This document shows, one piece after another, positions 1 to 64,000 of a DNA stretch of 64,000 nt (position 1 is the first letter of the stretch; each line of letters starts with the position of its first letter). Source of the stretch: Butyrivibrio sp. (GTDB taxonomy: Bacteria; Bacillota; Clostridia; Lachnospirales; Lachnospiraceae); assembly GCA_017535785.1 (NCBI GenBank), contig JAFXTN010000011.1, forward strand, positions 62,001 to 126,000. Direction: 5' to 3'. The translations under genes were made by a program, and so were the position numbers. The notes below the pieces were generated by a model. That model was not told the origin of the DNA and did not search any database. It worked only from the letters and a program-made list of their open reading frames with translations.

Positions 1-1
1 G

Positions 2-445
2 GCTCTGATAGCAGGACTTCTTCATGACTGTGCCAAGTGCATGTCTCATGATGATCAGATAAAGCTATGCAAAAAGAACAATATCGAGCTTTCGGATATA
101 GAGAAAAAAAACCACTCCTTACTTCATGCTAAGGTGGGAATGTATCTTGCAAGAACCAAGTATGATGTATACGATACGGAAATTCTTAATGCTATAAGAT
201 GGCATACGACAGGTAAGGAAGACATGTCTTTACTTGAAAAGATAATCTATATCGCTGATTTTATCGAACCCGGAAGAAAGCCTCTAGAAGGAATGGATAT
301 CATCAGAAAAGAAGCTTTTACGGACTTAGATAAGTGTCTTGCGCATATACTTCATGATTCCGTGATATATTTACAGACAATAGGAAAAGAGATAGATAAT
401 TCCACTATGGATGCCTATCTTTTTTATAAAAAGTATTACAAGTAA
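2..445 (+). CDS. yqeK: HD-domain nucleotide hydrolase YqeK, 5' part missing
   Basis: C-terminal 147 residues of an HD-superfamily phosphohydrolase; the reading frame is open to the left edge, so the start lies outside the window. The visible part begins ALIAGLLHDCAKCMS, where the HD metal-binding dyad is followed by a Lys as in the YqeK family. Family knowledge: YqeK proteins hydrolyse diadenosine tetraphosphate to ADP and usually sit between nadD and rsfS. Here rsfS follows 10 bases downstream on the same strand, which supports the assignment. Further conserved His and Asp residues (RWHTTG and YIADFIEPGR) are present. Nothing looks broken apart from the window edge. Confidence 0.9.
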   Translation, partial: ALIAGLLHDCAKCMSHDDQIKLCKKNNIELSDIEKKNHSLLHAKVGMYLARTKYDVYDTEILNAIRWHTTGKEDMSLLEKIIYIADFIEPGRKPLEGMDIIRKEAFTDLDKCLAHILHDSVIYLQTIGKEIDNSTMDAYLFYKKYYK

Positions 446-455
446 AGAGGTGACT

Positions 456-818
456 ATGTCAGATATTGATATTTCAAAGAAGATGGCTGCAATTGCCATT
501 GATGCTCTCGAAGACAGAAAAGGCGAAGATGTACATGCAATTGATATCAGCGAGATTTCTACAATCGCCGATTATTTCATAATTGCAAGCGGATCAAACA
601 TCAATCAGGTACAGGCTCTCGCCGATAATGTTCAGGAAATGCTTGGAAGAGCAGGACACATGACTAAGAACGTAGAGGGTTATGATACCGGAAAATGGAT
701 CCTTCTTGATTTTGGCGACATCATTGTTCATGTCTTCGATAATGAGAACCGTTTATTCTATGATCTTGAAAGAATTTGGAGAGACGGTAAGCTCATCGAT
801 AAAAATGATCTCAACTGA
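456..818 (+). CDS. rsfS: Ribosomal silencing factor RsfS
   Basis: 120 residues, the usual length of RsfS/Iojap. The motif ADYFIIASGSN near residue 32, the YDTGKWILLDFGDIIVHVF stretch and the ending FYDLERIWRDG are hallmarks of the family. RsfS binds ribosomal protein L14 on the 50S subunit and blocks subunit joining in starvation (family knowledge). The frame could start further upstream inside yqeK, but ATG at 456 is preceded by AGAGG at 446-450 and begins the conserved part, so it was chosen. It follows yqeK in an apparent operon and is closed by a hairpin at 858-890. Confidence 0.93.
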   Translation: MSDIDISKKMAAIAIDALEDRKGEDVHAIDISEISTIADYFIIASGSNINQVQALADNVQEMLGRAGHMTKNVEGYDTGKWILLDFGDIIVHVFDNENRLFYDLERIWRDGKLIDKNDLN

Positions 819-857
819 TCGAATAAAAAGAAAAAAAGAGAACATATTATAAAGAAT

Positions 858-890
858 AAGCGTACAGATAGATCAGTATCTGTACGCTTT
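858..890. terminator. Bidirectional hairpin between rsfS and lexA
   Basis: Perfect 13-bp stem, AAGCGTACAGATA (858-870) with TATCTGTACGCTT (877-889), and a 6-base loop, followed on the plus strand by TTAATT. It lies between the convergent 3' ends of rsfS and lexA and can serve both. The T-tract is short on both sides. Confidence 0.7.
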
Positions 891-929
891 AATTATGTTC
901 ATATTATCGGATAATATCTAACCATTAAC

Positions 930-1547
930 TCAATAGAAACGCATGATTCCGAACACCTTACCGAGAATAGTGCAATCATCAACTATGATAGGATCCATAG
1001 AGTCATTCTCAGGCTGAAGTCTTATATGGCCTTTCTCTTTATAAAAAGTCTTAACGGTAGCTGAATCATCAATAAGTGCAACAACCTGATCACCGTTCTT
1101 AGCTGTATTGCATACCTGAACAAAAAGCTTATCACCGCTGAAAATTCCGGCATTGATCATCGAATCGCCTTTAACATTAAGAATAAACGCATCGGCTCCC
1201 TTAGGACACATACTTGCGGGAATCGGAATATACGAATCAATATTCTCTTCAGCCAGGATAGGAGTGCCTGCAGCAACCTGACCTACGACAGGAATACTTA
1301 CGATCTCGGTCCTAACCATATTAAAGCCGTCATCACAGATCTCGATAGCACGTGGCTTAGTAGGATCACGTCTGATATATCCGTTTTTCTCAAGTGTTTC
1401 TAAGTGTGCGTGAACTGAAGATGTAGATTTAAGATTAACAGCCGCACATATATCTCTTACAGAAGGAGGAAATCCTCTGGATAATGTCTGTTCTTTGATG
1501 TAATCAAGAATCTCCTGTTGTTTACGAGAAATATTGCCTTTTTCCAT
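930..1547 (-). CDS. lexA: LexA SOS repressor / autoprotease
   Basis: 205 residues. N-terminal winged helix (about 1-70: SRKQQEILDYIKEQ, GFPPSVRDICAAVNLKS), then the Ala93-Gly94 cleavage site in VAAGTP and an S24-type protease fold with catalytic Ser129 (KGDSM) and Lys166 (SATVKTFY). In the presence of RecA filaments LexA cleaves itself and releases the SOS regulon (family knowledge). ATG at 1547 has AGGAGG at 1553-1558; a longer frame upstream has no ribosome site. It is divergent from a YneA-like gene, with LexA-type boxes between the two, so autoregulation is very likely. Confidence 0.97.
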   Translation of the reverse strand: MEKGNISRKQQEILDYIKEQTLSRGFPPSVRDICAAVNLKSTSSVHAHLETLEKNGYIRRDPTKPRAIEICDDGFNMVRTEIVSIPVVGQVAAGTPILAEENIDSYIPIPASMCPKGADAFILNVKGDSMINAGIFSGDKLFVQVCNTAKNGDQVVALIDDSATVKTFYKEKGHIRLQPENDSMDPIIVDDCTILGKVFGIMRFY

Positions 1548-1571
1548 ATAATCCTCCTTAGCGTTTTTTAC

Positions 1572-1601
1572 AGTATAACACAACATTGAATAAAAAAGCA
1601 A
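1572..1601 (-). promoter_or_regulatory. lexA promoter
   Basis: Minus strand: -35 TTGCTT (1596-1601), 18-base spacer, -10 TATACT (1572-1577) with an upstream TG at the extended -10 position. LexA-like half-sites (GTTCG) at 1608-1612 and 1621-1625 lie across and just upstream of the -35 element. Confidence 0.55.
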
Positions 1602-1612
1602 ATATTTGTTCG

Positions 1613-1624
1613 GAATATTTGTTC
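1613..1624. promoter_or_regulatory. LexA box, lexA side (one mismatch)
   Basis: GAATATTTGTTC, matching the Firmicute SOS box GAAC-N4-GTTC at 7 of 8 defined bases. It sits just upstream of the lexA -35 element and is the best candidate for autoregulation. Confidence 0.55.
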
Positions 1625-1632
1625 GATTTTTA

Positions 1633-1661
1633 TTGACAAACGAAAATATGTTCGGTATATT
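1633..1661 (+). promoter_or_regulatory. Promoter of the YneA-like gene with a LexA box in its spacer
   Basis: TTGACA (1633-1638), exactly 17 bases, TATATT (1656-1661). The spacer holds CGAAAATATGTTCG (1641-1654), a near-match to the CGAAC-N4-GTTCG SOS box, so a bound LexA dimer would cover the promoter core. Confidence 0.75.
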
Positions 1662-1667
1662 ATTTCT

Positions 1668-1681
1668 AGAACAGTTGTTCG
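1668..1681. promoter_or_regulatory. Consensus LexA box
   Basis: AGAACAGTTGTTCG contains a perfect GAAC-N4-GTTC (1669-1680) just downstream of the YneA-like gene's -10, about where transcription should begin. A weaker palindrome, AAACATATGTTT, follows at 1682-1693. Confidence 0.75.
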
Positions 1682-1712
1682 AAACATATGTTTGTATATT
1701 GTGAGGTGCGAT

Positions 1713-2132
1713 ATGAGTGAAGCGATGGCAATAGCAGCAAGTTTGTACAATAATCCAAGATATTACAGTGAGAGCGAGATACGCAGACGTAATAACAAGA
1801 TCAGAAGACAGCAGATAGTAAGAAGACAGTATATCACCATTTCTGCATTGGCTTTCATTGCAATGTTCCTTATTATGTTCAACATCTTTTCATTTAAGGT
1901 TTCTGCGCAGTCGGATTCATTTGTACCGGAATATAAATACTATAAGTCCGTGATGATCCATTCAGGTGATTCTTTGTGGTCGATTGCAAACAGCGAATTT
2001 AACGCCGAACATTATAAGGATTTGAATGCATATATTTCAGAAATTTGTATGATAAATTCAATTGACAGCGATTCAATTTTGCACGCAGGGGAATCCATCG
2101 TAATCCCTTATTATTCAAGGGATTATAAATAA
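1713..2132 (+). CDS. LysM membrane protein, probable SOS division inhibitor (YneA-like)
   Basis: 139 residues. Arg-rich cytoplasmic N-terminus (about 24-39), one membrane helix (about 42-66, ALAFIAMFLIMFNIFSF), then an extracytoplasmic C-terminal LysM domain (IHSGDSLWSIANSEF ... LHAGESIVIP). This N-in, LysM-out layout, divergence from lexA and LexA boxes at the promoter match YneA-type proteins, which delay septation during SOS (family knowledge; function here is inferred from context). ATG 1713 follows GTGAGG at 1701-1706. Sequence alone does not prove division inhibition. Confidence 0.85.
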   Translation: MSEAMAIAASLYNNPRYYSESEIRRRNNKIRRQQIVRRQYITISALAFIAMFLIMFNIFSFKVSAQSDSFVPEYKYYKSVMIHSGDSLWSIANSEFNAEHYKDLNAYISEICMINSIDSDSILHAGESIVIPYYSRDYK

Positions 2133-2187
2133 ATTCTTAATTCTCTTAATTATCGCTAAAACGTGTTTTTATGCGTTTAATTTGCGC

Positions 2188-2193
2188 TATAAT
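2188..2193 (+). promoter_or_regulatory. Candidate -10 box for the chemoreceptor gene
   Basis: Perfect TATAAT 47 bases before the chosen GTG start. No good -35 hexamer is visible upstream; I looked for the sigma-28 motility pattern and did not find a convincing one. Confidence 0.4.
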
Positions 2194-2239
2194 TATTTCA
2201 AGACATTGTATTTTCTTTATGGCGAAAGGGGTGCTTGAG

Positions 2240-4030
2240 GTGAAAAAAAATAGCGCAAAATTTAAAACAGAAGGTCTTAAGTTCTACAAACGAATAGGTT
2301 TTCAGAATCTAGCAGTTAATATCGTCATGCTTGCGATGTTCATAATTGCAATTTTCACTATGGACAGTAATATAAAGAACGTTATCCATATTGCAAACAG
2401 CGCAAGTATCGGAGAAATTGAGCTTTTAAGTAAAGAAGCCGAACTCCGTGAAGGAATTATAACAATAGACGGTAATATATCTGCATTGTTAGGTGCCGTA
2501 TCTATGGGTACCAATGATCCGGCTAACTACGAAGTATATTTCACTAACATTGATGCCGTTAGGGTTAAGATCGATCCCTTATTACAGTTCATGGAAGAAA
2601 GTATATTTGTGAGTGAGGCAGCTAACGGACCCGAACAAATGGCGGAAGTAAGAAGGTCCACGGAAGAATTCCGAGCTGTAGTTGATGAGATGATCGTAGC
2701 TCTCAGAGCCGCAGATGCTGCTACATCTATGGATATATATATCAATAAATACATAGATGCTCAGGCAGCTACATATGCAGCTTATGATGCAGCAGAGGTA
2801 ACAATCCAGGAATTGGCTTCTCAGCTTGAAATATATCTGAATATGCTTTATAAGCAGGCTTTCACCAAGACAATAGTTCTTGTTGTAATGTTTGTTATCA
2901 TCATTATTATCAGCGTTATTCTCAGTGAAACAAGGATCAGTAAGAAGATCACAAGCATCGTTGGTGAACTTCAGAAGATCATTAAAGGAATCAATGATAA
3001 TGAAGGTGATCTTACAGCAAGAGTTAAGACCAAGACAAGTACAGAGCTTGGATTTATCGTTGGTGGTATCAATAACTTCATTGAAACTCTTCAGGGAGTT
3101 ATCAAAGAGGTTAAGGACGGATCTAATGTCCTTACATCTTCATCTGATTCAATGACACTTAAGATTGAAAAGGCTAGCGATAATATCACCAATACATCAG
3201 CCGCTCTTGAAGAACTGTCTGCTAGTATGGATACAGTTTCAACTACAGCTGATCAGATTTCCGGAAAGCTTGATGAAGTTAAGACTGCTACCGATGAGAT
3301 CAGACAGGAAGCTGCCAACGGTGCCGAGACAGCCGAGAACATCAAGCGCGAAGCTGATGATATTAAGAGCGAAGCTCTTAAAAAGAAAGATAATACCGGA
3401 CTTAAAGTTGAGGAACTCAGTGCAGTTCTTGAGAAATCCGTTAAAGATAGCGAGAAGGTTGCACAGATCAATGAGCTTACCAAGGTTATCCTTGATATTG
3501 CATCACAGACCAACCTCCTTGCACTTAATGCTTCTATTGAGGCTGCAAGAGCAGGAGAAGCAGGTAAGGGATTCGCGGTAGTTGCTGAAGAGATCAGTGC
3601 TCTTGCTGAGAACAGTAGACAGACAGCCGGTAATATCCAGGTTATCAGTAATGAAGTTACTGAAGCTGTTAATTCACTTTCAACCAATGCCATGGACGTT
3701 ATCGAATTTATCAACAACGATGTACTCAATGATTACGATACATTCGTTGAAACCAGTGATAAATATGAAAATACGGCTGTTGTTATGGATGACATCTTAG
3801 AGAAATTCAATTTGAAAGCCGATAACCTCAACAATATCATGGATAAGATGGCAGAATCTGTTGTATCCATCACTGATTCCGTTAAAGAAAGTACTCAGGC
3901 TATCAACCTTTCAGCTGCGAACTCTTCTGAGATCGTTGGACAGATCCAGGGTATCAGTGAAGCAATGGGCGAAAACAACAAGGTTACCGAGCAGCTTAGC
4001 GACAGTACCAAGAAATTCACCAACTTATAA
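2240..4030 (+). CDS. Methyl-accepting chemotaxis protein
   Basis: 596 residues. First membrane helix about 20-42, extracytoplasmic helical sensor domain about 45-205, second helix about 210-230 ([17 protein letters not shown]), HAMP about 232-290, then a long coiled-coil signalling domain. The hairpin tip contains [20 protein letters not shown], the highly conserved CheA/CheW contact region. It reports ligand binding to the CheA kinase. GTG 2240 is chosen because AAAGGGG (2225-2231) precedes it at suitable spacing; an in-frame ATG at 2219 has no ribosome site. The ligand is unknown. It stands alone between terminators, so it is probably one of several receptors in a motile organism. Confidence 0.93.
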
Positions 4031-4100
4031 TTTTTGCAACCCTTTAACAGCCAATTTCTTATAGAATTTTTGTTATATATTTTTGTGGTTTATTAATATT

Positions 4101-4148
4101 GAATACAACGGGCAATAGATGATACTATTGTACCGTTGTATTCTTTTT
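4101..4148 (+). terminator. Rho-independent terminator after the chemoreceptor
   Basis: GAATACAACGG (4101-4111) pairs perfectly with CCGTTGTATTC (4133-4143), with an inner CAATAG/CTATTG stem, and is followed by TTTTT. It ends just before the next gene's ribosome site, which rules out starts inside the hairpin for that gene. Confidence 0.85.
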
Positions 4149-4166
4149 AATTGGGTGGAGATCATA

Positions 4167-5285
4167 TTGGGTAATTATAGAAAAGCACATTACAGAAAAC
4201 GAAACGGAGATAGACTGTCCGCTTCTGAATATAAAGCACGTAGGCAAAAAGAGATCATATTTCATTTTGCATTACTTATCTTAGTTTTAGCATTATGCAT
4301 AGTAGGATTGGTTTTCTTAATAAAAAAAGTAACTCATAAAAAAGAGGAAATCGTTCCTCCGGATAATTCAACAGAGCAACTTACGGTTATAGATACTATT
4401 ATAGACAATGAAGAAAAGGTCAAAGAAGAGAGTCCTTTTTTAAAGAAATCTGAGGATGCATCATCTTTTTTTGACGGTTATGACATAGCTATAAGCGATG
4501 ATACAGATTATATCGCAAGTGAAAATACGATAAGCACATACGCGCTCTTACTTGATCTTGATAATGGCAAAGTAGTTGCTTCCAAAGACGGAAACGTACG
4601 CATTAATCCTGCATCAATGACCAAGATTCTTACGCTTTTGGTCGCTGTGGAACATATTGATAATCTTGATGATACCTTTGTAATGACACAGGAAATAGGT
4701 AATTATGTTTATAGTAATGATTGTAGCTGCGTAGGACTTAAAGTTGGAGACACACTTACGATCAAAGACCTTCTTTACGGGACGATCCTTCCTTCAGGTG
4801 CTGATGCTTCCATGTGTCTTGCCGAATATGTTGCCGGTTCTCAGGAAGAATTCGTTAAGCTTATGAATGAAAAGCTTGAAGAACTTGGACTTTCAGACAC
4901 AGCTCATTTCACTAATTGCATCGGAATATATGATGAAGATCATTATTGCACACTTATGGACATGGCTATGATCCTTAAGGCAGCTGAAGAGAATGAACTT
5001 TGCCATGAGATACTTAACGCCAGAACATACGTTACATCACCTACATCTGAGCATCCTGAAGGTATCACGATATCCAACTGGTTTTTGCGCAGGATAGAAG
5101 ATAAGGATACTCACGGACAAGTAGCCGGCGCTAAGACAGGATTTGTAAATCAGTCAGGTTGTTGCGGAGCAAGCTATCAGGTATCTAATGACGGAAATCA
5201 TTATATCTGTGTTACCGCAGATTCATACAGTCCATGGAGATGTATCTACGACCATGTAGACATTTATTCGAATTATACAAGCTAA
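4167..5285 (+). CDS. Membrane-anchored D-alanyl-D-alanine carboxypeptidase
   Basis: 372 residues. Basic N-terminus, one membrane helix (about 31-52), linker, then an S11 peptidase domain with SxxK in ASMTKI, LPSGADAS at the SxN position and KTG in GAKTGF. Such enzymes trim the terminal D-Ala from peptidoglycan pentapeptides (family knowledge). The second motif reads S-G-A rather than the usual S-x-N. TTG 4167 is preferred: GGTGGAG (4154-4160) is well spaced, and upstream starts lie in the preceding terminator. The anchor is N-terminal, unlike the usual C-terminal amphipathic helix of PBP5 types. A second S11 enzyme is at 12801-13772; the two are not close copies. Confidence 0.88.
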   Translation: MGNYRKAHYRKRNGDRLSASEYKARRQKEIIFHFALLILVLALCIVGLVFLIKKVTHKKEEIVPPDNSTEQLTVIDTIIDNEEKVKEESPFLKKSEDASSFFDGYDIAISDDTDYIASENTISTYALLLDLDNGKVVASKDGNVRINPASMTKILTLLVAVEHIDNLDDTFVMTQEIGNYVYSNDCSCVGLKVGDTLTIKDLLYGTILPSGADASMCLAEYVAGSQEEFVKLMNEKLEELGLSDTAHFTNCIGIYDEDHYCTLMDMAMILKAAEENELCHEILNARTYVTSPTSEHPEGITISNWFLRRIEDKDTHGQVAGAKTGFVNQSGCCGASYQVSNDGNHYICVTADSYSPWRCIYDHVDIYSNYTS

Positions 5286-5289
5286 ATTA

Positions 5290-5335
5290 AAAGGATCATG
5301 GTATCTGATCATATTCAGATATTCCGTGATCCTTT
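5290..5335. terminator. Bidirectional terminator
   Basis: AAAGGATCATGG (5290-5301) pairs with CCGTGATCCTTT (5324-5335), with an inner TATCTGA/TCAGATA stem. It lies between the convergent carboxypeptidase and recombinase genes. Confidence 0.75.
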
Positions 5336-5349
5336 ATATATCTTTGTAT

Positions 5350-6366
5350 TTATCTAAGTCCCTGTAAAAGAGATCTTGAATCCTTCATAGCAGTGTCAGA
5401 CGCTTTAGCATAGATATTCGTCGTCTGAATGCTCTTATGATTCATCTTTTTCTTAAGTAATAATATGTTATTGTCACTTGCCGCATAAAAGCTCATCGCA
5501 AAGCTGGATCTAAGCTTATGAGGCGATATGATCCTTGATTTTTCTGGAAGACACACAGAAACATACTTTTTAACTAAGATCTCTACAGCCCTTACTCCGA
5601 GCCTATTACCGGTAGTAGTGGTAAATGCAGGGAATTTAAGAGAAGAGGAGCTAAGGTTATATTTAGCCTTTTGAGAAGAGAAGTAGATATCAAGATAATC
5701 CCTGCATTCGTCTGAGTAATAGATCACTTGAGTATCCCCACCTTTTCTTGTTACAACAACACTGCAGTCCTCAAGATTATAATCGATAATATCTGTATCA
5801 AGCATCTCAGATACACGAAGTCCGGTGTCCAGAAGCAATATGAACATCGCAGAATCTCTGTCAGCATAAATATAGTGAACTTTAGCTACGGAATCATGAA
5901 GATGAGTTCCATGGCGAACAGTATCAAGCAAAATTCTCTGTTCATCGTTTGTTAAATAAATAACATCCTTTTCAGGGATTTTAATTGTCTTAGTAGCAGC
6001 GATCGGATTTCTCGATAATTTGCCTGTAGCTACGAAAAAGCCATACATACTTGAAAGCGAAGCACGTTTTCTTTTAACAGTGGTTTCTTTATGATTACCG
6101 GCAAGCGTTGTAAGGAATCTATTGATATCAAGAACCTCAATTTCGCCAAGATCTTTAATAGTGATTTCTTCGATGGATTTATCGCTGTATTTTGGAAGGA
6201 AATTCACGATGAATTCCAGGTACGTTTTAATGTCACGACAATATTCGAGTTTAGTCGCATAATTTTCAACGCGTCCGAAGTTATATATGAAGTCTGATAC
6301 GAAATCAGGCATCTGAGCAAGAAGCTCGTTGATCTTATCCGAATAATTCATCTTAGTAGCAGGCAT
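5350..6366 (-). CDS. Tyrosine recombinase, XerS-like
   Basis: 338 residues. N-terminal SAM-like DNA-binding domain (about 15-120), then a phage-integrase catalytic domain with the complete set Arg184 (TGLRVSE), Lys208 (TRKGG), His283 and Arg286 (HKLRSS), His310 (MNHKS) and nucleophile Tyr319 (TNIYA). The N-terminus (LLAQMPDFVSDFI ... LEYCRDIKTYLEF) resembles, from memory, streptococcal XerS (LMPWYV ..., LYEYLKEYDRFF), more than XerC/XerD. ATG 6366 follows GGGGG at 6375-6379. An 11-6-11 palindrome about 90 bases upstream (6457-6484) looks like its target. Predicted role is chromosome dimer resolution. No phage genes are nearby, which argues against a prophage integrase. Confidence 0.85.
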   Translation of the reverse strand: MPATKMNYSDKINELLAQMPDFVSDFIYNFGRVENYATKLEYCRDIKTYLEFIVNFLPKYSDKSIEEITIKDLGEIEVLDINRFLTTLAGNHKETTVKRKRASLSSMYGFFVATGKLSRNPIAATKTIKIPEKDVIYLTNDEQRILLDTVRHGTHLHDSVAKVHYIYADRDSAMFILLLDTGLRVSEMLDTDIIDYNLEDCSVVVTRKGGDTQVIYYSDECRDYLDIYFSSQKAKYNLSSSSLKFPAFTTTTGNRLGVRAVEILVKKYVSVCLPEKSRIISPHKLRSSFAMSFYAASDNNILLLKKKMNHKSIQTTNIYAKASDTAMKDSRSLLQGLR

Positions 6367-6456
6367 ATGAATGACCCCCAAAAACTTAGCATTTTATGGA
6401 CTAAAAAGCCTTAATCCGTACATATTGGCTATAGTTGTATTATATCACATATTAGC

Positions 6457-6484
6457 TTTTCGTAAAACTAGAATTTTGCGAAAA
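6457..6484. other. dif-like recombination site (candidate)
   Basis: Left arm TTTTCGTAAAA, 6-base centre CTAGAA, right arm TTTTGCGAAAA. The 11-bp arms are inverted repeats with one mismatch, giving the 11-6-11 geometry of Xer dif sites. It lies in the non-coding gap upstream of the recombinase, as difSL does next to xerS, and resembles difSL as I remember it. No T-tract follows, so it is not a terminator. Confidence 0.65.
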
Positions 6485-6497
6485 AGTATGTCTACTC

Positions 6498-6551
6498 AAA
6501 AAAGGCATTTCTCTCATATGATCCATATTACATATAAGCCAAATGCCTTTT
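6498..6551 (-). terminator. Terminator after the cytidylate-kinase-like gene
   Basis: AAAAGGCATTT (6500-6510) pairs with AAATGCCTTTT (6541-6551) across a 30-base loop. Read on the minus strand it ends in a run of six T. It also separates this gene from the dif-like site. Confidence 0.65.
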
Positions 6552-6587
6552 AAAACATATTATCAAGCAAATGCTGCAACTAATGCA

Positions 6588-7229
6588 TCATGCTTTATTG
6601 CTTCTGATCTGTTCGAAATCTTCAACGTACTGAATGATGAATTTAACAGTACCTTCAATGCCAAGCTTACTTGAGTTGATGCAGAGGTCGTAGCTGTCAG
6701 CTCTTCCCCATTTTTTGGAAGAATAGTAATTATAGTAGCTCTGACGCTGCTTATCCTTCTTATTCATCATATCTCTGGCTTTATCATCGGATTTTACGTC
6801 CTCAAAACGTTCTTTTATCCTCCTGATCTTAGCCTCTTCATCACCGTAGATAAAGAGATTAAGCACATTATCGAATTCACTGAGTGCGTAATCAGCACAT
6901 CTTCCGACGATCACGCAAGGTCCTTCCGATGCGATCTTCTTGATGGTATCAAACTGTGCGAGAAATACCTTATGGCTGATAGGCATATCTACAAAGCTTG
7001 AAGAATTATAACCGAATGAATATGTGTCCATTACCAGATTATATAAAAAAGAGTTTGTAGGTCGCTCGTCATGATTCTGGATCATCTCCTCGCAAAAACC
7101 GCTCTCTTTTGCTGCTCTTGAAAGAAGTTCCTTGTCATAACACTTAATACCAAAGTGGTCAGCTACCATCTCTCCTATTTCTCTTCCGCCTGAACCAAAC
7201 TGTCTTCCGATAGTGATAATAGTATTCAT
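6588..7229 (-). CDS. Cytidylate kinase-like family protein
   Basis: 213 residues, similar to the cytidylate-kinase-like family (PF13189 type). The start TIITIGRQFGSGGREIGEMV is this family's P-loop-like signature (GRQFGSGGR), followed by CYDKELL and GRCADYAL. A role in nucleoside monophosphate or related phosphorylation is inferred from family membership; the substrate is not established, and the true CMP kinase gene is usually separate. ATG 7229 has AAGGGG at 7238-7243, eight bases away. It is close to rluD but has its own terminator downstream. Confidence 0.8.
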   Translation of the reverse strand: MNTIITIGRQFGSGGREIGEMVADHFGIKCYDKELLSRAAKESGFCEEMIQNHDERPTNSFLYNLVMDTYSFGYNSSSFVDMPISHKVFLAQFDTIKKIASEGPCVIVGRCADYALSEFDNVLNLFIYGDEEAKIRRIKERFEDVKSDDKARDMMNKKDKQRQSYYNYYSSKKWGRADSYDLCINSSKLGIEGTVKFIIQYVEDFEQIRSNKA

Positions 7230-7285
7230 ATTTCTCACCCCTTCTTCAACATGATTTCATGCCTTCTCTGTAATTTTATTTTACA

Positions 7286-8215
7286 TTATTTGAGAACATC
7301 AAGCAAATGGCTAAAATACTCGGGTAACGGTGCATCGGTTTCAATATATTCACCTGTTGTGGGATGTTTGAACCCAAGAATCTTGGCGTGCAAGCACTGG
7401 CCTTGCGTTTTAAACTTGCTCTTCCTGGAAGGCGCATAAACTTCGTCTCCCAAAAGAGGATGCCCGATATGGGCCATATGCACCCTAATTTGGTGTGTAC
7501 GACCTGTTTTGAGCTTACATTCGATATAAGTATAATTATCGCCTTCAAAGCGCTTTAAAACGCGATAATGGGTTGATGCTGTCTTACCACCCGATTGAAC
7601 AACCGCCATCTTCTTTCTGTCATTTGCACTTCTTCCGATGAGCGTCTCGATATCACCCTCATCTTCTTTGATTATTCCATAAACAATAGCATGATATATG
7701 CGGTTTACGGAATGCTCTTTAAGCTGATCTGCTATCTTTTGATGAGCATTGTCATTCTTACAGATGATCACAGATCCGGTTGTGTCCTTATCGATCCTAT
7801 GAACAATTCCGGGTCTCATAACGCCGTTTATACCGGACAAATTGTTCTTACAATGAAACATAACAGCGTTAACAAGCGTATCTGAATAATGTCCTGCAGC
7901 CGGATGTACGACCATACCCTTTGGCTTATTTACAACGAGCACATCATCATCTTCATACAAGATATCAAGCGGAATATCCTGAGGCAGAATATCAGGAACC
8001 TCTACCGGTGGTATCTCCATAACAATGTGATCACCCTCATTTACAACATAACTGGCTTTAACGTTTTTGGAATTACATAAAACCTTCTTGTCATCAATAA
8101 GCTTTTTTATATAAGTACGCGAAAAGGAGTCAATAAGCTCACTGATAAGCTTATCGACTCTCATACCTTCATATTCATCGGTTACAACATACTCAAAGCA
8201 ATTGTTTTCTTCCAT
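7286..8215 (-). CDS. rluD: RluD/RluA-family 23S rRNA pseudouridine synthase
   Basis: 309 residues. N-terminal S4 RNA-binding domain (about 10-75, MRVDKLISELIDSFSRTYIKKLI) followed by the RluA catalytic domain with HRIDKDTTG (catalytic Asp), LKTGRTHQIRVHMAHIGHP and HAKILGFKHP. It isomerises uridines in rRNA; in the RluD subfamily these are in helix 69 of 23S rRNA, but exact target positions cannot be read from sequence. Its ATG overlaps the lspA stop codon by one base (TAATG), indicating translational coupling, a common lspA-rluD arrangement in Firmicutes. Confidence 0.93.
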   Translation of the reverse strand: MEENNCFEYVVTDEYEGMRVDKLISELIDSFSRTYIKKLIDDKKVLCNSKNVKASYVVNEGDHIVMEIPPVEVPDILPQDIPLDILYEDDDVLVVNKPKGMVVHPAAGHYSDTLVNAVMFHCKNNLSGINGVMRPGIVHRIDKDTTGSVIICKNDNAHQKIADQLKEHSVNRIYHAIVYGIIKEDEGDIETLIGRSANDRKKMAVVQSGGKTASTHYRVLKRFEGDNYTYIECKLKTGRTHQIRVHMAHIGHPLLGDEVYAPSRKSKFKTQGQCLHAKILGFKHPTTGEYIETDAPLPEYFSHLLDVLK

Positions 8216-8757
8216 TATTTGAATTCCTTAAACTTCTTTTGCTGTCTGAAGCTCAAAAAGCTGAAGTCATTTTCCTTGTAATAGAACAAGATCAATATTG
8301 CAAAAAGAAATGTCGCAACAGTAACATAAATGTCTGCCACATTGAAAATCGGGAAATTAATAAGCACAAAATAGAAAAAGTCCACAACATAATCATATCT
8401 GACTCTGTCTATCATGTTTCCTGCGGCGCCGCTCGCTATAAGCACAAGCAAAATGTGCATGATATTATACTTCTTATCATCAGGCATTCTGAAAAGCACA
8501 TATGAAATGATTATAAGGATCATGATAGCGATCAGTATAAAGAAAACCTTCTGATTCTGAAGCACGCCGAAAGCAGCTCCGCTGTTTTTCAAATAATTAA
8601 GCTCAAATACACCGTCAATTATCTTAAACGGAGGCTTATCCTGAAGACGCTCAACCGCAAGATACTTGGTGAACTGATCCAAAAATACAAATAATAATAT
8701 CAAAAGATAATCAACTAAAAGAAATATCTTTTTCTTCTTGGACATTTTATTGTTCAT
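8215..8757 (-). CDS. lspA: Lipoprotein signal peptidase II
   Basis: 180 residues with four membrane segments. Conserved blocks: DQFTKYL, NSGAAFG, GAAGNMIDRVRYDYVVDFFYF and FNVADIYV; the last two carry the catalytic aspartates. It cleaves signal peptides from diacylglyceryl-prolipoproteins in the cytoplasmic membrane. It lies between aroB and rluD. The C-terminus has a basic 20-residue tail (FRQQKKFKEFK). A plausible substrate in this window is the lipobox-bearing carboxypeptidase at 12801-13772. Confidence 0.95.
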   Translation of the reverse strand: MNNKMSKKKKIFLLVDYLLILLFVFLDQFTKYLAVERLQDKPPFKIIDGVFELNYLKNSGAAFGVLQNQKVFFILIAIMILIIISYVLFRMPDDKKYNIMHILLVLIASGAAGNMIDRVRYDYVVDFFYFVLINFPIFNVADIYVTVATFLFAILILFYYKENDFSFLSFRQQKKFKEFK

Positions 8758-8771
8758 ACTTATAACCTCTT

Positions 8772-9875
8772 TTAATCGTTAGTTTCAACATAAAGGATCT
8801 CATTAAGAGCAGCCTTCATTTCATCGTCGGTAACTGTCGTATCGATCACAGCTTTACCGAGCTTCCTAAGAAGAATAAATCTGATCTTATCGGAATCAGC
8901 TTTCTTATCTGACTTAGTAAGCTCAATTACCTCATCAACGTCAATATCTTCTACTGAGATAGGAAGCCCGAAAGGAACAAACATATCTCTGATCTCATAA
9001 TACTCTTCCATAGAGATCATTTCTTTTTTCCAAGAGATAAATGCTGCGGCAACGGCTCCTAGAGCAACACATTCACCGTGCATAAGCTCAAAATTCTTAG
9101 CCTTTTCAATGGCGTGGCCAAGTGTATGACCATAATTCAAAAGAGCTCTCTCACCTTTTTCGGTAGGATCCTTCTCTACTACTCTTCTCTTTATATCACA
9201 GCTGTGATATACCATCTCAATAAGGACATCAAGATCTCTTTCGCAGATCTCATACATATTGTCAATCAGCCATGTATAGAACTCAGCATCCTTGATAAGT
9301 CCGTGTTTCATAACTTCGGCAAAACCTGATATATACTGGCGGTCATCAAGACTCTTAAGAGTTGAAAGATTCATATAAACGAGCTTAGGCATATGGAAAG
9401 CACCAACCATATTCTTGTAGCCCTTAAAATCAACACCTGTCTTTCCTCCGATACTGCTGTCAGTCTGAGCAAGAAGCGTTGTTGGAACCTGGACAAAAGA
9501 GATTCCTCTGAGATATGTAGCTGCTGTATATCCGGCCATATCTCCTACTACTCCGCCGCCAAGAGCGATAATAAGATCATGTCTGTCAAACTTATTCTTT
9601 ATGAGCTCCTCGTATATCTTCTCAATCTCGGAAAGATTCTTATTGCTCTCTCCCGCAGGTATAACACATTTAATAGTTTTAGATGAAACAGGTGATATGA
9701 GATTCATGATTTCATCTGAATAAAGCTTATCGACATTGGAATCCGTAATGATAGCAAATTTACGATTTTCAAATCCTATGTCCTTTAATGCTTTCGGAAG
9801 CCCTTCAAAGCTACGATCAAATAATATGTCATAGCATGGCTTCTCCTGAAAATTGACTGTAAGAGACTTCTCCAT
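8772..9875 (-). CDS. aroB: 3-dehydroquinate synthase
   Basis: 367 residues, full length. NAD-binding glycine loop (ALGGGVVGDMAGYTAATY), the QVPTTLLAQTDSSIGGKTGVD block, and zinc ligands in AEVMKHGL, YGHTLGHAIE and MHGECVALG. It converts DAHP to 3-dehydroquinate, the second step of the shikimate pathway. An AAGGAGT ribosome site precedes the ATG. No other shikimate gene is adjacent; it sits just upstream of lspA on the same strand, 14 bases apart, so the two probably share a transcript. Confidence 0.96.
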   Translation of the reverse strand: MEKSLTVNFQEKPCYDILFDRSFEGLPKALKDIGFENRKFAIITDSNVDKLYSDEIMNLISPVSSKTIKCVIPAGESNKNLSEIEKIYEELIKNKFDRHDLIIALGGGVVGDMAGYTAATYLRGISFVQVPTTLLAQTDSSIGGKTGVDFKGYKNMVGAFHMPKLVYMNLSTLKSLDDRQYISGFAEVMKHGLIKDAEFYTWLIDNMYEICERDLDVLIEMVYHSCDIKRRVVEKDPTEKGERALLNYGHTLGHAIEKAKNFELMHGECVALGAVAAAFISWKKEMISMEEYYEIRDMFVPFGLPISVEDIDVDEVIELTKSDKKADSDKIRFILLRKLGKAVIDTTVTDDEMKAALNEILYVETND

Positions 9876-9901
9876 GATGTCTTACTCCTTTATACAATAT
9901 A

Positions 9902-9938
9902 GAAAAAAGCTGTTGACTGAAAATCATCCGTCAACAGC
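9902..9938 (-). terminator. Terminator after sepF
   Basis: Minus-strand hairpin GCTGTTGAC/GTCAACAGC (9930-9938 with 9909-9917) followed by six T. It separates sepF from aroB. Confidence 0.8.
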
Positions 9939-9950
9939 CTTATCTTTTCA

Positions 9951-10475
9951 TTAGTCAATCTGCTGTGGTCCTTCTGAAATACCGCCGCCGAAACCACTTA
10001 AGAGATTCTGGAAATCTCCTGAGATATCAACGGATGCGGGTGTGATAATAAAGATATATCTTGAAATCTTCTGAAGATTTCCTGAAATAGCAAATGTTGA
10101 ACCCGAAGTGAAATCAATGATCCTCTGAGCGATGTCTACATCAAGCCCCTCGAGATTAAGCACTACGGTACGGTTTGCTAAAAGAGTCTCTGTAATCTCT
10201 CTGGCATCTTCAACAGTTGTAGGTTTGATAACGCAAACCTCCATTCCTGCGCCTGAAAGAGCTTTTCTCTTTGAAGGAACGACCTTGGGAGCAGGCTTTC
10301 TAACCTTCTCTTCGGAAATTTCGATGCTAGGATCGTCCTTGCCTATCGGAGCTGAATTACTTAGTGATTCAATTTTAGAACCGCCATCATAATAGCCGTC
10401 ATCGGAATCGTAATATCCGCTTTCATCATCCCCAGTAAGCTGAATTGCTTTTAAAAACTTGTCCATTACGTTCAT
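9951..10475 (-). CDS. sepF: Cell division protein SepF
   Basis: 174 residues. N-terminal amphipathic membrane-binding helix (MDKFLKAIQL), acidic linker rich in Asp/Tyr/Gly, then the SepF core (about 79-165: VCVIKPTTVEDAREITETLL, VVLNLEGLD, AQRIIDFTSGSTFAISG). SepF tethers FtsZ filaments to the membrane and organises septum assembly. It follows the HlyD-like gene, a neighbourhood I recall from other Lachnospiraceae, although the usual yggS between them is not here. Confidence 0.93.
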   Translation of the reverse strand: MNVMDKFLKAIQLTGDDESGYYDSDDGYYDGGSKIESLSNSAPIGKDDPSIEISEEKVRKPAPKVVPSKRKALSGAGMEVCVIKPTTVEDAREITETLLANRTVVLNLEGLDVDIAQRIIDFTSGSTFAISGNLQKISRYIFIITPASVDISGDFQNLLSGFGGGISEGPQQID

Positions 10476-10553
10476 AATATCAAACTCCTAACTTATTATT
10501 CCCAACAAAATCCCATATAATATTAACGTAGTTTTACATAAACTGTCAAATTT

Positions 10554-12221
10554 TTATTCCGTCTTTTTAGTAGAATCTTCAGCATTTGAAGCATCGCTTC
10601 CCGCTTTTGATGCTTCAGATGAAGCCTTAGAAGCCTTGGACGCCTCGGAAGATGCTTCTGAAGACGCTTCTGAAGCCTCAGAAGAACTGCTTGAAGCCTC
10701 AGAACTCTCTGTATCTGCGTTATCCGAATCATCTGTATCTTCCGATGTGCTTTCTACATTGGAAGCATCATTTGAAGGAACATTATCAGATGAATCCGAA
10801 TCGCTGCTCTTGCCCGTCTTACCGCTATTATCAACGGTTGCTGAATCAAGAACAATATAATCATATGCATTCAGACCATACATTGTATTCGATCTGACTA
10901 TCGAGTACTCGTCATTCTGATACAAGATCTTGATCTGTCTGAAATCCGCGTATCCCTTATTGATATTATATACTCCAATTAGGGTATCTGTCTTGCTTAT
11001 TGTAAATCTATCATTGGAATCCGGCTTAATAAGTATATCTCCGGCTCTCAGAATATCTGTATCAATATAATAATCCGTCTCTGTCTCGTTATAGATAGAC
11101 AGATTCAATAATTCTGTTGTCTCATTTCCCTGCTCATCGTACTTATCCTTAAGTACTCCGAAAGTTCCGTCATTACCCTTGATGATATAATCCTTGGGTA
11201 CAATGAAAAAGCTCTTGTTAACGATAGAAGAATTCGGTATCTTAAGTCCCTTTTCGTCCTCAGTGATAAGCTCGATATTTAGATATCTGTCTCTGCAGAA
11301 CGTGATCATTGAATTAGTGAAAGTCAAGATCACGAAATTATCGCCGTCCGAATTGGAATATGTTGAAACCTTACCGTAAGACTCATCCTGATTCTTGATG
11401 AAACGAACCTTGATATATTCGCCGTTTTGCGCTTTCTCATTCATAAGCGCAAACTTTTCGTCATTCTTCTCATGAACGATGACTGACCATTCTTCACTGG
11501 TACAAAGCTTATATACAGGATCGCCTGCTTTGACGAGCGTATTATTGATCAGCTGTTTCTTTTCATACTTGGTCTGGTCAAAATTATCAAGAGTGATAGT
11601 GTTTATATCAAAATTCTCATATCCATCGATAGAATAGACAACTATTCCCGTATTCTGCGCACTCTTATAATTTATACTCTTGAGTGAACCGTTTCCTGCA
11701 TTGAGAGATTGGATATTATCCAAAATACTGCCGTTTGCAAGCTTTTGAACGGTACCGTCCAAGCTTATCTTAAAATCATATACTGTATGAAAATCGCGAA
11801 CATCGAAAGAAGAATCAAAATTAACGATCTGAGATCTGAGCTCTGCCATATCCTCATCACTGAGTGATACATCTTCGGATCCTTGTGATTTAAGATATTC
11901 AAGGAGCTGTCCGGATTCATCAAGCGTATATACGAGATTACCTACCGCTACTCTGCTACCCTCTGTCTGGAAATAATTGACATATCCGGCCGCATCGGAG
12001 TCAACCTCTTCCTCTTTTCTGATAACCAATGCCTCATAAATGTTGTTACTCGACAAAGAGCCTTCATTTACCTGATATCCGACAATATGGTCTTTACGCA
12101 TGTAGGTAATGACACTGATAACGATATATAAAGCCATTACGGCAAAGAATATCATACCAATGTTGATATTATTCAGATTTTTGGGATACCTAGTAATCTT
12201 TCGGCTACCGTTATCAGCCAT
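10554..12221 (-). CDS. HlyD-like membrane-fusion protein with low-complexity tail
   Basis: 555 residues. Short basic N-terminus, one membrane helix (about 19-41), then an extracytoplasmic region with HlyD/biotinyl-lipoyl-like features (AAGYVNYFQTEGSRVAVGNLV and a second half around residue 210). The last 90 or so residues are Ser/Asp/Glu/Ala-rich, ending in SEA/SEAS-type repeats. Proteins of this kind are annotated as HlyD-family adaptors in Lachnospiraceae, but no ABC transporter or permease is nearby, and position next to sepF suggests an envelope or division role (inference). ATG 12221 has AAAGG nine bases upstream; a longer TTG start lacks a ribosome site. Confidence 0.75.
   Translation of the reverse strand: MADNGSRKITRYPKNLNNINIGMIFFAVMALYIVISVITYMRKDHIVGYQVNEGSLSSNNIYEALVIRKEEEVDSDAAGYVNYFQTEGSRVAVGNLVYTLDESGQLLEYLKSQGSEDVSLSDEDMAELRSQIVNFDSSFDVRDFHTVYDFKISLDGTVQKLANGSILDNIQSLNAGNGSLKSINYKSAQNTGIVVYSIDGYENFDINTITLDNFDQTKYEKKQLINNTLVKAGDPVYKLCTSEEWSVIVHEKNDEKFALMNEKAQNGEYIKVRFIKNQDESYGKVSTYSNSDGDNFVILTFTNSMITFCRDRYLNIELITEDEKGLKIPNSSIVNKSFFIVPKDYIIKGNDGTFGVLKDKYDEQGNETTELLNLSIYNETETDYYIDTDILRAGDILIKPDSNDRFTISKTDTLIGVYNINKGYADFRQIKILYQNDEYSIVRSNTMYGLNAYDYIVLDSATVDNSGKTGKSSDSDSSDNVPSNDASNVESTSEDTDDSDNADTESSEASSSSSEASEASSEASSEASKASKASSEASKAGSDASNAEDSTKKTE
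10575..10720. repeat. Degenerate SEA-coding microrepeat
   Basis: Imperfect tandem GAAGC(T/C)TC-type units in frame inside the HlyD-like gene, encoding alternating Ser, Glu, Ala and Lys. This kind of sequence is prone to length change by slippage. Confidence 0.7.
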
Positions 12222-12262
12222 CTTGCACAACCTTTACGAATTGATTCATTATAAAACAAATG

Positions 12263-12293
12263 TATAAGCCGCGGGGTTTTTCCGCGGCTTATA
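12263..12293. terminator. GC-rich hairpin
   Basis: TATAAGCCGCGG pairs perfectly with CCGCGGCTTATA around a short GGTTTTT loop. It lies between the P-loop gene and the HlyD-like gene. The T-tract is weak on the minus strand, so it could be an attenuator rather than a full stop. Confidence 0.6.
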
Positions 12294-12308
12294 TACTAAA
12301 ACTTTTGA

Positions 12309-12728
12309 TTAAAGTGATATAACTACTTTAGATTTGACACCTTCCGGAAGCTCAGACTCATCCATAGAGAGGCTGAGAACAAAATCAATATTAAACTTCT
12401 CGCTAAGAGATTCAAGCTTATCGATAGTGCTGCTGATATCCTGTCCTTCAAGACAAGAAATTTTAAGGAAGCTGTCAAAATACATTTGCTGGAGATCGTG
12501 GTCCTGAGATATGATACCACTTACGAAGCCAATAAATTCATCACAATTAGAAATCATAAATTCCGGTACTACAATGAGGCGAATCTTGTTATTAAGCTCA
12601 TACATGTGCTTGGTGTTCTTATCAAGAAAGGCTATTGAGCCGAGAACATTCTTAACCTCGGTATTAACCTTGTCCAATAAGCATTTGGTCTTTCCTTTAC
12701 CCTTTTTCCCAACAATTAACTGAACCAT
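12309..12728 (-). CDS. Small P-loop protein of unknown function
   Basis: 139 residues. N-terminal Walker A-like loop GKKGKGKT right after the first beta strand (VQLIVGKKGKGKT), then a probable Walker B-like strand (IRLIVVPEF). It is too short for a complete motor ATPase. From memory, homologues in Lachnospiraceae carry the loose label twitching motility protein PilT, which the sequence does not support beyond the P-loop. ATG 12728 follows AGGAGGG at seven bases; two upstream in-frame starts lie before or within that site. It sits between the lipoprotein carboxypeptidase and the HlyD-like gene on the same strand. Confidence 0.65.
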   Translation of the reverse strand: MVQLIVGKKGKGKTKCLLDKVNTEVKNVLGSIAFLDKNTKHMYELNNKIRLIVVPEFMISNCDEFIGFVSGIISQDHDLQQMYFDSFLKISCLEGQDISSTIDKLESLSEKFNIDFVLSLSMDESELPEGVKSKVVISL

Positions 12729-12800
12729 CGGCATACCCTCCTGCAAGTAAGAATTTTATAGATGAATTAATTATAAATTATTACCCGTTAAAAGACAACC

Positions 12801-13772
12801 TCAACCTACGATTTCTTCAAGCAATCTGGACATGTCGGTATAAAGCACTCCGGCGTCTTCATCCCGCATGATCACTGCGATGTAAGGGTCACCGTTTGTA
12901 TCTCTTGCAAGTAAGATAAGACAATGACCGGCCGCATTGGTCGTGCCTGTTTTTCCACCGATAACGGTAACTCCGGGAGGGGCAGATTTGGCACCTGACA
13001 GGAAGCCGTTGGTGTTAGTCTTGGATATTTCCACGGTTCCGCCCTTAGCGTCCTGGTAAGTGGTTGAATATTCGGTCATATTGATGATCTCGCTGAATGT
13101 ATCATACTGCATTGCTGCACTAAACATAAGATACATATCATAAGCTGTCACATAGTGTTCATCTGAAGTAAGTCCGTGTGGATTTTCAAAATGAGAATTG
13201 GTCGCTCCAATATTTACAGCTTCTTCGTTCATAAGAGTAATAAAGTCCTCTCCCTGAGGTCCGGTGATATTTGAAGCTATAAGATTGGCCACATCATTGG
13301 CTGAATAGATCAATAATAGATGAAGAGCCTGATCCAGAGTCATTTTGTCACCCTCTTTGAGGTTGACCTTCTGAGCTCCGCTCTCATTTACATAAACATC
13401 GGATTTAGCTGTTAGAACCTGATCGAGTGAACCGTACTTGAGCGCAACATAAGCGGTCATGACCTTGGTTAGACTGGCAGGCATGACCCTTAAATTTATA
13501 TTCTTGGAATATATAGTTTCTTTTCTTGTTAAGTCGAACAAACCTGCGCTTGCCTTCTCATAAATCTCAAGATCAGAGTCCTCGGGCTTCTTATCTTCAT
13601 CCGCAACGCAAAGATCGGAAGCAAAGGTTGGATAAAAAAGATCGTCCTTTTTATCTGATGCTGATTCATCCATTGAATATTTGGCTGAATAGCCGGCACC
13701 TTTACAACCTGTCAATAAAAGCAGCGCAAATGCAAGTACCAGACAAAACGTACGCTTACTTGTACATCTCAC
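12801..13772 (-). CDS. D-alanyl-D-alanine carboxypeptidase lipoprotein
   Basis: 323 residues. Signal peptide with lipobox LLTGC (about residues 18-22), then an S11 domain with SxxK (PASLTKVM), SxN (YSANDVANL) and KTG ([13 protein letters not shown]). All three motifs are intact. It should be anchored to the outer face of the membrane and trim peptidoglycan stem peptides. Its start overlaps the end of mgsA, so the two are coupled; GTG 13772 gives a classic basic n-region, while TTG 13781 sits too close to the AGAGGAG ribosome site. It lies next to the rod-shape cluster, which suits its function. Confidence 0.9.
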
Positions 13773-14151
13773 GCCACTCAAGATCTCCTCTGTCCAAAGA
13801 TTTGATTAAAAGCTCCGCAGAAGCTAGATTGGTCGCAACCGGGATATTATGCATATCACATAATGTCATTACGTTGTTGATATCAGGCTCATGAGATTTA
13901 ACCGTAAGAGCATCCCTAAGAAAAATAACAAGGTCGATCTCATTATGCTCTATAGCTGCACCAAGCTGCTGTGCACCACCTAAGTGCCCTGCAAGATATT
14001 TGTGTATACTTAAATTAGTAACCTCTTCAATAAGTCTGCCTGTTGTGCCTGTGGCATACAGATCATTCTTACTAAGGATTCCTCTGTAAGCAATGCAAAA
14101 ATTCTGCATCAGTTTTTTCTTAGCGTCATGCGCTATAAGTGCTATATTCAT
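13756..14151 (-). CDS. mgsA: Methylglyoxal synthase
   Basis: 131 residues, typical length. [13 protein letters not shown] (phosphate and Asp region), [16 protein letters not shown] and [15 protein letters not shown] are the signatures of MgsA. It converts dihydroxyacetone phosphate to methylglyoxal, a bypass that relieves sugar-phosphate stress. The position directly after rodA is common in Clostridia. The ribosome site is GGGAG before the ATG. Confidence 0.96.
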
Positions 14152-14170
14152 CTATAAACTCCCTCCCCGA

Positions 14171-15280
14171 TTAATACTTGTTACTTTGTAATCTGACATT
14201 GAGTACAAAGCCTATTCCCGCAAACGTTGCGAGAAGTGATGTCAGTCCTTGACTGACAAAAGGAAGCGGAAGACCTGTATTGGGCAAAATACCCGTTGCA
14301 ACACCGATATTAAGGAAGCCCTGGAATCCTATCCATCCTCCTACGCCGGCTGCGATCAGCTCACCCGCTTTGTCTCTGGCTTTCATCGAAATCATAAAGC
14401 ATCTTATCGATATCATCAGAATAGCTAAGACTACAAAACATGCTCCGATAAAACCAAACTCTTCCCCTATAACCGTAAATATAAAATCTGACTGCGACTC
14501 GGAAATAAATCCGCCGTTAAGTACAGATGTTATCTCATTGGTATTGTATCCTTTACCGTACAATTGCCCTGAACCTATGGCCATCATAGAATTGAGCGTC
14601 TGATAAGCCTCTTGGTTGGCGTAATCCTCAGGATGAAGCCAAGCGAGAATACGTCTCTGCTGGTAACCACCGAGCAAAAAGCTACTGCCCTGTATAGCAT
14701 TGTAGATCACAAACAGTGCTGCGGGCACAGAAATACCCAAAACTGCTGCGACAATCTTCCAATCGATCCCCGCAACAAAGATAATCGTGCAAAAAACAAG
14801 CATTATCAAAATACATGTGGATAGATCGGGCTGCTTATAAATCATTAAAACCGGCGGTCCCAGAAGTATAAGACATATCACGATAAAGCCAAAGGATTTA
14901 ACTTTATCTTTATATTTCATGATAAACTGCGCAAAAAATAAAATCAATAATAATTTAGCAGCTTCCGAAGGCTGAAACCTCACTCCCAGCACGTCTATCC
15001 ATCGCTGTGAACCATTGAGCTCTTTACCCAAAGGTGAAAGTACAAGGCCCAGAACAACTACATTTACCATGTAAAAAAGCGGATATAACTTGAGGATAAA
15101 GCTGTAATCAAGGAGCGAGATACCTATCATAAGGAACAAGCCGAAAGCCAATCCACCGATCTGCTTGTAAATACTGGAGGGGCTTGCTGAATTTACGGCC
15201 ATGGATCCAAATATCGTAAGCACAACAACGCAAAGTACCAGGAAAAAGTCATATTCACTTAATTTGTATTTCTTGAACAT
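14171..15280 (-). CDS. rodA: Peptidoglycan glycosyltransferase RodA
   Basis: 369 residues, about ten membrane segments, SEDS family. Conserved blocks include NGSQRWIDVLGVRFQPSEAAKL, KQPDLSTC and the C-terminal TGILPNTGLPLPFVSQGLTSL. RodA polymerises glycan strands together with its class B PBP partner, which is encoded just upstream (15293-18190). AAAAGGAG precedes the ATG. Confidence 0.95.
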   Translation of the reverse strand: MFKKYKLSEYDFFLVLCVVVLTIFGSMAVNSASPSSIYKQIGGLAFGLFLMIGISLLDYSFILKLYPLFYMVNVVVLGLVLSPLGKELNGSQRWIDVLGVRFQPSEAAKLLLILFFAQFIMKYKDKVKSFGFIVICLILLGPPVLMIYKQPDLSTCILIMLVFCTIIFVAGIDWKIVAAVLGISVPAALFVIYNAIQGSSFLLGGYQQRRILAWLHPEDYANQEAYQTLNSMMAIGSGQLYGKGYNTNEITSVLNGGFISESQSDFIFTVIGEEFGFIGACFVVLAILMISIRCFMISMKARDKAGELIAAGVGGWIGFQGFLNIGVATGILPNTGLPLPFVSQGLTSLLATFAGIGFVLNVRLQSNKY

Positions 15281-15292
15281 TAAAATCTCCTT

Positions 15293-18190
15293 TTAATCTG
15301 CGTTTGCTGCGCCATCCTGCAATGTCTGAGCTGTACCTGAAAGGATCTCTTCGTCTTCCTTAAGATCATAGTAGTATTCAAGTACTCTCTTTGTGATCTC
15401 TGCTGCGTAACTGGATGTATAACCGTTAGCAACTCGTGTAGCAACAGCAATCTCAGGTGACTCATAAGGTGCATAGCAAACAAACAACGAATGGTTGGGT
15501 TTACCCTCCTGCTGTGCAGTACCGGTCTTACCTGCTACATTTACACCGAAGTTATCATAAATCTTCTTGGACTGGACAACCTGTCTCATACCAAGATGTA
15601 TAGCATCCCAATATGCCGAAGACATATCGATCTCATTTCTTACGGATGCGCTGTAATCTTCAAGAACATTGTTGTTCGAATCTGTTGTTTTATCGATCAA
15701 AGTAAGGTTAAAGCATTTACCGCTGTTTGCAACAGTAGTTACATATCTTGCAAGACTGACGGTAGTATAGTTAGCTGTACCCTGTCCGATCGCAGAACGA
15801 ACCGAGTCTTCATCTGAAACCTGAGGTTCAGACTCAGTGATCTCAACACCCGATTTATCGGTAAGTCCATACAGATCGGCGTATTTAGCTAGTCTTTGAA
15901 GACCCAGATCCGATGAATATGTGTTGGACTGAGCTACAAGCCCCAATCTGTAACCAACTTCGTAGAAGAATACGTTACATGAATTTTTGATGGCACCGGT
16001 TACATTGAGCGAACCGTGGCTTCCGGGATGGATCCAACATTTAGGAGGACGAACTTCGAATTTATCGAAAACACCTCCGCAATGGATCGTTGTTCCCGTT
16101 GTGATAACATTTTCGCAAAGTCCCGCAGTTGCAGACACCATCTTGAAGGTTGAACCGGGCGCCGTCTTCTGCATTGTTGCGTAGTTAAACAGCGGATTAG
16201 ACTTATCGCTACGAAGCTTAGCATAATATTTGGCATCAACTCCGTTAGCCATCTTGTTATTGTCATATCCCGGGTATGATACAAGAGCACGTACCTCACC
16301 GGTGTTAACGTCAGTTATTACGATCGAACCTGTACAAGGATAAAGAGCAAGCTGAGCAGGTGTTATATCGAGATTCTCGATCCTGTTCCTCATAAATGTG
16401 TAAGCAGACTCTCCGCCTCTTTCCCACAAACCTTTTTCTTCATCCTCAAGCGAAACAACTTCCTGTTCAAGAAGGATATTACATACCTGTGTTCCGCTGA
16501 TCCTATCTTCAAGCAAAAGATATTTATATATCCTTGCATCAAAATCTGCATCAGGAGAAGCTTCAACACCATCGGAAGTAACTTTTACGCCTTCAAGCTT
16601 ATCTGCAATATAATCGACGATCTGAGCAAAAACCTCTTCCGAAGAAGCATACTGATTTTCTATATGAAGCTTAGATACATCTATCCATCCTTTTGCATAT
16701 GCATATTTAAGGTATTCCGTCAAAGAAATCGTCTCTTCAATATGATATGTCTTCCACATATCATCTTTTTTATCGATCTTTTCGGAATAGAATATCTCTG
16801 ATTCCAAACTATCGGAAATATGAGTCATATACCATTTATATTCTTTGGATAGACTCTCATAAGGAGTTTGTTTTTCAATAAGCTCCTGCTTTATTCCGTT
16901 TATAGTCTCTTCTTTCTTGGTAAGCCAGGCCTGATATACAGCCTTTTCGGTTTCTTTCGCATCATCTTTTGAAAAATGAGTGATATCGACAACATCATTA
17001 TCAAAGATCGAAAAATAAACATCGTAGATAGGAATAGGCGTGTTACTTGAACCAAGATCCGCAGAATCCGGATTAGCCTTAATGTTCTGTATCTTTCTTA
17101 CAAGGATACCGGCAAGGGACTGCTCAAGTATCTTATAGCAAGCTTCAGTGAGATCCTTATCGATTGTAAGCCATACATCATTGCCTCGAACGGAATCGAC
17201 ATAATTATTTACTTCGATCACACGTCCGGTATTATCAACGGATAAAGTCTCTTTACCTTTAATTCCCTGAAGAACACTCTCCATTGACTCTTCTATTCCC
17301 GCCTGGCCAACAATATCATTGGAGCCGTAGTTCTTATTGGTTTTCTTAAGTTCGGCAAGCTGCTCGGGAGTAACCTTTCCGGTATAACCAAGTATATGTG
17401 AGAAATACTCGGAATCCGGATAATATCTGGCTGTACCCTGCTCTATATCCACACCGTCAAGGATACTTGCATTTTCCATTACATCAGCAACAGTCTGTTC
17501 GCAAACATCTGAAGCAACAGTTGTATCAATATACTTCTGATAACTGTTATTGAACATCTTATATCTGACAATAACAATATTAAGAACTCTTTCTTTTGAA
17601 TAGCCCTTTCCGGGAATGAACTTAGCGGTAAGCCCTGAGCCTACAATCTCACCGATATCAAATTTTTTGCAAAGATCATCTATGACTTCATCGGGTGACT
17701 TAGTCTTTTCCTCATATTTAAGCTCATCAATCTTGGCATGTCCGTAAACATCTGCAAGGAAACGAAGTAAAGCTGAGCCGGTGACATTATATTCGTAGTT
17801 ACCGCTCTCATCTACAATGATGTTGAAATCCTGATCTACACTGTCACCATTCTCTTCAATGATGTCAATAAGGCTGTTAAGTGTGTCATTGATAGCCTTG
17901 TTCTTGCCGCTTCCTGATTTATAAACATCTTCTATGGTTACGGAATTAGCATCCTTGTTATAAGCAAGGAGATTTCCGTTAACATCGTAAATATTTCCTC
18001 TTGCGGGCTGAATTTCCTTATCCTTTGTTATCTTAAGCTGGAAGGAGTCAAGATAATAATCGCCCTTAACTATCTGCAGCTGAAAAAGCCGGTATACGAT
18101 TATAACGGCTGAACAAACAAGAACACCGCACAATATAACGGCTCTGGATGATATGAACTTGATAAATCCATCCTTTATATTCTCAAACAA
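15293..18190 (-). CDS. mrdA: Class B penicillin-binding protein 2, unusually long
   Basis: 965 residues against about 630 in E. coli PBP2. N-terminal membrane helix (about 16-38), PBP dimerisation domain with ARGNIYDVNGNLLA, then transpeptidase motifs SxxK at Ser680 (PGSTFK), SxN (KNSCNVFF) and KTG (AGKTGTAQQ). A roughly 250-residue, largely charged insertion (about 370-620) lies before the active serine. It crosslinks peptidoglycan in the elongasome with RodA. TTG 18190 is chosen because GGAG at 18202-18205 is 11 bases upstream; GTG 18202 would abut the ribosome site. It overlaps mreD slightly. Confidence 0.93.
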   Translation of the reverse strand: MFENIKDGFIKFISSRAVILCGVLVCSAVIIVYRLFQLQIVKGDYYLDSFQLKITKDKEIQPARGNIYDVNGNLLAYNKDANSVTIEDVYKSGSGKNKAINDTLNSLIDIIEENGDSVDQDFNIIVDESGNYEYNVTGSALLRFLADVYGHAKIDELKYEEKTKSPDEVIDDLCKKFDIGEIVGSGLTAKFIPGKGYSKERVLNIVIVRYKMFNNSYQKYIDTTVASDVCEQTVADVMENASILDGVDIEQGTARYYPDSEYFSHILGYTGKVTPEQLAELKKTNKNYGSNDIVGQAGIEESMESVLQGIKGKETLSVDNTGRVIEVNNYVDSVRGNDVWLTIDKDLTEACYKILEQSLAGILVRKIQNIKANPDSADLGSSNTPIPIYDVYFSIFDNDVVDITHFSKDDAKETEKAVYQAWLTKKEETINGIKQELIEKQTPYESLSKEYKWYMTHISDSLESEIFYSEKIDKKDDMWKTYHIEETISLTEYLKYAYAKGWIDVSKLHIENQYASSEEVFAQIVDYIADKLEGVKVTSDGVEASPDADFDARIYKYLLLEDRISGTQVCNILLEQEVVSLEDEEKGLWERGGESAYTFMRNRIENLDITPAQLALYPCTGSIVITDVNTGEVRALVSYPGYDNNKMANGVDAKYYAKLRSDKSNPLFNYATMQKTAPGSTFKMVSATAGLCENVITTGTTIHCGGVFDKFEVRPPKCWIHPGSHGSLNVTGAIKNSCNVFFYEVGYRLGLVAQSNTYSSDLGLQRLAKYADLYGLTDKSGVEITESEPQVSDEDSVRSAIGQGTANYTTVSLARYVTTVANSGKCFNLTLIDKTTDSNNNVLEDYSASVRNEIDMSSAYWDAIHLGMRQVVQSKKIYDNFGVNVAGKTGTAQQEGKPNHSLFVCYAPYESPEIAVATRVANGYTSSYAAEITKRVLEYYYDLKEDEEILSGTAQTLQDGAANAD

Positions 18191-18707
18191 ATTTCTTGGC
18201 ACTCCTTTGTTCTATTTCATCGATCTTGTTATTGACCTTTAAGATCATAGGATAATAAAAAATAGCAATGATCGCGGTGTAAACTACTTCGGGAATGATG
18301 ATATTCATCAAATAAAACCCTATATCAAATTTATTTCTGAATACGAACAAAAGTACATAGCATACAAATCCGTAAACGAAATCAGAAATCGAGATAAAAC
18401 TGATCGGAATTGCAATATTCTGAGAAAAAAAGATCTCGTGCAGCTTTCCGATAAGGAAGCCTATATACATGTAGATCAAAGCATAAAAACCTAGGTGCGT
18501 TCCGAAAAAGATATCGTATAGAAGTCCGCAAAAAAAGCCGGATAACAGTCCGGCCTTATCTCCTTTAATAAATCCAAAAGATGCAGTAAAGATCAATATC
18601 AGATTAGGAGTAATGCCGCCAAAATCCAGTGCTCTGAACACGGTCGTCTGTAGGATGAATGACGCCAATATAAATATGAAATTGACTATGAAACGTCTGA
18701 TATTCAT
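18183..18707 (-). CDS. mreD: Rod shape-determining protein MreD
   Basis: 174 residues with five or six hydrophobic helices and almost no soluble part (NFIFILASFILQTTVFRALDFGG, GLLSGFFCGLLYDIFFG). The pattern LxxGFxxGLLxD is typical of MreD. An integral membrane part of the elongasome. Position between mreC and mrdA supports the call, since sequence conservation in MreD is low. Confidence 0.9.
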   Translation of the reverse strand: MNIRRFIVNFIFILASFILQTTVFRALDFGGITPNLILIFTASFGFIKGDKAGLLSGFFCGLLYDIFFGTHLGFYALIYMYIGFLIGKLHEIFFSQNIAIPISFISISDFVYGFVCYVLLFVFRNKFDIGFYLMNIIIPEVVYTAIIAIFYYPMILKVNNKIDEIEQRSAKKFV

Positions 18708-18715
18708 AAACGCTT

Positions 18716-19582
18716 TTAATTCGCTTTCTTTTTTAATTCAGTGATAACAAGAACATTGGTCAAATGCTCGAAATCAACATAAGGTCTGATAGTACCTGAT
18801 TTTGTAATATTATTGGAATCAGTCTGTACATCTTCAATATAACCAATAAGAAGCCCGGGAAGATAATTGGAACTGATATTGGAAGTTACCACTTTATTGG
18901 TGGGAGTGACTTTATCCGCATCATCATGAAGATATGAAAAACGGATAACGCCGTTCTTATAGAGTTGGATGTCACCTTCCACTACAAGGTTATCCTGAGT
19001 GGATAATACCATTCCGCTGACAGCCGCCTTATCCTCAATAATAGTCTCAACCTTGGACCAATGAGGAGCGACATCGATGATCCTTCCTACAAGTCCGCAC
19101 CCCGCAACGACGTTCATATCAACTTCAAATCCGTCGTCGGAACCCTTGTCAATAACAAATGTAGAATACCAGTTGCCGGGATCTTTACCGATAACTGTGG
19201 CGCCTACCATGGGGTATTCGGAATACTCCGATTTAAGTTCAAACAATTCGCGAAGCTGTGTGAGCTCGTACTGATCCTGTTCATATTCTGTATTTTTAGC
19301 CGTCAATTCATCGATCTGTTTCTTAAGCTTCTCATTTTCGTCCAGAAGCTTGGAAATAGACTCAAGTCTGTCAGTGGTATTCTTAAGTTTTGTTCCAACA
19401 GAAGTTATACCCTTCTGAAAAGGAACAACAAAAACACCTGCAAACGAATTAAGCGGTCCGGAAAACAGGTTAGTGTTAAAAGTGATCAATATGAGTGCAG
19501 AACACAGCACTGTTAAAATAAAGAGGAGATATTTACTCGGAAGAGTAAATTCTTCTCCTCTTCTTTTAATTATAGGACTCAT
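18716..19582 (-). CDS. mreC: Rod shape-determining protein MreC
   Basis: 288 residues. Membrane helix (about 17-36), coiled coil (about 65-110, LKNTTDRLESISKLLDENEKLK), then the MreC beta domains (VIGKDPGNWYSTFVIDKGSDDGFEVDMNVV, GCGLVGRIIDVAPHWSKVETIIE). MreC links MreB to PBP2 outside the membrane. It directly precedes mreD and follows mreB with no gap. Confidence 0.95.
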   Translation of the reverse strand: MSPIIKRRGEEFTLPSKYLLFILTVLCSALILITFNTNLFSGPLNSFAGVFVVPFQKGITSVGTKLKNTTDRLESISKLLDENEKLKKQIDELTAKNTEYEQDQYELTQLRELFELKSEYSEYPMVGATVIGKDPGNWYSTFVIDKGSDDGFEVDMNVVAGCGLVGRIIDVAPHWSKVETIIEDKAAVSGMVLSTQDNLVVEGDIQLYKNGVIRFSYLHDDADKVTPTNKVVTSNISSNYLPGLLIGYIEDVQTDSNNITKSGTIRPYVDFEHLTNVLVITELKKKAN

Positions 19583-20587
19583 TTACTTATCCTCTTCGAT
19601 TCCGTAAGCAAGAACCTTGTACTGATCCTCCTTGATGATCTTGGCAAGTCCAAGAGCAACAGATCCGACGGGATTTTCCGCAATATTAACGTTAAGTCCT
19701 ACGCCGTTTGAAAGTCTCTGAGCAAGGTGGCATACCTGTGAAGCACCGCCTGTAAGATAAAGACCATGCTTAAAGATATCTGCAGCGAGCTCCGGAGGAG
19801 TCTTCTCAAGTGTAGCTTTAACGTTATCAAGGATCTGATTGAAGTTCTCTACCAATGCACCATTGATAAGCTCTGTAGGGATCTGTCTCTCTACGGGAAG
19901 ACCTGTAACGATATCTCTTCCGTAAACAACCGCATCCTTACCCTCTTTTTCAAAATCCTTAAGTGCGATCTTAACGTTCTCTGAAGTCTTCTCACCGATA
20001 AGAAGACCGTATTCCTTACGTACGATATTTCTGATAGATTCGTCAAACTTCTTGCCACCAACCTTGATAAGCTTGCTGACAACGATACCTCTGAGTGAAA
20101 GTATAGATATCTCTGTTGTATCATAACCAACGTTTACAACAAGAACACCCTGAGAATTCATGACGTCGATGTTCATTCCAAGTCCGTCTGCGAGGGGCTT
20201 CTTAACCATCATGATCTTCTTAGCCTTGATTCCGGCATCGTTGATAAGATCATGGAAAGCACGTCTCTCAACTTCTGTTACATCCTTGGGAACTGCGATA
20301 TATACTTCGCAAGGCTTTACTGAGCCTTTCATCTGATCAGTGATAAAGAGCTTTACCAATGTCTCCATATGCTCGATATCGGCAATAACACCGCTGTTCA
20401 AAGGATAAGAGATCCTGATCTTATCAGGAGCCTTCTCATACATATCGTATGCGGAATTACCGTAAGCAAAAACATTAGTCTTGTTCTCGATTGCGATCAT
20501 ATTCTTTTCAACTGTCAGACCATCCGCATCTCTGTTATAGATTTTGATGTTACTGGTTCCAAGGTCGATTCCAAAAATATTACTCAA
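19583..20587 (-). CDS. mreB: Rod shape-determining actin homologue MreB
   Basis: 334 residues. Actin-fold nucleotide motifs: phosphate 1 (FGIDLGTSNIKIY), connect 1 (KKPLADGLG), phosphate 2 (VLVVNVGYDTTEISIL) and adenosine (YLTGGASQVCHLAQRL). It forms cytoplasmic filaments that guide lateral wall synthesis. The sequence is somewhat divergent from classical MreB (SNIKIY in place of ANTLVY), but it heads an mreBCD cluster. The start is TTG 20587, preceded by GGAGG at five bases. Confidence 0.93.
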   Translation of the reverse strand: MSNIFGIDLGTSNIKIYNRDADGLTVEKNMIAIENKTNVFAYGNSAYDMYEKAPDKIRISYPLNSGVIADIEHMETLVKLFITDQMKGSVKPCEVYIAVPKDVTEVERRAFHDLINDAGIKAKKIMMVKKPLADGLGMNIDVMNSQGVLVVNVGYDTTEISILSLRGIVVSKLIKVGGKKFDESIRNIVRKEYGLLIGEKTSENVKIALKDFEKEGKDAVVYGRDIVTGLPVERQIPTELINGALVENFNQILDNVKATLEKTPPELAADIFKHGLYLTGGASQVCHLAQRLSNGVGLNVNIAENPVGSVALGLAKIIKEDQYKVLAYGIEEDK

Positions 20588-20597
20588 AACTTCCTCC

Positions 20598-21311
20598 TTA
20601 TTGCCACAACAGCCCTTTTTCTTCGAAGCTGTAATATGACTTATCTCCTATTATTATGTGATCTCTGAGTGTGATATCAAGCATATTGCCCGATTCACGG
20701 ATCTTGTTGGTGATAGCAACATCCGCCCTGCTCGGGGTCGGATCGCCGCCCGGGTGATTATGGATAAGGATAATACCCGAAGCACCTGTTTTAAGAGCAT
20801 GCATATAAACATCTCTCGGTGATAAAGATGCCGAATTGACCGTCCCTATAGATAAAAGACATTCCTCTATAAGACGAAGCTTGTTGTTGAGACACAGTAA
20901 AATGACCTTTTCGCGCTCCTCGTGTCTTAGCTTTTCCATATAGCAATGCGCAACCTCGGAGGGCTTACAACAATCAAGCGACAAAGACGCAGTTCTCATA
21001 GACATTCGCATAGCCATCTCGGCTATACACTTAAGCTTTACAGCTTTAACTTCCCCAATTCCGTTTATACGCTTTAGTTCATCCAAAGAAACTCCGTATA
21101 AACAATTAAGTCCCTTTTCCTTTCCTCTTCCAAGTGACAGAACATTGCCGGCAATTTCTATAGGAGAGCAAGTACTGCTCCCTGTCCTGATAATTATAGC
21201 CAGAAGTTCAGCATCAGTTAGAGACCGTGCACCAAAACGCATAAAACGTTCGTAAGGAAGCATGTCAAAAGACGCGCTCGCACCTTTATTTTCAAATGTA
21301 TGTGTTTTCAT
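20598..21311 (-). CDS. radC: RadC-family JAB/MPN domain protein
   Basis: 237 residues. N-terminal helix-hairpin-helix region (LTDAELLAIIIRTG, LKRINGIGEVKAVKLKCIAEM) and C-terminal JAMM-like zinc site (LIHNHPGGDPTPSRAD). The family's true function is unresolved; the original link to DNA repair is not supported. It sits directly upstream of mreB, the usual place in many Firmicutes. Probable operon radC-mreB-mreC-mreD-mrdA-rodA-mgsA-carboxypeptidase. Confidence 0.93.
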   Translation of the reverse strand: MKTHTFENKGASASFDMLPYERFMRFGARSLTDAELLAIIIRTGSSTCSPIEIAGNVLSLGRGKEKGLNCLYGVSLDELKRINGIGEVKAVKLKCIAEMAMRMSMRTASLSLDCCKPSEVAHCYMEKLRHEEREKVILLCLNNKLRLIEECLLSIGTVNSASLSPRDVYMHALKTGASGIILIHNHPGGDPTPSRADVAITNKIRESGNMLDITLRDHIIIGDKSYYSFEEKGLLWQ

Positions 21312-21404
21312 AAGATCCTCCCTTATAGCTATCGCTTCCGGGCGACAGGAAGGAATTCTTACAAGGTTGTTACTTCAAACAACCAAACTCATACAGATTA
21401 TAGT

Positions 21405-22697
21405 TTAACACATCACAACGCCACTATCCACAAGATTTTGCAAAGTCTTTAATATTCCAAGCTTTGCATGCGGCCATGTAAGGCCTCCCTGGAAGAAAAC
21501 GGAGTAAGGTTCTTTAATGGGTCCGTCGGCTGAAAGCTCGATGGAAGAACCCGATACAAAAGCACCTGCAGCCATGATAACCTGCGAATCGTAGCCCGGC
21601 ATATCCCAAGGCTCTGGTGAAACAAATGAATCAACAGGAGCAGCTGCCTGTATACCTTCACAAAATGCGATAACACCTTCGGGTTTTCCGAATGTAACCG
21701 CCTGAATTATGTCAAATCTTTCTTCTGTAGCATTGGGAACAACGTCAAATCCAAGCTTTTCATAGATATTAGCCGCAAATATTGCTCCCTTAAGTGCTGA
21801 TGCCGTAACTGTAGGTGCAAGGAAAAATCCCTGATAAAACTGAGGAAGTATTCCGAGTGAAGCACCAACTTCTTTTCCAAGCCCCGGGGAAGTAAGCCTA
21901 AATGCGGCATTTTCGACACACTCTTTTTTACCTGCGATATATCCGCCGATAGGAGCAAGTCCGCCGCCCGGATTCTTTATTAGAGATCCGACAACCATAT
22001 CTGCACCGAGATCAGTGGGCTCGATACGCTCAACAAATTCTCCGTAGCAGTTATCAACCATGCAGATAACATCTTTCTTTATCTCCTTGATAAATGAGAT
22101 AAGCTCTCCTATCCTCTCAACGGAAAGCGTAGGCCTTGTCTGATATCCCTTGGATCTCTGTATCGTTACAAGCTTGATGTCATCATTTTCAAGCAAAGTC
22201 TTTTTTATATTCTCAAAATCAAAGCTTCCGTCAGGAAGAAGATCGACCTGACTGTACTTTACGCCATACTCAGCCAAAGAACCTTTTGAAGGACGTATTC
22301 CGATAACCTCTTCAAGAGTGTCGTATGGTTTTCCGACAGGTGAAAAGAGCCTGTCTCCCGGCCTTAAGTTACTCATAAGAGCAAGCGCAAGAGCGTGAGT
22401 TCCGCATGTGATCTGAGGCCTTACAAGTGCATCCTCGGTATGAAAAACAGAAGCATATACAGCTTCAAGCTTCTCTCTTCCGATATCGTTGTAGCCATAG
22501 CCTGTCGTACCGAGAAGACAAGCCTCGCTGACCTTATTCTCCTGCATTGCCTTAAGGACCTTGAGCTGATTATACTCAGCGGTCTCATCTATTTTCTTAA
22601 GCCTGTCTTCCAGCTCCTTTAAGATCTTTTCTCCGAAATCATAAACCTTTTCGGAAATCCCAAGAGCCTTGTAAATTTCGATGTTTGCATTATTCAT
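21405..22697 (-). CDS. PLP-dependent lyase, aluminium-resistance / methionine gamma-lyase family
   Basis: 430 residues, type I PLP fold. Motifs: TGYGYNDIGREKLEAVYA, PQITCGTHALALAL, the cofactor Asp in MVDNCYGEFVE and the Schiff-base Lys in GSLIKNPGGGLAP. Homologues (B. subtilis YnbB group) are labelled aluminium resistance or methionine gamma-lyase; the physiological substrate is not settled. It overlaps the end of miaA by eight bases, so the two are translated together, an arrangement common in Clostridia. Confidence 0.88.
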   Translation of the reverse strand: MNNANIEIYKALGISEKVYDFGEKILKELEDRLKKIDETAEYNQLKVLKAMQENKVSEACLLGTTGYGYNDIGREKLEAVYASVFHTEDALVRPQITCGTHALALALMSNLRPGDRLFSPVGKPYDTLEEVIGIRPSKGSLAEYGVKYSQVDLLPDGSFDFENIKKTLLENDDIKLVTIQRSKGYQTRPTLSVERIGELISFIKEIKKDVICMVDNCYGEFVERIEPTDLGADMVVGSLIKNPGGGLAPIGGYIAGKKECVENAAFRLTSPGLGKEVGASLGILPQFYQGFFLAPTVTASALKGAIFAANIYEKLGFDVVPNATEERFDIIQAVTFGKPEGVIAFCEGIQAAAPVDSFVSPEPWDMPGYDSQVIMAAGAFVSGSSIELSADGPIKEPYSVFFQGGLTWPHAKLGILKTLQNLVDSGVVMC

Positions 22698-23628
22698 CTT
22701 TAAATATCCTTATCATTTCTTCCAAAATTCTTTCATCGTCACGATCAAACTCTCTTTTATCGATCCAATGAACATTCTTTTCTCTTCTAAACCAGGTAAG
22801 CTGCCTCTTCGCAAAATGCCTTGTGTTTCTCTTTATAAGATACACCGCTCTGTCAAGGTCATACTCCCCGTCGATATATCCTATCATCTCTCTGTATCCA
22901 AGCCCTTGCATTGATGTCGCAGACCTGTCGATGTCAAGCTTAAGAAGCTCTCTTACTTCCTCTTCCAGTCCCTCTTCTATCATCTGATCTACGCGCTTAT
23001 CGATCCTTGAATACAGAACCTCTCTGTCATCAGTAAGAACAAAATATCTAAAGTCATAAGGAGACGTCCTTTGATGCTGTTCCTCGTTATGCTCAGAGAT
23101 CGGTCTTCCCGTCTTTTTATAATATTCAAGCGCCCTGATGACTCTTTTTACATTATTGGCATGGATTATCTCAGCCGATTTCGGATCGATCTCTTTAAGC
23201 TCATTAAAAAGAGCCTGTATCTCACCATTCGAAGCTCGCGATTCAAGCTCGGTCCTGATCGTCATGTCTTCGTCGGTCTCGGTAAAATCAATGTCATAAA
23301 GAACAGCCTGAATATAAAAGCCCGTACCGCCGACGATTATCGGTATCTTTCCTCGTCCGCTTATATCCGCGATAGCTTCTTTTACTAACTTCTGGAATAA
23401 AAAAACGTTGAAAGGTTCATCCGGTTCAAGAATATCAATAAGATGATGCGGAACACCATCCATTTTGGCTACGGAAATCTTGTCAGTACCTATATCCATA
23501 TGTTTATAGACCTGCATAGAATCAGCGGAGATGATCTCTCCGCCTATTCTTTTAGCAAGCTCTATTGATAGTTTTGATTTGCCGACTGCAGTCGGTCCGG
23601 TTAAAACAATTAGTTTTTGTTTACTCAT
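22690..23628 (-). CDS. miaA: tRNA dimethylallyltransferase
   Basis: 312 residues. P-loop GPTAVGKS, then IISADSMQVYKHMDIGTDK, IIVGGTGFYIQAVLYDIDF and the C-terminal NTRHFAKRQLTWFRRE. It adds a dimethylallyl group to A37 of tRNAs reading U-starting codons, making i6A, which MiaB (28341-29813) then methylthiolates. It overlaps mutL by four bases (ATGA). Confidence 0.97.
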   Translation of the reverse strand: MSKQKLIVLTGPTAVGKSKLSIELAKRIGGEIISADSMQVYKHMDIGTDKISVAKMDGVPHHLIDILEPDEPFNVFLFQKLVKEAIADISGRGKIPIIVGGTGFYIQAVLYDIDFTETDEDMTIRTELESRASNGEIQALFNELKEIDPKSAEIIHANNVKRVIRALEYYKKTGRPISEHNEEQHQRTSPYDFRYFVLTDDREVLYSRIDKRVDQMIEEGLEEEVRELLKLDIDRSATSMQGLGYREMIGYIDGEYDLDRAVYLIKRNTRHFAKRQLTWFRREKNVHWIDKREFDRDDERILEEMIRIFKDE

Positions 23629-25619
23629 TCCACCACTCGTTTAAACTTCTTATCAATCTCATACTTGGTCATGGAAACGATAGTCGGTCTTCCGTGAGGA
23701 CAATTATAAGGATTATCAAGTGTTAAAAGCTCATCCAAAAGAGCTTCCATCTCTTCCTTGGTCATCTGAGTATTGCCCTTTACAGAAGCCTTGCACGCCA
23801 TACTAGCAATCTTATAATTTATCACATCGGGCGTCCTGTCCATATTTGTCTCGTGAGAAAGCTCATCAAGGATCTGCGTGAACATCTCCTTTTCATTGGC
23901 ACTTCCGAAAAGATCTATCGGAATAGCTCTCATCGCATATTCATGTCCGCCGAAATTCTCGATATTAAAGCCGAGCTTTTCAAAATACTCTCTGTATGAG
24001 AGGAACATTTCCTCCTCAGCGGAAGAAAGCGTTACGATCACAGGAGGATTTACCATCTGAGAAAGAAGCTCTCCCGACTTATACCTTGCAAGCATCCTCT
24101 CATAATTGACCTTCTCATGAGCCGCATGCTGATCGACAAGGAACATCTTATCTTTAAACCCGATTATCCAATAAGTTCCGAAAATCTGTCCGAGGATCTC
24201 ATATTCCTTGACGTTATCTTTGGTAAGTACTTTCTCTTCAAAAAGATCGAGTTGAACAGGCTTCTCGACGATGATAGCTTCGTCCGATTTGATGATCGGC
24301 GAAGGTCTCTCGTTCTTTTCCGCGATCGCACCATCGGAATCTCCGAATATCCTTGTCCAGACAGCAGATCTGTTGCTGTCCTGGATCCTGATGGGCTCTT
24401 CCTTTACGCCGGTAGCATAAACAGGAGCATTGTCACTAGCCTTGTTTTCCTCAAATCTATACTTTTCGAAAGGCTCGGGAGCATGCTTTTTTTCTTCCTT
24501 TTTATCGGAAGCAGCTTTATCCGCAGTTTCTTTTTTATCGTCAAAAGAACTGTCTTCTGCCGGTGCTTCATCGGCATTTTTCTTCTTAGCGTCCTTAAGA
24601 TCATCTCCAAGAAGCGCATCAGGGATCATCTCGCGATTTCTGAGCGTCTCTTCAACATTTTTTCTTATGAACTCATATAGCGCAGTCTGATTATTAAAAC
24701 GAACCTCAAGCTTAGCAGGATGAACGTTTACATCAACAAGCGAAGGATCAAGTCTTATATGCAGTATCGCAAAAGGAAACTTATGCATCATAAGATACTG
24801 CTTATAGCCTTCTTCAAGCGCCTTTGATATCACCTTATCTTTTACATATCTTCCGTTTACAAAGAAGATCTCAAAGTTTCTGTTAGACCTGTTTATCGAA
24901 GGCTCACCGAGATATCCTTCAAGAGTGATCCCATTCTCTGTAACGTTGATAGGAACAAGGCTCACGGAAATGTCTCTACCGTAAATTCTATAGATTATCT
25001 CTTTCAGATCGCCGTTTCCGGATGTATTGAACTTATCTTCCTTATTGTTTATGTAGTGAAAAGAAACTGTGGGATTATCAAGAGCAAGATGCTCCATAAC
25101 ATCGCCTATGTAGCTTCCTTCCGTCTGCGGAGTCTTAAGGAATTTCTTTCTGGCGGGAGTATTGTAAAAGAGATTCCTGACAATAAGTGTCGTTCCCTCA
25201 GGGGCTCCGATCTCTTCAAAGGTAGCCTCATCACCGCCGTTTATACAATATCTGATACCCTCAAGAGAATCTGCGGTCTTAGTGATCATATCAACCTGAG
25301 CTACGGCAGAGATACTCGAAAGAGCCTCTCCTCTAAAGCCAAGAGAATGAATGGTATACAGATCCTCAATATCTTTAAGCTTACTTGTGGCATGTCTCTT
25401 AAAAGCTTTTCTGATCTCGCTCTTCTCGATACCGGACCCGTTATCGGTCACACGGATCATATCGATACCACCGCCCTTTATCTCAACGGTGATTGCAGTA
25501 GCTCCTGAATCAATAGCGTTCTCAACAAGCTCTTTTACAACGCTCGCAGGTCTTTCTACAACCTCACCCGCAGCGATCTGATCGATTGTCTTTTTGTCCA
25601 GTTCATTTATGAAAGCCAT
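23625..25619 (-). CDS. mutL: DNA mismatch repair endonuclease MutL
   Basis: 664 residues. GHKL ATPase domain (DQIAAGEVVERPASVVKELV, DNGSGI, LGFRGEAL), charged linker (about 340-450), and a C-terminal domain with the complete endonuclease motif set: DQHAAHEKVNYERM, ACKASVKG, CPHGRP and FKRV. It should therefore nick DNA itself, as in MutH-less bacteria. It directly follows mutS with no gap. Confidence 0.97.
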   Translation of the reverse strand: MAFINELDKKTIDQIAAGEVVERPASVVKELVENAIDSGATAITVEIKGGGIDMIRVTDNGSGIEKSEIRKAFKRHATSKLKDIEDLYTIHSLGFRGEALSSISAVAQVDMITKTADSLEGIRYCINGGDEATFEEIGAPEGTTLIVRNLFYNTPARKKFLKTPQTEGSYIGDVMEHLALDNPTVSFHYINNKEDKFNTSGNGDLKEIIYRIYGRDISVSLVPINVTENGITLEGYLGEPSINRSNRNFEIFFVNGRYVKDKVISKALEEGYKQYLMMHKFPFAILHIRLDPSLVDVNVHPAKLEVRFNNQTALYEFIRKNVEETLRNREMIPDALLGDDLKDAKKKNADEAPAEDSSFDDKKETADKAASDKKEEKKHAPEPFEKYRFEENKASDNAPVYATGVKEEPIRIQDSNRSAVWTRIFGDSDGAIAEKNERPSPIIKSDEAIIVEKPVQLDLFEEKVLTKDNVKEYEILGQIFGTYWIIGFKDKMFLVDQHAAHEKVNYERMLARYKSGELLSQMVNPPVIVTLSSAEEEMFLSYREYFEKLGFNIENFGGHEYAMRAIPIDLFGSANEKEMFTQILDELSHETNMDRTPDVINYKIASMACKASVKGNTQMTKEEMEALLDELLTLDNPYNCPHGRPTIVSMTKYEIDKKFKRVVE

Positions 25620-28319
25620 TTAGTTTTTCCACCTGTTTTTTAAATCACTCTGAAGCTTATAAAGAGTATTCAGAGCGTCCATCGGCGTAAGAGTCGTTAT
25701 GTCGATCTCTTCGAGTCTCTTAAGCACGTCTTCATCTGTTACAGTATCAAAAAGTGACATCTGATCAATATCGACATCGTCATAATGCGTTACTTTGACT
25801 TTTTTATCATTTCTGCTTTCCTTGGCAATTGACTGAACCTTATCTGTAATGTCATTGTCGGTAAGCTCAGCAACAATCTCCTTTGCCCTGTCTATGACCA
25901 TATCGGGCACACCTGCAAGCTTAGCTACCTGAATACCGTAGCTCTTATCAGCTCCGCCTTTTATTATCTTTCTGAGAAAGACAATGTCGTCACCGTTTTC
26001 TTTAACAGCGATACAATAGTTGTTTACATTGTCCATCTTGCCTTCAAGCTCAGTGAGCTCATGATAATGTGTGGCAAAAAGCGTCTTTGCTCCAAGTATC
26101 TTGCGATTACTTATGTGCTCGGTAACAGCCCAGGCTATCGCAAGTCCGTCATAGGTAGATGTTCCTCTTCCAATCTCATCAAGGATAAGAAGTGAATTGG
26201 GCGTCGCATTCCTCAAGATATTGGCCACTTCGTTCATCTCAACCATAAAGGTCGACTGACCGCTGCCAAGGTCATCCGAAGCACCTACTCTTGTAAATAT
26301 CCTATCCACAACACACATGTCCGCCTTCTCTGCAGGAACAAAGCTTCCGATCTGAGCCATAAGAGTGATAAGTGCGGTCTGCCTCATATATGTTGATTTA
26401 CCGGCCATATTTGGACCTGTGATAATGGATATACAACGCTTTTTATTATCAAGATATGTATCATTTGCAATGAACATATCCGATGCATCAAGCATCATCT
26501 CAACAACAGGATGTCTGCCGTTTTTGATGTTGATCACGCCTTTATCGTTTATAGAAGGCTTAACGTAATGATTCTTTTCTGCGACATAGGCAAGTGATGT
26601 ATATACGTCCAATAGAGCTATCGCCTTAGCCGTAGTCTGGATCCTGTCGATCTCAAGAGCGATCGAATCCCTGATCTTACAAAACATCTCATACTCAAGG
26701 TTATTCAGCTTATCCTGAGCATTTAGTATCGTATCCTCAAGCTCTTTTAACTTAGGAGTCGTATATCTTTCGCAGTTAGTAAGAGTCTGTTTTCTTATAA
26801 AGTAATCGGGGACCATATCCTTATTGGAATTGGTGACCTCGAATGAATATCCGAATACATTGCTGTACTTGATCCTGAGATTCTTGATACCGGTCTTTTC
26901 TTTTTCTTCTTCCTCAAGCTGAGCAAGCCAAGTCTTTCCGTTTGATCCGGCCTCTCTGAAATGATCGATATCTTTATCAAAGCCTTCCTTGATGATGCCG
27001 CTCTCCTTGATAGTAAGAGGCGGTTCCTCAACGATAGCGCTGTCTATGATATCGTGGATATCTTTAAGAGGATCAAGTCTCTCCGTGAGTTCTTTAAGCT
27101 CATTATCATCCTGAACATCCAAAAGTGATGTGAGGATTGCAGGGATCATTGCGATAGAATTTCTAAACGCAAGAAGGTCTCTCGGATTTGCAGTCTTAAA
27201 GATGATCTTGGACATAAGTCTTTCAAGATCGTACACCGGTCCGAGATACTCTCTTATCTCTTCTCTAGTGACAACGTTCTTTACGAAGGTTTCAACCGCG
27301 CCTTGACGCTTTATTATCTCAGCTTTATCGATAAGAGGCTGCTCTATGAACGAACGCAAGGTTCTCGCACCCATAGCAGTCTTGGTCTTATCAAGCACCC
27401 ATAAAAGAGTTCCTCTTTTTTGCTTATCACGCATTGTCTCAACAAGCTCCAAGTTCCTTCTCGTAAAGCCGTCAAGAAGCATGTATTTACTTGTAAGGTA
27501 CGGATAGATGTGAGTGATATTAGTTATCTCAGCCTTCTGCATATCAGTAAGATACTGAAGAAGGGCTCCTGCAGCGATCACTCCGCAAGGGAAATCATCT
27601 ATGCCGAGACTTATGAGCGATGATACTTTAAAGTGCTTTAAAAGCAGCTTCTTGGTAGTCTCATCGTCAAAATATCTTGATTCAAGCGGATTAACAAAGA
27701 CACTCATTCTGTTCTTTATCTCATCCATATCGATGCCGCTAAAATTAAATGCATCATTGCAGATAAGCTCTGTCGGCATATATTTGCCGATCTCGTCCAT
27801 TACACCGCGGAGTGAATCGACTTCCGTAAGGAAGTAATCACCCGTCGTAACGTCTGCGATTGAAATTCCTGTGATATCCGATGAGTAAAAAATACTCATG
27901 ATGTAATTGTTCTTACTCTCCTCAAGAGACTGCATATTGAGATTGGTTCCGGGAGTAACGATCCTCGTAACCTCTCTTTTTACAATACCCTTTGCAAGCT
28001 TAGGATCCTCAGTCTGCTCACATATAGCAACCTTGTAACCCTTAGAAACAAGCTTATTGAGATAAACATCAACGGCATGGAACGGAACACCGCACATCGG
28101 CGCTCTTTCTTCAAGTCCGCACGCTTTTCCCGTAAGTGTAAGCTCAAGCTCTCTTGAAGTAACGATCGCATCGTCAAAAAACAGTTCGTAAAAGTCGCCT
28201 AGTCTGTAGAACAAAATGCAGTCCTTATTCTCCATCTTAGTCCTAAGATAGTGCTGCATCATAGGCGAGACTTTTTCTATATCAATATTATCGTAATTGT
28301 AGTTCGTGGTATTTTCCAC
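25620..28319 (-). CDS. mutS: DNA mismatch recognition protein MutS
   Basis: 899 residues. Mismatch-binding domain I includes the Phe-x-Glu motif (YRLGDFYELFFDDA), then connector, core and clamp, and ABC-type ATPase with Walker A GPNMAGKSTYMRQ, STFMVEMNE and Walker B LLILDEIGRGTSTYDGLA. It recognises mispairs and recruits MutL. It is flanked by miaB upstream and mutL downstream in one tight cluster. Confidence 0.98.
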   Translation of the reverse strand: MENTTNYNYDNIDIEKVSPMMQHYLRTKMENKDCILFYRLGDFYELFFDDAIVTSRELELTLTGKACGLEERAPMCGVPFHAVDVYLNKLVSKGYKVAICEQTEDPKLAKGIVKREVTRIVTPGTNLNMQSLEESKNNYIMSIFYSSDITGISIADVTTGDYFLTEVDSLRGVMDEIGKYMPTELICNDAFNFSGIDMDEIKNRMSVFVNPLESRYFDDETTKKLLLKHFKVSSLISLGIDDFPCGVIAAGALLQYLTDMQKAEITNITHIYPYLTSKYMLLDGFTRRNLELVETMRDKQKRGTLLWVLDKTKTAMGARTLRSFIEQPLIDKAEIIKRQGAVETFVKNVVTREEIREYLGPVYDLERLMSKIIFKTANPRDLLAFRNSIAMIPAILTSLLDVQDDNELKELTERLDPLKDIHDIIDSAIVEEPPLTIKESGIIKEGFDKDIDHFREAGSNGKTWLAQLEEEEKEKTGIKNLRIKYSNVFGYSFEVTNSNKDMVPDYFIRKQTLTNCERYTTPKLKELEDTILNAQDKLNNLEYEMFCKIRDSIALEIDRIQTTAKAIALLDVYTSLAYVAEKNHYVKPSINDKGVINIKNGRHPVVEMMLDASDMFIANDTYLDNKKRCISIITGPNMAGKSTYMRQTALITLMAQIGSFVPAEKADMCVVDRIFTRVGASDDLGSGQSTFMVEMNEVANILRNATPNSLLILDEIGRGTSTYDGLAIAWAVTEHISNRKILGAKTLFATHYHELTELEGKMDNVNNYCIAVKENGDDIVFLRKIIKGGADKSYGIQVAKLAGVPDMVIDRAKEIVAELTDNDITDKVQSIAKESRNDKKVKVTHYDDVDIDQMSLFDTVTDEDVLKRLEEIDITTLTPMDALNTLYKLQSDLKNRWKN

Positions 28320-28340
28320 GGCGTAGTACCCCTTACTGCA

Positions 28341-29813
28341 TTATATTTTTTCGCCAAAATAGTAGAACCCGTGACATTCGTTAAGCTTAACCTTGACGAA
28401 TTCGCCGATAAGTTCTTCTCCTCCCGGGAAATGAACCAAAGTATTGTTGGACATTCTTCCCGTCATGAGCGAAGAGTCATGCTCATTCACACCCTCAACA
28501 AGAACATCTTCGCATCTTCCGACAAGCTTGGAAGCCTGCTCTTTGGCAGTCTCCTGAACTACCTTGAGAAGCCTGTCAAAATTCTCCTTAACTTCATTTT
28601 CCGGAACCTGATCCTCAAATTTAGCCGCAGGAGTGCCTGCTCTCTTTGAATATATAAAAGTAAAAGCATTATCGAATTTTACTTTGTTGATCACATCAAT
28701 GGTATCATCAACATCAGCTGCAGTCTCACCCGGGAAACCTACGATGATATCGGTTGTGATAGCCACATCGGGAATACGCTCTCTTATCTTATTTGCAAGA
28801 GTAAGGAATTCTTCCTTGGTATAATTTCTGTTCATCCTCTTAAGGACCTTGGTGCTACCGGACTGAAGAGGAAGATGGATATGACGTGCTATCTTGGGAT
28901 TATTGGCGATAACATCGATGACATCATCCTTAAAATCCCTGGGATGAGGAGTCATAAACCTAACTCTTTCAATACCATCAACCTTAGCAACTTCATCAAG
29001 AAGCTGTGCAAAAGACATTGCGTCCTTATCCTGCTTTTTAAGATCATTGGCATACGAATTTACATTCTGTCCAAGGAGCATGATCTCCTTAACACCGTCA
29101 GCTGCAAGCTTCTCACACTCCCTAATGATATCCTTGGGATTTCTGCTTCTCTCACGGCCTCTTACATACGGAACGATACAGTACGTACAGAATTTGTCGC
29201 AGCCAAACATGATATTGACACCTGATTTATAAGCATACTTACGTACAACGGGAAGATCTTCAACAATCTTATCCGTCTTCTCCCAGATATCGATGATCAT
29301 CTTATCAGAGCAAAGTGTTGTATATAAAAGTTCAGAGAATTTGTAGATATTATGCGTTCCGAAAATAAGATCTACAAACCTATAGCTCTTTTTGATCTTT
29401 TCAACAGCGCCGGGTTCCTGCATCATACATCCGCAGATGGCGATCTTCATATATGGATTCTTTTTCTTAAAATTACTGCACTGACCAAGTCTTCCGAGGA
29501 CTCTCTGATCCGCATTGTCTCTGACCGTACAGGTGTTATAGATAACAAATTCGGCATCCTCCGACTCCGTCTCTTCATAACCTACAAGCTTAAGAGCAGC
29601 AAGAAGTTTTTCAGAATCCCTTGCATTCATCTGACAACCAAATGTCACAACGCAAGCTCTTGGTTTCCTTCCAAGCTCTTTTTCAATTTTGGAAACTATG
29701 CTCCTTGCTTTATCAATATAATCAAGCTGCCTTATGCTTTCTTCGTCTGTGATCTCTTCCCTGCAAGAATTTAAAATATTAATCTTGTTCTTTTCTATAT
29801 TTTCAATTGCCAT
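28341..29813 (-). CDS. miaB: tRNA-2-methylthio-N6-dimethylallyladenosine synthase
   Basis: 490 residues. N-terminal UPF0004 domain with its cluster cysteines (FGCQMN, NTCTVR, CGCM), radical SAM cluster motif CDKFCTYC and C-terminal TRAM domain. It adds the 2-methylthio group to i6A37 made by MiaA, encoded in the same cluster. An N-terminal extension of about 55 residues precedes the core, common in clostridial MiaB. Confidence 0.96.
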   Translation of the reverse strand: MAIENIEKNKINILNSCREEITDEESIRQLDYIDKARSIVSKIEKELGRKPRACVVTFGCQMNARDSEKLLAALKLVGYEETESEDAEFVIYNTCTVRDNADQRVLGRLGQCSNFKKKNPYMKIAICGCMMQEPGAVEKIKKSYRFVDLIFGTHNIYKFSELLYTTLCSDKMIIDIWEKTDKIVEDLPVVRKYAYKSGVNIMFGCDKFCTYCIVPYVRGRERSRNPKDIIRECEKLAADGVKEIMLLGQNVNSYANDLKKQDKDAMSFAQLLDEVAKVDGIERVRFMTPHPRDFKDDVIDVIANNPKIARHIHLPLQSGSTKVLKRMNRNYTKEEFLTLANKIRERIPDVAITTDIIVGFPGETAADVDDTIDVINKVKFDNAFTFIYSKRAGTPAAKFEDQVPENEVKENFDRLLKVVQETAKEQASKLVGRCEDVLVEGVNEHDSSLMTGRMSNNTLVHFPGGEELIGEFVKVKLNECHGFYYFGEKI

Positions 29814-29815
29814 TA

Positions 29816-31060
29816 TTAAAACTCTTTTCCGTATGCATCCACTATTCCGAGAAGGATGTCAACCACCTTTCTCATCTCCTGAACAGATGCATATTCATAT
29901 TTGCCATGATAATTATATCCGCCCGTACACAGATTGGGACAAGGAAGCCCCTTATACGAAAGCGCTGCGCCGTCCGTGCCGCCTCTTATAGGCGAATCGA
30001 TCGGCAAAATATCGAGATTTTCCATCACACGCTTAGCATTCTCAACAAGATGCATGTGCGGTCTGATCTTTTCGATCATATTGTAGTACTGGTCAGTAAC
30101 AGTAACTTCAACAGTTCCTTCTCCGTACTTTTTATTCAGAAAATCTGCAGCAGCCGTAAAGAGCTCTTTCTTTTCATTAAAAAGATGCTCATCGTGATCT
30201 CTTATGATATAAGATGCCGTAGCACTTTCCGTACTTCCCTCAATGCCTGTCAAATGAAAGAAGCCTTCTCTTTTCTCTGTATACATAGGATTCTGAAACT
30301 CAGGTAAAAGAGAATGGAACTCGTAGCAGATAAGTGATGCGTTTATCATCTTATTCTTGGCATCGCCGGGATGAACGCTTCTTCCGTTAACCTTTATGAT
30401 ACCCTCTGCCGCATTGAAATTCTCATATTCGAGCTCACCGAGCTTACCGCCGTCAACAGTATATGCATAATCTGCACCGAATCTGTCGATGTCAAAAAAG
30501 GCTGTTCCCTCACCGATCTCTTCATCAGGCGTAAAGGCTATCCTTATCTCGCCGTGCTTAACTTCGGGATCGGACAAAAGAGCTTCCGCCATAGTCATGA
30601 TCTCGGAAACACCGGCCTTATCATCAGCTCCCAAAAGAGTAGATCCGTCGGTGACGATCAGATCCTCACCGATGTGATTAAGAAGCTCCGGGAAATCCTT
30701 AGGTGAAAGGATGACCTTGCCTTCTTTATCGAGCAATATATCCGTTCCCTCGTAGCCATCAACTATGCGCGGCTTTACATCTTTTCCACTGACTTCATCG
30801 GAAGTATCCATATGAGCCACAAAGCCGATTATCGGTCTGTCCTTACCATCCTCGATGTTACCGGGGATCTTGGCATATACATAGCAGTGCTCTTCATCAT
30901 AAAAGACATCGCTCGCACCGATCTCTTCAAGCTCCTTTTTTAAGATCTTGGCAAGATCGTGCTGCTTCATTGTAGAGGGCGACGTTCCGGAATCGGGATC
31001 CGACTGCGTATCAACCTTTACATATCTTAAAAATTTTTCAATTACATCAGGTTTATTCAT
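29816..31060 (-). CDS. pepT: Tripeptide aminopeptidase PepT
   Basis: 414 residues, M20B family. Metal-site residues in GFVAHMDTSDEVSG, the LLGADDKAGVSEIM block, FTPDEEIGEGT, YTVDGG and the C-terminal RGGTDGAALSYKGLPCPNLCTGGYNYHG. It removes N-terminal residues from tripeptides in the cytoplasm. It overlaps the start-side gene (GH13-like) by four bases and lies two bases before miaB. Confidence 0.96.
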   Translation of the reverse strand: MNKPDVIEKFLRYVKVDTQSDPDSGTSPSTMKQHDLAKILKKELEEIGASDVFYDEEHCYVYAKIPGNIEDGKDRPIIGFVAHMDTSDEVSGKDVKPRIVDGYEGTDILLDKEGKVILSPKDFPELLNHIGEDLIVTDGSTLLGADDKAGVSEIMTMAEALLSDPEVKHGEIRIAFTPDEEIGEGTAFFDIDRFGADYAYTVDGGKLGELEYENFNAAEGIIKVNGRSVHPGDAKNKMINASLICYEFHSLLPEFQNPMYTEKREGFFHLTGIEGSTESATASYIIRDHDEHLFNEKKELFTAAADFLNKKYGEGTVEVTVTDQYYNMIEKIRPHMHLVENAKRVMENLDILPIDSPIRGGTDGAALSYKGLPCPNLCTGGYNYHGKYEYASVQEMRKVVDILLGIVDAYGKEF

Positions 31061-33036
31061 TTCTTTTTTGACTTTGTCTTACCTTTCTTTTTGGCATTTT
31101 CATTAAAGCGGCTGACATAGATCCTTGAAGATCGTGAAGTCAATGTATGCATGACAGCGTCCATTGCCTGTGCCTTATCACTTTGAGCGGTATCAGATAA
31201 TAGTTCCCACTCATAGCCGTCGGGAAGCTTTGGAAGCGCCAGCTCCGCATCAGTCCAGTGCATATTGTAACAAGCATATATAAACGGCTCTTTCGAATTC
31301 TTTTCATATAAGCCGCAATAAAGCATACCAAGTATATGTGAATGCCCCGAAAGGTCGGGCCTCCATGCTTCTCTTCCGTGACATGAAAGATCAGGATATC
31401 CGCATGAAATATAATCCATCAGTTTAAAAGGCTTTTCAGAATGAAGAATATTATATTTCTTTCTTAAACCGATCAGGAAATTAACATAATCAAACAAATC
31501 CCTGTTCTTGTCAAGAGCCTTCCAATCAACCCAGCCCGTCTCGTTATCCTGACAGTAAGGATTGTTGTTGCCGCCCTGAGAATTACCGAATTCATCTCCG
31601 CTAAAGATCATCGGAGTTCCCTGAGACAAAAGAAGCATTGTCATAATGTTCTTCATCTGCCTTGTGCGGAGCTCAAGGATGCTGCGCTTTTTGGTCCTGC
31701 CTTCAATACCACAGTTCCAGCTGTGATTCTCATCTGTTCCGTCTTTGTTGTTCTCGCCGTTCTCTTCATTGTGCTTGTGCTCGTAAGAAACGAGATCGGC
31801 AAGCCTAAAGCCCTCATAGTCACAGACGTAATTGACATTACCGTACTCAGAATTATTTAAGAGCATCGCCTTTAAGAAATCACTGCAACTGTTGTCATCG
31901 CCCTTAAGGAACCTTCTTGAAGCATAAAGGAATGCAGTGTTATAGCTTGCTAGGCTCTTTTTCGGATTCTCACTCTCTCTGTGGTAATCCTCATAGTCAA
32001 ACCAGTCATACCAGATCTTAGCATCGGTAAAAAGAGGATCCTTAAAAATAAGCTTTTTAGGAATGCGGGCTCCCTTTAGATGGAAACCGTCCACATGATA
32101 TGAGCATCTCCAGAATCTAAGGGCATCTAAGATAAGGCTCTCACTCTCATCTTCCTCAAAGTAAAACTGAAGGATGACTTCAATGCCGCTTTTATGCATC
32201 GTCTTTATGAAAGTCTTAAATTCATTCTGAGCATCACTTGGATCAGCACAGTACGAAGTTCTAGGAGCAAAGTAATAACCCTTTTTATAGCCCCAATAAT
32301 TAATCCTGTGCTTTATCATATTCTTTCCGACAATGCTTCCGTCCTTTGAATATACAAGTTCCTTGGCATTACCGGGAATATCTTTTTCGCCGTTTCTTTT
32401 CTTGGACCTTTTGGGCTTTTCTAGCTCATCCATCTCATAACAAGGCATAAGCTCAACCGCTGTGATACCAAGAGCTTTGAGGTGATCTATCTTTTCAAGG
32501 ATACCTTTAAAGGTGCCTCTTACAGAAGCCGGAAGACCGCTCGAAGCGCTCTTTGTAAAGCCTCTTACATGCATCAGATAAATAAGGCTTTCGTTGTAAG
32601 GGATATCAAGAGGTAAATCATCGCCCCAATCATAACAGTTAAAAGAATTTCCGTTTACGGATTTATTTCGAAGAACGGCCCTTATATCGGCGTCGTCAAC
32701 ATCCTTTCCAAAGCCTTCAAGACCTAAAATATGCTCTGCGTAAGGGTCACAAAAGAATTCATCACCGTTAAAGAAATTATAAGAAGTATATTCATCGATA
32801 TTACTGATGCCGCTTATCCTTGCGGAATAGATATCGCCTCTTTTTACATCCTTGGGAAGCTCTATCTTAAAAGTCTTGCTGGGATCGCTCGTTTTCTTTC
32901 CCTTAGCTGAAAAGAGCTTGATACCGCATGTATCCGCATCCTCAAATACGGCGCGGACAACAAGGCTCTTATCGTAATCTATATAACATCCGAGCGGATA
33001 TGGCTTTTCTTTATGGATCACATATTTTAAAGACAT
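31057..33036 (-). CDS. GH13 glycogen-debranching-like protein with lost catalytic residues
   Basis: 659 residues. Overall like GlgX/isoamylase (GH13_11): N-terminal CBM48-type domain, barrel, and family stretches such as ITAVELMPCYEM, WGYKKGYYFAP, ENGENNKDG, SWNCGIEG and QGTPMIFSGDEFG. The catalytic regions are altered: region I, normally DVVFNH, reads QFYFEE (Gln290); region II FRFD reads FHLK, so the nucleophile Asp is Lys321; the acid/base Glu motif is not recognisable; region IV HDGF reads YEGF (Tyr407-Glu408). Hydrolase activity is therefore doubtful. The frame is intact. Its end overlaps pepT by four bases. C-terminus is Lys-rich. Could be a carbohydrate-binding or regulatory paralogue. 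Confidence 0.8.
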   Translation of the reverse strand: MSLKYVIHKEKPYPLGCYIDYDKSLVVRAVFEDADTCGIKLFSAKGKKTSDPSKTFKIELPKDVKRGDIYSARISGISNIDEYTSYNFFNGDEFFCDPYAEHILGLEGFGKDVDDADIRAVLRNKSVNGNSFNCYDWGDDLPLDIPYNESLIYLMHVRGFTKSASSGLPASVRGTFKGILEKIDHLKALGITAVELMPCYEMDELEKPKRSKKRNGEKDIPGNAKELVYSKDGSIVGKNMIKHRINYWGYKKGYYFAPRTSYCADPSDAQNEFKTFIKTMHKSGIEVILQFYFEEDESESLILDALRFWRCSYHVDGFHLKGARIPKKLIFKDPLFTDAKIWYDWFDYEDYHRESENPKKSLASYNTAFLYASRRFLKGDDNSCSDFLKAMLLNNSEYGNVNYVCDYEGFRLADLVSYEHKHNEENGENNKDGTDENHSWNCGIEGRTKKRSILELRTRQMKNIMTMLLLSQGTPMIFSGDEFGNSQGGNNNPYCQDNETGWVDWKALDKNRDLFDYVNFLIGLRKKYNILHSEKPFKLMDYISCGYPDLSCHGREAWRPDLSGHSHILGMLYCGLYEKNSKEPFIYACYNMHWTDAELALPKLPDGYEWELLSDTAQSDKAQAMDAVMHTLTSRSSRIYVSRFNENAKKKGKTKSKKK

Positions 33037-33142
33037 ACAGTCTTCCTTTCGTGATGGATTTTGAAAGCAAAATAAGCTTATTTTAATGCATACATAAGCC
33101 TTAATATTTTATCACATATTAAGTATATATGCACTCGAAGTA

Positions 33143-33151
33143 TGCTATAAT
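33143..33151 (+). promoter_or_regulatory. Extended -10 promoter of the DUF1292 gene
   Basis: TGCTATAAT, an extended -10 with perfect TATAAT (33146-33151), 41 bases before the start codon. No strong -35 is seen, as is usual for extended -10 promoters. Confidence 0.6.
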
Positions 33152-33192
33152 CTAGATAGAATCGATGAAAAAAGATTTCAGGAGGAACATTG

Positions 33193-33552
33193 ATGGAATT
33201 TTCCAAGATTGCTACAGATATGAATACCAAAATAGAAAACGATGAGCAGATGACTGTCGATATCGAGCTTGATGACGGCAAGGTTGTTACATGTGCCATC
33301 ATTATCGTACTTACAGTCAACTCTAAAGACTATATCGTTCTTCTTCCTCTGGATAAAAACGGCCAGAACAACGACGGTAACGTTTGGTTCTATGAATTTA
33401 TATATAAGGGCGGCGATGAAGAGCCTGAGCTTGGCTATATTTATGATGATGCCGAGTATGACGCTGTTTCCGAAGCCTTTAACCTCTATCTCGACGATGT
33501 TGAATTCGACGAACTCATAGACCTTCCCGAGGAAGATTCAGAGTCTTTATGA
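33193..33552 (+). CDS. DUF1292 domain protein
   Basis: 119 residues, acidic. Contains the DUF1292 pattern of beta strands (TVDIELDDGKVVTCAI, KDYIVLLPLDKNG, GNVWFYEFIYKG, DEEPELGYIYDDAEYDAVSEAF). Function unknown; in many Firmicutes a DUF1292 gene lies near yrrK/alaS-type genes, which is not the case here. ATG 33193 has GGAGG at 33181-33185. The last 67 bases are also the antisense of the helicase gene's 3' end. Confidence 0.85.
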   Translation: MEFSKIATDMNTKIENDEQMTVDIELDDGKVVTCAIIIVLTVNSKDYIVLLPLDKNGQNNDGNVWFYEFIYKGGDEEPELGYIYDDAEYDAVSEAFNLYLDDVEFDELIDLPEEDSESL

Positions 33553-35420
33553 TCTGTCTTCCACAAATACTTAATTGGTTTTAAAAACCTTGATGGGAGC
33601 ATTTTATTATCCTCATCACCCGTAATATACGACATTATGAGCGCCTCTTTCGCCCTGGTCATACCGACATAGAGCATGCGGCGCTCTTCTTCTGTCTGCA
33701 CTTCACTAACTGCACTTCTCGAAGGGATTATGCCTTCATTTAGGCTGGGTAACCAGACATATCTAAACTCCAGTCCTTTGGAACCGTGCATGGTATATAT
33801 ACTCACACAGTTCTTATTCTTATTTATCTTATGATCCTTATCCTGCTTATTCGCTGTAAATTCATTCCTGTATTCGATCATAAATTTAGAACAATCAACA
33901 GCCTCAGATGCTTTTTCATATAGCCTGTCAAGTGCTTCTTGTGAGTCCGGATAAAGCTTATCAATCCCTACTTGTTTCCTCAGATATCTGATACAGAGAG
34001 AAGGCCTTAGATGCGATAGCATATTTATATGTCTGAATAATCTCTTTATCTCATCGCATCTTTCTCTGTTTCCTTTATAATACCTAAGAAGCACTGCCTC
34101 GTTTACTTTTTCATCCGTTAGCGCATCTCTCGAAATATATCTGAGAGGCTTATTCATGATCTTTAAAAAATCCGCCCTTTTTCTCCCAAGATAAGTAAAT
34201 TCAAGATAGGAAAGGCACAGATCAACAGCCTCATCAATCCCCTTCTTTGCAAGAAGGTTTTCAAGGTTACTTGGTATACCGCAGCCTTTAAATATCTCAG
34301 CCATATTAAAGCACTCCGAGTTTGTCCTGAATATTATCGCGATGTCGGAAAGCTTACCCTTATAGGAATTAACAAAAGAAACAATGGCTGTATCCTGTTG
34401 CTTCTTAGAGTAAAAACGCCTTGCATACACCTTATCTCTTATACTTTCATCTGCAGAATATACAGCCTTTTTAAACCTTAGCTTATTTTCATCGATAACC
34501 AGCTTAGATGCACCTATTATCTTTGCTCCCGACCTGTAATTGGCCTCCAGCTTTATGATCTTTACATCTTTTTCTTTATTCTCATCCAAAAAGAGCTTCA
34601 TAAGCCCGGGATCGGAACCTCGAAAACCGTATATAGACTGATCGTCATCGCCGACAACAAACACATTACCGTCTTGAGGCTTTATAAGATCCACAGCTTT
34701 CTTTTGCATCAAGTTAATATCCTGATATTCGTCGATAAGGATATACTTATACTTTTCCGAAAAAACATTCTTTCTTTTTGTAAGCTCTTTACTGCATTCA
34801 ATGATCATATCATCGAAGTCTATCTTCCCAAATTCCAAAAGACGCTTTTCATACTCTGATCTGATCTCATCAAAATGTTCAAAATACGGGATGTTATCTG
34901 CATTTAATAAACTTCCCTCATCTTCTATGATACCGGTGTTTTTTATTTTCGATAACTTCTCCAAAATATCTCCGGCAGTATCAACAACTTCCGTTTTCCC
35001 TATATCATCTTTTATGAACCTATACAGGATGTCTGTCATTATCTTAAGCTTAAAGCTTTCGGTAGCTATTTCGAGCTTAGCTCTTTTACCTTGTGTAGAG
35101 CGTAGCGCTATAAGAATGTGATAAAAAATGGAATGAAAAGTGCCAAATGACACTTCGGGATAAGAACTATCCGTGATCTTCATGAATCTTTGCTGCATTT
35201 CGTAAGCAGCGTATCTGGTAAATGTTATGACTAAAATGGATGACGGCATTACGCCAAGATTTTCTATAAGATATTTGATCCTATGAACTATTACGAAAGT
35301 TTTGCCGCTTCCCGGCCCCGCAAGGATCATTGCAGGGCCGTCTTTATGAGTCACAGCCTCATACTGTGCGGCATTTAAAGTAATACTGCCATCCTTAAAA
35401 ATAAGGATTTTATTTTTCAA
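33486..35420 (-). CDS. UvrD/PcrA-like superfamily 1 helicase
   Basis: 644 residues. Motif [10 protein letters not shown]-motif (LNAAQYEAV), [33 protein letters not shown] region LEANYRSG and [28 protein letters not shown] 3'-5' DNA helicase probably acting in repair; shorter than PcrA (about 730). TTG 35420 is preferred because AGGA (35431-35434) lies ten bases away; an earlier TTG at 35429 is too close. It overlaps gltX by 11 bases. Its last 22 residues, Ser-rich, are encoded entirely opposite the DUF1292 gene. Confidence 0.93.
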
Positions 35421-36888
35421 GTAATTCAATTCCTTTTTTGATTCTGTTTATTGTTTCTTCTTTTCCGATAACTTCCATGAGCTCAGTTGCTCCGCAAGGT
35501 GTCATCTCTTTTCCGGAAACAGCGATCCTTACAGGCCAAAGAACATAACCGTTCTTGTACTCTTTGCTCTTGATGTAATCTGAAAGAAGTGCATACAAAG
35601 CATCGTTTGTATAGTCATCGTGAGCTTCGAGAAGAGGAAGTACTTCTTTGAGAACTGAAAGTGAAGTCTCCTCGTTGGTCTTCATCTTCTTGTGTGAGTA
35701 GATCGCTGTATCATACTCGGGAAGCTTAGCAAAGAACTTGACCATATCAGCGATATCGGGCCAGATCTCAATACGAGTCTTAACCATGTTTGAGATCTGC
35801 TTAAGCTTGGCTTCATCAGTAGAAATAACACTGTCGCCCTCTTCCTTAAGAGCATCTACGATATAAGCCTTAGCTGTCTTAAAGAACTCATCCTCGTCCA
35901 TCTTCTTAAGGTACTCGCCGTTCATCCATTTAAGCTTAGTGTAATCAAATACGGCGGGTGACTTATTGATACGTCTGTAATCAAACTTCTCGATAAGCTC
36001 ATCAAGGCTCATGATCTCGTTGTTATCCTCGGGAGACCATCCAAGAAGCGCTACAAAGTTAACAACTGCCTCAGGTAAAAATCCCTGCTCGATAAGATCT
36101 TCGAATGAAGAATGTCCGCTTCTCTTAGAGAGCTTCTTGTGCTCCTCATCAGTGATAAGAGGACAATGGATATACTTAGGTATCTCCCATCCGAAAGCAT
36201 CATAAAGTCTGTTGTACTTAGGTGATGATGAGATATACTCATTTCCTCTTACAACATGTGTGATCCCCATAAGATGGTCATCAACAACGTTAGCAAAGTT
36301 GTATGTAGGATAGCCGTCAGACTTGATAAGGATCATGTCATCAAGCTCTTTATTATCAACGGTCACATCTCCGTAAAGCTCGTCATGGAAGGTGGTTGTT
36401 CCTTCTGTGGGATTGTTCTGCCTGATAACAAAAGGCTTTCCCTCAGCAAGGTTCTTCTCAACCTCTTCTTTGGAAAGAGAAAGACAATGCTTGTCGTATA
36501 CACTGATCTCTTTTCCCTCAACGACCTGTACAAGAGAAGCAAGTCTCTCCTGATCGCAGAAACAATAATAAGCCTCACCTTTCTCTACAAGCTCTTTTGC
36601 ATAAGTCATGTAGATTCCGGCCTTCTGTCTCTCACTCTGAACGTAAGGACCAACATCTCCGCCTACATCGGGACCTTCATCATGGATAAGTCCGGTATCC
36701 TTGAGAGTTTTATAGATGATCTCGGTTGCGCCTTCAACATAGCGCTCCTGATCTGTATCTTCTATTCTGAGAATATAATCGCCGCCCTCATGCTTTGTAA
36801 TAAGATAAGCATAAAGAGCCGTTCTTAAGTTGCCGACATGCATACGTCCCGTAGGGCTCGGTGCATATCTTGTACGAATTTTAGCCAT
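35410..36888 (-). CDS. gltX: Glutamyl-tRNA synthetase
   Basis: 492 residues, class I. HIGH-type motif in [28 protein letters not shown], and KMSKS-type motif KKLSKRSG. It charges tRNA-Glu; whether it also mischarges tRNA-Gln depends on gatCAB, not visible here. ATG 36888 follows GAGG at seven bases; a TTG six bases upstream is less likely. Confidence 0.97.
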
Positions 36889-36936
36889 TTTCAAACCTCG
36901 ATATAATATGTATTTTCTTTATTCAAACGATTTATA

Positions 36937-36964
36937 ATTTTAGCACAGAATGCTATTTTTTCAA
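36937..36964 (-). promoter_or_regulatory. gltX promoter (candidate)
   Basis: Minus strand TTGAAA (36959-36964), 16-base spacer, TAAAAT (36937-36942), about 50 bases before the gltX start. Confidence 0.55.
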
Positions 36965-36992
36965 TACTTCGTATAGGGCAAAAGAGCTTTCG

Positions 36993-37430
36993 TCAGTTTT
37001 TACCTGTTGATCCAAAGCCGCCTCTGTCGGCACCTTCAAGGTGGTCACACTCATCAAATACAATGGCAGGCTGGTTTTCCATGATCCTGAACTGGCAGAT
37101 CCTGTCATTAAAACCAATGTGCGTATCTCTCATGGCGATAACGGGCATGAACCACTGATCGTTGTCGCCGCAATAAGAATGATCGACAACGCCCATGTGA
37201 TTGGCCTGTATAACGCCGAAATTTTTAAATGTAGAGCTTCTGGGAACAATGTGAGCTTCGTATCCTTCAGGGATCTCCATTGCTACGCCGAGAGGAACAA
37301 GCTTAAACTCTCCCTGCTTAAGGTCGATATCCTCGGCACTTCTAAGATCTATCCAATCTGACTTTCCGTCGATATAAGTCAGCTTTTCAAGCTTATCGTT
37401 AAAATATTTGATCTTGATCTTTTTCTCCAT
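36993..37430 (-). CDS. dut: dUTP diphosphatase (dUTPase)
   Basis: 145 residues, trimeric dUTPase fold. Motif 2 [11 protein letters not shown], motif 3 [14 protein letters not shown] (longer than the usual GVIDxDYRGE), motif 5 RGGFGSTGK, the nucleotide-capping tail. Motif 1 (IDLRSAEDI) is divergent. It hydrolyses dUTP to dUMP, keeping uracil out of DNA. The ribosome site GGAGGAG and the start codon lie inside the end of the P-type-ATPase-like gene, a 52-base overlap, so the two are probably co-transcribed. Confidence 0.9.
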
Positions 37431-38929
37431 TTTCTCCTCCGATTAAGTGTTTTATCCCTTGAGGGATCATAAATATCAATACGGTTAAGCCCAAGAATAC
37501 TACAGGTAATGATCAAACTTGCTATGCACATCAAAAGCGCTCCCACAACAGGGCTCAACTCAAATCCGAAGGCTTTGGCAAAACAGCCGCAAGCCACAGG
37601 AATCATTATAATATTATACAGTAATATCCAAAAGATATTTCTGTAAATATTTTTGATCGTCATCTTAGATAATCTGATAAAAGCGGAAATATCAAAAACT
37701 GAACCGTTTATGATCACATTCGCTTCTTCATTTATATCATTTCCGATAAGTATGGTATTTTCTTCGTTTAAATACTTATCCGAGATCTCTTTTTCCTCAC
37801 CTGAAAAGCTGCCGTAAACGACTTCATAAGCACCGACTTTATCGGCGATCGCCTTAGCTGTTTTAGGATTATCACGAGTAAGCAAAAGGACCTTAAGACC
37901 CATATCTTTAAGCTCGGTAATACTCTGCGCGGAATCTTCGTTGACAGCATCCTGAACCGCAATGATCCCAAGAAGCTTATTATCTCTTGCATAATAGATA
38001 GGTGTCTTACCGAGAGTTGAAAAGATTCCGGCGCGCTCTTCAATCTCTGCGGGGATTATCACATGATTACTGATAAATTCATGACTTCCGCAACGAACAA
38101 CGGCATCGTTGATCTTGCCCTCAAGCCCCTTACCTTCAAATTTGATAAAACCGGATACATCAGATTTCTCAAACTCAGCTCTGTTATGTGCATATTCAGT
38201 TACTGCAACGGCAACAGGATGCGAGCTTTGAGCTTCCATTATACCTGCGATCCTGATAAGCTCATCCTCGGAACGATCTACTTTAAGAGCGCTGTATCCG
38301 CTGCTTGTAAGAGAATCCGAAGAAAAGACATCGGTAACAACAGGCTTGCCAACCGTAATGATCCCGGTTTTGTTTATAATACATTTCTCACTATCATCAG
38401 CTTTATCAAAAACTTCGGTGTCGTTTACGATAATGTTGAATTTAGCTGCTATTGAATGAGCAATATCATATGAAAGCGGAGCAGAAATAAATAATGTAAA
38501 AGAGCCCGCGCTTAACAGCACAGTTGCAGCATAACCAAGAGCAATCTTAATATCCGCTCCCAGGATCATCCATATTATAAAGGTGACAAAAGAGATCGCT
38601 ATAACAATATAGACAAAGATTTCCGACTTTTTCTTCATTTTATCGGAAAAAGGCGTAGGATCCTTTTTATCCTCAAATCCGGCAAAAAGACGCTCCGTTA
38701 TGATATTTACTATAGCGAATAAAGTGATGATGACCGCTGTGGTAAGAAAAGACTTTTCTAAGATACTATACACGAAACAAGCGGCGCTTCCGAGAGCTAT
38801 AAGGCTGAATTTATCAGGCGCCTTTTTTAATAGCCCTCCAAAGCCGCTTATAAAGATTTTCTTATTTAAAATGATGATAATGATGCACAGAAGCATCTGA
38901 AGGATTACTGCTACGGCGTTGTTGTCCAT
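37379..38929 (-). CDS. P1B-type ATPase-like protein without catalytic Asp (pseudoenzyme)
   Basis: 516 residues. Order: four to five hydrophobic segments in residues 5-155, a HAD-like cytoplasmic part, then two C-terminal helices (about 415-480). Compared with the intact ATPase at 58303-60198, the phosphorylation motif DKTGT is NKTGI (Asn186), the transmembrane CPC motif is G-S-F (142-144), and the actuator domain with its TGE motif is missing between the early helices. The ATP-binding SSHPVAVAV and GKGLEG stretches and a GDGxND-like [11 protein letters not shown] remain. It cannot form the usual phospho-intermediate. ATG 38929 follows AAAGGA. The open frame of full length suggests selection, not decay. 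Confidence 0.82.
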
Positions 38930-38977
38930 ATACCCATCCTTTATGTTCAATGTACACCTTAATTATGTTTACAAGTA

Positions 38978-40612
38978 TCAAGACTGATTCTGACGTTCTA
39001 CAAGATGCTCTCCGCAGTAGATCTCACGAAGCTTAGGCTTATCGATCTTACCTGTAGGATTACGAAGGACCTGAGCAAATATGATCTTTCTGGGTCTCTT
39101 GTATCTGGGAAGATCAACGCAGAAACGCTCAACTTCGTCCTCAGTGAGTGTCATTCCCTCTTTTACCTGGATGATAGCTGCTGCGATCTCTCCAAGTCTG
39201 TCATCCTGAAGGCCGATAACTGCCGCATCATGTATCTTGTCGTTCTTCATCAGGAAGCTTTCTATCTGTACAGGATAGAGATTCTCACCGCCTGAAATGA
39301 TAACGTCTTTCTTTCTGTCTACAAGGAAGATGAATCCATCCTCATCCTGACGAGCCATGTCACCCGTAAAGAGCCAACCGTCTTTAAGTATCTCGGCTGT
39401 TGCTTCGGGGTTCTTATAATATTCTACCATGACTCCGGGACCTTTTACACATAACTCTCCAATTTCGCCCTGTTTTACGGTTTTACCCTCTTCATCGACG
39501 ATCTTGGTCTTCCAGCCATAGCCGGGGATTCCGATAGCACCGACCTTACTTACATTCTCTACTCCGAGATGTACGCAGCCGGGGCCGGTAGATTCGGACA
39601 GACCGTAGTTGGTATCGTACTTGTGATCCGGGAAATACTGAAGCCATCTCTTGATAAGACTCGGCGGAATAGGCTGCGCACCTATATGCATAAGTCTCCA
39701 CTGTTTGAGATGATAATCTTCGATCTTGAGCTTTCCTGAATCAAGAGCTGCAAGAATATCCTGAGCCCACGGAACAAGAAGCCATACTATAGTACATCTC
39801 TCCTCAGAAACAGCTCTGAAGATAGACTCCGGTGAGTTTCCTTTTAAGAGAACCGCTCTGCTACCTGTGTAAAGTGAACCGAACCAGTGCATCTTGGCGC
39901 CGGTGTGATAAAGAGGCGGAATGCAAAGGAAATTATCCTCATGTGTAGTCTCGTGATGCATAGCCTCCATCTTGGCAGACTGCATAAGAGCTGTATGAAT
40001 GTGCAAAATAGCTTTAGGAAAGCCAGTTGTTCCTGATGAAAAATAAATAGCTGCATCATCCTTGTCCTCGATAAGTATCCTGGGTGCAACGGATGAGCTG
40101 TTGGAAACCTGTCTGTAATAGTCTTCTGCATAAGAAGGACACTGATCTCCTACAAAGAAAAGAAGTGTCTCCTTCTTGATCTTCTGAGCGATATCCTCGA
40201 TACGTCCGATAAATTCAGGTCCGTAAAAAAGAACATCCGAATCGGAAGCATTGAGACAATAATCTATTTCCTCTGCATCAAATCTGAAATTAAGAGGTAC
40301 TGCGATAGCTCCGGCTTTAAGAATTCCAAAATAGATAGGAAGCCACTCAAGACAATTCATAAGAAGGATCGCGCATTTCTGACCCTTTTTGATTCCTCTT
40401 TCGATAAGCATATTGGCAACTCTGTTTGCCTTTTCATCAAATACAGACCATGTTATCTGTCTTCTGTAATATGCTGTGGAAGTAGGCTGAATAAGTTCAT
40501 ATTCCTTCCATGTAACCCTCTGCTCTTCCCTGATCTCGGGATTGATCTCAACAAGAGCAACCTCATCCCCATACAACTTGCTGTTGCGTTCTAGTAAATC
40601 TGTTATTGGCAT
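38978..40612 (-). CDS. AMP-forming acyl-CoA synthetase
   Basis: 544 residues, ANL superfamily. P-loop-like AMP motif YFSSGTTGFPKAIL, NYGLSESTG, GELCVKGPGVM, TGDMARQDEDGF and the catalytic C-terminal Lys in NPTGKIDKPKLRE. It activates a carboxylic acid as acyl-AMP and transfers it to CoA; the substrate cannot be told from sequence, but divergence from iorAB and a phenylacetate-CoA ligase gene suggests an aryl or branched acid. ATG 40612 follows GGAGG at eight bases. Confidence 0.9.
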   Translation of the reverse strand: MPITDLLERNSKLYGDEVALVEINPEIREEQRVTWKEYELIQPTSTAYYRRQITWSVFDEKANRVANMLIERGIKKGQKCAILLMNCLEWLPIYFGILKAGAIAVPLNFRFDAEEIDYCLNASDSDVLFYGPEFIGRIEDIAQKIKKETLLFFVGDQCPSYAEDYYRQVSNSSSVAPRILIEDKDDAAIYFSSGTTGFPKAILHIHTALMQSAKMEAMHHETTHEDNFLCIPPLYHTGAKMHWFGSLYTGSRAVLLKGNSPESIFRAVSEERCTIVWLLVPWAQDILAALDSGKLKIEDYHLKQWRLMHIGAQPIPPSLIKRWLQYFPDHKYDTNYGLSESTGPGCVHLGVENVSKVGAIGIPGYGWKTKIVDEEGKTVKQGEIGELCVKGPGVMVEYYKNPEATAEILKDGWLFTGDMARQDEDGFIFLVDRKKDVIISGGENLYPVQIESFLMKNDKIHDAAVIGLQDDRLGEIAAAIIQVKEGMTLTEDEVERFCVDLPRYKRPRKIIFAQVLRNPTGKIDKPKLREIYCGEHLVERQNQS

Positions 40613-40625
40613 AAAGAAATCCTCC

Positions 40626-40637
40626 ACTTTAAAGTGC
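40626..40637. promoter_or_regulatory. 12-bp palindrome, possible operator
   Basis: CACTTTAAAGTG, a perfect palindrome at about the transcription start of the acyl-CoA synthetase gene, between its promoter and ribosome site. A repressor site is plausible; no regulator gene is adjacent. Confidence 0.4.
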
Positions 40638-40645
40638 TAAAGTTA

Positions 40646-40674
40646 AGTATAAACGTGTTTTATTTAAAGGTCAA
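40646..40674 (-). promoter_or_regulatory. Promoter of the acyl-CoA synthetase gene
   Basis: Minus strand TTGACC (40669-40674), exactly 17 bases, TATACT (40646-40651). Close to the sigma-A consensus. Confidence 0.7.
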
Positions 40675-40704
40675 ATATGATATATTAGCTTTATCGCTTT
40701 AAAT

Positions 40705-40713
40705 TGGTATATT
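40705..40713 (+). promoter_or_regulatory. Extended -10 promoter of iorA (candidate)
   Basis: TGGTATATT, an extended -10 just upstream of the AGGAGG ribosome site (40722-40727) of iorA. The leader would be very short; no good -35 is visible. Confidence 0.4.
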
Positions 40714-40737
40714 AATTCTGTAGGAGGTTTTTTTACC

Positions 40738-42498
40738 ATGGATCAAACAAAAAACGGGCAGCTCATGCTTGGAAACAAGGCTGTGGCACGTGGTCTTTAC
40801 GAGGCCGGAGTATGCTTTATTTCAAGCTATCCCGGAACTCCCAGTACTGAGGTAACGGAAGAAGCTGCCAAATATGATGAAATATATTGCGAATGGGCAC
40901 CCAACGAGAAGGTCGCTATGGAGTCCGCTTTCGGTGCATCACTCGCAGGTCGCAGAGCATTCTGTGCTCAGAAGCACGTAGGACTTAATGTTGCTGCAGA
41001 CCCTCTTTATACAATGTCTTATACAGGCGTTAACGCCGGTCTTGTGATCGTTGTTGCTGATGACGCAGGAATGCATTCTTCACAGAATGAGCAGGATTCA
41101 CGTCACCACGCTATCGCAGCTAAGGTTCCCATGCTTGAGCCCTCAGATTCCAAAGAGGCTCTTGAATTCACAAAGCTTGCATATGAGATCTCAGAGGAAT
41201 TTGATACTCCCGTTCTTCTTAAGATGTGCACAAGAGTTGCTCACTCACAGTCAATCGTTGAGACCGGTGAGCGCGTTGTTCCCGATAAGCCTTATGAGAA
41301 GGACATCGCTAAGTACGTTATGATGCCCGGTAATGCCAAGAAGCGTCACCCCATCGTTGAGGAGCGTACACAGAAGCTCATCAAATATGCTGAGACACAG
41401 CCTATCAACAGAGTTGAGATGGGTGACACCAAGATCGGTATCATCACATGCTCCACTTCTTATCAATATGTAAAGGAAGTATTCGGAGAGTCCGTAAGCG
41501 TTCTTAAGCTCGGAATGACCAATCCTCTTCCATGCGATCTTATCAAAGATTTTGCATCCAAGGTTGATAAGCTTTTTGTTGTTGAAGAGCTTGATCCTAT
41601 CATCGAAAACCACGTTAAGTCACTCGGAATCGAAGTTACCGGTAAAGAGCTTCTTCCCGTTTGTGATGAATTCTCACAGAATCTTCTTGCCAAGGCATTT
41701 GGCAAAGATATAAATGACAGCTTCTCAATCGATGAGAACATCCCTGCAAGACCTCCTGTAATGTGCGCTGGCTGCCCTCACAGAGGACTCTTCTATACTC
41801 TTAAAAAGAACAACTGCACAGTTCTCGGAGATATCGGATGTTACACCCTTGGAGCTGTTCCTCCTCTCGGTGCGATCGAGATGACACTCTGTATGGGTGC
41901 ATCTATCGGTGCTGTTCACGGCTTTAATAAAGTCCGCGGCGCTGAGAGCGAGAAAAAGACTGTAGCTGTGATCGGCGATTGTACTTTCATGCATTCCGGT
42001 ATGACAGGACTTGCCAATGTAGCTTACAACCAGTCCAATTCAACAATCGTAATCGTTGACAACTCTATAACAGGTATGACAGGTCACCAGCAGAATCCCA
42101 CAACAGGCTACAATATCAAGGGCGACCCTGCAGGTAAGATCGATCTTGAGGCTCTTTGCAGAGCAATGGGCTTTGAGCGCGTAAGAGTTGTTGATCCTTA
42201 TAACTTAAAGCAGTGCGACGAGGTTCTTAAGGAAGAGCTCAGTGTTGAGGCTCCTTCAGTTATCATCTCAAGAAGACCTTGTGCGCTTCTTAAGTATGTT
42301 AAGCACAACGCTCCTCTTAAGGTTAATACAGATAAGTGCGTTGGCTGTAAGTCATGTATGAAGATCGGATGTCCTGCTATCTCAATGAAGGATGGCAAGG
42401 CAAATATTGATAATACACTGTGCGTTGGCTGTAATGTATGCTCACAGATGTGCCCCGTTGGTGCATTTGAAGAAACAGCAAGCGGTAAGGAGGCCTGA
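40738..42498 (+). CDS. iorA: Indolepyruvate:ferredoxin oxidoreductase, alpha subunit
   Basis: 586 residues. N-terminal pyrimidine-binding domain (MLGNKAVARGLYEAGVCF, YPGTPSTEVTEEA), central domain, TPP-binding domain (MCAGCPHRGLF, GDIGCYTLG, GDCTFMHSGMTGLAN) and a C-terminal ferredoxin-like part with two CxxCxxC-type cluster motifs (CVGCKSCMKIGC and CVGCNVCSQMC). With IorB it oxidises aryl pyruvates from aromatic amino-acid transamination to aryl-acetyl-CoA, reducing ferredoxin. A GGAGG site precedes the ATG. It leads an operon with iorB and a CoA ligase. Confidence 0.97.
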   Translation: MDQTKNGQLMLGNKAVARGLYEAGVCFISSYPGTPSTEVTEEAAKYDEIYCEWAPNEKVAMESAFGASLAGRRAFCAQKHVGLNVAADPLYTMSYTGVNAGLVIVVADDAGMHSSQNEQDSRHHAIAAKVPMLEPSDSKEALEFTKLAYEISEEFDTPVLLKMCTRVAHSQSIVETGERVVPDKPYEKDIAKYVMMPGNAKKRHPIVEERTQKLIKYAETQPINRVEMGDTKIGIITCSTSYQYVKEVFGESVSVLKLGMTNPLPCDLIKDFASKVDKLFVVEELDPIIENHVKSLGIEVTGKELLPVCDEFSQNLLAKAFGKDINDSFSIDENIPARPPVMCAGCPHRGLFYTLKKNNCTVLGDIGCYTLGAVPPLGAIEMTLCMGASIGAVHGFNKVRGAESEKKTVAVIGDCTFMHSGMTGLANVAYNQSNSTIVIVDNSITGMTGHQQNPTTGYNIKGDPAGKIDLEALCRAMGFERVRVVDPYNLKQCDEVLKEELSVEAPSVIISRRPCALLKYVKHNAPLKVNTDKCVGCKSCMKIGCPAISMKDGKANIDNTLCVGCNVCSQMCPVGAFEETASGKEA

Positions 42499-42500
42499 TA

Positions 42501-43073
42501 ATGGAAACTAAGAATATTATGATAGTCGGCGTAGGCGGACAGGGTTCCCTACTTGCCAGCAAATTATTGGGACATCTCCTTATGTCACAAGGCTATGATG
42601 TCAAGGTTTCAGAAGTACACGGCATGTCTCAGAGAGGCGGTTCCGTTGTTACATATGTAAGATACGGTGAGAAGGTTTACTCTCCCGTTATCGATAAAGG
42701 TGAAGCAGATTTCATTGTTTCATTTGAGGCTTTGGAGGCAGCAAGATGGCTTCCATATCTTAAAAAAGACGGTCAGATAGTTACTAATACCCAGCAGATC
42801 GATCCTATGCCTGTTATCACAGGTGCTGCGGAATATCCAGAGGATCTTATCGAAAAGCTTAAAGCAACAGGAGCAAGGGTGGATGCTCTTGATTGTCTCT
42901 CACTTGCGACACAGGCAGGTTCGGCTAAGGCTGTTAACATCGTCCTTCTCGGAAGACTCTCTCACTACTTCGATCTTCCCGCAGAAGCATGGATGAAATC
43001 CCTTGAGGCCAATGTTCCCGCTAAGTTCCTTGAGATGAACAAAAAAGCTTTCGAGTTGGGTAAAAACAACTAA
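42501..43073 (+). CDS. iorB: Indolepyruvate:ferredoxin oxidoreductase, beta subunit
   Basis: 190 residues, the gamma-type domain of the 2-oxoacid oxidoreductases (IMIVGVGGQGSLLASKLLG, VSEVHGMSQRGGSVVTYVR). It pairs with IorA, whose gene ends two bases upstream; AAGGAGG lies within the iorA end. Confidence 0.96.
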   Translation: METKNIMIVGVGGQGSLLASKLLGHLLMSQGYDVKVSEVHGMSQRGGSVVTYVRYGEKVYSPVIDKGEADFIVSFEALEAARWLPYLKKDGQIVTNTQQIDPMPVITGAAEYPEDLIEKLKATGARVDALDCLSLATQAGSAKAVNIVLLGRLSHYFDLPAEAWMKSLEANVPAKFLEMNKKAFELGKNN

Positions 43074-43104
43074 TCATACTTATAAGTAAGACGGAGGAAA
43101 TGTA

Positions 43105-44406
43105 ATGGAGCGTTACTATCAAAAGGACATAGAGTGTGCGCCTTACGAAGAGATTCGCAAAATTCAATCAGAAAAGCTTGTAAAGCAAGTTAAACATGTA
43201 TGGGATAATGTCCCCTACTACCGCAAAAAAATGGAAGAAAAAGGTGTTACACCTGATGATATCAAGTCAGTTGATGACCTCCATAAGCTTCCTTTCTTAT
43301 CCAAAAAAGATTTAAGAGATGCGTATCCTTACGGACTTTTAGGTAAGCCCCTCAAGGAATGCGTAAGAATCCATTCAACATCCGGAACTACAGGAAAAAG
43401 GGTTGTTGCTTATTACACTCAGCATGACATTGATCTTTGGGAAGACTGCTGTGCGCGTGCTATCATGGCAGCCGGCGGAACAGATGAAGACGTTGTTCAT
43501 GTAGCTTACGGCTATGGACTGTTCACAGGTGGTGCAGGTATCCACGGCGGTTCACACAAGGTAGGTTCTCTTACTATTCCTATCAGTTCAGGAAATACAG
43601 ACAGACAGATAATGTTCATCAACGATCTTGGTGCTACTATCCTCTGCTGTACTCCCAGCTACGCAGCTTATCTTGCAGAGAGATTCAAAGAGATGGGCTA
43701 CGGCCCCGATGATATCCCGCTTAAGGCCGGAATCTTCGGTGCTGAGGCATGGAGTGAAGAAATGCGTGCCGATATCGAGAAGACACTCGGCATCAAGGCA
43801 TATGACATCTATGGTCTTACAGAGCTCTCAGGCCCCGGTGTTGCATTTGAGTGTTCTGCTCAGAACGGTATGCACATCAATGAAGACCACTTCATTGCTG
43901 AGATCATCGATCCCGATACAGAGGAAGTACTTCCCGAGGGTTCACAGGGTGAGCTTGTATTTACTGCTATCGATAAGGAAGCATTCCCTATGATCAGATA
44001 TCGTACAAGAGATATCTGTAAGCTCACAAGAGAGAAATGCTCCTGCGGAAGAACCCACGTACGTATGGCTAAGCCTATGGGTCGTTCAGACGATATGCTC
44101 ATCATTCGTGGTGTCAATGTATTCCCGAGCCAGATCGAGACTGTTCTTATGAACAACGGATATGCTGCAAACTACCAGATCGTTGTAGACAGAGTCAACA
44201 ACACAGATACACTCGACGTTCAGGTTGAGATGACTCCCGAGATGTTCACCGATAACGTAGGTGAGATTGAGGAACGTCAGAAGAAGCTTGTTGAAGGACT
44301 TAAGTCCATGCTCGGAATCAAAGCTAAGGTTTCACTCCTCGCTCCTAAGTCAATTGCAAGAAGCGAAGGAAAAGCTGTAAGAGTTATCGATAACAGAAAA
44401 ATCTGA
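43105..44406 (+). CDS. Phenylacetate-CoA ligase family protein
   Basis: 433 residues, PaaK type. HSTSGTTGKRVVAYYT (AMP/phosphate loop), GAEAWSEEMR, YDIYGLTELSGPG, RYRTRDIC and the C-terminal Lys in SEGKAVRVIDNR. In fermentative gut bacteria such a ligase beside iorAB runs between aryl acids and aryl-acyl-CoA, linking CoA release to ATP formation (inference from context). It follows iorB by 31 bases with GGAGG before the ATG. Confidence 0.93.
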   Translation: MERYYQKDIECAPYEEIRKIQSEKLVKQVKHVWDNVPYYRKKMEEKGVTPDDIKSVDDLHKLPFLSKKDLRDAYPYGLLGKPLKECVRIHSTSGTTGKRVVAYYTQHDIDLWEDCCARAIMAAGGTDEDVVHVAYGYGLFTGGAGIHGGSHKVGSLTIPISSGNTDRQIMFINDLGATILCCTPSYAAYLAERFKEMGYGPDDIPLKAGIFGAEAWSEEMRADIEKTLGIKAYDIYGLTELSGPGVAFECSAQNGMHINEDHFIAEIIDPDTEEVLPEGSQGELVFTAIDKEAFPMIRYRTRDICKLTREKCSCGRTHVRMAKPMGRSDDMLIIRGVNVFPSQIETVLMNNGYAANYQIVVDRVNNTDTLDVQVEMTPEMFTDNVGEIEERQKKLVEGLKSMLGIKAKVSLLAPKSIARSEGKAVRVIDNRKI

Positions 44407-44485
44407 TAATGGTCTATAAACCAAGATTTTAACGGCAAAATCATATATAATAAGAGTATAAAACATATACAAGGGGGATACAGCT

Positions 44486-44923
44486 ATGAGCGTAATGCAG
44501 ATTTCAGTATTTCTTGAGAATAAACCCGGAACCTTAAAGAAGATGACAGGTGTACTTGCAGCTAACAAAATCGATATGCGCGCCACTTCTCTTGCTGAGA
44601 CCAAGGACTTTGGTATCGCAAGACTCGTTGTAGACGATGCTCTCTCCGCTGTTAACACCCTTAAGGAGAACAATTTTGTAGCGAGCCTCACACCGGTTCT
44701 TGCCATCGAGATTCCCGATGAGATGGGCGGACTTGATAAGCTCCTTTCAGTATTCGAAGAAGCAAAGGTCAACATCGAGTACATGTACGCTTTCTCCGGC
44801 GGCTCCAACAAGGATCATGCTTACATGATCTTCCGTGTAAGCGACACCAAGAACGCCGAAGCCAAGCTTGCAGCAAATAAGTCTATCAAGATGCTTACAC
44901 AGGATGATATCGCATCCATCTAA
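44486..44923 (+). CDS. Tandem ACT-domain protein
   Basis: 145 residues, two ACT domains (about 1-70, QISVFLENKPGTLKKMTGVL; and about 72-140). ACT domains bind amino acids; small tandem ACT proteins occur next to iorAB/paaK genes in many Firmicutes, so a role in sensing aromatic amino acids is likely but unproven. AAGGGGG precedes the ATG; a hairpin follows. Confidence 0.88.
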   Translation: MSVMQISVFLENKPGTLKKMTGVLAANKIDMRATSLAETKDFGIARLVVDDALSAVNTLKENNFVASLTPVLAIEIPDEMGGLDKLLSVFEEAKVNIEYMYAFSGGSNKDHAYMIFRVSDTKNAEAKLAANKSIKMLTQDDIASI

Positions 44924-44940
44924 GAATTATTGATAATATT

Positions 44941-44976
44941 AAAGGCTGTGGACCAAACCGGTTCACAGCCTTTTTT
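44941..44976 (+). terminator. Rho-independent terminator of the ior operon
   Basis: AAAGGCTGTGGACC (44941-44954) pairs, with one G-T pair, with GGTTCACAGCCTTT (44960-44973), then T6. It closes the iorA-iorB-ligase-ACT unit and reaches the stop codon of the convergent acetyltransferase gene. Confidence 0.85.
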
Positions 44977-45893
44977 CATATCCTCATTTCCATCGTAGTC
45001 TTCTGAGGTTTCATTCCCATTTTTTCATAAAAAGCTTTTGCTCTGTGATTGCCTTCCCATACATTTAATGTAATGTCACGGCAACCAAGGTTTCTGGCTT
45101 CTATTGTGACAAATTCAAATATAACCGTAGCTACATCTTTTCCCCTAAATGAAGCATCAACACATAGATCATCGATATACATGTATTTAAAATGCTGTAC
45201 AAAGGGCTTAGCAGGCATTTCTTTTATCTCGCAAAAAGCATAGCCTTCTACCATTCCGTCGACTTCGGCAACATATACTCTCTTAGAATCATCTTCAAGG
45301 ATATCTTCAAGCTCTGTCGACCTGTACTTAGTATGTCCGGAAATAAAATAATCAGGCTTTATACGTGCATGAACCTCAAGGACCTGGGACAACAATGCCA
45401 GCAAATACGGAATATCCTCAAATACCGCTCTCCGTACTTTAATGGTATTGTCTCCCTGTGTAAATTCATATGCACCCACTTGCGCGGGATCAAAAGAGTC
45501 CTCTGTAACGATGAGTTTTTCTCTGGGTTTTTTATTATCTGAGTTTTTTCTCTCTATTTCACCTTCAACTTCAGATTGCCAGTAAAATTTACCATCAAGA
45601 TTTGCTCCGCAATATGGGCAATGCGATTGTCCGAGATGTTTTATACCGGGATAATTACCACAGCTTGGACATTTGCATAATGTACAAGATAAAAATTCAG
45701 TTATTATAACTACAAAAAAAATGACCAAAAACAAACATAGACATAATACTGAACCATCATCAAAATTTGATCCCAAAAACATCATTATACAAACTGCAAT
45801 TATTATTATGACTGCTTCAAAAAAATGAAGCGCCAAATACAATCCAAGCGGTGTAAAACCACTTTCTACCAGTAATTTTTTTAAACCTTTCAT
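44976..45893 (-). CDS. Membrane zinc-ribbon GNAT acetyltransferase
   Basis: 305 residues, three parts. Two membrane helices (about 14-40 and 48-68), a zinc ribbon with two CxxC pairs (CPSCG and CPYCG, about 74-96), a charged linker, and a GNAT domain (about 150-305: IKVRRAVFEDIPYLLALLSQV, YIDDLCVDASFRGKDVATVIFEF, LNVWEGNHRAKAFYEKMGM). The GNAT part has the R/Q-x-x-G/A acetyl-CoA loop (FRGKDVA). Target unknown. The fusion anchors an acetyltransferase at the membrane. The ribosome site is AAAAGGA. Confidence 0.82.
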   Translation of the reverse strand: MKGLKKLLVESGFTPLGLYLALHFFEAVIIIIAVCIMMFLGSNFDDGSVLCLCLFLVIFFVVIITEFLSCTLCKCPSCGNYPGIKHLGQSHCPYCGANLDGKFYWQSEVEGEIERKNSDNKKPREKLIVTEDSFDPAQVGAYEFTQGDNTIKVRRAVFEDIPYLLALLSQVLEVHARIKPDYFISGHTKYRSTELEDILEDDSKRVYVAEVDGMVEGYAFCEIKEMPAKPFVQHFKYMYIDDLCVDASFRGKDVATVIFEFVTIEARNLGCRDITLNVWEGNHRAKAFYEKMGMKPQKTTMEMRI

Positions 45894-45928
45894 AATACAA
45901 TCCTTTTAAAAACGTATCGAAAACAATA

Positions 45929-46774
45929 TCATATGCCTAAAAGCTTGGCGGCGTTTGAATACATTATATTCTCTAAAGTCTCATCGGAAAGCTCCAATGA
46001 CCTGATATACTCTGACGACTCCTTTTGAGAGGACCACGGAGAGTCACTTCCAAATAAAATACGTTCACTTCCGAATGCAGCTACAAGCTTTTTAAAGCCT
46101 TCTTTATCGAGCATAGCCTTGTCTTTGTCATCCCAATATCCATCAGAAAGAGCCTGGATCCTTCCGGAAGAAAATGAGGTATCGAGATAGGCTGTCGTAT
46201 CTTCAAGATAAAGCGGAACCTCATCCCAATTACGCCAGCCGCCCATATGAGCAAGCACAAACTTAAACTCACCGATATTATTTATGACATTCCTACACAT
46301 CTTAGGTGAGCAATTTACAACGCCCGGAAATCCGATATCAAGCCCGGCATGAGTGATGACGATAAGATCATTTTCACATGCAGCGTAAATGATATCAAGA
46401 AAAGGCTTGGAATCAATGTCTGTCTTTTGGTACACAGGATGTATCTTGATCCCTTTGATACCTTCGTTTTTAAGGCGTCTTAATTCTTCTTTATAACGCG
46501 AATATTCCGGATGAATACAGCCAAAAGAAATAAGTCTGCCATGATACTTCTCATTAATACGAAAAGCTTTATCATTGATACCCTCAACCTGACCGGAATT
46601 CGTCGCAACAGGTAAAAGGACGGACATATCTATGCCGCCCTTATCCATTGAATTTATAAGTCCCGATACCGTGCCGTCCGTATGAGCTATGATATGAGCC
46701 TCTTTACTAAGACTGTCTACAGCCCTCGCAGCGATCGAATCAGGAAAAGTATGAGTATGAAAGTCTATGATCAT
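45929..46774 (-). CDS. Amidohydrolase family protein (amidohydrolase_2)
   Basis: 281 residues. Metal-site pattern: HxH in IDFHTHTFP, His in GIKIHPVYQ region, THAGLDIG, VLAHMGGW and Asp in LFGSDSPWSSQ. This set suits the metal-dependent hydrolase/decarboxylase group related to ACMSD; substrate unknown. It lies between the acetyltransferase and an aldose epimerase on the same strand, with 35 and 22 bases between them. Confidence 0.85.
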   Translation of the reverse strand: MIIDFHTHTFPDSIAARAVDSLSKEAHIIAHTDGTVSGLINSMDKGGIDMSVLLPVATNSGQVEGINDKAFRINEKYHGRLISFGCIHPEYSRYKEELRRLKNEGIKGIKIHPVYQKTDIDSKPFLDIIYAACENDLIVITHAGLDIGFPGVVNCSPKMCRNVINNIGEFKFVLAHMGGWRNWDEVPLYLEDTTAYLDTSFSSGRIQALSDGYWDDKDKAMLDKEGFKKLVAAFGSERILFGSDSPWSSQKESSEYIRSLELSDETLENIMYSNAAKLLGI

Positions 46775-46796
46775 ACTGTAATAAGCCTCTGCTCTC

Positions 46797-47675
46797 TCAC
46801 TTTATTTCTATTGAGAAGGTTGATGTAAAAACTCCGTCCTGAGACAAAGTATTACCGTGCTCACGCTCTTCAAGAGAACCTGAATATCCTACTCTGTCGC
46901 ATCTTCCGTTCCAGGGTTCGATACATACAAAGGGAGCGTTCTTCTTATCCGGTGACCATACACCAAACAAAGGTGCATCAAAGCTAACTTTCACTTTGTG
47001 ATCATCCGCTGCTCTAAGAAGAGTGACTGAATCAGATTGTCTCTCATCAATAATGAGAGCATCCTCATCAAAGAGTTCAGGACTAAGTGATAAAACTGCT
47101 TCATTGGTCTTAACTTCAATGACCTTATCAGAAAGGCAACCGCTGTCCATAGCTATAACACCTGACTTAAGTGTGTCCGAAACAGGCTCACCGTTCTTTT
47201 CAAAAAGAAGCTTGTCCGTTGTAAGGTCGCAGTTAAATGCGGGATGAGCTCCTATAGAAAAGCACATAGTTCCCTCATTGTCATTTACAACCGTATATGT
47301 CACATCCAATTTGGATCCGATAAGTTTATATCCGATCCTAAGCGTGAACGCAAAAGGATACATCTTCCTTGTTTCTTCATTATCATGAAGTTCAAATACG
47401 AGCTCATCATCAGCTTCAGAAACAAGTGTAAAATCCATATCTCTGGCAAAGCCATGCTTGGGCATTGAATAAGTAACACCCTTATAAGCATACTTATTCT
47501 CCCATAATCCACCGACTATAGGGAAAAGAACCGGTGAAGTCCTTCCCCAGTACTTGGGATCTGCTTGCCACATGATCTCTTTGTTCTCTTTAAGGATAAC
47601 AAGAGATCTAAGCTCAGCGCCATGATCTGAAATCGTAGCGCAAACTTGATCATTCTTAATTATATGCTCTAACAT
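46797..47675 (-). CDS. Aldose 1-epimerase-like protein (LacX type)
   Basis: 292 residues. Galactose mutarotase fold: DHGAELRSL, WGRTSPVLFPIVGGLWENKY, MPKHGFARDMDF, GAHPAFNC (catalytic-region His) and CIEPWNGRCD. It interconverts anomers of a sugar; the LacX subgroup has uncertain substrate. AAGAGG precedes the ATG. Confidence 0.9.
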   Translation of the reverse strand: MLEHIIKNDQVCATISDHGAELRSLVILKENKEIMWQADPKYWGRTSPVLFPIVGGLWENKYAYKGVTYSMPKHGFARDMDFTLVSEADDELVFELHDNEETRKMYPFAFTLRIGYKLIGSKLDVTYTVVNDNEGTMCFSIGAHPAFNCDLTTDKLLFEKNGEPVSDTLKSGVIAMDSGCLSDKVIEVKTNEAVLSLSPELFDEDALIIDERQSDSVTLLRAADDHKVKVSFDAPLFGVWSPDKKNAPFVCIEPWNGRCDRVGYSGSLEEREHGNTLSQDGVFTSTFSIEIK

Positions 47676-47702
47676 AAAACCAAAACCTCTTTAACCATAA
47701 TA

Positions 47703-49250
47703 TTACTCTGAATCATCAGAAAGTGATGTGCTCTGATGAACAAGTACTTCTTTGTTATAGCACGCAAACGCGCCGTCTACAAGTTCCTTCGGAGGTTTCT
47801 TTGTAAATGCTGAAATAACAGGTACGATCACCAGACCTGCAAGCATACAGAATGCACCTGCGTTGATAGGTGACTGTAAAAGTGTAGGGAACTTAGGTCT
47901 TACAAGCATATTAGCGATCATAACAACTGTAGAGAATACAAAGTTAACCCAAACGGCAACCTTAGTTATGAACTTAAAGTACAGACCATAAAGGAATGGT
48001 GCAAGGAAAGCTCCGGCAAGAGCACCCCATGAAACACCCATGAGCTGAGCGATAAACGTTACATTTCTCTTGTACTGAAGAATAGCTATAACAACTGAGA
48101 TTCCAACAAATACAACAATAAGAACTCTCATGATAAAGAGCTGCTTCTTTTCATCCATATCCTTAACTACATGGCCTTTTAAAAGATCCAGTGTAAGGGT
48201 TGAACTACTTGTAAGAACAAGTGATGAAAGTGTTGACATTGAAGCTGAAAGAACAAGCACAACCACAACAGCAATAAGGAAATCGGGAAGTCCCGAAAGC
48301 ATTGTGGGAACGATGCTGTCAAATCCATCTGTAGCAATATCGATCTTATCGGAGAAGAGTCTTCCAAAACCGCCGAGGAAATAGCAACCACCGGCAACGA
48401 TGAAAGCAAAGAATGTTGATACTATGGTTCCTTTTGAGATCGCTCTCTCACTCTTTATCGCATAGAATTTCTGAACCATCTGAGGAAGTCCCCATGTTCC
48501 GAGTGAAGTAAGAAGTACTACACCGAGAAGATTAAGAGGGTCAGGACCAAAGAATGAAGCAAATACACCGGGAGTTGTTGATACAGTCTCATCGCTTATT
48601 CTTGCAAGTCCGTCCAAAGCAGCAAGGAAACCGCCCTGAGAATTAAGAACAGCAAGAACGACTGCACTGATACCTATCAACATGATGATACCCTGAATAA
48701 AGTCATTTATCGCTGTAGCCATGTATCCACCGGCGATAACGTATATACCTGTAAGTACGGCCATTACAATAACGCAGATTGAATAATCGATATTAAAGGC
48801 CATACCGAAAAGTCTTGAAAGTCCGTTATACAAGGAAGCTGTATAAGGAATAAGGAAAATAAATGTAATAACAGAAGCTGCTATCTTAAGTGATCTTCCG
48901 CCAAATCTTGCGGCAAAGAACTGTGGCATTGTCGCAGAATCAAGATGCTGAGTCATGATACGGGTTCTTCTGCCCAAGATGACCCATGCAAGGAGCGAAC
49001 CGATAAGCGCGTTACCGATACCTACCCAAGTTGATGCAATACCATATTTCCAGCCGAACTGTCCTGCATATCCTACAAAGATAACAGCTGAAAAATAAGA
49101 TGTTCCGTAAGCAAAAGCCGTAACCCAAGGGCCTACAGCTCTTCCGCCCAATACAAATCCGCTTACGTCAGTCGAGTTCTTTCTGCACATCATTCCGATG
49201 TAGATCATCACAGAAAAGAACACCAATAACATTAATACTTTGATAATCAT
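47703..49250 (-). CDS. Sodium:solute symporter (SSS family)
   Basis: 515 residues with about 13 membrane helices. SSS-type features: GGRAVGPWVTAFAYGTSYFSA near the N-terminus (helix 1 region with small residues), GGYMATAINDFIQGIIM and LSASMSTLSSLVLTSSSTLTLD, whose Ser-Thr pair forms the Na2 site in this family. Sodium-driven uptake of an organic solute such as an amino or carboxylic acid; the exact solute is open (PutP/PanF-like). ATG 49250 has AGGAGAGAAGG upstream; a longer frame has no better site. Confidence 0.92.
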   Translation of the reverse strand: MIIKVLMLLVFFSVMIYIGMMCRKNSTDVSGFVLGGRAVGPWVTAFAYGTSYFSAVIFVGYAGQFGWKYGIASTWVGIGNALIGSLLAWVILGRRTRIMTQHLDSATMPQFFAARFGGRSLKIAASVITFIFLIPYTASLYNGLSRLFGMAFNIDYSICVIVMAVLTGIYVIAGGYMATAINDFIQGIIMLIGISAVVLAVLNSQGGFLAALDGLARISDETVSTTPGVFASFFGPDPLNLLGVVLLTSLGTWGLPQMVQKFYAIKSERAISKGTIVSTFFAFIVAGGCYFLGGFGRLFSDKIDIATDGFDSIVPTMLSGLPDFLIAVVVVLVLSASMSTLSSLVLTSSSTLTLDLLKGHVVKDMDEKKQLFIMRVLIVVFVGISVVIAILQYKRNVTFIAQLMGVSWGALAGAFLAPFLYGLYFKFITKVAVWVNFVFSTVVMIANMLVRPKFPTLLQSPINAGAFCMLAGLVIVPVISAFTKKPPKELVDGAFACYNKEVLVHQSTSLSDDSE

Positions 49251-49359
49251 ACCTTCTCTCCTCTGTATAGAAATAGTCTTTTTACACTTTAACACTTTCA
49301 ACCGGTAAAGTCAATCGTAAGATAGCATTATTTGGGCAATTTTAGCTAATAATTTCATA

Positions 49360-49387
49360 TTGAAAAATCACGAAATAGTGTTATATT
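49360..49387 (+). promoter_or_regulatory. Promoter of the transaldolase-like gene
   Basis: TTGAAA (49360-49365), 16 bases, TATATT (49382-49387), 58 bases before the start codon. The gap 49251-49445 is otherwise AT-rich with no further signal. Confidence 0.55.
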
Positions 49388-49445
49388 TTATTGTGTGTTA
49401 GTTTGGTATTAAAATTATTAATGTATTAAAACAAGGAGTTAAATT

Positions 49446-50099
49446 ATGAAGTTCTTTCTTGACACAGCTAATGTCGATGACATTAGAAAAGCAAATGATA
49501 TGGGTGTCATTTGCGGAGTAACAACAAACCCATCACTTATCGCTAAGGAAGGTCGTGATTTCAATCAGGTAGTTGCTGAGATCGCTTCTATCGTAGACGG
49601 ACCTATCAGCGGCGAAGTTAAGGCTACAACAGTAGATGCTGAAGGCATGATCAAGGAAGGTCGCGAGATTGCCAAGATTCATAAGAATATGGTAGTAAAG
49701 ATCCCTATGACCACAGAAGGTCTTAAGGCTTGCCACACACTTGCAGCTGAGGGAATCAAGGTTAACATGACACTTATCTTCACTGCAAACCAGGCTCTTC
49801 TTGCTGCAAGAGCTGGTGCTGCTTTCGTAAGTCCTTTCCTCGGACGTCTTGATGACATTTCAGTTCGCGGAACAGATCTTATCACTGAGATCGCAGAGAT
49901 TTTCAATATTCACAATATTCAGGCAGAGATCATCGCAGCAAGCGTTCGTCATCCTATGCACGTTACAGATTGCGCACTTGCAGGTGCTGATATTGCTACA
50001 GTACCTTACAAGGTAATCGAGCAGATGACTCATCACCCTCTCACAGATCAGGGTATCGAGAAGTTCCAGAAGGACTACATCGCTGTATTTGGCGAGTAA
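49446..50099 (+). CDS. Transaldolase / fructose-6-phosphate aldolase family
   Basis: 217 residues, the short TalC/FSA type. [33 protein letters not shown], Schiff-base Lys in [43 protein letters not shown]. In most Firmicutes this subfamily works as a transaldolase in the pentose-phosphate pathway; FSA activity cannot be excluded. AAGGAG precedes the ATG. Codon use is strongly biased, as in highly expressed genes. Confidence 0.93.
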
Positions 50100-50120
50100 A
50101 CCTTTTATTCATTGCATGCA

Positions 50121-50159
50121 AAACGCCGATGACTTATAACAATAAGCCATCGGCGCTTT
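50121..50159. terminator. Bidirectional terminator
   Basis: CGCCGATG (50124-50131) with CATCGGCG (50148-50155) and inner CTTAT/ATAAG, followed by CTTTAT; on the minus strand it ends in TTTT. It separates the convergent transaldolase and repeat-protein genes. Confidence 0.75.
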
Positions 50160-50174
50160 ATATTTTAAAACAAA

Positions 50175-51107
50175 TTACTCAGCATCGTCAGTGTCTTCAA
50201 CCTTTACAAGTTCAATATCTGTCTCAGACTCTGTGTCCTCTGTAGGATCATCCATTCCATCAGGAATAGCTGTCTCCTGCTTATCATTTTCAGGATAATT
50301 GATGCCTTCTGAAGAGCAAAGGTCCTCTTCATTATCCTTGATCACATTTCCGTTCTCATCAAAGATCACAGGAGAAGCTACTGCACCTACCTTCACCTCT
50401 CCGTCCTCATAAACGTTACCGTCACGGTCAAAGCTCAATGCAGTACCTATTGCATGTACACGCACACCTTCCTCTGTATCCGGAACTGCGATAAGTTCAT
50501 TATCGGAAGCATCTGATACAGGAATGATCTTGCCGTCCACAATCTTTACTTCCTGAGTATCTTCCTCTGACTCTGTGTCCTCTGTGGGATCATCCATTCC
50601 ATCAGGAATAGCTGTCTCCTGCTTATCATTTTCAGGATAATTGATTCCTTCTGAAGAGCAAAGATCCTCCTCATCATCAGTATCGGGCTCAGCTACAAGC
50701 TCATTATCTTTAATTTCAGAAACAGGTACGAGCTTACCGTCTACGAGCTTTACTTCCTCAATATCTTCCTCTGACTCTGTGTCCTCTGTGGGATCATCCA
50801 TTCCATCGGGAATAGCTGTCTCCTGCTTATCATTTTCAGGATAATTGATCCCCTCTGAAGAGCAAAGATCCTCTTCACCATCCTCGATCATATTTCCGTT
50901 TTCATCAAAGATTACAGGTGAAGCCACCCCCTGAACAGTGGGTTCAGCTACTGCCGAAACAGTAGGTTCCGCTACAGCCTGAACAGTAGGTTCTGCCACT
51001 GCAGTCTGTACCGGTACTTTTACACAATGTGAAAACATAAGACTGACGTTCACAAAGATAAAAGCCATTGCTTTTGCTGTCTTAGCAAATAAAGCAAATT
51101 TGATCAT
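50175..51107 (-). CDS. Secreted acidic repeat protein, unknown function
   Basis: 310 residues, very acidic. Hydrophobic signal-like N-terminus (about 1-28), three octapeptides AVAEPTVQ/S, then three copies of an identical 35-residue unit (EEDLCSSEGINYPEN followed by DKQETAIPDGMDDPTEDTES), separated by related spacers (VKLVDGKLVPVS, VKIVDGKIIPVS; ASPVIFDENGN twice). Each unit carries one Cys and ends in Asp/Glu/Thr. No lipobox and no cell-wall sorting motif were found. No family is recognised. Promoter and leader match those of the transglutaminase-like gene upstream. Possibly a cell-surface or processed polypeptide, perhaps a substrate of that enzyme (speculation). Confidence 0.85.
   Translation of the reverse strand: MIKFALFAKTAKAMAFIFVNVSLMFSHCVKVPVQTAVAEPTVQAVAEPTVSAVAEPTVQGVASPVIFDENGNMIEDGEEDLCSSEGINYPENDKQETAIPDGMDDPTEDTESEEDIEEVKLVDGKLVPVSEIKDNELVAEPDTDDEEDLCSSEGINYPENDKQETAIPDGMDDPTEDTESEEDTQEVKIVDGKIIPVSDASDNELIAVPDTEEGVRVHAIGTALSFDRDGNVYEDGEVKVGAVASPVIFDENGNVIKDNEEDLCSSEGINYPENDKQETAIPDGMDDPTEDTESETDIELVKVEDTDDAE
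50227..50331. repeat. 105-bp coding repeat, copy A
   Basis: Last of three in-frame 105-bp units (by protein order) of the acidic repeat protein. It differs from copy B at four positions, all in third codon positions, leaving the protein unit unchanged. Confidence 0.92.
50569..50673. repeat. 105-bp coding repeat, copy B
   Basis: Middle unit, encoding the same 35 residues as copies A and C. Confidence 0.92.
50773..50877. repeat. 105-bp coding repeat, copy C
   Basis: First unit in the protein. Differences from A and B are again silent, for example CCCTCT for CCTTCT and ATCGGG for ATCAGG. Confidence 0.92.
50930..51001. repeat. Three 24-bp tandem repeats
   Basis: Units at 50930-50953, 50954-50977 and 50978-51001 encode AVAEPTVQ, AVAEPTVS and AVAEPTVQ near the N-terminus of the acidic repeat protein. 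Confidence 0.88.
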
Positions 51108-51170
51108 TTTTTTCTTTCTCCTTCCGTTATTTATAAGCGTTTGCAGTTCTTAATGAACTGTTATGGAAAG

Positions 51171-51199
51171 ATTATAACATATTACATTCACATTAACAA
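51171..51199 (-). promoter_or_regulatory. Promoter of the acidic repeat protein gene
   Basis: Minus strand TTGTTA (51194-51199), exactly 17 bases, TATAAT (51171-51176). A hairpin CAGTTC/GAACTG (51144-51160) follows at the expected 5' end of the mRNA, and the ribosome-site region (about 51117-51138) matches that of the transglutaminase-like gene. Confidence 0.75.
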
Positions 51200-51240
51200 G
51201 CATTTATTTTTTATGAAATCATTATTTTATAATCAATAAA

Positions 51241-52485
51241 TCAATAATCGTAATAAAACTCTTTTTGCTCGCCCGTTTTGACATCGCAATAATAGACAAT
51301 ATTATTATCCGTATCCAGGTCCACGAGATATCCACGCCAAAGCTCGGCATAACGCTCATCGGTGGCTTTATACATCGAATTGTCATTCATTTCACCTTTG
51401 ATCGCGTTTAGATTATAGTATTCAGGATCAAATTTACCTCTTTTTTGTCTTGCCGTATCAGACATAAGGAAAAATCCCAATCTGGTATATCCGTTACATT
51501 TATCCGGTTTACTGAGGCCATATGTCGGATCGATATGATAATCCATACCGTTTATTCTCGCAAAGCTCCACTGGTGGCCGTTTCTGTCTTTATCGATGAT
51601 TATTCCTTCACCGCCTCTCATAAAGTCGGCTTGAATACCACACTGTAAGAGAAGATATGAATAGAGTCCGCTAAGTTCAAGACAGATACCCGATTTATTT
51701 TCAAATGCCCTATATGGCTTTACAACTCCGCGCCTTTCTTTATCCAAGATATCATAGTCATATGTATAGTTCTGGCACATGTAATCATATAAGATAAGAG
51801 CTTTTTCAAAATCGGAATACTCCGGACTAACCGTTGAATTTAATACTCCTTCTATCTCAGCTTCAAATGCATTTACTCTGTCAAGGAATTCATCAACCGG
51901 TACAAGATATTCAATCCTGCCTACTCCATCACAATAACTTAGAGGTTTAATGCAATTACTTGCAGGCGGGAAAAAATAATCAACAAACTGAGGCCTTGTC
52001 GCCCAGATAAAAGCTTCCTTGTTGTCACATCTAAAGGTATCATTACCGTTTACAAGCGCATCACATAGATTATAAAACGCTTCGCGCTTATCCTCTCCAA
52101 GCATCTGAGCGTCTCTGTCTGAGCAAACATGCGTATTAAATACATACCTGCCATCAACAATATTCTGTCCGAATGCATAACCCGTAGGATCCGAAAACTC
52201 ATAGGTTACTTCAGTATTCTGCTGTGACTGATCATTGTCGAGTTCTGAGTAACTGTCACCGTTTTCATATTCTTCTATTTCATCAAAGAGCTCACCTGAT
52301 TTATTGCCGGAATAATCCTCGTCATAAGTCTCAAATTCATCTTCGGTCTGATTCCCCGTATCAGTCTCATTTTCATACGTTTGTTCATAAGCTGTCTCCC
52401 CATTACTTGATGAACAAATGTCTGATACGGTTGATTGTGGAACAACGCCCAAAATAAGAGCCAGTATCAGCACAAAAAACAACAT
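51241..52485 (-). CDS. Secreted transglutaminase-like protein
   Basis: 414 residues. Signal-like N-terminus (MLFFVLILALILGVVPQS), acidic low-complexity region (about 25-95, rich in Glu, Asp, Thr, Tyr), then a folded part with a transglutaminase-like core: Cys268 (SGICLELSG), His304 (GHQWSF) and Asp319 (HIDPTYG), the expected catalytic triad. Such domains act as cysteine peptidases or crosslinking enzymes; which is not decidable here. The N-terminal DICSS resembles the DLCSS motif of the neighbouring repeats. GGAAGGAGA precedes the ATG. The C-terminus ends in a short beta-rich segment (YWRG-like, VYYCDVKTGEQ). Confidence 0.85.
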   Translation of the reverse strand: MLFFVLILALILGVVPQSTVSDICSSSNGETAYEQTYENETDTGNQTEDEFETYDEDYSGNKSGELFDEIEEYENGDSYSELDNDQSQQNTEVTYEFSDPTGYAFGQNIVDGRYVFNTHVCSDRDAQMLGEDKREAFYNLCDALVNGNDTFRCDNKEAFIWATRPQFVDYFFPPASNCIKPLSYCDGVGRIEYLVPVDEFLDRVNAFEAEIEGVLNSTVSPEYSDFEKALILYDYMCQNYTYDYDILDKERRGVVKPYRAFENKSGICLELSGLYSYLLLQCGIQADFMRGGEGIIIDKDRNGHQWSFARINGMDYHIDPTYGLSKPDKCNGYTRLGFFLMSDTARQKRGKFDPEYYNLNAIKGEMNDNSMYKATDERYAELWRGYLVDLDTDNNIVYYCDVKTGEQKEFYYDY

Positions 52486-52542
52486 TTATATATCTCCTTC
52501 CGTTTATAAGCAAAAAATAAGTAGTAGAACTACTTAGATGAA

Positions 52543-52571
52543 AGGATAACACATTACATAGAATTTAACAA
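52543..52571 (-). promoter_or_regulatory. Promoter of the transglutaminase-like gene
   Basis: Minus strand TTGTTA (52566-52571), 17 bases, TATCCT (52543-52548). A hairpin AAGTAGT/ACTACTT (52519-52535) lies at the predicted transcript 5' end. Spacer and leader are similar to those of the acidic repeat gene, including a shared ATGTAAT-R-TGTTAT stretch. Confidence 0.7.
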
Positions 52572-52592
52572 GTGTGAAATTATAATTTAAGA

Positions 52593-52622
52593 AAGCGCTT
52601 AGATTTTTAAAACCTAAGCGCC
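52593..52622 (-). terminator. Terminator after the phosphoesterase gene
   Basis: GCGCTTAG (52595-52602) pairs with CTAAGCGC (52614-52621), with inner TTTT/AAAA pairing. The trailing T-tract on the minus strand is weak. Confidence 0.6.
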
Positions 52623-52638
52623 ATTAAGAACATATCTT

Positions 52639-53247
52639 TTATTTTGTTTCAGATAACTTTATCCACTCAGAAAGAGTAAGCGGAGTATAATCCGACCTCA
52701 TACAAAAGCAATTGATCATATTGCAGGGAATTGTACTCTCGTGATCGCTGCCTATCGGATAATAAGGAGTGTTTCCGATAAGCTCGATTATCTTTTTCAT
52801 GAGATCTTCATCTCTCGTATCATGAACATGACCGTATAACATATATGTCTTCGGGTCACCGTTATGTCTTTTCCTGTATTGCCCTTCATAAAAAGGGATC
52901 GGATAATGACAACAGATAACTTTCTTTTGAGAATCGGTGATCTCACGGTAATTGTCGATCCATTCAAACCTGTCTTTGTCAAAATCAGGAGAATTAACGA
53001 ATTTATCATGGTTACCCGTTATCAGGCAAAGCTTACCCTTGAGCTTATGGATAAGCTCATTGGTCTCCTCTACTTTTCCAAGAGAAAGATCCCCAAGGAT
53101 AACAACGGTATCAGCCCTTGTAACCTTGTCATTCCACTTTTGTATCATGTATTCATTCATTTCCTCAACGCTCTTAAAGCCTCTTTTATCCATCTTTTCA
53201 TTAAGAGCATTATGAAAGAAATGACAATCTGCAATGTAATAAATCAT
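52639..53247 (-). CDS. Calcineurin-like metallophosphoesterase
   Basis: 202 residues. The five metal-binding blocks are present: ADCHF, VILGDLSLG, ITGNHDK, CCHYPIPF and YGHVHDT. A cytoplasmic phosphoesterase of the MPPE superfamily; substrate unknown. It directly follows rnhA on the same strand, 12 bases apart. Confidence 0.9.
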   Translation of the reverse strand: MIYYIADCHFFHNALNEKMDKRGFKSVEEMNEYMIQKWNDKVTRADTVVILGDLSLGKVEETNELIHKLKGKLCLITGNHDKFVNSPDFDKDRFEWIDNYREITDSQKKVICCHYPIPFYEGQYRKRHNGDPKTYMLYGHVHDTRDEDLMKKIIELIGNTPYYPIGSDHESTIPCNMINCFCMRSDYTPLTLSEWIKLSETK

Positions 53248-53259
53248 ATCATTCCCAAA

Positions 53260-53748
53260 TCATCTCAAGTCTCCGCCGTCATCATGAAGAAGCGATGAAG
53301 GATCTCCGTCAGCGGCAGTTGTAGCAAGCTCATCGCACCTCTCATTTTCAGGATGTCCTGCGTGGCCTTTCACCCAATTCCATCTGATATTATGAGGCTC
53401 TGCAGCCATAAGAAGTCTTTTCCATAATTCAACATTCTTTACAGGCTGCTTACCCGCAGTCTTCCAACCTCTGCTTATCCATCCCTCGATCCACTTATCG
53501 GTAAAGGCTTTGATAACATACTGAGAATCGGAATAAAGCATAACATCACAAGGTCTGTTAAGGCTCTCAAGCCCGGCTATCGCGCCCATAAGTTCCATTC
53601 TGTTATTGGTGGTCTTGTCATAGCCCGCGCACAATTCCTTGATATGTTCCTGCCCCTTGGCATCGACATAGCGCATAACAACACCGTATCCTCCGGGTCC
53701 CTCGGGATTACCCCTTGCGGCTCCGTCCGTAAATATCTCAACAAGCAT
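53260..53748 (-). CDS. rnhA: Ribonuclease HI
   Basis: 162 residues. The D-E-D-D catalytic set lies in [33 protein letters not shown] and NERCDELA, with HAGHPEN containing the catalytic-loop His. It cleaves RNA in RNA-DNA hybrids. ATG 53748 overlaps the stop codon of the MutS-like gene (TAATG), with GGAG ten bases upstream, so translation is coupled. Confidence 0.95.
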
Positions 53749-55421
53749 TATGCCCAAACTCCTGTCTCGGTAAATTTATTAGCAAGTTCCTGCGCTCTCT
53801 CAACGATCCCTTCATCGTATCCAAGAACGTTAAGAAGCTTAATGGCGTTACGATTGATAGCTGCACCGTCTTTTATCATGTAATCAAAATGCACATCGTT
53901 ATCGGTCACATTGCCCTCAAAGTGATAAAGATTATAATCATCACTCAAAAGAGTCGTAAGCTCAATATCATGAGTAGCGGCAAAACAAAGCACTCCGCTC
54001 TTTGCAAATGATTTAAGTATCTCGGTAGAAGCAGCAATTCTCTCAACAGTATTGGTTCCTCTGAGAACCTCATCGACAAAGCAAAGAACGGGAACTCCTG
54101 ATGCCTTGGAAGCATCAATGATCCTCTTCATGGATTTTATCTCTACGATATAGTAGCTATCGCCTTCAAAAATGTCATCGTTAAGTGCCATTGATGAATA
54201 GATGCGATAAATAGGCGCTTTGTAGCTCAGAGCAAGTGAAGTATGTACGCTCTGAGAAAGTATTGTATTAATAGCAGCCGTCTTTAAGAACGTAGATTTT
54301 CCGGATGCATTGGAACCTGTTATAAGAATACCTTTATCTGTCACTACACTGTTTGGAACAGGATTTTCAATAAGCGGATGGATAAGGTCTTTTGCACTGT
54401 AATCACCATCTGCAAATAAAGGTCTGCACCAGTTGTCTTTAAGCGATTCTCTAAAGCAAGCAACGCTTATAAGCGCCTCAAGCCTTCCGAGGATAGTGAG
54501 TATAGTATCAAGATCCTCTCTTCTATCCAGAATAAGCTTATACATGCGATTAAACTTAATGATATCAACATGAGTGACCATCCTGAAATAATCAAGAAGA
54601 AGCTCTGCCGGATTACCGCTTGAGTTCATTCTGGTCGGAGACATCAAGATATATGAGCCTTTACCAAAGCCTTTAAGATTATCTGCAGCTTCCTTAAGTC
54701 TCTTAAGATCACTCTTTAAAACAGGATTATCCTGCTTTGAAAAATAGTTTACCGATGCAAGGACCTTGAGAATATAAGTATATGTCACCAAATAAGGTTC
54801 GATCTTCGTCTTATGGTTAAAGTACATTATGATACTCGAGATCATAAACAAAACAGTAAGCACAATCCCGATACCAAACGAAAAGAAACAAAGGAATATC
54901 GATATCAGGATCAATGCGATCATTACATAATGACGTGTATTGCTAAAATCGATCGTATCATCGAGTAGCTTTAGATAATCATAGATCGAGTATTTATTCC
55001 TTCTTCCGATCTTATTGAAAATAACCTGATACTTGATACGATCTTCGTCATTCTCTGAAAAGAAAGAGATCTTCTCTTCCATATCTTCGAATTCATCTTT
55101 CATCTTCGGAGTTCTTAGCATGTAATAAAGATATTCCTCTCCCGAAGCGGAAAGACAATAATTCATCCTGGCAAAAACGCCGTCCATATTAAGATCGTTC
55201 CAGGTGATATCATCGATCTGAAAATCTTCTTTATGATTTTCAAAATAGCCCTTTAGATGATAAAGCTCATCATCCTTATATTTGCGCATCGGCGCATTTC
55301 CGTGATTATCCTTAAGCCATTTTACAAGTTTTTTCTCAGCGACTCTTTGGTCTCTGATACTTAATAAATATGCCAGAATAGCGACACCGACGAGTATCGC
55401 CAAAAAAGTAAGTGCTTCCAT
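53748..55421 (-). CDS. Membrane-anchored MutS-family ATPase
   Basis: 557 residues. N-terminal membrane helix (about 4-21), soluble part, two further hydrophobic helices (about 176-213), a MutS core-like helical region, then a MutS/ABC ATPase domain with Walker [14 protein letters not shown], Walker [21 protein letters not shown] and the ATHDIELT switch. It lacks the mismatch-binding domain I. Members of this MutS side-branch have no known role; membrane segments make classic mismatch repair unlikely. The gene is coupled to rnhA. Confidence 0.85.
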
Positions 55422-55454
55422 TTACGCTCTGTTCCTTTTATAAAATTATATATA

Positions 55455-56285
55455 TCATGCCTTAAATTTCTTTATTGATTCAGTCACGAGCTTAGTAAAT
55501 AAAGGTGCAGCCTTATCTGCAGCCTCCTGAACCTCCTCGTGAGAAAGAGGTGTATCGGAAAGTCCGGATGCCTGATTGGCTATGCAGGAAACTCCGCACA
55601 CTCTAAGTCCCATGTGATTTGCTGCTATAGCTTCGTTAACTGTACTCATACCAACAGCGGATACTCCAAGCTTAGCCAAAAGCTGTATCTCAGCGGGAGA
55701 CTCAAACGAAGGGCCTGTAAACTGACAATATACGCCCTCTTTGAGAGAGATACCGTTTTCCTTTGCAGTCTCTTTGATGATAGCCTGCAGATCTTTTTTA
55801 TATATCTCAGACATATCGGGGAATCTGGGTCCCAGTTCATCGAGATTGGGGCCGATAAGAGGATTTGGCGCAAAACATGAAATGTGATCTGTTATGAGCA
55901 TAAGATCACCTGCCCTGAAGCCTTCTCCGAGTCCTCCCGAAGCATTAGTAAGGAAAAGGATCTTTGCGCCGAGCATTCCCATAAGTCTTACAGGAAGTAC
56001 AACATCACTGATATCATATCCCTCGTAATAATGAACTCTTCCCTTCATGCAGACAACTTTAACATCGCCAACATAACCGAAGATAAACTTTCCGGCATGT
56101 CCCGGCACTGTAGAAACAGGAAATCCAGGGATATCCTTATATTCAATCTCAGTCTCAACCTTGATGTTTTCGGCATAGTTTCCAAGGCCTGAGCCAAGGA
56201 TAAGAGCAACATCGGGTTCAAAAGAAGTCTTTGCTCTAACCGCATCTTTACATGCAACCAATTTATCGTATAACTTATTTGCCAT
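55455..56285 (-). CDS. punA: Purine nucleoside phosphorylase
   Basis: 276 residues, trimeric PNP type. ILGSGLGNYAENI, the phosphate loop VPGHAGKFIFGYV, GRVHYYEGYD, LTNASGGLGEGF and the base-binding YCQFTGPSFESPAEI with the MSTVNEAIAA block. It cleaves inosine and guanosine with phosphate. ATG 56285 follows AAGGAGG; an upstream in-frame ATG lacks a ribosome site. Confidence 0.95.
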   Translation of the reverse strand: MANKLYDKLVACKDAVRAKTSFEPDVALILGSGLGNYAENIKVETEIEYKDIPGFPVSTVPGHAGKFIFGYVGDVKVVCMKGRVHYYEGYDISDVVLPVRLMGMLGAKILFLTNASGGLGEGFRAGDLMLITDHISCFAPNPLIGPNLDELGPRFPDMSEIYKKDLQAIIKETAKENGISLKEGVYCQFTGPSFESPAEIQLLAKLGVSAVGMSTVNEAIAANHMGLRVCGVSCIANQASGLSDTPLSHEEVQEAADKAAPLFTKLVTESIKKFKA

Positions 56286-56333
56286 AAAATAAGCCTCCTT
56301 TTTCATCATCTAGTTTAGTATAACATATTAACC

Positions 56334-58265
56334 TCAAATCAGCTTTCCATGTATCACCGGCTGAACAGTATTTTTAAAAGCGCCCATAAACAGATCCTTA
56401 ACGCTGCCGGTCATGATCTTATTGACGATAGCGCCTTGCATTCCGCCGATCGCCTCAGGATTAATACTATTCAACGAATCGATGATGATATCCCATCCGG
56501 GCGTCTCATCAAGTCGAACTTCAATCCCTGAAGGAACGGAAGGATGAATAAATGTACCTTTCCTATCTTCTCTGTCCGAAGCATTGTCCTCAAAATGTAT
56601 ATTCAAAGTCCTTATGCAAGCTTCCTCGATAAAGCTGATCTCATTCCTGATAACAAGCCTGTTGTATTCATCCGTCGTACAAGTCGAAGTCATAGAAACC
56701 TTGTAGTTTTCACCGTGCATGTTGATCGTATTGACATAGCGTTTTCCGCCAAAACCGCATCTGAGGCTGTAGATCTGTGTTCCCTCATAAATATCGATAT
56801 AAAAGAAATTACCGTCAAACAGTCTAAATCCGATCTTTTGGATACCATCGGTAAAGTTGTTGTGAACAACCTGCATCATGATAGGAAAAATGCCGTAGTT
56901 TTTATCCTCAAGCTCATATACATGTCCATTTAGCTTATGAAGCCAGGTAGACATCAGCATATTCTCGTTTCGTACGTTATAAGACGCAACAGAAGCCTTA
57001 AAGCTAGTGCGTTTGGACTCAAACTCCGCAACCTTTCTTTTAGGCCGGCCACTCGTCATAGATACAGATCTCTTTTTCCAGCCTCCGGCAGTTATTATGG
57101 GAAAAGAGCTTGTGTTTCCGCTAAGCGACTTGCAAAGAGCGATAAGCTCAGATTCTGCGCTGAAATCTCGAGGCAAAGGTCTCTCAGAAACTTTGATTTC
57201 TTTCATCCTCTCCCTTATCGTCACAGCCATAGGTGAAGTCTGGAAAATGTCACTGTTACCGGCGTTGGTGACCACGATCATATCAATATCGGGATATACA
57301 AAAACGTTCTGACCAAGCATACCGTTAAAAGCATATGCCCCCGGTCTGTCATCATTTATCCAAAGCTGATAACCGTAGTGCTCATTGTCATCTTTTCCGG
57401 TCTCTATCTGGGCGGTCACAGATTCTTTTACCCATTCCTCAGGAACAAGCTGCTCACCGTTCCATTTACCGCTTTGAAGATAAAGCTGTCCGAGCTTTGC
57501 CATATCCTCGGTTCTTATAAAGAGGCCCCAGCCTCCTTTGGTGATACTTTGCGGGCAGCTCTCCCAGAAAACTCTTCTGATGCCCATGGGATTAAATATC
57601 CTCTCTTTGCAGAAATGAAAAAGAGACTGACCCGTGATCTCTGCGACGATTGCGGAGAGCATGTACGTATTCATGCTGTTATATTCAAACTGAGTTCCGG
57701 GCTCAAACTTTGAACCCGCTTCAAGAAAGCTCTTTCTCCAGTCATTTCCGCTGACTGCTCCGGCCTCATTAAAATCAACGCCGCTCGACATATTGAGAAG
57801 ATGCTTGACTTTGACAGCCTTTTTACGAAACGCAAACGGACTGATCCTTGCGCTAAAGATATCACTTAGCTTATCCTCAACGGAAAGCTTTCCCTCCGAG
57901 ACAAGGATACCTATCGCCATGCCAACGATGCTCTTACACATCGAATATGATACATGCCACATATCAAGAGAATACGGGGCAAAAGAGCTCTCTGCAACAA
58001 CTTTACCATGCCTAAGGAACATGATCTTGTGCATCCGACATTCTTTATTCTCGGAAAGATCCCTGATAAGAGACGTAAAAAAAGCAGAACTGACGCCTTC
58101 TTCTTCGGGGAGTCTTCTCTCAAGTGGCTGCTCCAAATCAGTAATAGCCGAATTTTCGATGAAATCCGGTTTCTGAGGAGCATAATCAACTTTGCTGATC
58201 TCTCCGGTCTCACCGGTTACGATCTTTAAGAGAAGTTCTCCAACGTCCAGTCCTGCTTTTGCCAT
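56334..58265 (-). CDS. Serine hydrolase of the beta-lactamase / esterase family
   Basis: 643 residues. N-terminal S12-type domain (about 60-350) with SxxK in SYSMCKSIVG, a Tyr motif EYNSMNTY and HYGYQLW in place of KTG. The second half (about 360-640) is an all-beta-looking domain of unknown type. No signal peptide is evident, so it is probably cytoplasmic; esterase or carboxypeptidase activity is a family-level guess. It is followed by pnp and preceded by the metal ATPase on the same strand, apparently without functional link. Confidence 0.85.
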   Translation of the reverse strand: MAKAGLDVGELLLKIVTGETGEISKVDYAPQKPDFIENSAITDLEQPLERRLPEEEGVSSAFFTSLIRDLSENKECRMHKIMFLRHGKVVAESSFAPYSLDMWHVSYSMCKSIVGMAIGILVSEGKLSVEDKLSDIFSARISPFAFRKKAVKVKHLLNMSSGVDFNEAGAVSGNDWRKSFLEAGSKFEPGTQFEYNSMNTYMLSAIVAEITGQSLFHFCKERIFNPMGIRRVFWESCPQSITKGGWGLFIRTEDMAKLGQLYLQSGKWNGEQLVPEEWVKESVTAQIETGKDDNEHYGYQLWINDDRPGAYAFNGMLGQNVFVYPDIDMIVVTNAGNSDIFQTSPMAVTIRERMKEIKVSERPLPRDFSAESELIALCKSLSGNTSSFPIITAGGWKKRSVSMTSGRPKRKVAEFESKRTSFKASVASYNVRNENMLMSTWLHKLNGHVYELEDKNYGIFPIMMQVVHNNFTDGIQKIGFRLFDGNFFYIDIYEGTQIYSLRCGFGGKRYVNTINMHGENYKVSMTSTCTTDEYNRLVIRNEISFIEEACIRTLNIHFEDNASDREDRKGTFIHPSVPSGIEVRLDETPGWDIIIDSLNSINPEAIGGMQGAIVNKIMTGSVKDLFMGAFKNTVQPVIHGKLI

Positions 58266-58302
58266 ATTTTCTTTTTACCCCTTTCGAGCGATAAGAGTAA
58301 TA

Positions 58303-60198
58303 TTATTTATCTATCTTAAGTGCTCTCATGGAGTTAAGGATCGCGATAACGGCCACGCCGACATCTCCAAATACCGCAAGCCACATAGTCGTAAGACCAA
58401 GCGCTCCGAGAATGAGGATAATTCCTTTTACCAAAAGAGCAAAAGTAATATTCTCTTTTACTATTCTAAGAGTCTTGCGTGCAATCCTGATAACTGTAGG
58501 GATCTTGGAAATATCATCATCCATGATGACAATATCGGCTGCTTCAATCGCAGCATCGCTTCCAAGCGATCCCATTGCAATACCGACATCGGCTCTCATA
58601 AGAACCGGTGCGTCATTTATGCCGTCCCCGACAAACGCAAGCTTACTTCCATTATCGCCGAGGGTAAGCATTTTTTCAACCCTGTCGACCTTGTCGGCAG
58701 GAAGAAGCTCGTACAGAGCATCGTCAATTCCTATCTCATTAGCAACTGAAAGGGCTGCTTTCTTTCTGTCTCCCGTAAGCATTACGGTCTTCTTTACTCC
58801 TGCAGCCTTCATAGCTTTAAGAGCATCCTTTACTCCGTCTTTGATGATGTCGGAAATAATGACAGTTCCCATGAATTTTCCGTCATAGGCAACATATACA
58901 ACTGTTCCGGCACTATCCGATCCGGCAAAAGAAATACCGTATTTTTCCATCAGTTTGATGTTTCCGGCAAGAAGTTCTTTTCCCTTATAGTTTACGGAAA
59001 TTCCATGTCCCGCTATTTCTTTTGCATCAGACAAAAGAGATCTCTCAACATCGGCATTTCCTGTAACCTTCCTGAAATGCTCAAGAATAGAAAGAGCTAT
59101 AGGATGATTGGAACTTGCTTCAGCGTACGCAGCAAGAGTAACAAGCTCTTCCTTGTTTATCTGTGCGTTAATGTCTGGTATAACTTCAGTTACGGCAAAC
59201 TCACCTTTTGTAAGTGTTCCTGTCTTATCAAATACTATCCATGTAATGCCGGCAGCGGCCTCAAGGAAATTACTGCCTTTTACAAGTACACCGATTTTTG
59301 ATGAAGCTCCGATTCCGCCGAAGAATCCAAGCGGAACTGAGATAACAAGTGCACAAGGGCAAGAAACGATAAGGAAAATGCAAGCTCTTTTTACTGAATC
59401 AGCTAATGAGAGCTGTCCGAAAAGCGGAGGCAAAATAGCAAGAAGCACAGCTCCTATCGTAACTACGGGAGTATAATATCTTGCAAATCTTGTGATGAAA
59501 TTCTCCATCCTTGATTTCTTGTCGCTGGCATTCTCTACAAGCTCCAGAATCTTAGCAACGGTACTGTCCTCATATGCCTTGGATGCTCTTATCTTAAGAA
59601 CGCCCTCACCATTTAGACAGCCGCTTATGACTTCACTTCCTTCAGATGCTCTCCTTGGAACGGATTCACCAGTAAGAGCAGCTGTGTCGATAAAAGACTC
59701 ACCTTCAACAACAACGCCGTCTACAGGGATCTTCTCACCTGCTCTGATAAGAAGGATATCTCCGACTTTAACATCCTCGGGATCGGACTCAGTGACCTGT
59801 CCGTCTTCTCCAACGATATTGGCATACTCGGGAGCAATGCTCATCATATCAGTGATAGCCTGACGAGATTTACCAACGGCAACGCCCTGGAAAAGCTCAC
59901 CGATCTGGTAAAAAAGCATAACCGCAAGTGCTTCTAGATACTCGCCTATTCCGAACGCTCCGAATGTAGCGATCATCATAAGGAAATTCTCATCAAAAAC
60001 CTGTCCGTGTCTTATATTGATCGCGGCCTTTTTGATAACGTCATAGCCGATGGCAATATATGGGATCAGGAAGATGATGATCTTAGCAAGAAGCGGCACT
60101 CCTTCAAGCATACCTGTCTTTTCAAGTATCAAGAGCACAAAGAATACGGTGAGAACCACCAATATTCTGTTTCTCATTTTCTTTTGTTTCTTGGTCAT
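58303..60198 (-). CDS. Zinc/cadmium-type P1B ATPase
   Basis: 631 residues, complete. Actuator domain with ALTGESVP, transmembrane CPC in VSCPCALVIS, phosphorylation motif FDKTGTLT, nucleotide-binding HP in SSNHPIAL, GDRKKAA and GDGINDAPVL hinge. The CPC motif plus the partner regulator point to Zn, Cd or Pb export (ZntA/CadA type). It lacks an N-terminal metal-binding domain, which is encoded as a separate small protein five bases upstream. AGAGG precedes the ATG. Confidence 0.93.
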   Translation of the reverse strand: MTKKQKKMRNRILVVLTVFFVLLILEKTGMLEGVPLLAKIIIFLIPYIAIGYDVIKKAAINIRHGQVFDENFLMMIATFGAFGIGEYLEALAVMLFYQIGELFQGVAVGKSRQAITDMMSIAPEYANIVGEDGQVTESDPEDVKVGDILLIRAGEKIPVDGVVVEGESFIDTAALTGESVPRRASEGSEVISGCLNGEGVLKIRASKAYEDSTVAKILELVENASDKKSRMENFITRFARYYTPVVTIGAVLLAILPPLFGQLSLADSVKRACIFLIVSCPCALVISVPLGFFGGIGASSKIGVLVKGSNFLEAAAGITWIVFDKTGTLTKGEFAVTEVIPDINAQINKEELVTLAAYAEASSNHPIALSILEHFRKVTGNADVERSLLSDAKEIAGHGISVNYKGKELLAGNIKLMEKYGISFAGSDSAGTVVYVAYDGKFMGTVIISDIIKDGVKDALKAMKAAGVKKTVMLTGDRKKAALSVANEIGIDDALYELLPADKVDRVEKMLTLGDNGSKLAFVGDGINDAPVLMRADVGIAMGSLGSDAAIEAADIVIMDDDISKIPTVIRIARKTLRIVKENITFALLVKGIILILGALGLTTMWLAVFGDVGVAVIAILNSMRALKIDK

Positions 60199-60203
60199 GG
60201 ATC

Positions 60204-60419
60204 TTATGCCTCTATCTCACAATCAGGCTCAACTTTCTTACAAGCAGCTACAGCCTTCTCAAATACAGAATCAAATACATCTTCTTCAGCTTCAAGAGAG
60301 AACTTCTGAGTCATGAAGTTAACGCGGGCATTGATAACACCCTCAACCTTCTTAACCGCATCCTCCATCTTAGCTGCACAATTTGCACAATCAACTTCGC
60401 ACTTAAATGTCTTTTTCAT
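60204..60419 (-). CDS. Stand-alone heavy-metal-associated (HMA) protein
   Basis: 71 residues, ferredoxin-like HMA fold. Metal site CANC in VDCANCAAKMEDAVKKVEG, next to an acidic residue (Asp before Cys) typical of Zn-type rather than Cu-type HMA domains. Probably hands metal to, or regulates, the ATPase encoded next door. Acidic, Cys-containing C-terminus (CKKVEPDCEIEA). Confidence 0.92.
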   Translation of the reverse strand: MKKTFKCEVDCANCAAKMEDAVKKVEGVINARVNFMTQKFSLEAEEDVFDSVFEKAVAACKKVEPDCEIEA

Positions 60420-60468
60420 AATTTATCCTTTCTTGCCTTTAATAGGCCGTTATAATTTATAGTTTGGA

Positions 60469-60828
60469 TCATTCCTCTATATGATTAATGCCCTGATCGA
60501 TAATGGTACGCACATGATCATCGGCAAGAAAATAGATGATTGATTTACCCTCACGTCTGTTTCCGACAAGCTTACTCTGCTTAAGTATCTTAAGCTGATG
60601 TGAAATAGCCGATTGAGTCATATTGAGAGTCTCGGCGATATCGCACACACACATTTCGGATTCAAACAGTGCAAAAAGGATCTTGATCCTGGTTGAATCA
60701 CCGAATACCTTGAAGAGTTCAGCAAGATCGTAAAGCTCATCTTCAGATGGCATCTCTTTGTTGATCCTCTGTACAAGATCGGTATGAACATCATGTATTT
60801 CGCAGTGTTCTACGTCGTTTAAAGCCAT
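60469..60828 (-). CDS. ArsR/SmtB-family metal-sensing repressor
   Basis: 119 residues, winged helix (LFKVFGDSTRIKILFALFES, CVCDIAETLNMTQSAISHQLKIL, NRREGKSIIYFL). The last helix has D-x-H ... H-x-x-E (DDHVRTIIDQGINHIEE), the alpha-5 zinc site of SmtB/CzrA/CadC types, and the CVC motif is also present. Metal binding releases it from DNA. A matching operator lies in its own promoter (60846-60875), so it controls the HMA/ATPase operon. Confidence 0.93.
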   Translation of the reverse strand: MALNDVEHCEIHDVHTDLVQRINKEMPSEDELYDLAELFKVFGDSTRIKILFALFESEMCVCDIAETLNMTQSAISHQLKILKQSKLVGNRREGKSIIYFLADDHVRTIIDQGINHIEE

Positions 60829-60845
60829 TATTTTTTCCTTTCATT

Positions 60846-60875
60846 TAAACATATGAATAACTGTTCATATGTTTA
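60846..60875. promoter_or_regulatory. SmtB/CzrA-type operator
   Basis: Perfect 12-bp inverted repeat TAAACATATGAA / TTCATATGTTTA with a six-base centre; the inner part reads ATATGAATA-AC-TGTTCATAT, close to the 12-2-12 ArsR-family operator. It touches the -10 box and covers the transcription start. Confidence 0.88.
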
Positions 60876-60903
60876 TATTAAAACCGCTTCTTTTATTTGT
60901 CAA
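60875..60903 (-). promoter_or_regulatory. Promoter of the metal-efflux operon
   Basis: Minus strand TTGACA (60898-60903), exactly 17 bases, TAATAT (60875-60880). Strong sigma-A promoter controlled by the adjacent operator. Confidence 0.8.
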
Positions 60904-60931
60904 TAAAAGAATTATAAATTCTACCTGAAGT

Positions 60932-60940
60932 TGTTATAAT
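60932..60940 (+). promoter_or_regulatory. Extended -10 promoter of the MFS gene
   Basis: TGTTATAAT with perfect TATAAT at 60935-60940, 42 bases before the start codon. The SmtB operator lies about 60 bases upstream, so shared control is possible but not shown. Confidence 0.5.
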
Positions 60941-60981
60941 AGTCCTGACTATTGAAAAATACGCATAAGGAGCATATTTAA

Positions 60982-62292
60982 TTGGACTCAAATATTACAA
61001 ACATAAATAAAGAAAATGTATTTAAGAACAAAAACTTTACTCTGGCTTTTCTGGGTGCTCTCGTATCCGAGCTTGGCTTTGTTCTTTATAACTTTGCTGT
61101 AGGCTTTTATATATTGGCGATAACCGGAAACAACGCATTTATACAGGGTGTATATCTTGCTATCAGCGGTTTATCCATGCTCATTGCCACTCCGTTCGGT
61201 GGAGTGTTCAGCGACCGCTATAACAAAGCAAAGATAATGTATATCTGCGATTACTTAAGAGGAGCCACGATCATCATCGCAACAGTCTTGATGTTGATAT
61301 TTAAAGGAGCTAATGCTCATGTTGCTATTCTTTTTGTTCTAGGAATGATGGGAAATCTGATAAGCGGGATATTTGTACCTTCTGCGGAATCTCTTTTGCC
61401 TCTTATAGTAAAAGAAGAACTGTTGCAGCAGGCTAACTCATATAATGCTATGAAAACAGCGTTCGAAGGTATTGTCGGTATCATCCTTGCAGGTATCTTG
61501 TATTCAATGCTAAACATTCACACGCTGTTCTTTATAGTAGGACTTTGCTATATAGCTTCCGGAATATCCGAAATGTTCATAAGATATAAAAATGAAACGG
61601 AAAATGAAAAGATCACTTTAGCGATCGCTTTCAAGGACATGAAAGCAGGATTTGATTATATAAAGATCAAGAAGGGAATACCTGTATTACTCGGAGCGAT
61701 GCTCTTTATCAATTTCTTTTTCACTCCGTTTATGAATAATTTCATCCCTTACTTCATAAGAACTGATGTGGCAAATGCTTCTTCATATCTGTTCGATAGT
61801 TTTCTTAAACCTGAGCTCTGGTCATCAATTTTCAGCTTATGCTTCGGTATAAGCTCATTTGTTGGAGCTGCTGTATTAAGCTCCCGCTTTCAAGAGAAAA
61901 AATGCGGCAAAAAAGTCGCTTACAGAATATTCACTATCGCAGTCATAATGCTCGCGATAACAGCAGCTTATATTGCACTGGTAAAGTACGGAATAGCTCT
62001 AAATGCATTCTTGATATTGTTATGCATCGTCGGTTTGCTGCTCGGAACTCTTATAGCATGTATCAACATACCGACTATGACAGTCCTGATGCAGATCGTT
62101 GATAAAAACATGATGGGCAAAGTAAGCAGCATCATATCGATCGGCGGACAGGGAATGGTCCCTATAGCAAGCGTACTTGCAGGCCTGATACTTAAATACA
62201 TGGGTAATGCTTCTCTTTTGATATTCTGTTCCGTAGGTTTTACTTTAACAGCACTTTTCATGGTGCGAAGCAAAGATATAAATGAATTTTAA
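60982..62292 (+). CDS. Major facilitator superfamily transporter (DHA3 type)
   Basis: 436 residues, about 12 membrane helices. N-terminal half has the MFS motif A-like GGVFSDRYNKAKIM in the 2-3 loop. The profile matches the proton-driven exporters of the MefE/DHA3 group; substrate unknown, macrolide or metabolite efflux by analogy only. TTG 60982 follows AAGGAG (60968-60973). The stop codon lies at the edge of a hairpin shared with the convergent gene. Confidence 0.88.
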   Translation: MDSNITNINKENVFKNKNFTLAFLGALVSELGFVLYNFAVGFYILAITGNNAFIQGVYLAISGLSMLIATPFGGVFSDRYNKAKIMYICDYLRGATIIIATVLMLIFKGANAHVAILFVLGMMGNLISGIFVPSAESLLPLIVKEELLQQANSYNAMKTAFEGIVGIILAGILYSMLNIHTLFFIVGLCYIASGISEMFIRYKNETENEKITLAIAFKDMKAGFDYIKIKKGIPVLLGAMLFINFFFTPFMNNFIPYFIRTDVANASSYLFDSFLKPELWSSIFSLCFGISSFVGAAVLSSRFQEKKCGKKVAYRIFTIAVIMLAITAAYIALVKYGIALNAFLILLCIVGLLLGTLIACINIPTMTVLMQIVDKNMMGKVSSIISIGGQGMVPIASVLAGLILKYMGNASLLIFCSVGFTLTALFMVRSKDINEF

Positions 62293-62320
62293 GGCGCATT
62301 ATTTATGCTTATGCGCCTTA
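62290..62320. terminator. Hairpin overlapping two convergent stop codons
   Basis: AAGGCGCAT (62291-62299) pairs with ATGCGCCTT (62311-62319). It includes the MFS stop codon and the last codons of the opposite gene. Weak T-tracts on both strands. Confidence 0.55.
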
Positions 62321-63198
62321 TACTGCTCTTTATAATCAATGCCCCAAAAGCCGCCTTCTTTAAACAGCTTTTCATAGGGTAATCCGCACGATTCACCGAC
62401 ACCGGCATCTGATTTGATCGCACGATCTCTCCACGGGTAAAAGAGCGGATTGCTGTATGCCCTTGCATGAAACTGGTTCTCTGCGGCATACGCGTACTTG
62501 TCCTTATCTCCGGTCTGGATGAGCAAAAGAGCTGTCTTTTCATCCTCAGTCAGATTATCGGGATCACTGATTTTTATGGAATGCTCTTCCTTGTCATATA
62601 TCCCAACATGGGCAAGATGTTCAAGCGTCCTCTTTCCGCCGTATTCATCAAACTCTCTATACTCAAAAGGAAGTTTATATACCCCGCCGTTTTTAAAGAC
62701 ATCATCATGAGCAACTTTATCTATTGCAAAATCAGCTATAAGATAACTTCCGTCGCTCTTTGAATCTTTAAAATAATCAAGCAAAACTTTGTCATGGCTT
62801 TTATAGAACTTTTCTGCATGGATCAATTTATTGATCTGTTCCTTAGCTGAATCGGCCGTATCTGGATCAATTTCTTTTCCACTCTTAGAATCGGATAGCA
62901 ACTTTTGAAAAAAACTAAGATCCATGGAATTAAATACAACAGCAATAGCCTTACATTTCTGTTCATCCATGGGCTCTCTTACTTTTATCATAGAATAAAC
63001 AACGCTGTTGTCATCCTTTTTAAGGCCTGTTATATACCAGTCATCATATCCTTCATAATCAAAAACCTTTGTTTCAACTCCGGCTTCTTTACATATATCC
63101 GCGATAGATTTATCAATGATAAAATATCCATCTTCAGTCTGTAATTTATTCGAGCTTATTCCGTATTTATCAAGAAAATCCTTCATTTCAATGTTCAT
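62299..63198 (-). CDS. Protein of unknown function
   Basis: 299 residues, soluble and charged, no signal peptide or membrane helix. Predicted alpha/beta with a Lys- and Asp-rich middle (KSGKEIDPDTADSAKEQINKL), a possible second domain from about residue 150, and a His/Lys-rich C-terminus (KAHKHK). No family recognised. ATG 63198 has AGGAAAGAG upstream; another ATG four codons later is possible. It stands alone between the MFS gene and rsmH. Confidence 0.75.
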   Translation of the reverse strand: MNIEMKDFLDKYGISSNKLQTEDGYFIIDKSIADICKEAGVETKVFDYEGYDDWYITGLKKDDNSVVYSMIKVREPMDEQKCKAIAVVFNSMDLSFFQKLLSDSKSGKEIDPDTADSAKEQINKLIHAEKFYKSHDKVLLDYFKDSKSDGSYLIADFAIDKVAHDDVFKNGGVYKLPFEYREFDEYGGKRTLEHLAHVGIYDKEEHSIKISDPDNLTEDEKTALLLIQTGDKDKYAYAAENQFHARAYSNPLFYPWRDRAIKSDAGVGESCGLPYEKLFKEGGFWGIDYKEQYKAHKHK

Positions 63199-63223
63199 CT
63201 CTTTCCTGTTTATATTATTGTCA

Positions 63224-64000
63224 TTATGCTTTTATCGCCCATCTAAGCTTTGTGGACTTACTTCTTGGATTGATCCTGCATTCCTCCGCAGAAGGTCTTG
63301 TAACGTCTCCTGAGATATCACTGTAGATACCGGCCTTCAATCCCTCCTTGAAGGCTTTCTTTACAAGTCTGTCCTCTCCCGAATGGAATGTAAGGATCGC
63401 TACTCTGGCTCCGGAATTCAGGATACTGGGAAGCTTTTCAAGAAATGTATATAACACTTCAAACTCGCTGTTAACGTCAATCCTAAGAGCCTGGAATACT
63501 CTTGCACAGCTCTTTTTTATAGCATCCTTCTTCTCCTCTTTCGGCACCTTCCAAAGTGCATCTTCAATAGCCTTTCGAAGAGAAGTTGTAGTGTCCATCG
63601 GATCACCTTTTTTCATAAGGTTAAAGACCTTATCGGCAATCTCCTCTGCGTAAGGTTCATCAGAGTTTTCAATCATCATGCCGACAAACTCATCTCTTGT
63701 AATATTATGAAGTCTCTCGGCAGCAGATTCTCCGCTACAAGGATCAAGCCTTAGATCAAGAGGTCCGTCGATCTTATATGAAAAGCCGCGACTTGGATCA
63801 TCTATCTGCATAGAAGATACTCCAAGGTCCGCAAGGACAAAATCAAATTTACCGGCTTCGTTTGCCACTTCATCTATGTTTGCAAAATTAGTAAGCCTGA
63901 ACTTAAAGACATCCTCAGAAAATCCAGCATCCCTAAGGCGTTTTACTGTCTTTTCGGATTCAATTGGATCAACATCAAGACCGTAGATGCAACCCTTTCC
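63224..64000 (-). CDS. rsmH: 16S rRNA m4C1402 methyltransferase RsmH, start outside window
   Basis: The frame runs open through the right edge; about 258 residues are visible, the C-terminal four-fifths of the usual 310. SAM-fold motif GLDVDPIESEKTVKRL, then FVLADLGVSSMQIDDPSRGFSYKIDGPLDLRLD, RVFQALRIDVNSEFE and TFHSGEDRLVKKAF are RsmH signatures. It N4-methylates C1402 in the 16S rRNA decoding centre. A GTG within the frame at 63868 is not the start, because conserved sequence continues upstream of it. It is not next to mraZ, ftsL or pbp genes on this side, so it may be a second copy outside the division cluster. Confidence 0.9.
   Translation of the reverse strand, partial: GKGCIYGLDVDPIESEKTVKRLRDAGFSEDVFKFRLTNFANIDEVANEAGKFDFVLADLGVSSMQIDDPSRGFSYKIDGPLDLRLDPCSGESAAERLHNITRDEFVGMMIENSDEPYAEEIADKVFNLMKKGDPMDTTTSLRKAIEDALWKVPKEEKKDAIKKSCARVFQALRIDVNSEFEVLYTFLEKLPSILNSGARVAILTFHSGEDRLVKKAFKEGLKAGIYSDISGDVTRPSAEECRINPRSKSTKLRWAIKA

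What the first reader, a model, noticed from the sequence alone, without database searches (positions are those of the whole stretch)
5350..6484. XerS-like recombinase with an adjacent 11-6-11 dif-like site
The recombinase keeps all catalytic residues and its N-terminus looks like streptococcal XerS. About 90 bases upstream lies TTTTCGTAAAA, then CTAGAA, then TTTTGCGAAAA: 11-bp inverted arms (one mismatch) around 6 bases, the exact layout of Xer target sites, and similar to difSL as I recall it. XerS/difSL is known from streptococci and lactococci as a one-enzyme chromosome resolution system with the site next to its gene. Finding the same layout here suggests this lineage also uses a single recombinase.
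Basis: partly seen in the sequence, partly recalled or inferred. Interest (0 to 1): 0.75.

Follow-up and report, generated by a model that had tools for sequence, protein, structure and literature searches.

The report
One-enzyme chromosome-dimer resolver in Butyrivibrio
This gut bacterium appears to separate joined chromosomes with a single cutting-and-joining enzyme acting on a short mirror-image DNA site beside its own gene at the replication end-point, an arrangement that most of its family seems to share but that I found described only for other bacteria.

Summary
A tyrosine recombinase (5350-6366, minus strand, catalytic residues intact) has a 28-bp 11-6-11 inverted repeat at 6457-6484, 90 bp upstream, unique in its genome. 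The host is a Butyrivibrio. The GC-skew maximum of the 274-kb contig lies 771 bp from the site. The recombinase occurs in 275 of 299 family genomes. The site is one form of a family motif found in 219 of 299; where gene and site share a contig in genomes outside the training set, it lies upstream in 26 of 26, and roughly opposite dnaA in 11 of 12. Three Zot-bearing phage-like elements sit at such sites. No Bacillus-type dif in 15 genomes; no XerC over cut-off in 20; XerD of this genus has lost R-I, H-II and H/W-III. By NCBIfam it is not XerS (154.6 against 267 bits) but a separate, XerS-like clade; its motif also picks one streptococcal-type difSL. Best reading: a single-recombinase Xer/dif module. 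Recombination itself is untested.

The parts
5350..6366 (-). XerS-like tyrosine recombinase gene, 338 aa from ATG (a TTG at 6381 is possible)
   Evidence: NCBIfam best hit XerS 154.6 bits (cut-off 267); PF00589; catalytic residues; AlphaFold model mean pLDDT 87.8; nearest solved folds XerA and XerH
6457..6484 (+). dif-like recombination site, 11-6-11 core
   Evidence: identical in G207 and in Butyrivibrio sp. X503 and LB2008
6454..6487 (-). full 34-bp motif (14-6-14) as defined on family sites, read in the gene's direction
   Evidence: PWM; model R1 hit C25:68456-68485 covers model positions 3-32
6439..6466 (-). promoter-like TTTACG-16-TATAAT for the recombinase; its -35 lies inside the site's gene-proximal arm
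   Evidence: 1 found, 1.4 expected in shuffles: weak alone; the same TTTACG-16-TATAAT can be read in L232, and a TAGACA-type hexamer right after the site in several family members
6500..6551 (-). terminator-like inverted repeat (AAAAGGCATTT...AAATGCCTTTT) between the cytidylate-kinase-like gene and the site
   Evidence: read directly
411..1601 (.). rsfS (411-818, plus strand) and a lexA-like gene (930-1601, minus strand): flanking genes also seen near xerS in other family members (synteny anchor)
   Evidence: (RsfS by Pfam); lexA named by eye
6588..9875 (-). cytidylate-kinase-like, rluD-like, lspA-like and aroB-like genes on the other side; same order in congener G207 (where the xerS-site module lies in the opposite orientation to them) and, for rluD-lspA-aroB, in G153
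   Evidence: rluD, lspA and aroB named by eye

Best explanation
A single-recombinase Xer/dif module at the replication terminus. Proposed working: the XerS-like protein binds the two inverted arms of the site as a dimer; at cell division two sites in a dimeric chromosome are synapsed with help of the FtsK/SpoIIIE-type translocase; Y319 and the R-K-H-R-H residues cut and rejoin the strands around the 6-bp centre in two steps, giving monomers. As the gene's -35-like hexamer lies inside one arm, the bound enzyme probably also represses its own gene. Shown here: anatomy, uniqueness, conservation with paired changes in the two arms, terminus position, linkage across the family, and prophage-like elements joined at such sites. 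Inferred: binding, cleavage positions, synapsis, translocase dependence, autorepression, dimer resolution itself.
For: Unique site beside an intact recombinase. Skew maximum within 771 bp (own), about 1.2 kb (G120) and 1.4 kb (G191) of the site. dnaA-to-site distance 0.455-0.500 of the contig in 11 of 12 genomes. Arms co-vary: 79.5% of cells paired, 8 pairs with both-side changes, covariation score reached by 0 of 500 shuffles. Motif in 219 of 299 genomes (training genomes included); upstream in 26 of 26 same-contig genomes outside the training set; 51 of 80 loci have it, all 51 upstream. Zot-bearing elements at the site in G033, G149 and G111, with no integrase recognised in the element proteins scanned. 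FtsK gamma domain in 7 of 7 genomes. No XerC over cut-off in 20 genomes. Same place as the main XerS-like gene of G153, near lexA and rsfS. The motif also finds one difSL.
Against: No recombination was measured. 80 of 299 genomes have no model hit, and 39 of 90 loci no site in the stretch searched, some cut by contig ends. Two Butyrivibrio relatives (L234, 80%, and L236, 58% identical) show no motif within 1.5 kb. In G265 the best site and the presumed gene are 57 kb apart. G178's site lies at 0.336 from dnaA. Of 28 genomes, 9 have two or more places at E<=0.01 (8 of them picked for high counts) and 3 none. A XerD homologue exists in 162 of 299 genomes, and most of the 30 rows examined keep R-I, H-II, R-II and H-III, so a two-enzyme role elsewhere in the family is not excluded. 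The own assembly is 90.8% complete.
Confidence: 0.88

Rival explanations
1. The recombinase is an integrase of a mobile element and the palindrome is its attachment site or remnant; it has no housekeeping role.
For: Tyrosine recombinases are mostly integrases (general knowledge); a second own-clade copy (L009, G153:C26) lies in another neighbourhood, in a stretch with toxin-antitoxin-like ORFs by eye.
Against: A relative is present in 275 of 299 family genomes, near lexA/rsfS in those loci inspected, at the skew maximum; no phage or ICE gene was recognised by eye among the ORFs of window 1-14,000 or in the four neighbours scanned.
Confidence: 0.04
2. The palindrome is only an operator or a transcription terminator hairpin of the recombinase gene.
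For: The promoter-like -35 overlaps one arm and the window has five other 11-6-11 palindromes.
Against: In many genomes the site lies 0.7-11.5 kb from the gene; it stays near the terminus; Zot-bearing elements are joined at it; a separate terminator-like repeat lies at 6500-6551.
Confidence: 0.04
3. A two-enzyme system: the XerS-like protein works together with the XerD homologue at this site.
For: XerD homologues in 162 of 299 genomes; class-A sites have unlike arms.
Against: 137 of 299 lack a XerD hit at E<=1e-35; in the two genomes of this genus XerD has lost R-I, H-II and H/W-III; 0 of 30 XerD rows show the GKG motif of the catalytic lysine (motif recalled); the site here is symmetric.
Confidence: 0.05

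Closest known systems
XerS/difSL of streptococci and lactococci (PMC5357621, passages seen; XerS-proper proteins)
   Same: One recombinase of about 340-360 aa; site just upstream of the gene and at the terminus (terminus recalled); similar arms; the Lachnospiraceae motif picks difSL as best hit of one streptococcal-type xerS locus.
   Different: Protein below the XerS cut-off and in a separate clade; 24-29% identical to the six XerS-proper proteins tried. Site symmetric with 6 bp between arms, against difSL's unequal half-sites and 11-bp centre.
XerH/difH of Campylobacter and Helicobacter (PMC5357621, passages seen; structures 5jjv, 5jk0)
   Same: Single recombinase with a site near its gene; similar size; fold match.
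   Different: Lower sequence score (63.6 bits against 118.2 for XerD in the profile search); other phylum.
XerL/dif of Legionellales (PMC9765430, passages seen)
   Same: Lineage-specific single recombinase, long inverted arms, terminus site, used by a mobile element.
   Different: There dif and xerL are more than 400 kb apart in L. pneumophila; no sequence comparison with XerL was made here.
XerCD/dif of E. coli and B. subtilis
   Same: 11-6-11 layout, terminus site, FtsK gamma present.
   Different: No XerC over cut-off, no Bacillus-type dif found, one intact enzyme.
CTXphi-type phages that integrate at dif (PMC5357621, passages seen)
   Same: Zot-bearing small elements sit at the site.
   Different: Host system is of the single-recombinase kind.

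Membership tests
XerS (NCBIfam NF003462) | Score over the curated cut-off of 267 bits | tested here: not met
   154.6 bits, though XerS is the best family hit; all 36 members of A2 hit it; none of the 5 genomes of this family is over the cut-off (8 of 398 are, all outside the family)
XerS (NCBIfam NF003462) | Falls inside the XerS clade | tested here: not met
   six XerS-proper rows form one clade (99/96); own plus Lachnospiraceae-type rows a separate clade (99/94); their sister relation is weak (86/35)
XerS/difSL | Single site directly upstream of the gene | tested here: met
XerS/difSL | 31-bp site with unequal half-sites and 11-bp centre | tested here: not met
   symmetric arms and 6 bp between them here against the description
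Single-recombinase Xer/dif (general kind) | Intact catalytic R-K-H-R-H-Y | tested here: met
Single-recombinase Xer/dif (general kind) | Site at the terminus | tested here: met
   exception G178
Single-recombinase Xer/dif (general kind) | No second catalytically intact Xer partner | tested here: inconclusive
   own genome and congener: only a XerD without R-I, H-II, H/W-III besides integrase-type hits; but the own assembly is 90.8% complete and other family members have a XerD that keeps R-I and H-II
Single-recombinase Xer/dif (general kind) | Recombination at the site by this enzyme alone, under FtsK control | not testable with these tools
   only FtsK gamma presence was seen
XerCD/dif | XerC and XerD over cut-off plus classical dif | tested here: not met
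   XerC 0 of 20 (the cut-off is strict, 2 of 14 control genomes pass); own XerD 266.6 bits against 329.6; dif 0 of 15 (pattern recalled)
XerH/difH | Best match to XerH | tested here: not met
   XerH is 8th of 13 in the profile search

The most novel reading that the evidence does not exclude
Lachnospiraceae have handed chromosome-dimer resolution wholly to a XerS-like enzyme with its own dif, while their XerD is becoming a non-recombining DNA-binding protein: 0 of 30 XerD rows keep the GKG motif, and in Butyrivibrio it has also lost R-I, H-II and H/W-III, yet the gene is kept. It would be a natural case of a recombinase turned architectural factor, for example in SMC unloading as reported for B. 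subtilis XerD (recalled).
Probability: 0.3. Interest if true: 0.75.

Novelty: new variant of a known kind. Interest (0 to 1): 0.62.

Why it matters
It names the likely dif site and its recombinase for a dominant gut and rumen family, a further single-recombinase branch next to XerS, XerH and XerL. It offers a target for markerless engineering by site excision in Butyrivibrio and relatives, explains where some small filamentous-phage-like elements sit in this family, and makes it testable how a two-enzyme system is replaced by one, as a degenerating XerD is still present.

Tried and rejected
Palindrome as evidence on its own: rejected, as the window has six such repeats.

Classical Bacillus dif in 15 genomes: none; the pattern is recalled and rigid, so a diverged dif could be missed.

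Full membership in XerS: rejected on score and tree.

The own-clade protein as an acquired replacement of the family gene: considered because of its long branch, but the gene order matches the family's locus, so fast vertical divergence and in-place replacement cannot be told apart. L009 in G153 is a second copy elsewhere.

G222's two sites (315117 and 339707) as ends of a mobile element: not supported; the stretch between holds xerS and ordinary-looking genes (by eye), and the centres differ.

G087, G197 and G196 Zot elements: no site above score 12 on the fetched stretches. So 3 of the 6 best Zot hits lie at the site; the cut at six (E<=1.5e-5) was made after seeing the list of 28 hits in 27 genomes, and the weaker hits were not followed.

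difSL link: of eight XerS-proper loci only one (L354) has a motif hit; the other seven score 8.1 or less.

Structure: pTM 0.65, so only the fold class is used.

Paper searches for a prior report: XerS+difSL; XerS+Lachnospiraceae; XerS+Clostridia+dif site; inovirus+dif site+Clostridi; chromosome dimer resolution+Lachnospiraceae; a six-term search with gut genera; cryptic inoviruses+dif+integrase+Xer; XerD-like+XerS+Streptococcus+SMC; tyrosine recombinase XerS+Lachnospir; Xer recombinase+Lachnospir+dif. No title or abstract start in the listings describes this system; I looked inside three papers only, by passages (PMC5357621, PMC3025954, PMC9765430). Subscription journals are mostly not held; the founding XerS paper was not held.

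Full report
What was checked. The window is C25:62001-126000 of a 2.9-Mb, 39-contig assembly. The site occurs once, with up to 3 mismatches, in window and genome. The best named relative of the protein is that of Butyrivibrio sp. X503, 97% identical; B. sp. LB2008 85%, B. proteoclasticus P6B7 80%.

The palindrome alone proves little: six 11-6-11 repeats with at most one mismatch lie in the window, against a mean of 0.77 in 60 shuffles. So the argument rests on comparison.

Comparison. The protein has a relative (E<=1e-20) in 275 of 299 sampled family genomes, 238 of 246 good ones. The family is Lachnospiraceae, judging from most record titles. I took 90 xerS-like loci of 89 genomes (30, 60). 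A 34-bp weight matrix, seeded with ten sites seen by eye, settled on 51 of 90. The 39 distinct sites align without gaps: AAA-N6-TTT is invariant, with arms near CTATTCGnn / nnCGAATAG around it. The Butyrivibrio site is the TTTTCG form; G120 has TATGCG/CGCATA arms and G135 GTTGCG/TGCAAC, so the two arms tend to change together. Counted on the alignment, 79.5% of cells pair, against 72.6% in shuffles; 8 pairs show changes on both sides; 0 of 500 shuffles reach the covariation score. These rows are related, so the shuffle figure is not a probability.

Independence. The model R1 hits 219 of 299 genomes at E<=0.01, training genomes included. I therefore took the 30 genomes outside the 90 loci whose gene is in the cut-off listing and whose site is in that or: in 26 site and gene share a contig, and in all 26 the site is upstream of the gene, 60 bp to 11.5 kb away, median about 1.0 kb; the other 4 are on different contigs. 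Against this, in G265 (gene known only from the XerC-model table) they are 57 kb apart. Of the 80 loci, 51 score above the 99% level of mononucleotide shuffles, 51 upstream, 0 downstream or inside, with up to 1.5 kb of flank on each side; hosts include Christensenella and Alkalibacter, so the pair reaches beyond the family. Some of these 80 are probably the same species as training genomes. The 28-bp core is identical in own, G207, L232 and L233.

Copy number. In the 28 genomes, 16 have one place at E<=0.01, 9 have two or more (8 of these were chosen because one search gave them 3-4 matches) and 3 have none. A palindrome is often listed on both strands of one place.

Terminus. Cumulative GC skew over the whole 274-kb contig peaks at 67,686; the site is at 68,457. 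In G120, whose site has different arms, the peak is at 328,409 and the site at 327,194 (400-kb stretch); in G191 the peak within 1.50-1.58 Mb is at 1,537,338 and the site at 1,535,936, with the skew changing sign there among 20 sampled windows. Fifteen genomes were given to the dnaA search. Three were dropped: G104 and G072 (dnaA and site on different contigs) and G062 (no site). Of the other 12, 11 have the site 0.455-0.500 of the contig length from dnaA; G178 has 0.336, with its dnaA hit in two places.

Partners. In the own genome PF00589 gave three hits: this gene, XerD on C4, and an 88-aa fragment at a contig end. XerD has K for R-I, Y for H-II and F for H/W-III; in G207 K, F and Y. Among the 30 XerD rows read (the best 30 matches to the own XerD, out of 162 genomes with a hit), the other 28 keep R-I and H/W-III, and 27 keep H-II. 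None of the 30 shows GKG before ER-x-I/V-P, where E. coli XerD has its catalytic lysine (motif recalled). XerC over cut-off: 0 of 20 genomes, but only 2 of 14 control genomes pass, so the cut-off is strict. FtsK gamma: 7 of 7.

Elements at the site. G033 has two sites 7.6 kb apart sharing centre and right arm, with a Zot-type protein between. G149 has a site at 2,872,600 and a partial second one at 2,878,366 repeating the centre, right arm and flank; between them lie Zot and Rep_trans proteins. G111 has sites at 45,433 and 35,003 sharing one arm, but not the centre, around Zot, a Viral_Rep protein and a weak coat-protein match. Of the six best Zot hits these three lie at the site. No integrase appeared among the element proteins scanned (not every ORF was scanned). 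The natural reading is integration by the host enzyme, as for CTXphi.

Descent. In a tree of 95 rows the own protein, G207, G120, G135 and a second G153 copy form a long-branched group (the program warns of long branches). With XerS proper added (six of the eight genomes over cut-off), own plus Lachnospiraceae, Christensenella and Alkalibacter proteins form one clade (99/94), XerS another (99/96), joined weakly (86/35, 42 rows, bootstrap not fully settled). Gene order (rsfS, lexA, LysM, then rluD, lspA, aroB, sepF; mostly named by eye) is shared with G153's main locus. In congener G207 the xerS-site module lies the other way round relative to the neighbouring genes. The matrix made from Lachnospiraceae sites picks the difSL element (ATCTTTCCGAAAAACTATAATTTTCTTGAAAA) as best hit of the G587 xerS locus: 15.9, above all 400 shuffles (maximum 15.1), 1 of 1000 for the upstream stretch; the other seven XerS-proper loci score 8.1 or less. 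That suggests, without proving, common origin with difSL. That G587 is a streptococcus is inferred from these sequences.

Fold. The model (mean pLDDT 87.8, pTM 0.65, so domain placement is uncertain) matches XerA and XerH best.

Regulation. The promoter-like -35 sits in the gene-proximal arm (1 found, 1.4 expected), and in other members a TAGACA-type hexamer follows the site directly. Autorepression is therefore plausible, not shown.

Verdict. A single-recombinase Xer/dif module, new in detail, known in kind. I found no print on it in the ten searches listed under Tried and rejected; these cover open-licence papers only.

Noticed in passing
L200:7700-15335 (G033:C14:95700-103331): 7.6-kb element with a Zot-type protein, bounded by two copies of the dif-like site sharing centre and right arm.
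   Followed up: partly
L226:6600-12450 (G149:C1:2872600-2878420) and L225:1000-11470 (G111:C32:35003-45466): Two more Zot-bearing small elements at the dif-like site, with Rep_trans and Viral_Rep type replication proteins.
   Followed up: partly
L226, about 12235-12270 (G149:C1:2878234): A third site-like palindrome inside the right end of the G149 element, with 7 instead of 6 bases between the arms.
   Followed up: no
L001:1462-2358 and L036 (XerD of G000 and G207): XerD homologues that have lost R-I, H-II and H/W-III but are kept; the 30 family XerD rows read lack the GKG motif.
   Followed up: partly
L201:11775-12863 (G153:C26): A second XerS-like gene of the Butyrivibrio clade, away from the main locus, in a 19-kb stretch that also holds nucleotidyltransferase and antitoxin-like ORFs (named by eye).
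   Followed up: no
L198/L199 (G222:C1:315117 and 339707): Two near-perfect sites with different centres flank xerS and about 22 kb; unlike centres may stop recombination between them.
   Followed up: partly
L203 and L204 (G143:C13 and C136): One genome with two XerS-like genes, each with its own, differing site nearby.
   Followed up: no
L209:254-1579 (G207:C16): A transposase-like ORF (IS30-like by eye) lies directly beside the site in the congener, where the xerS-site module is inverted relative to its neighbours.
   Followed up: no
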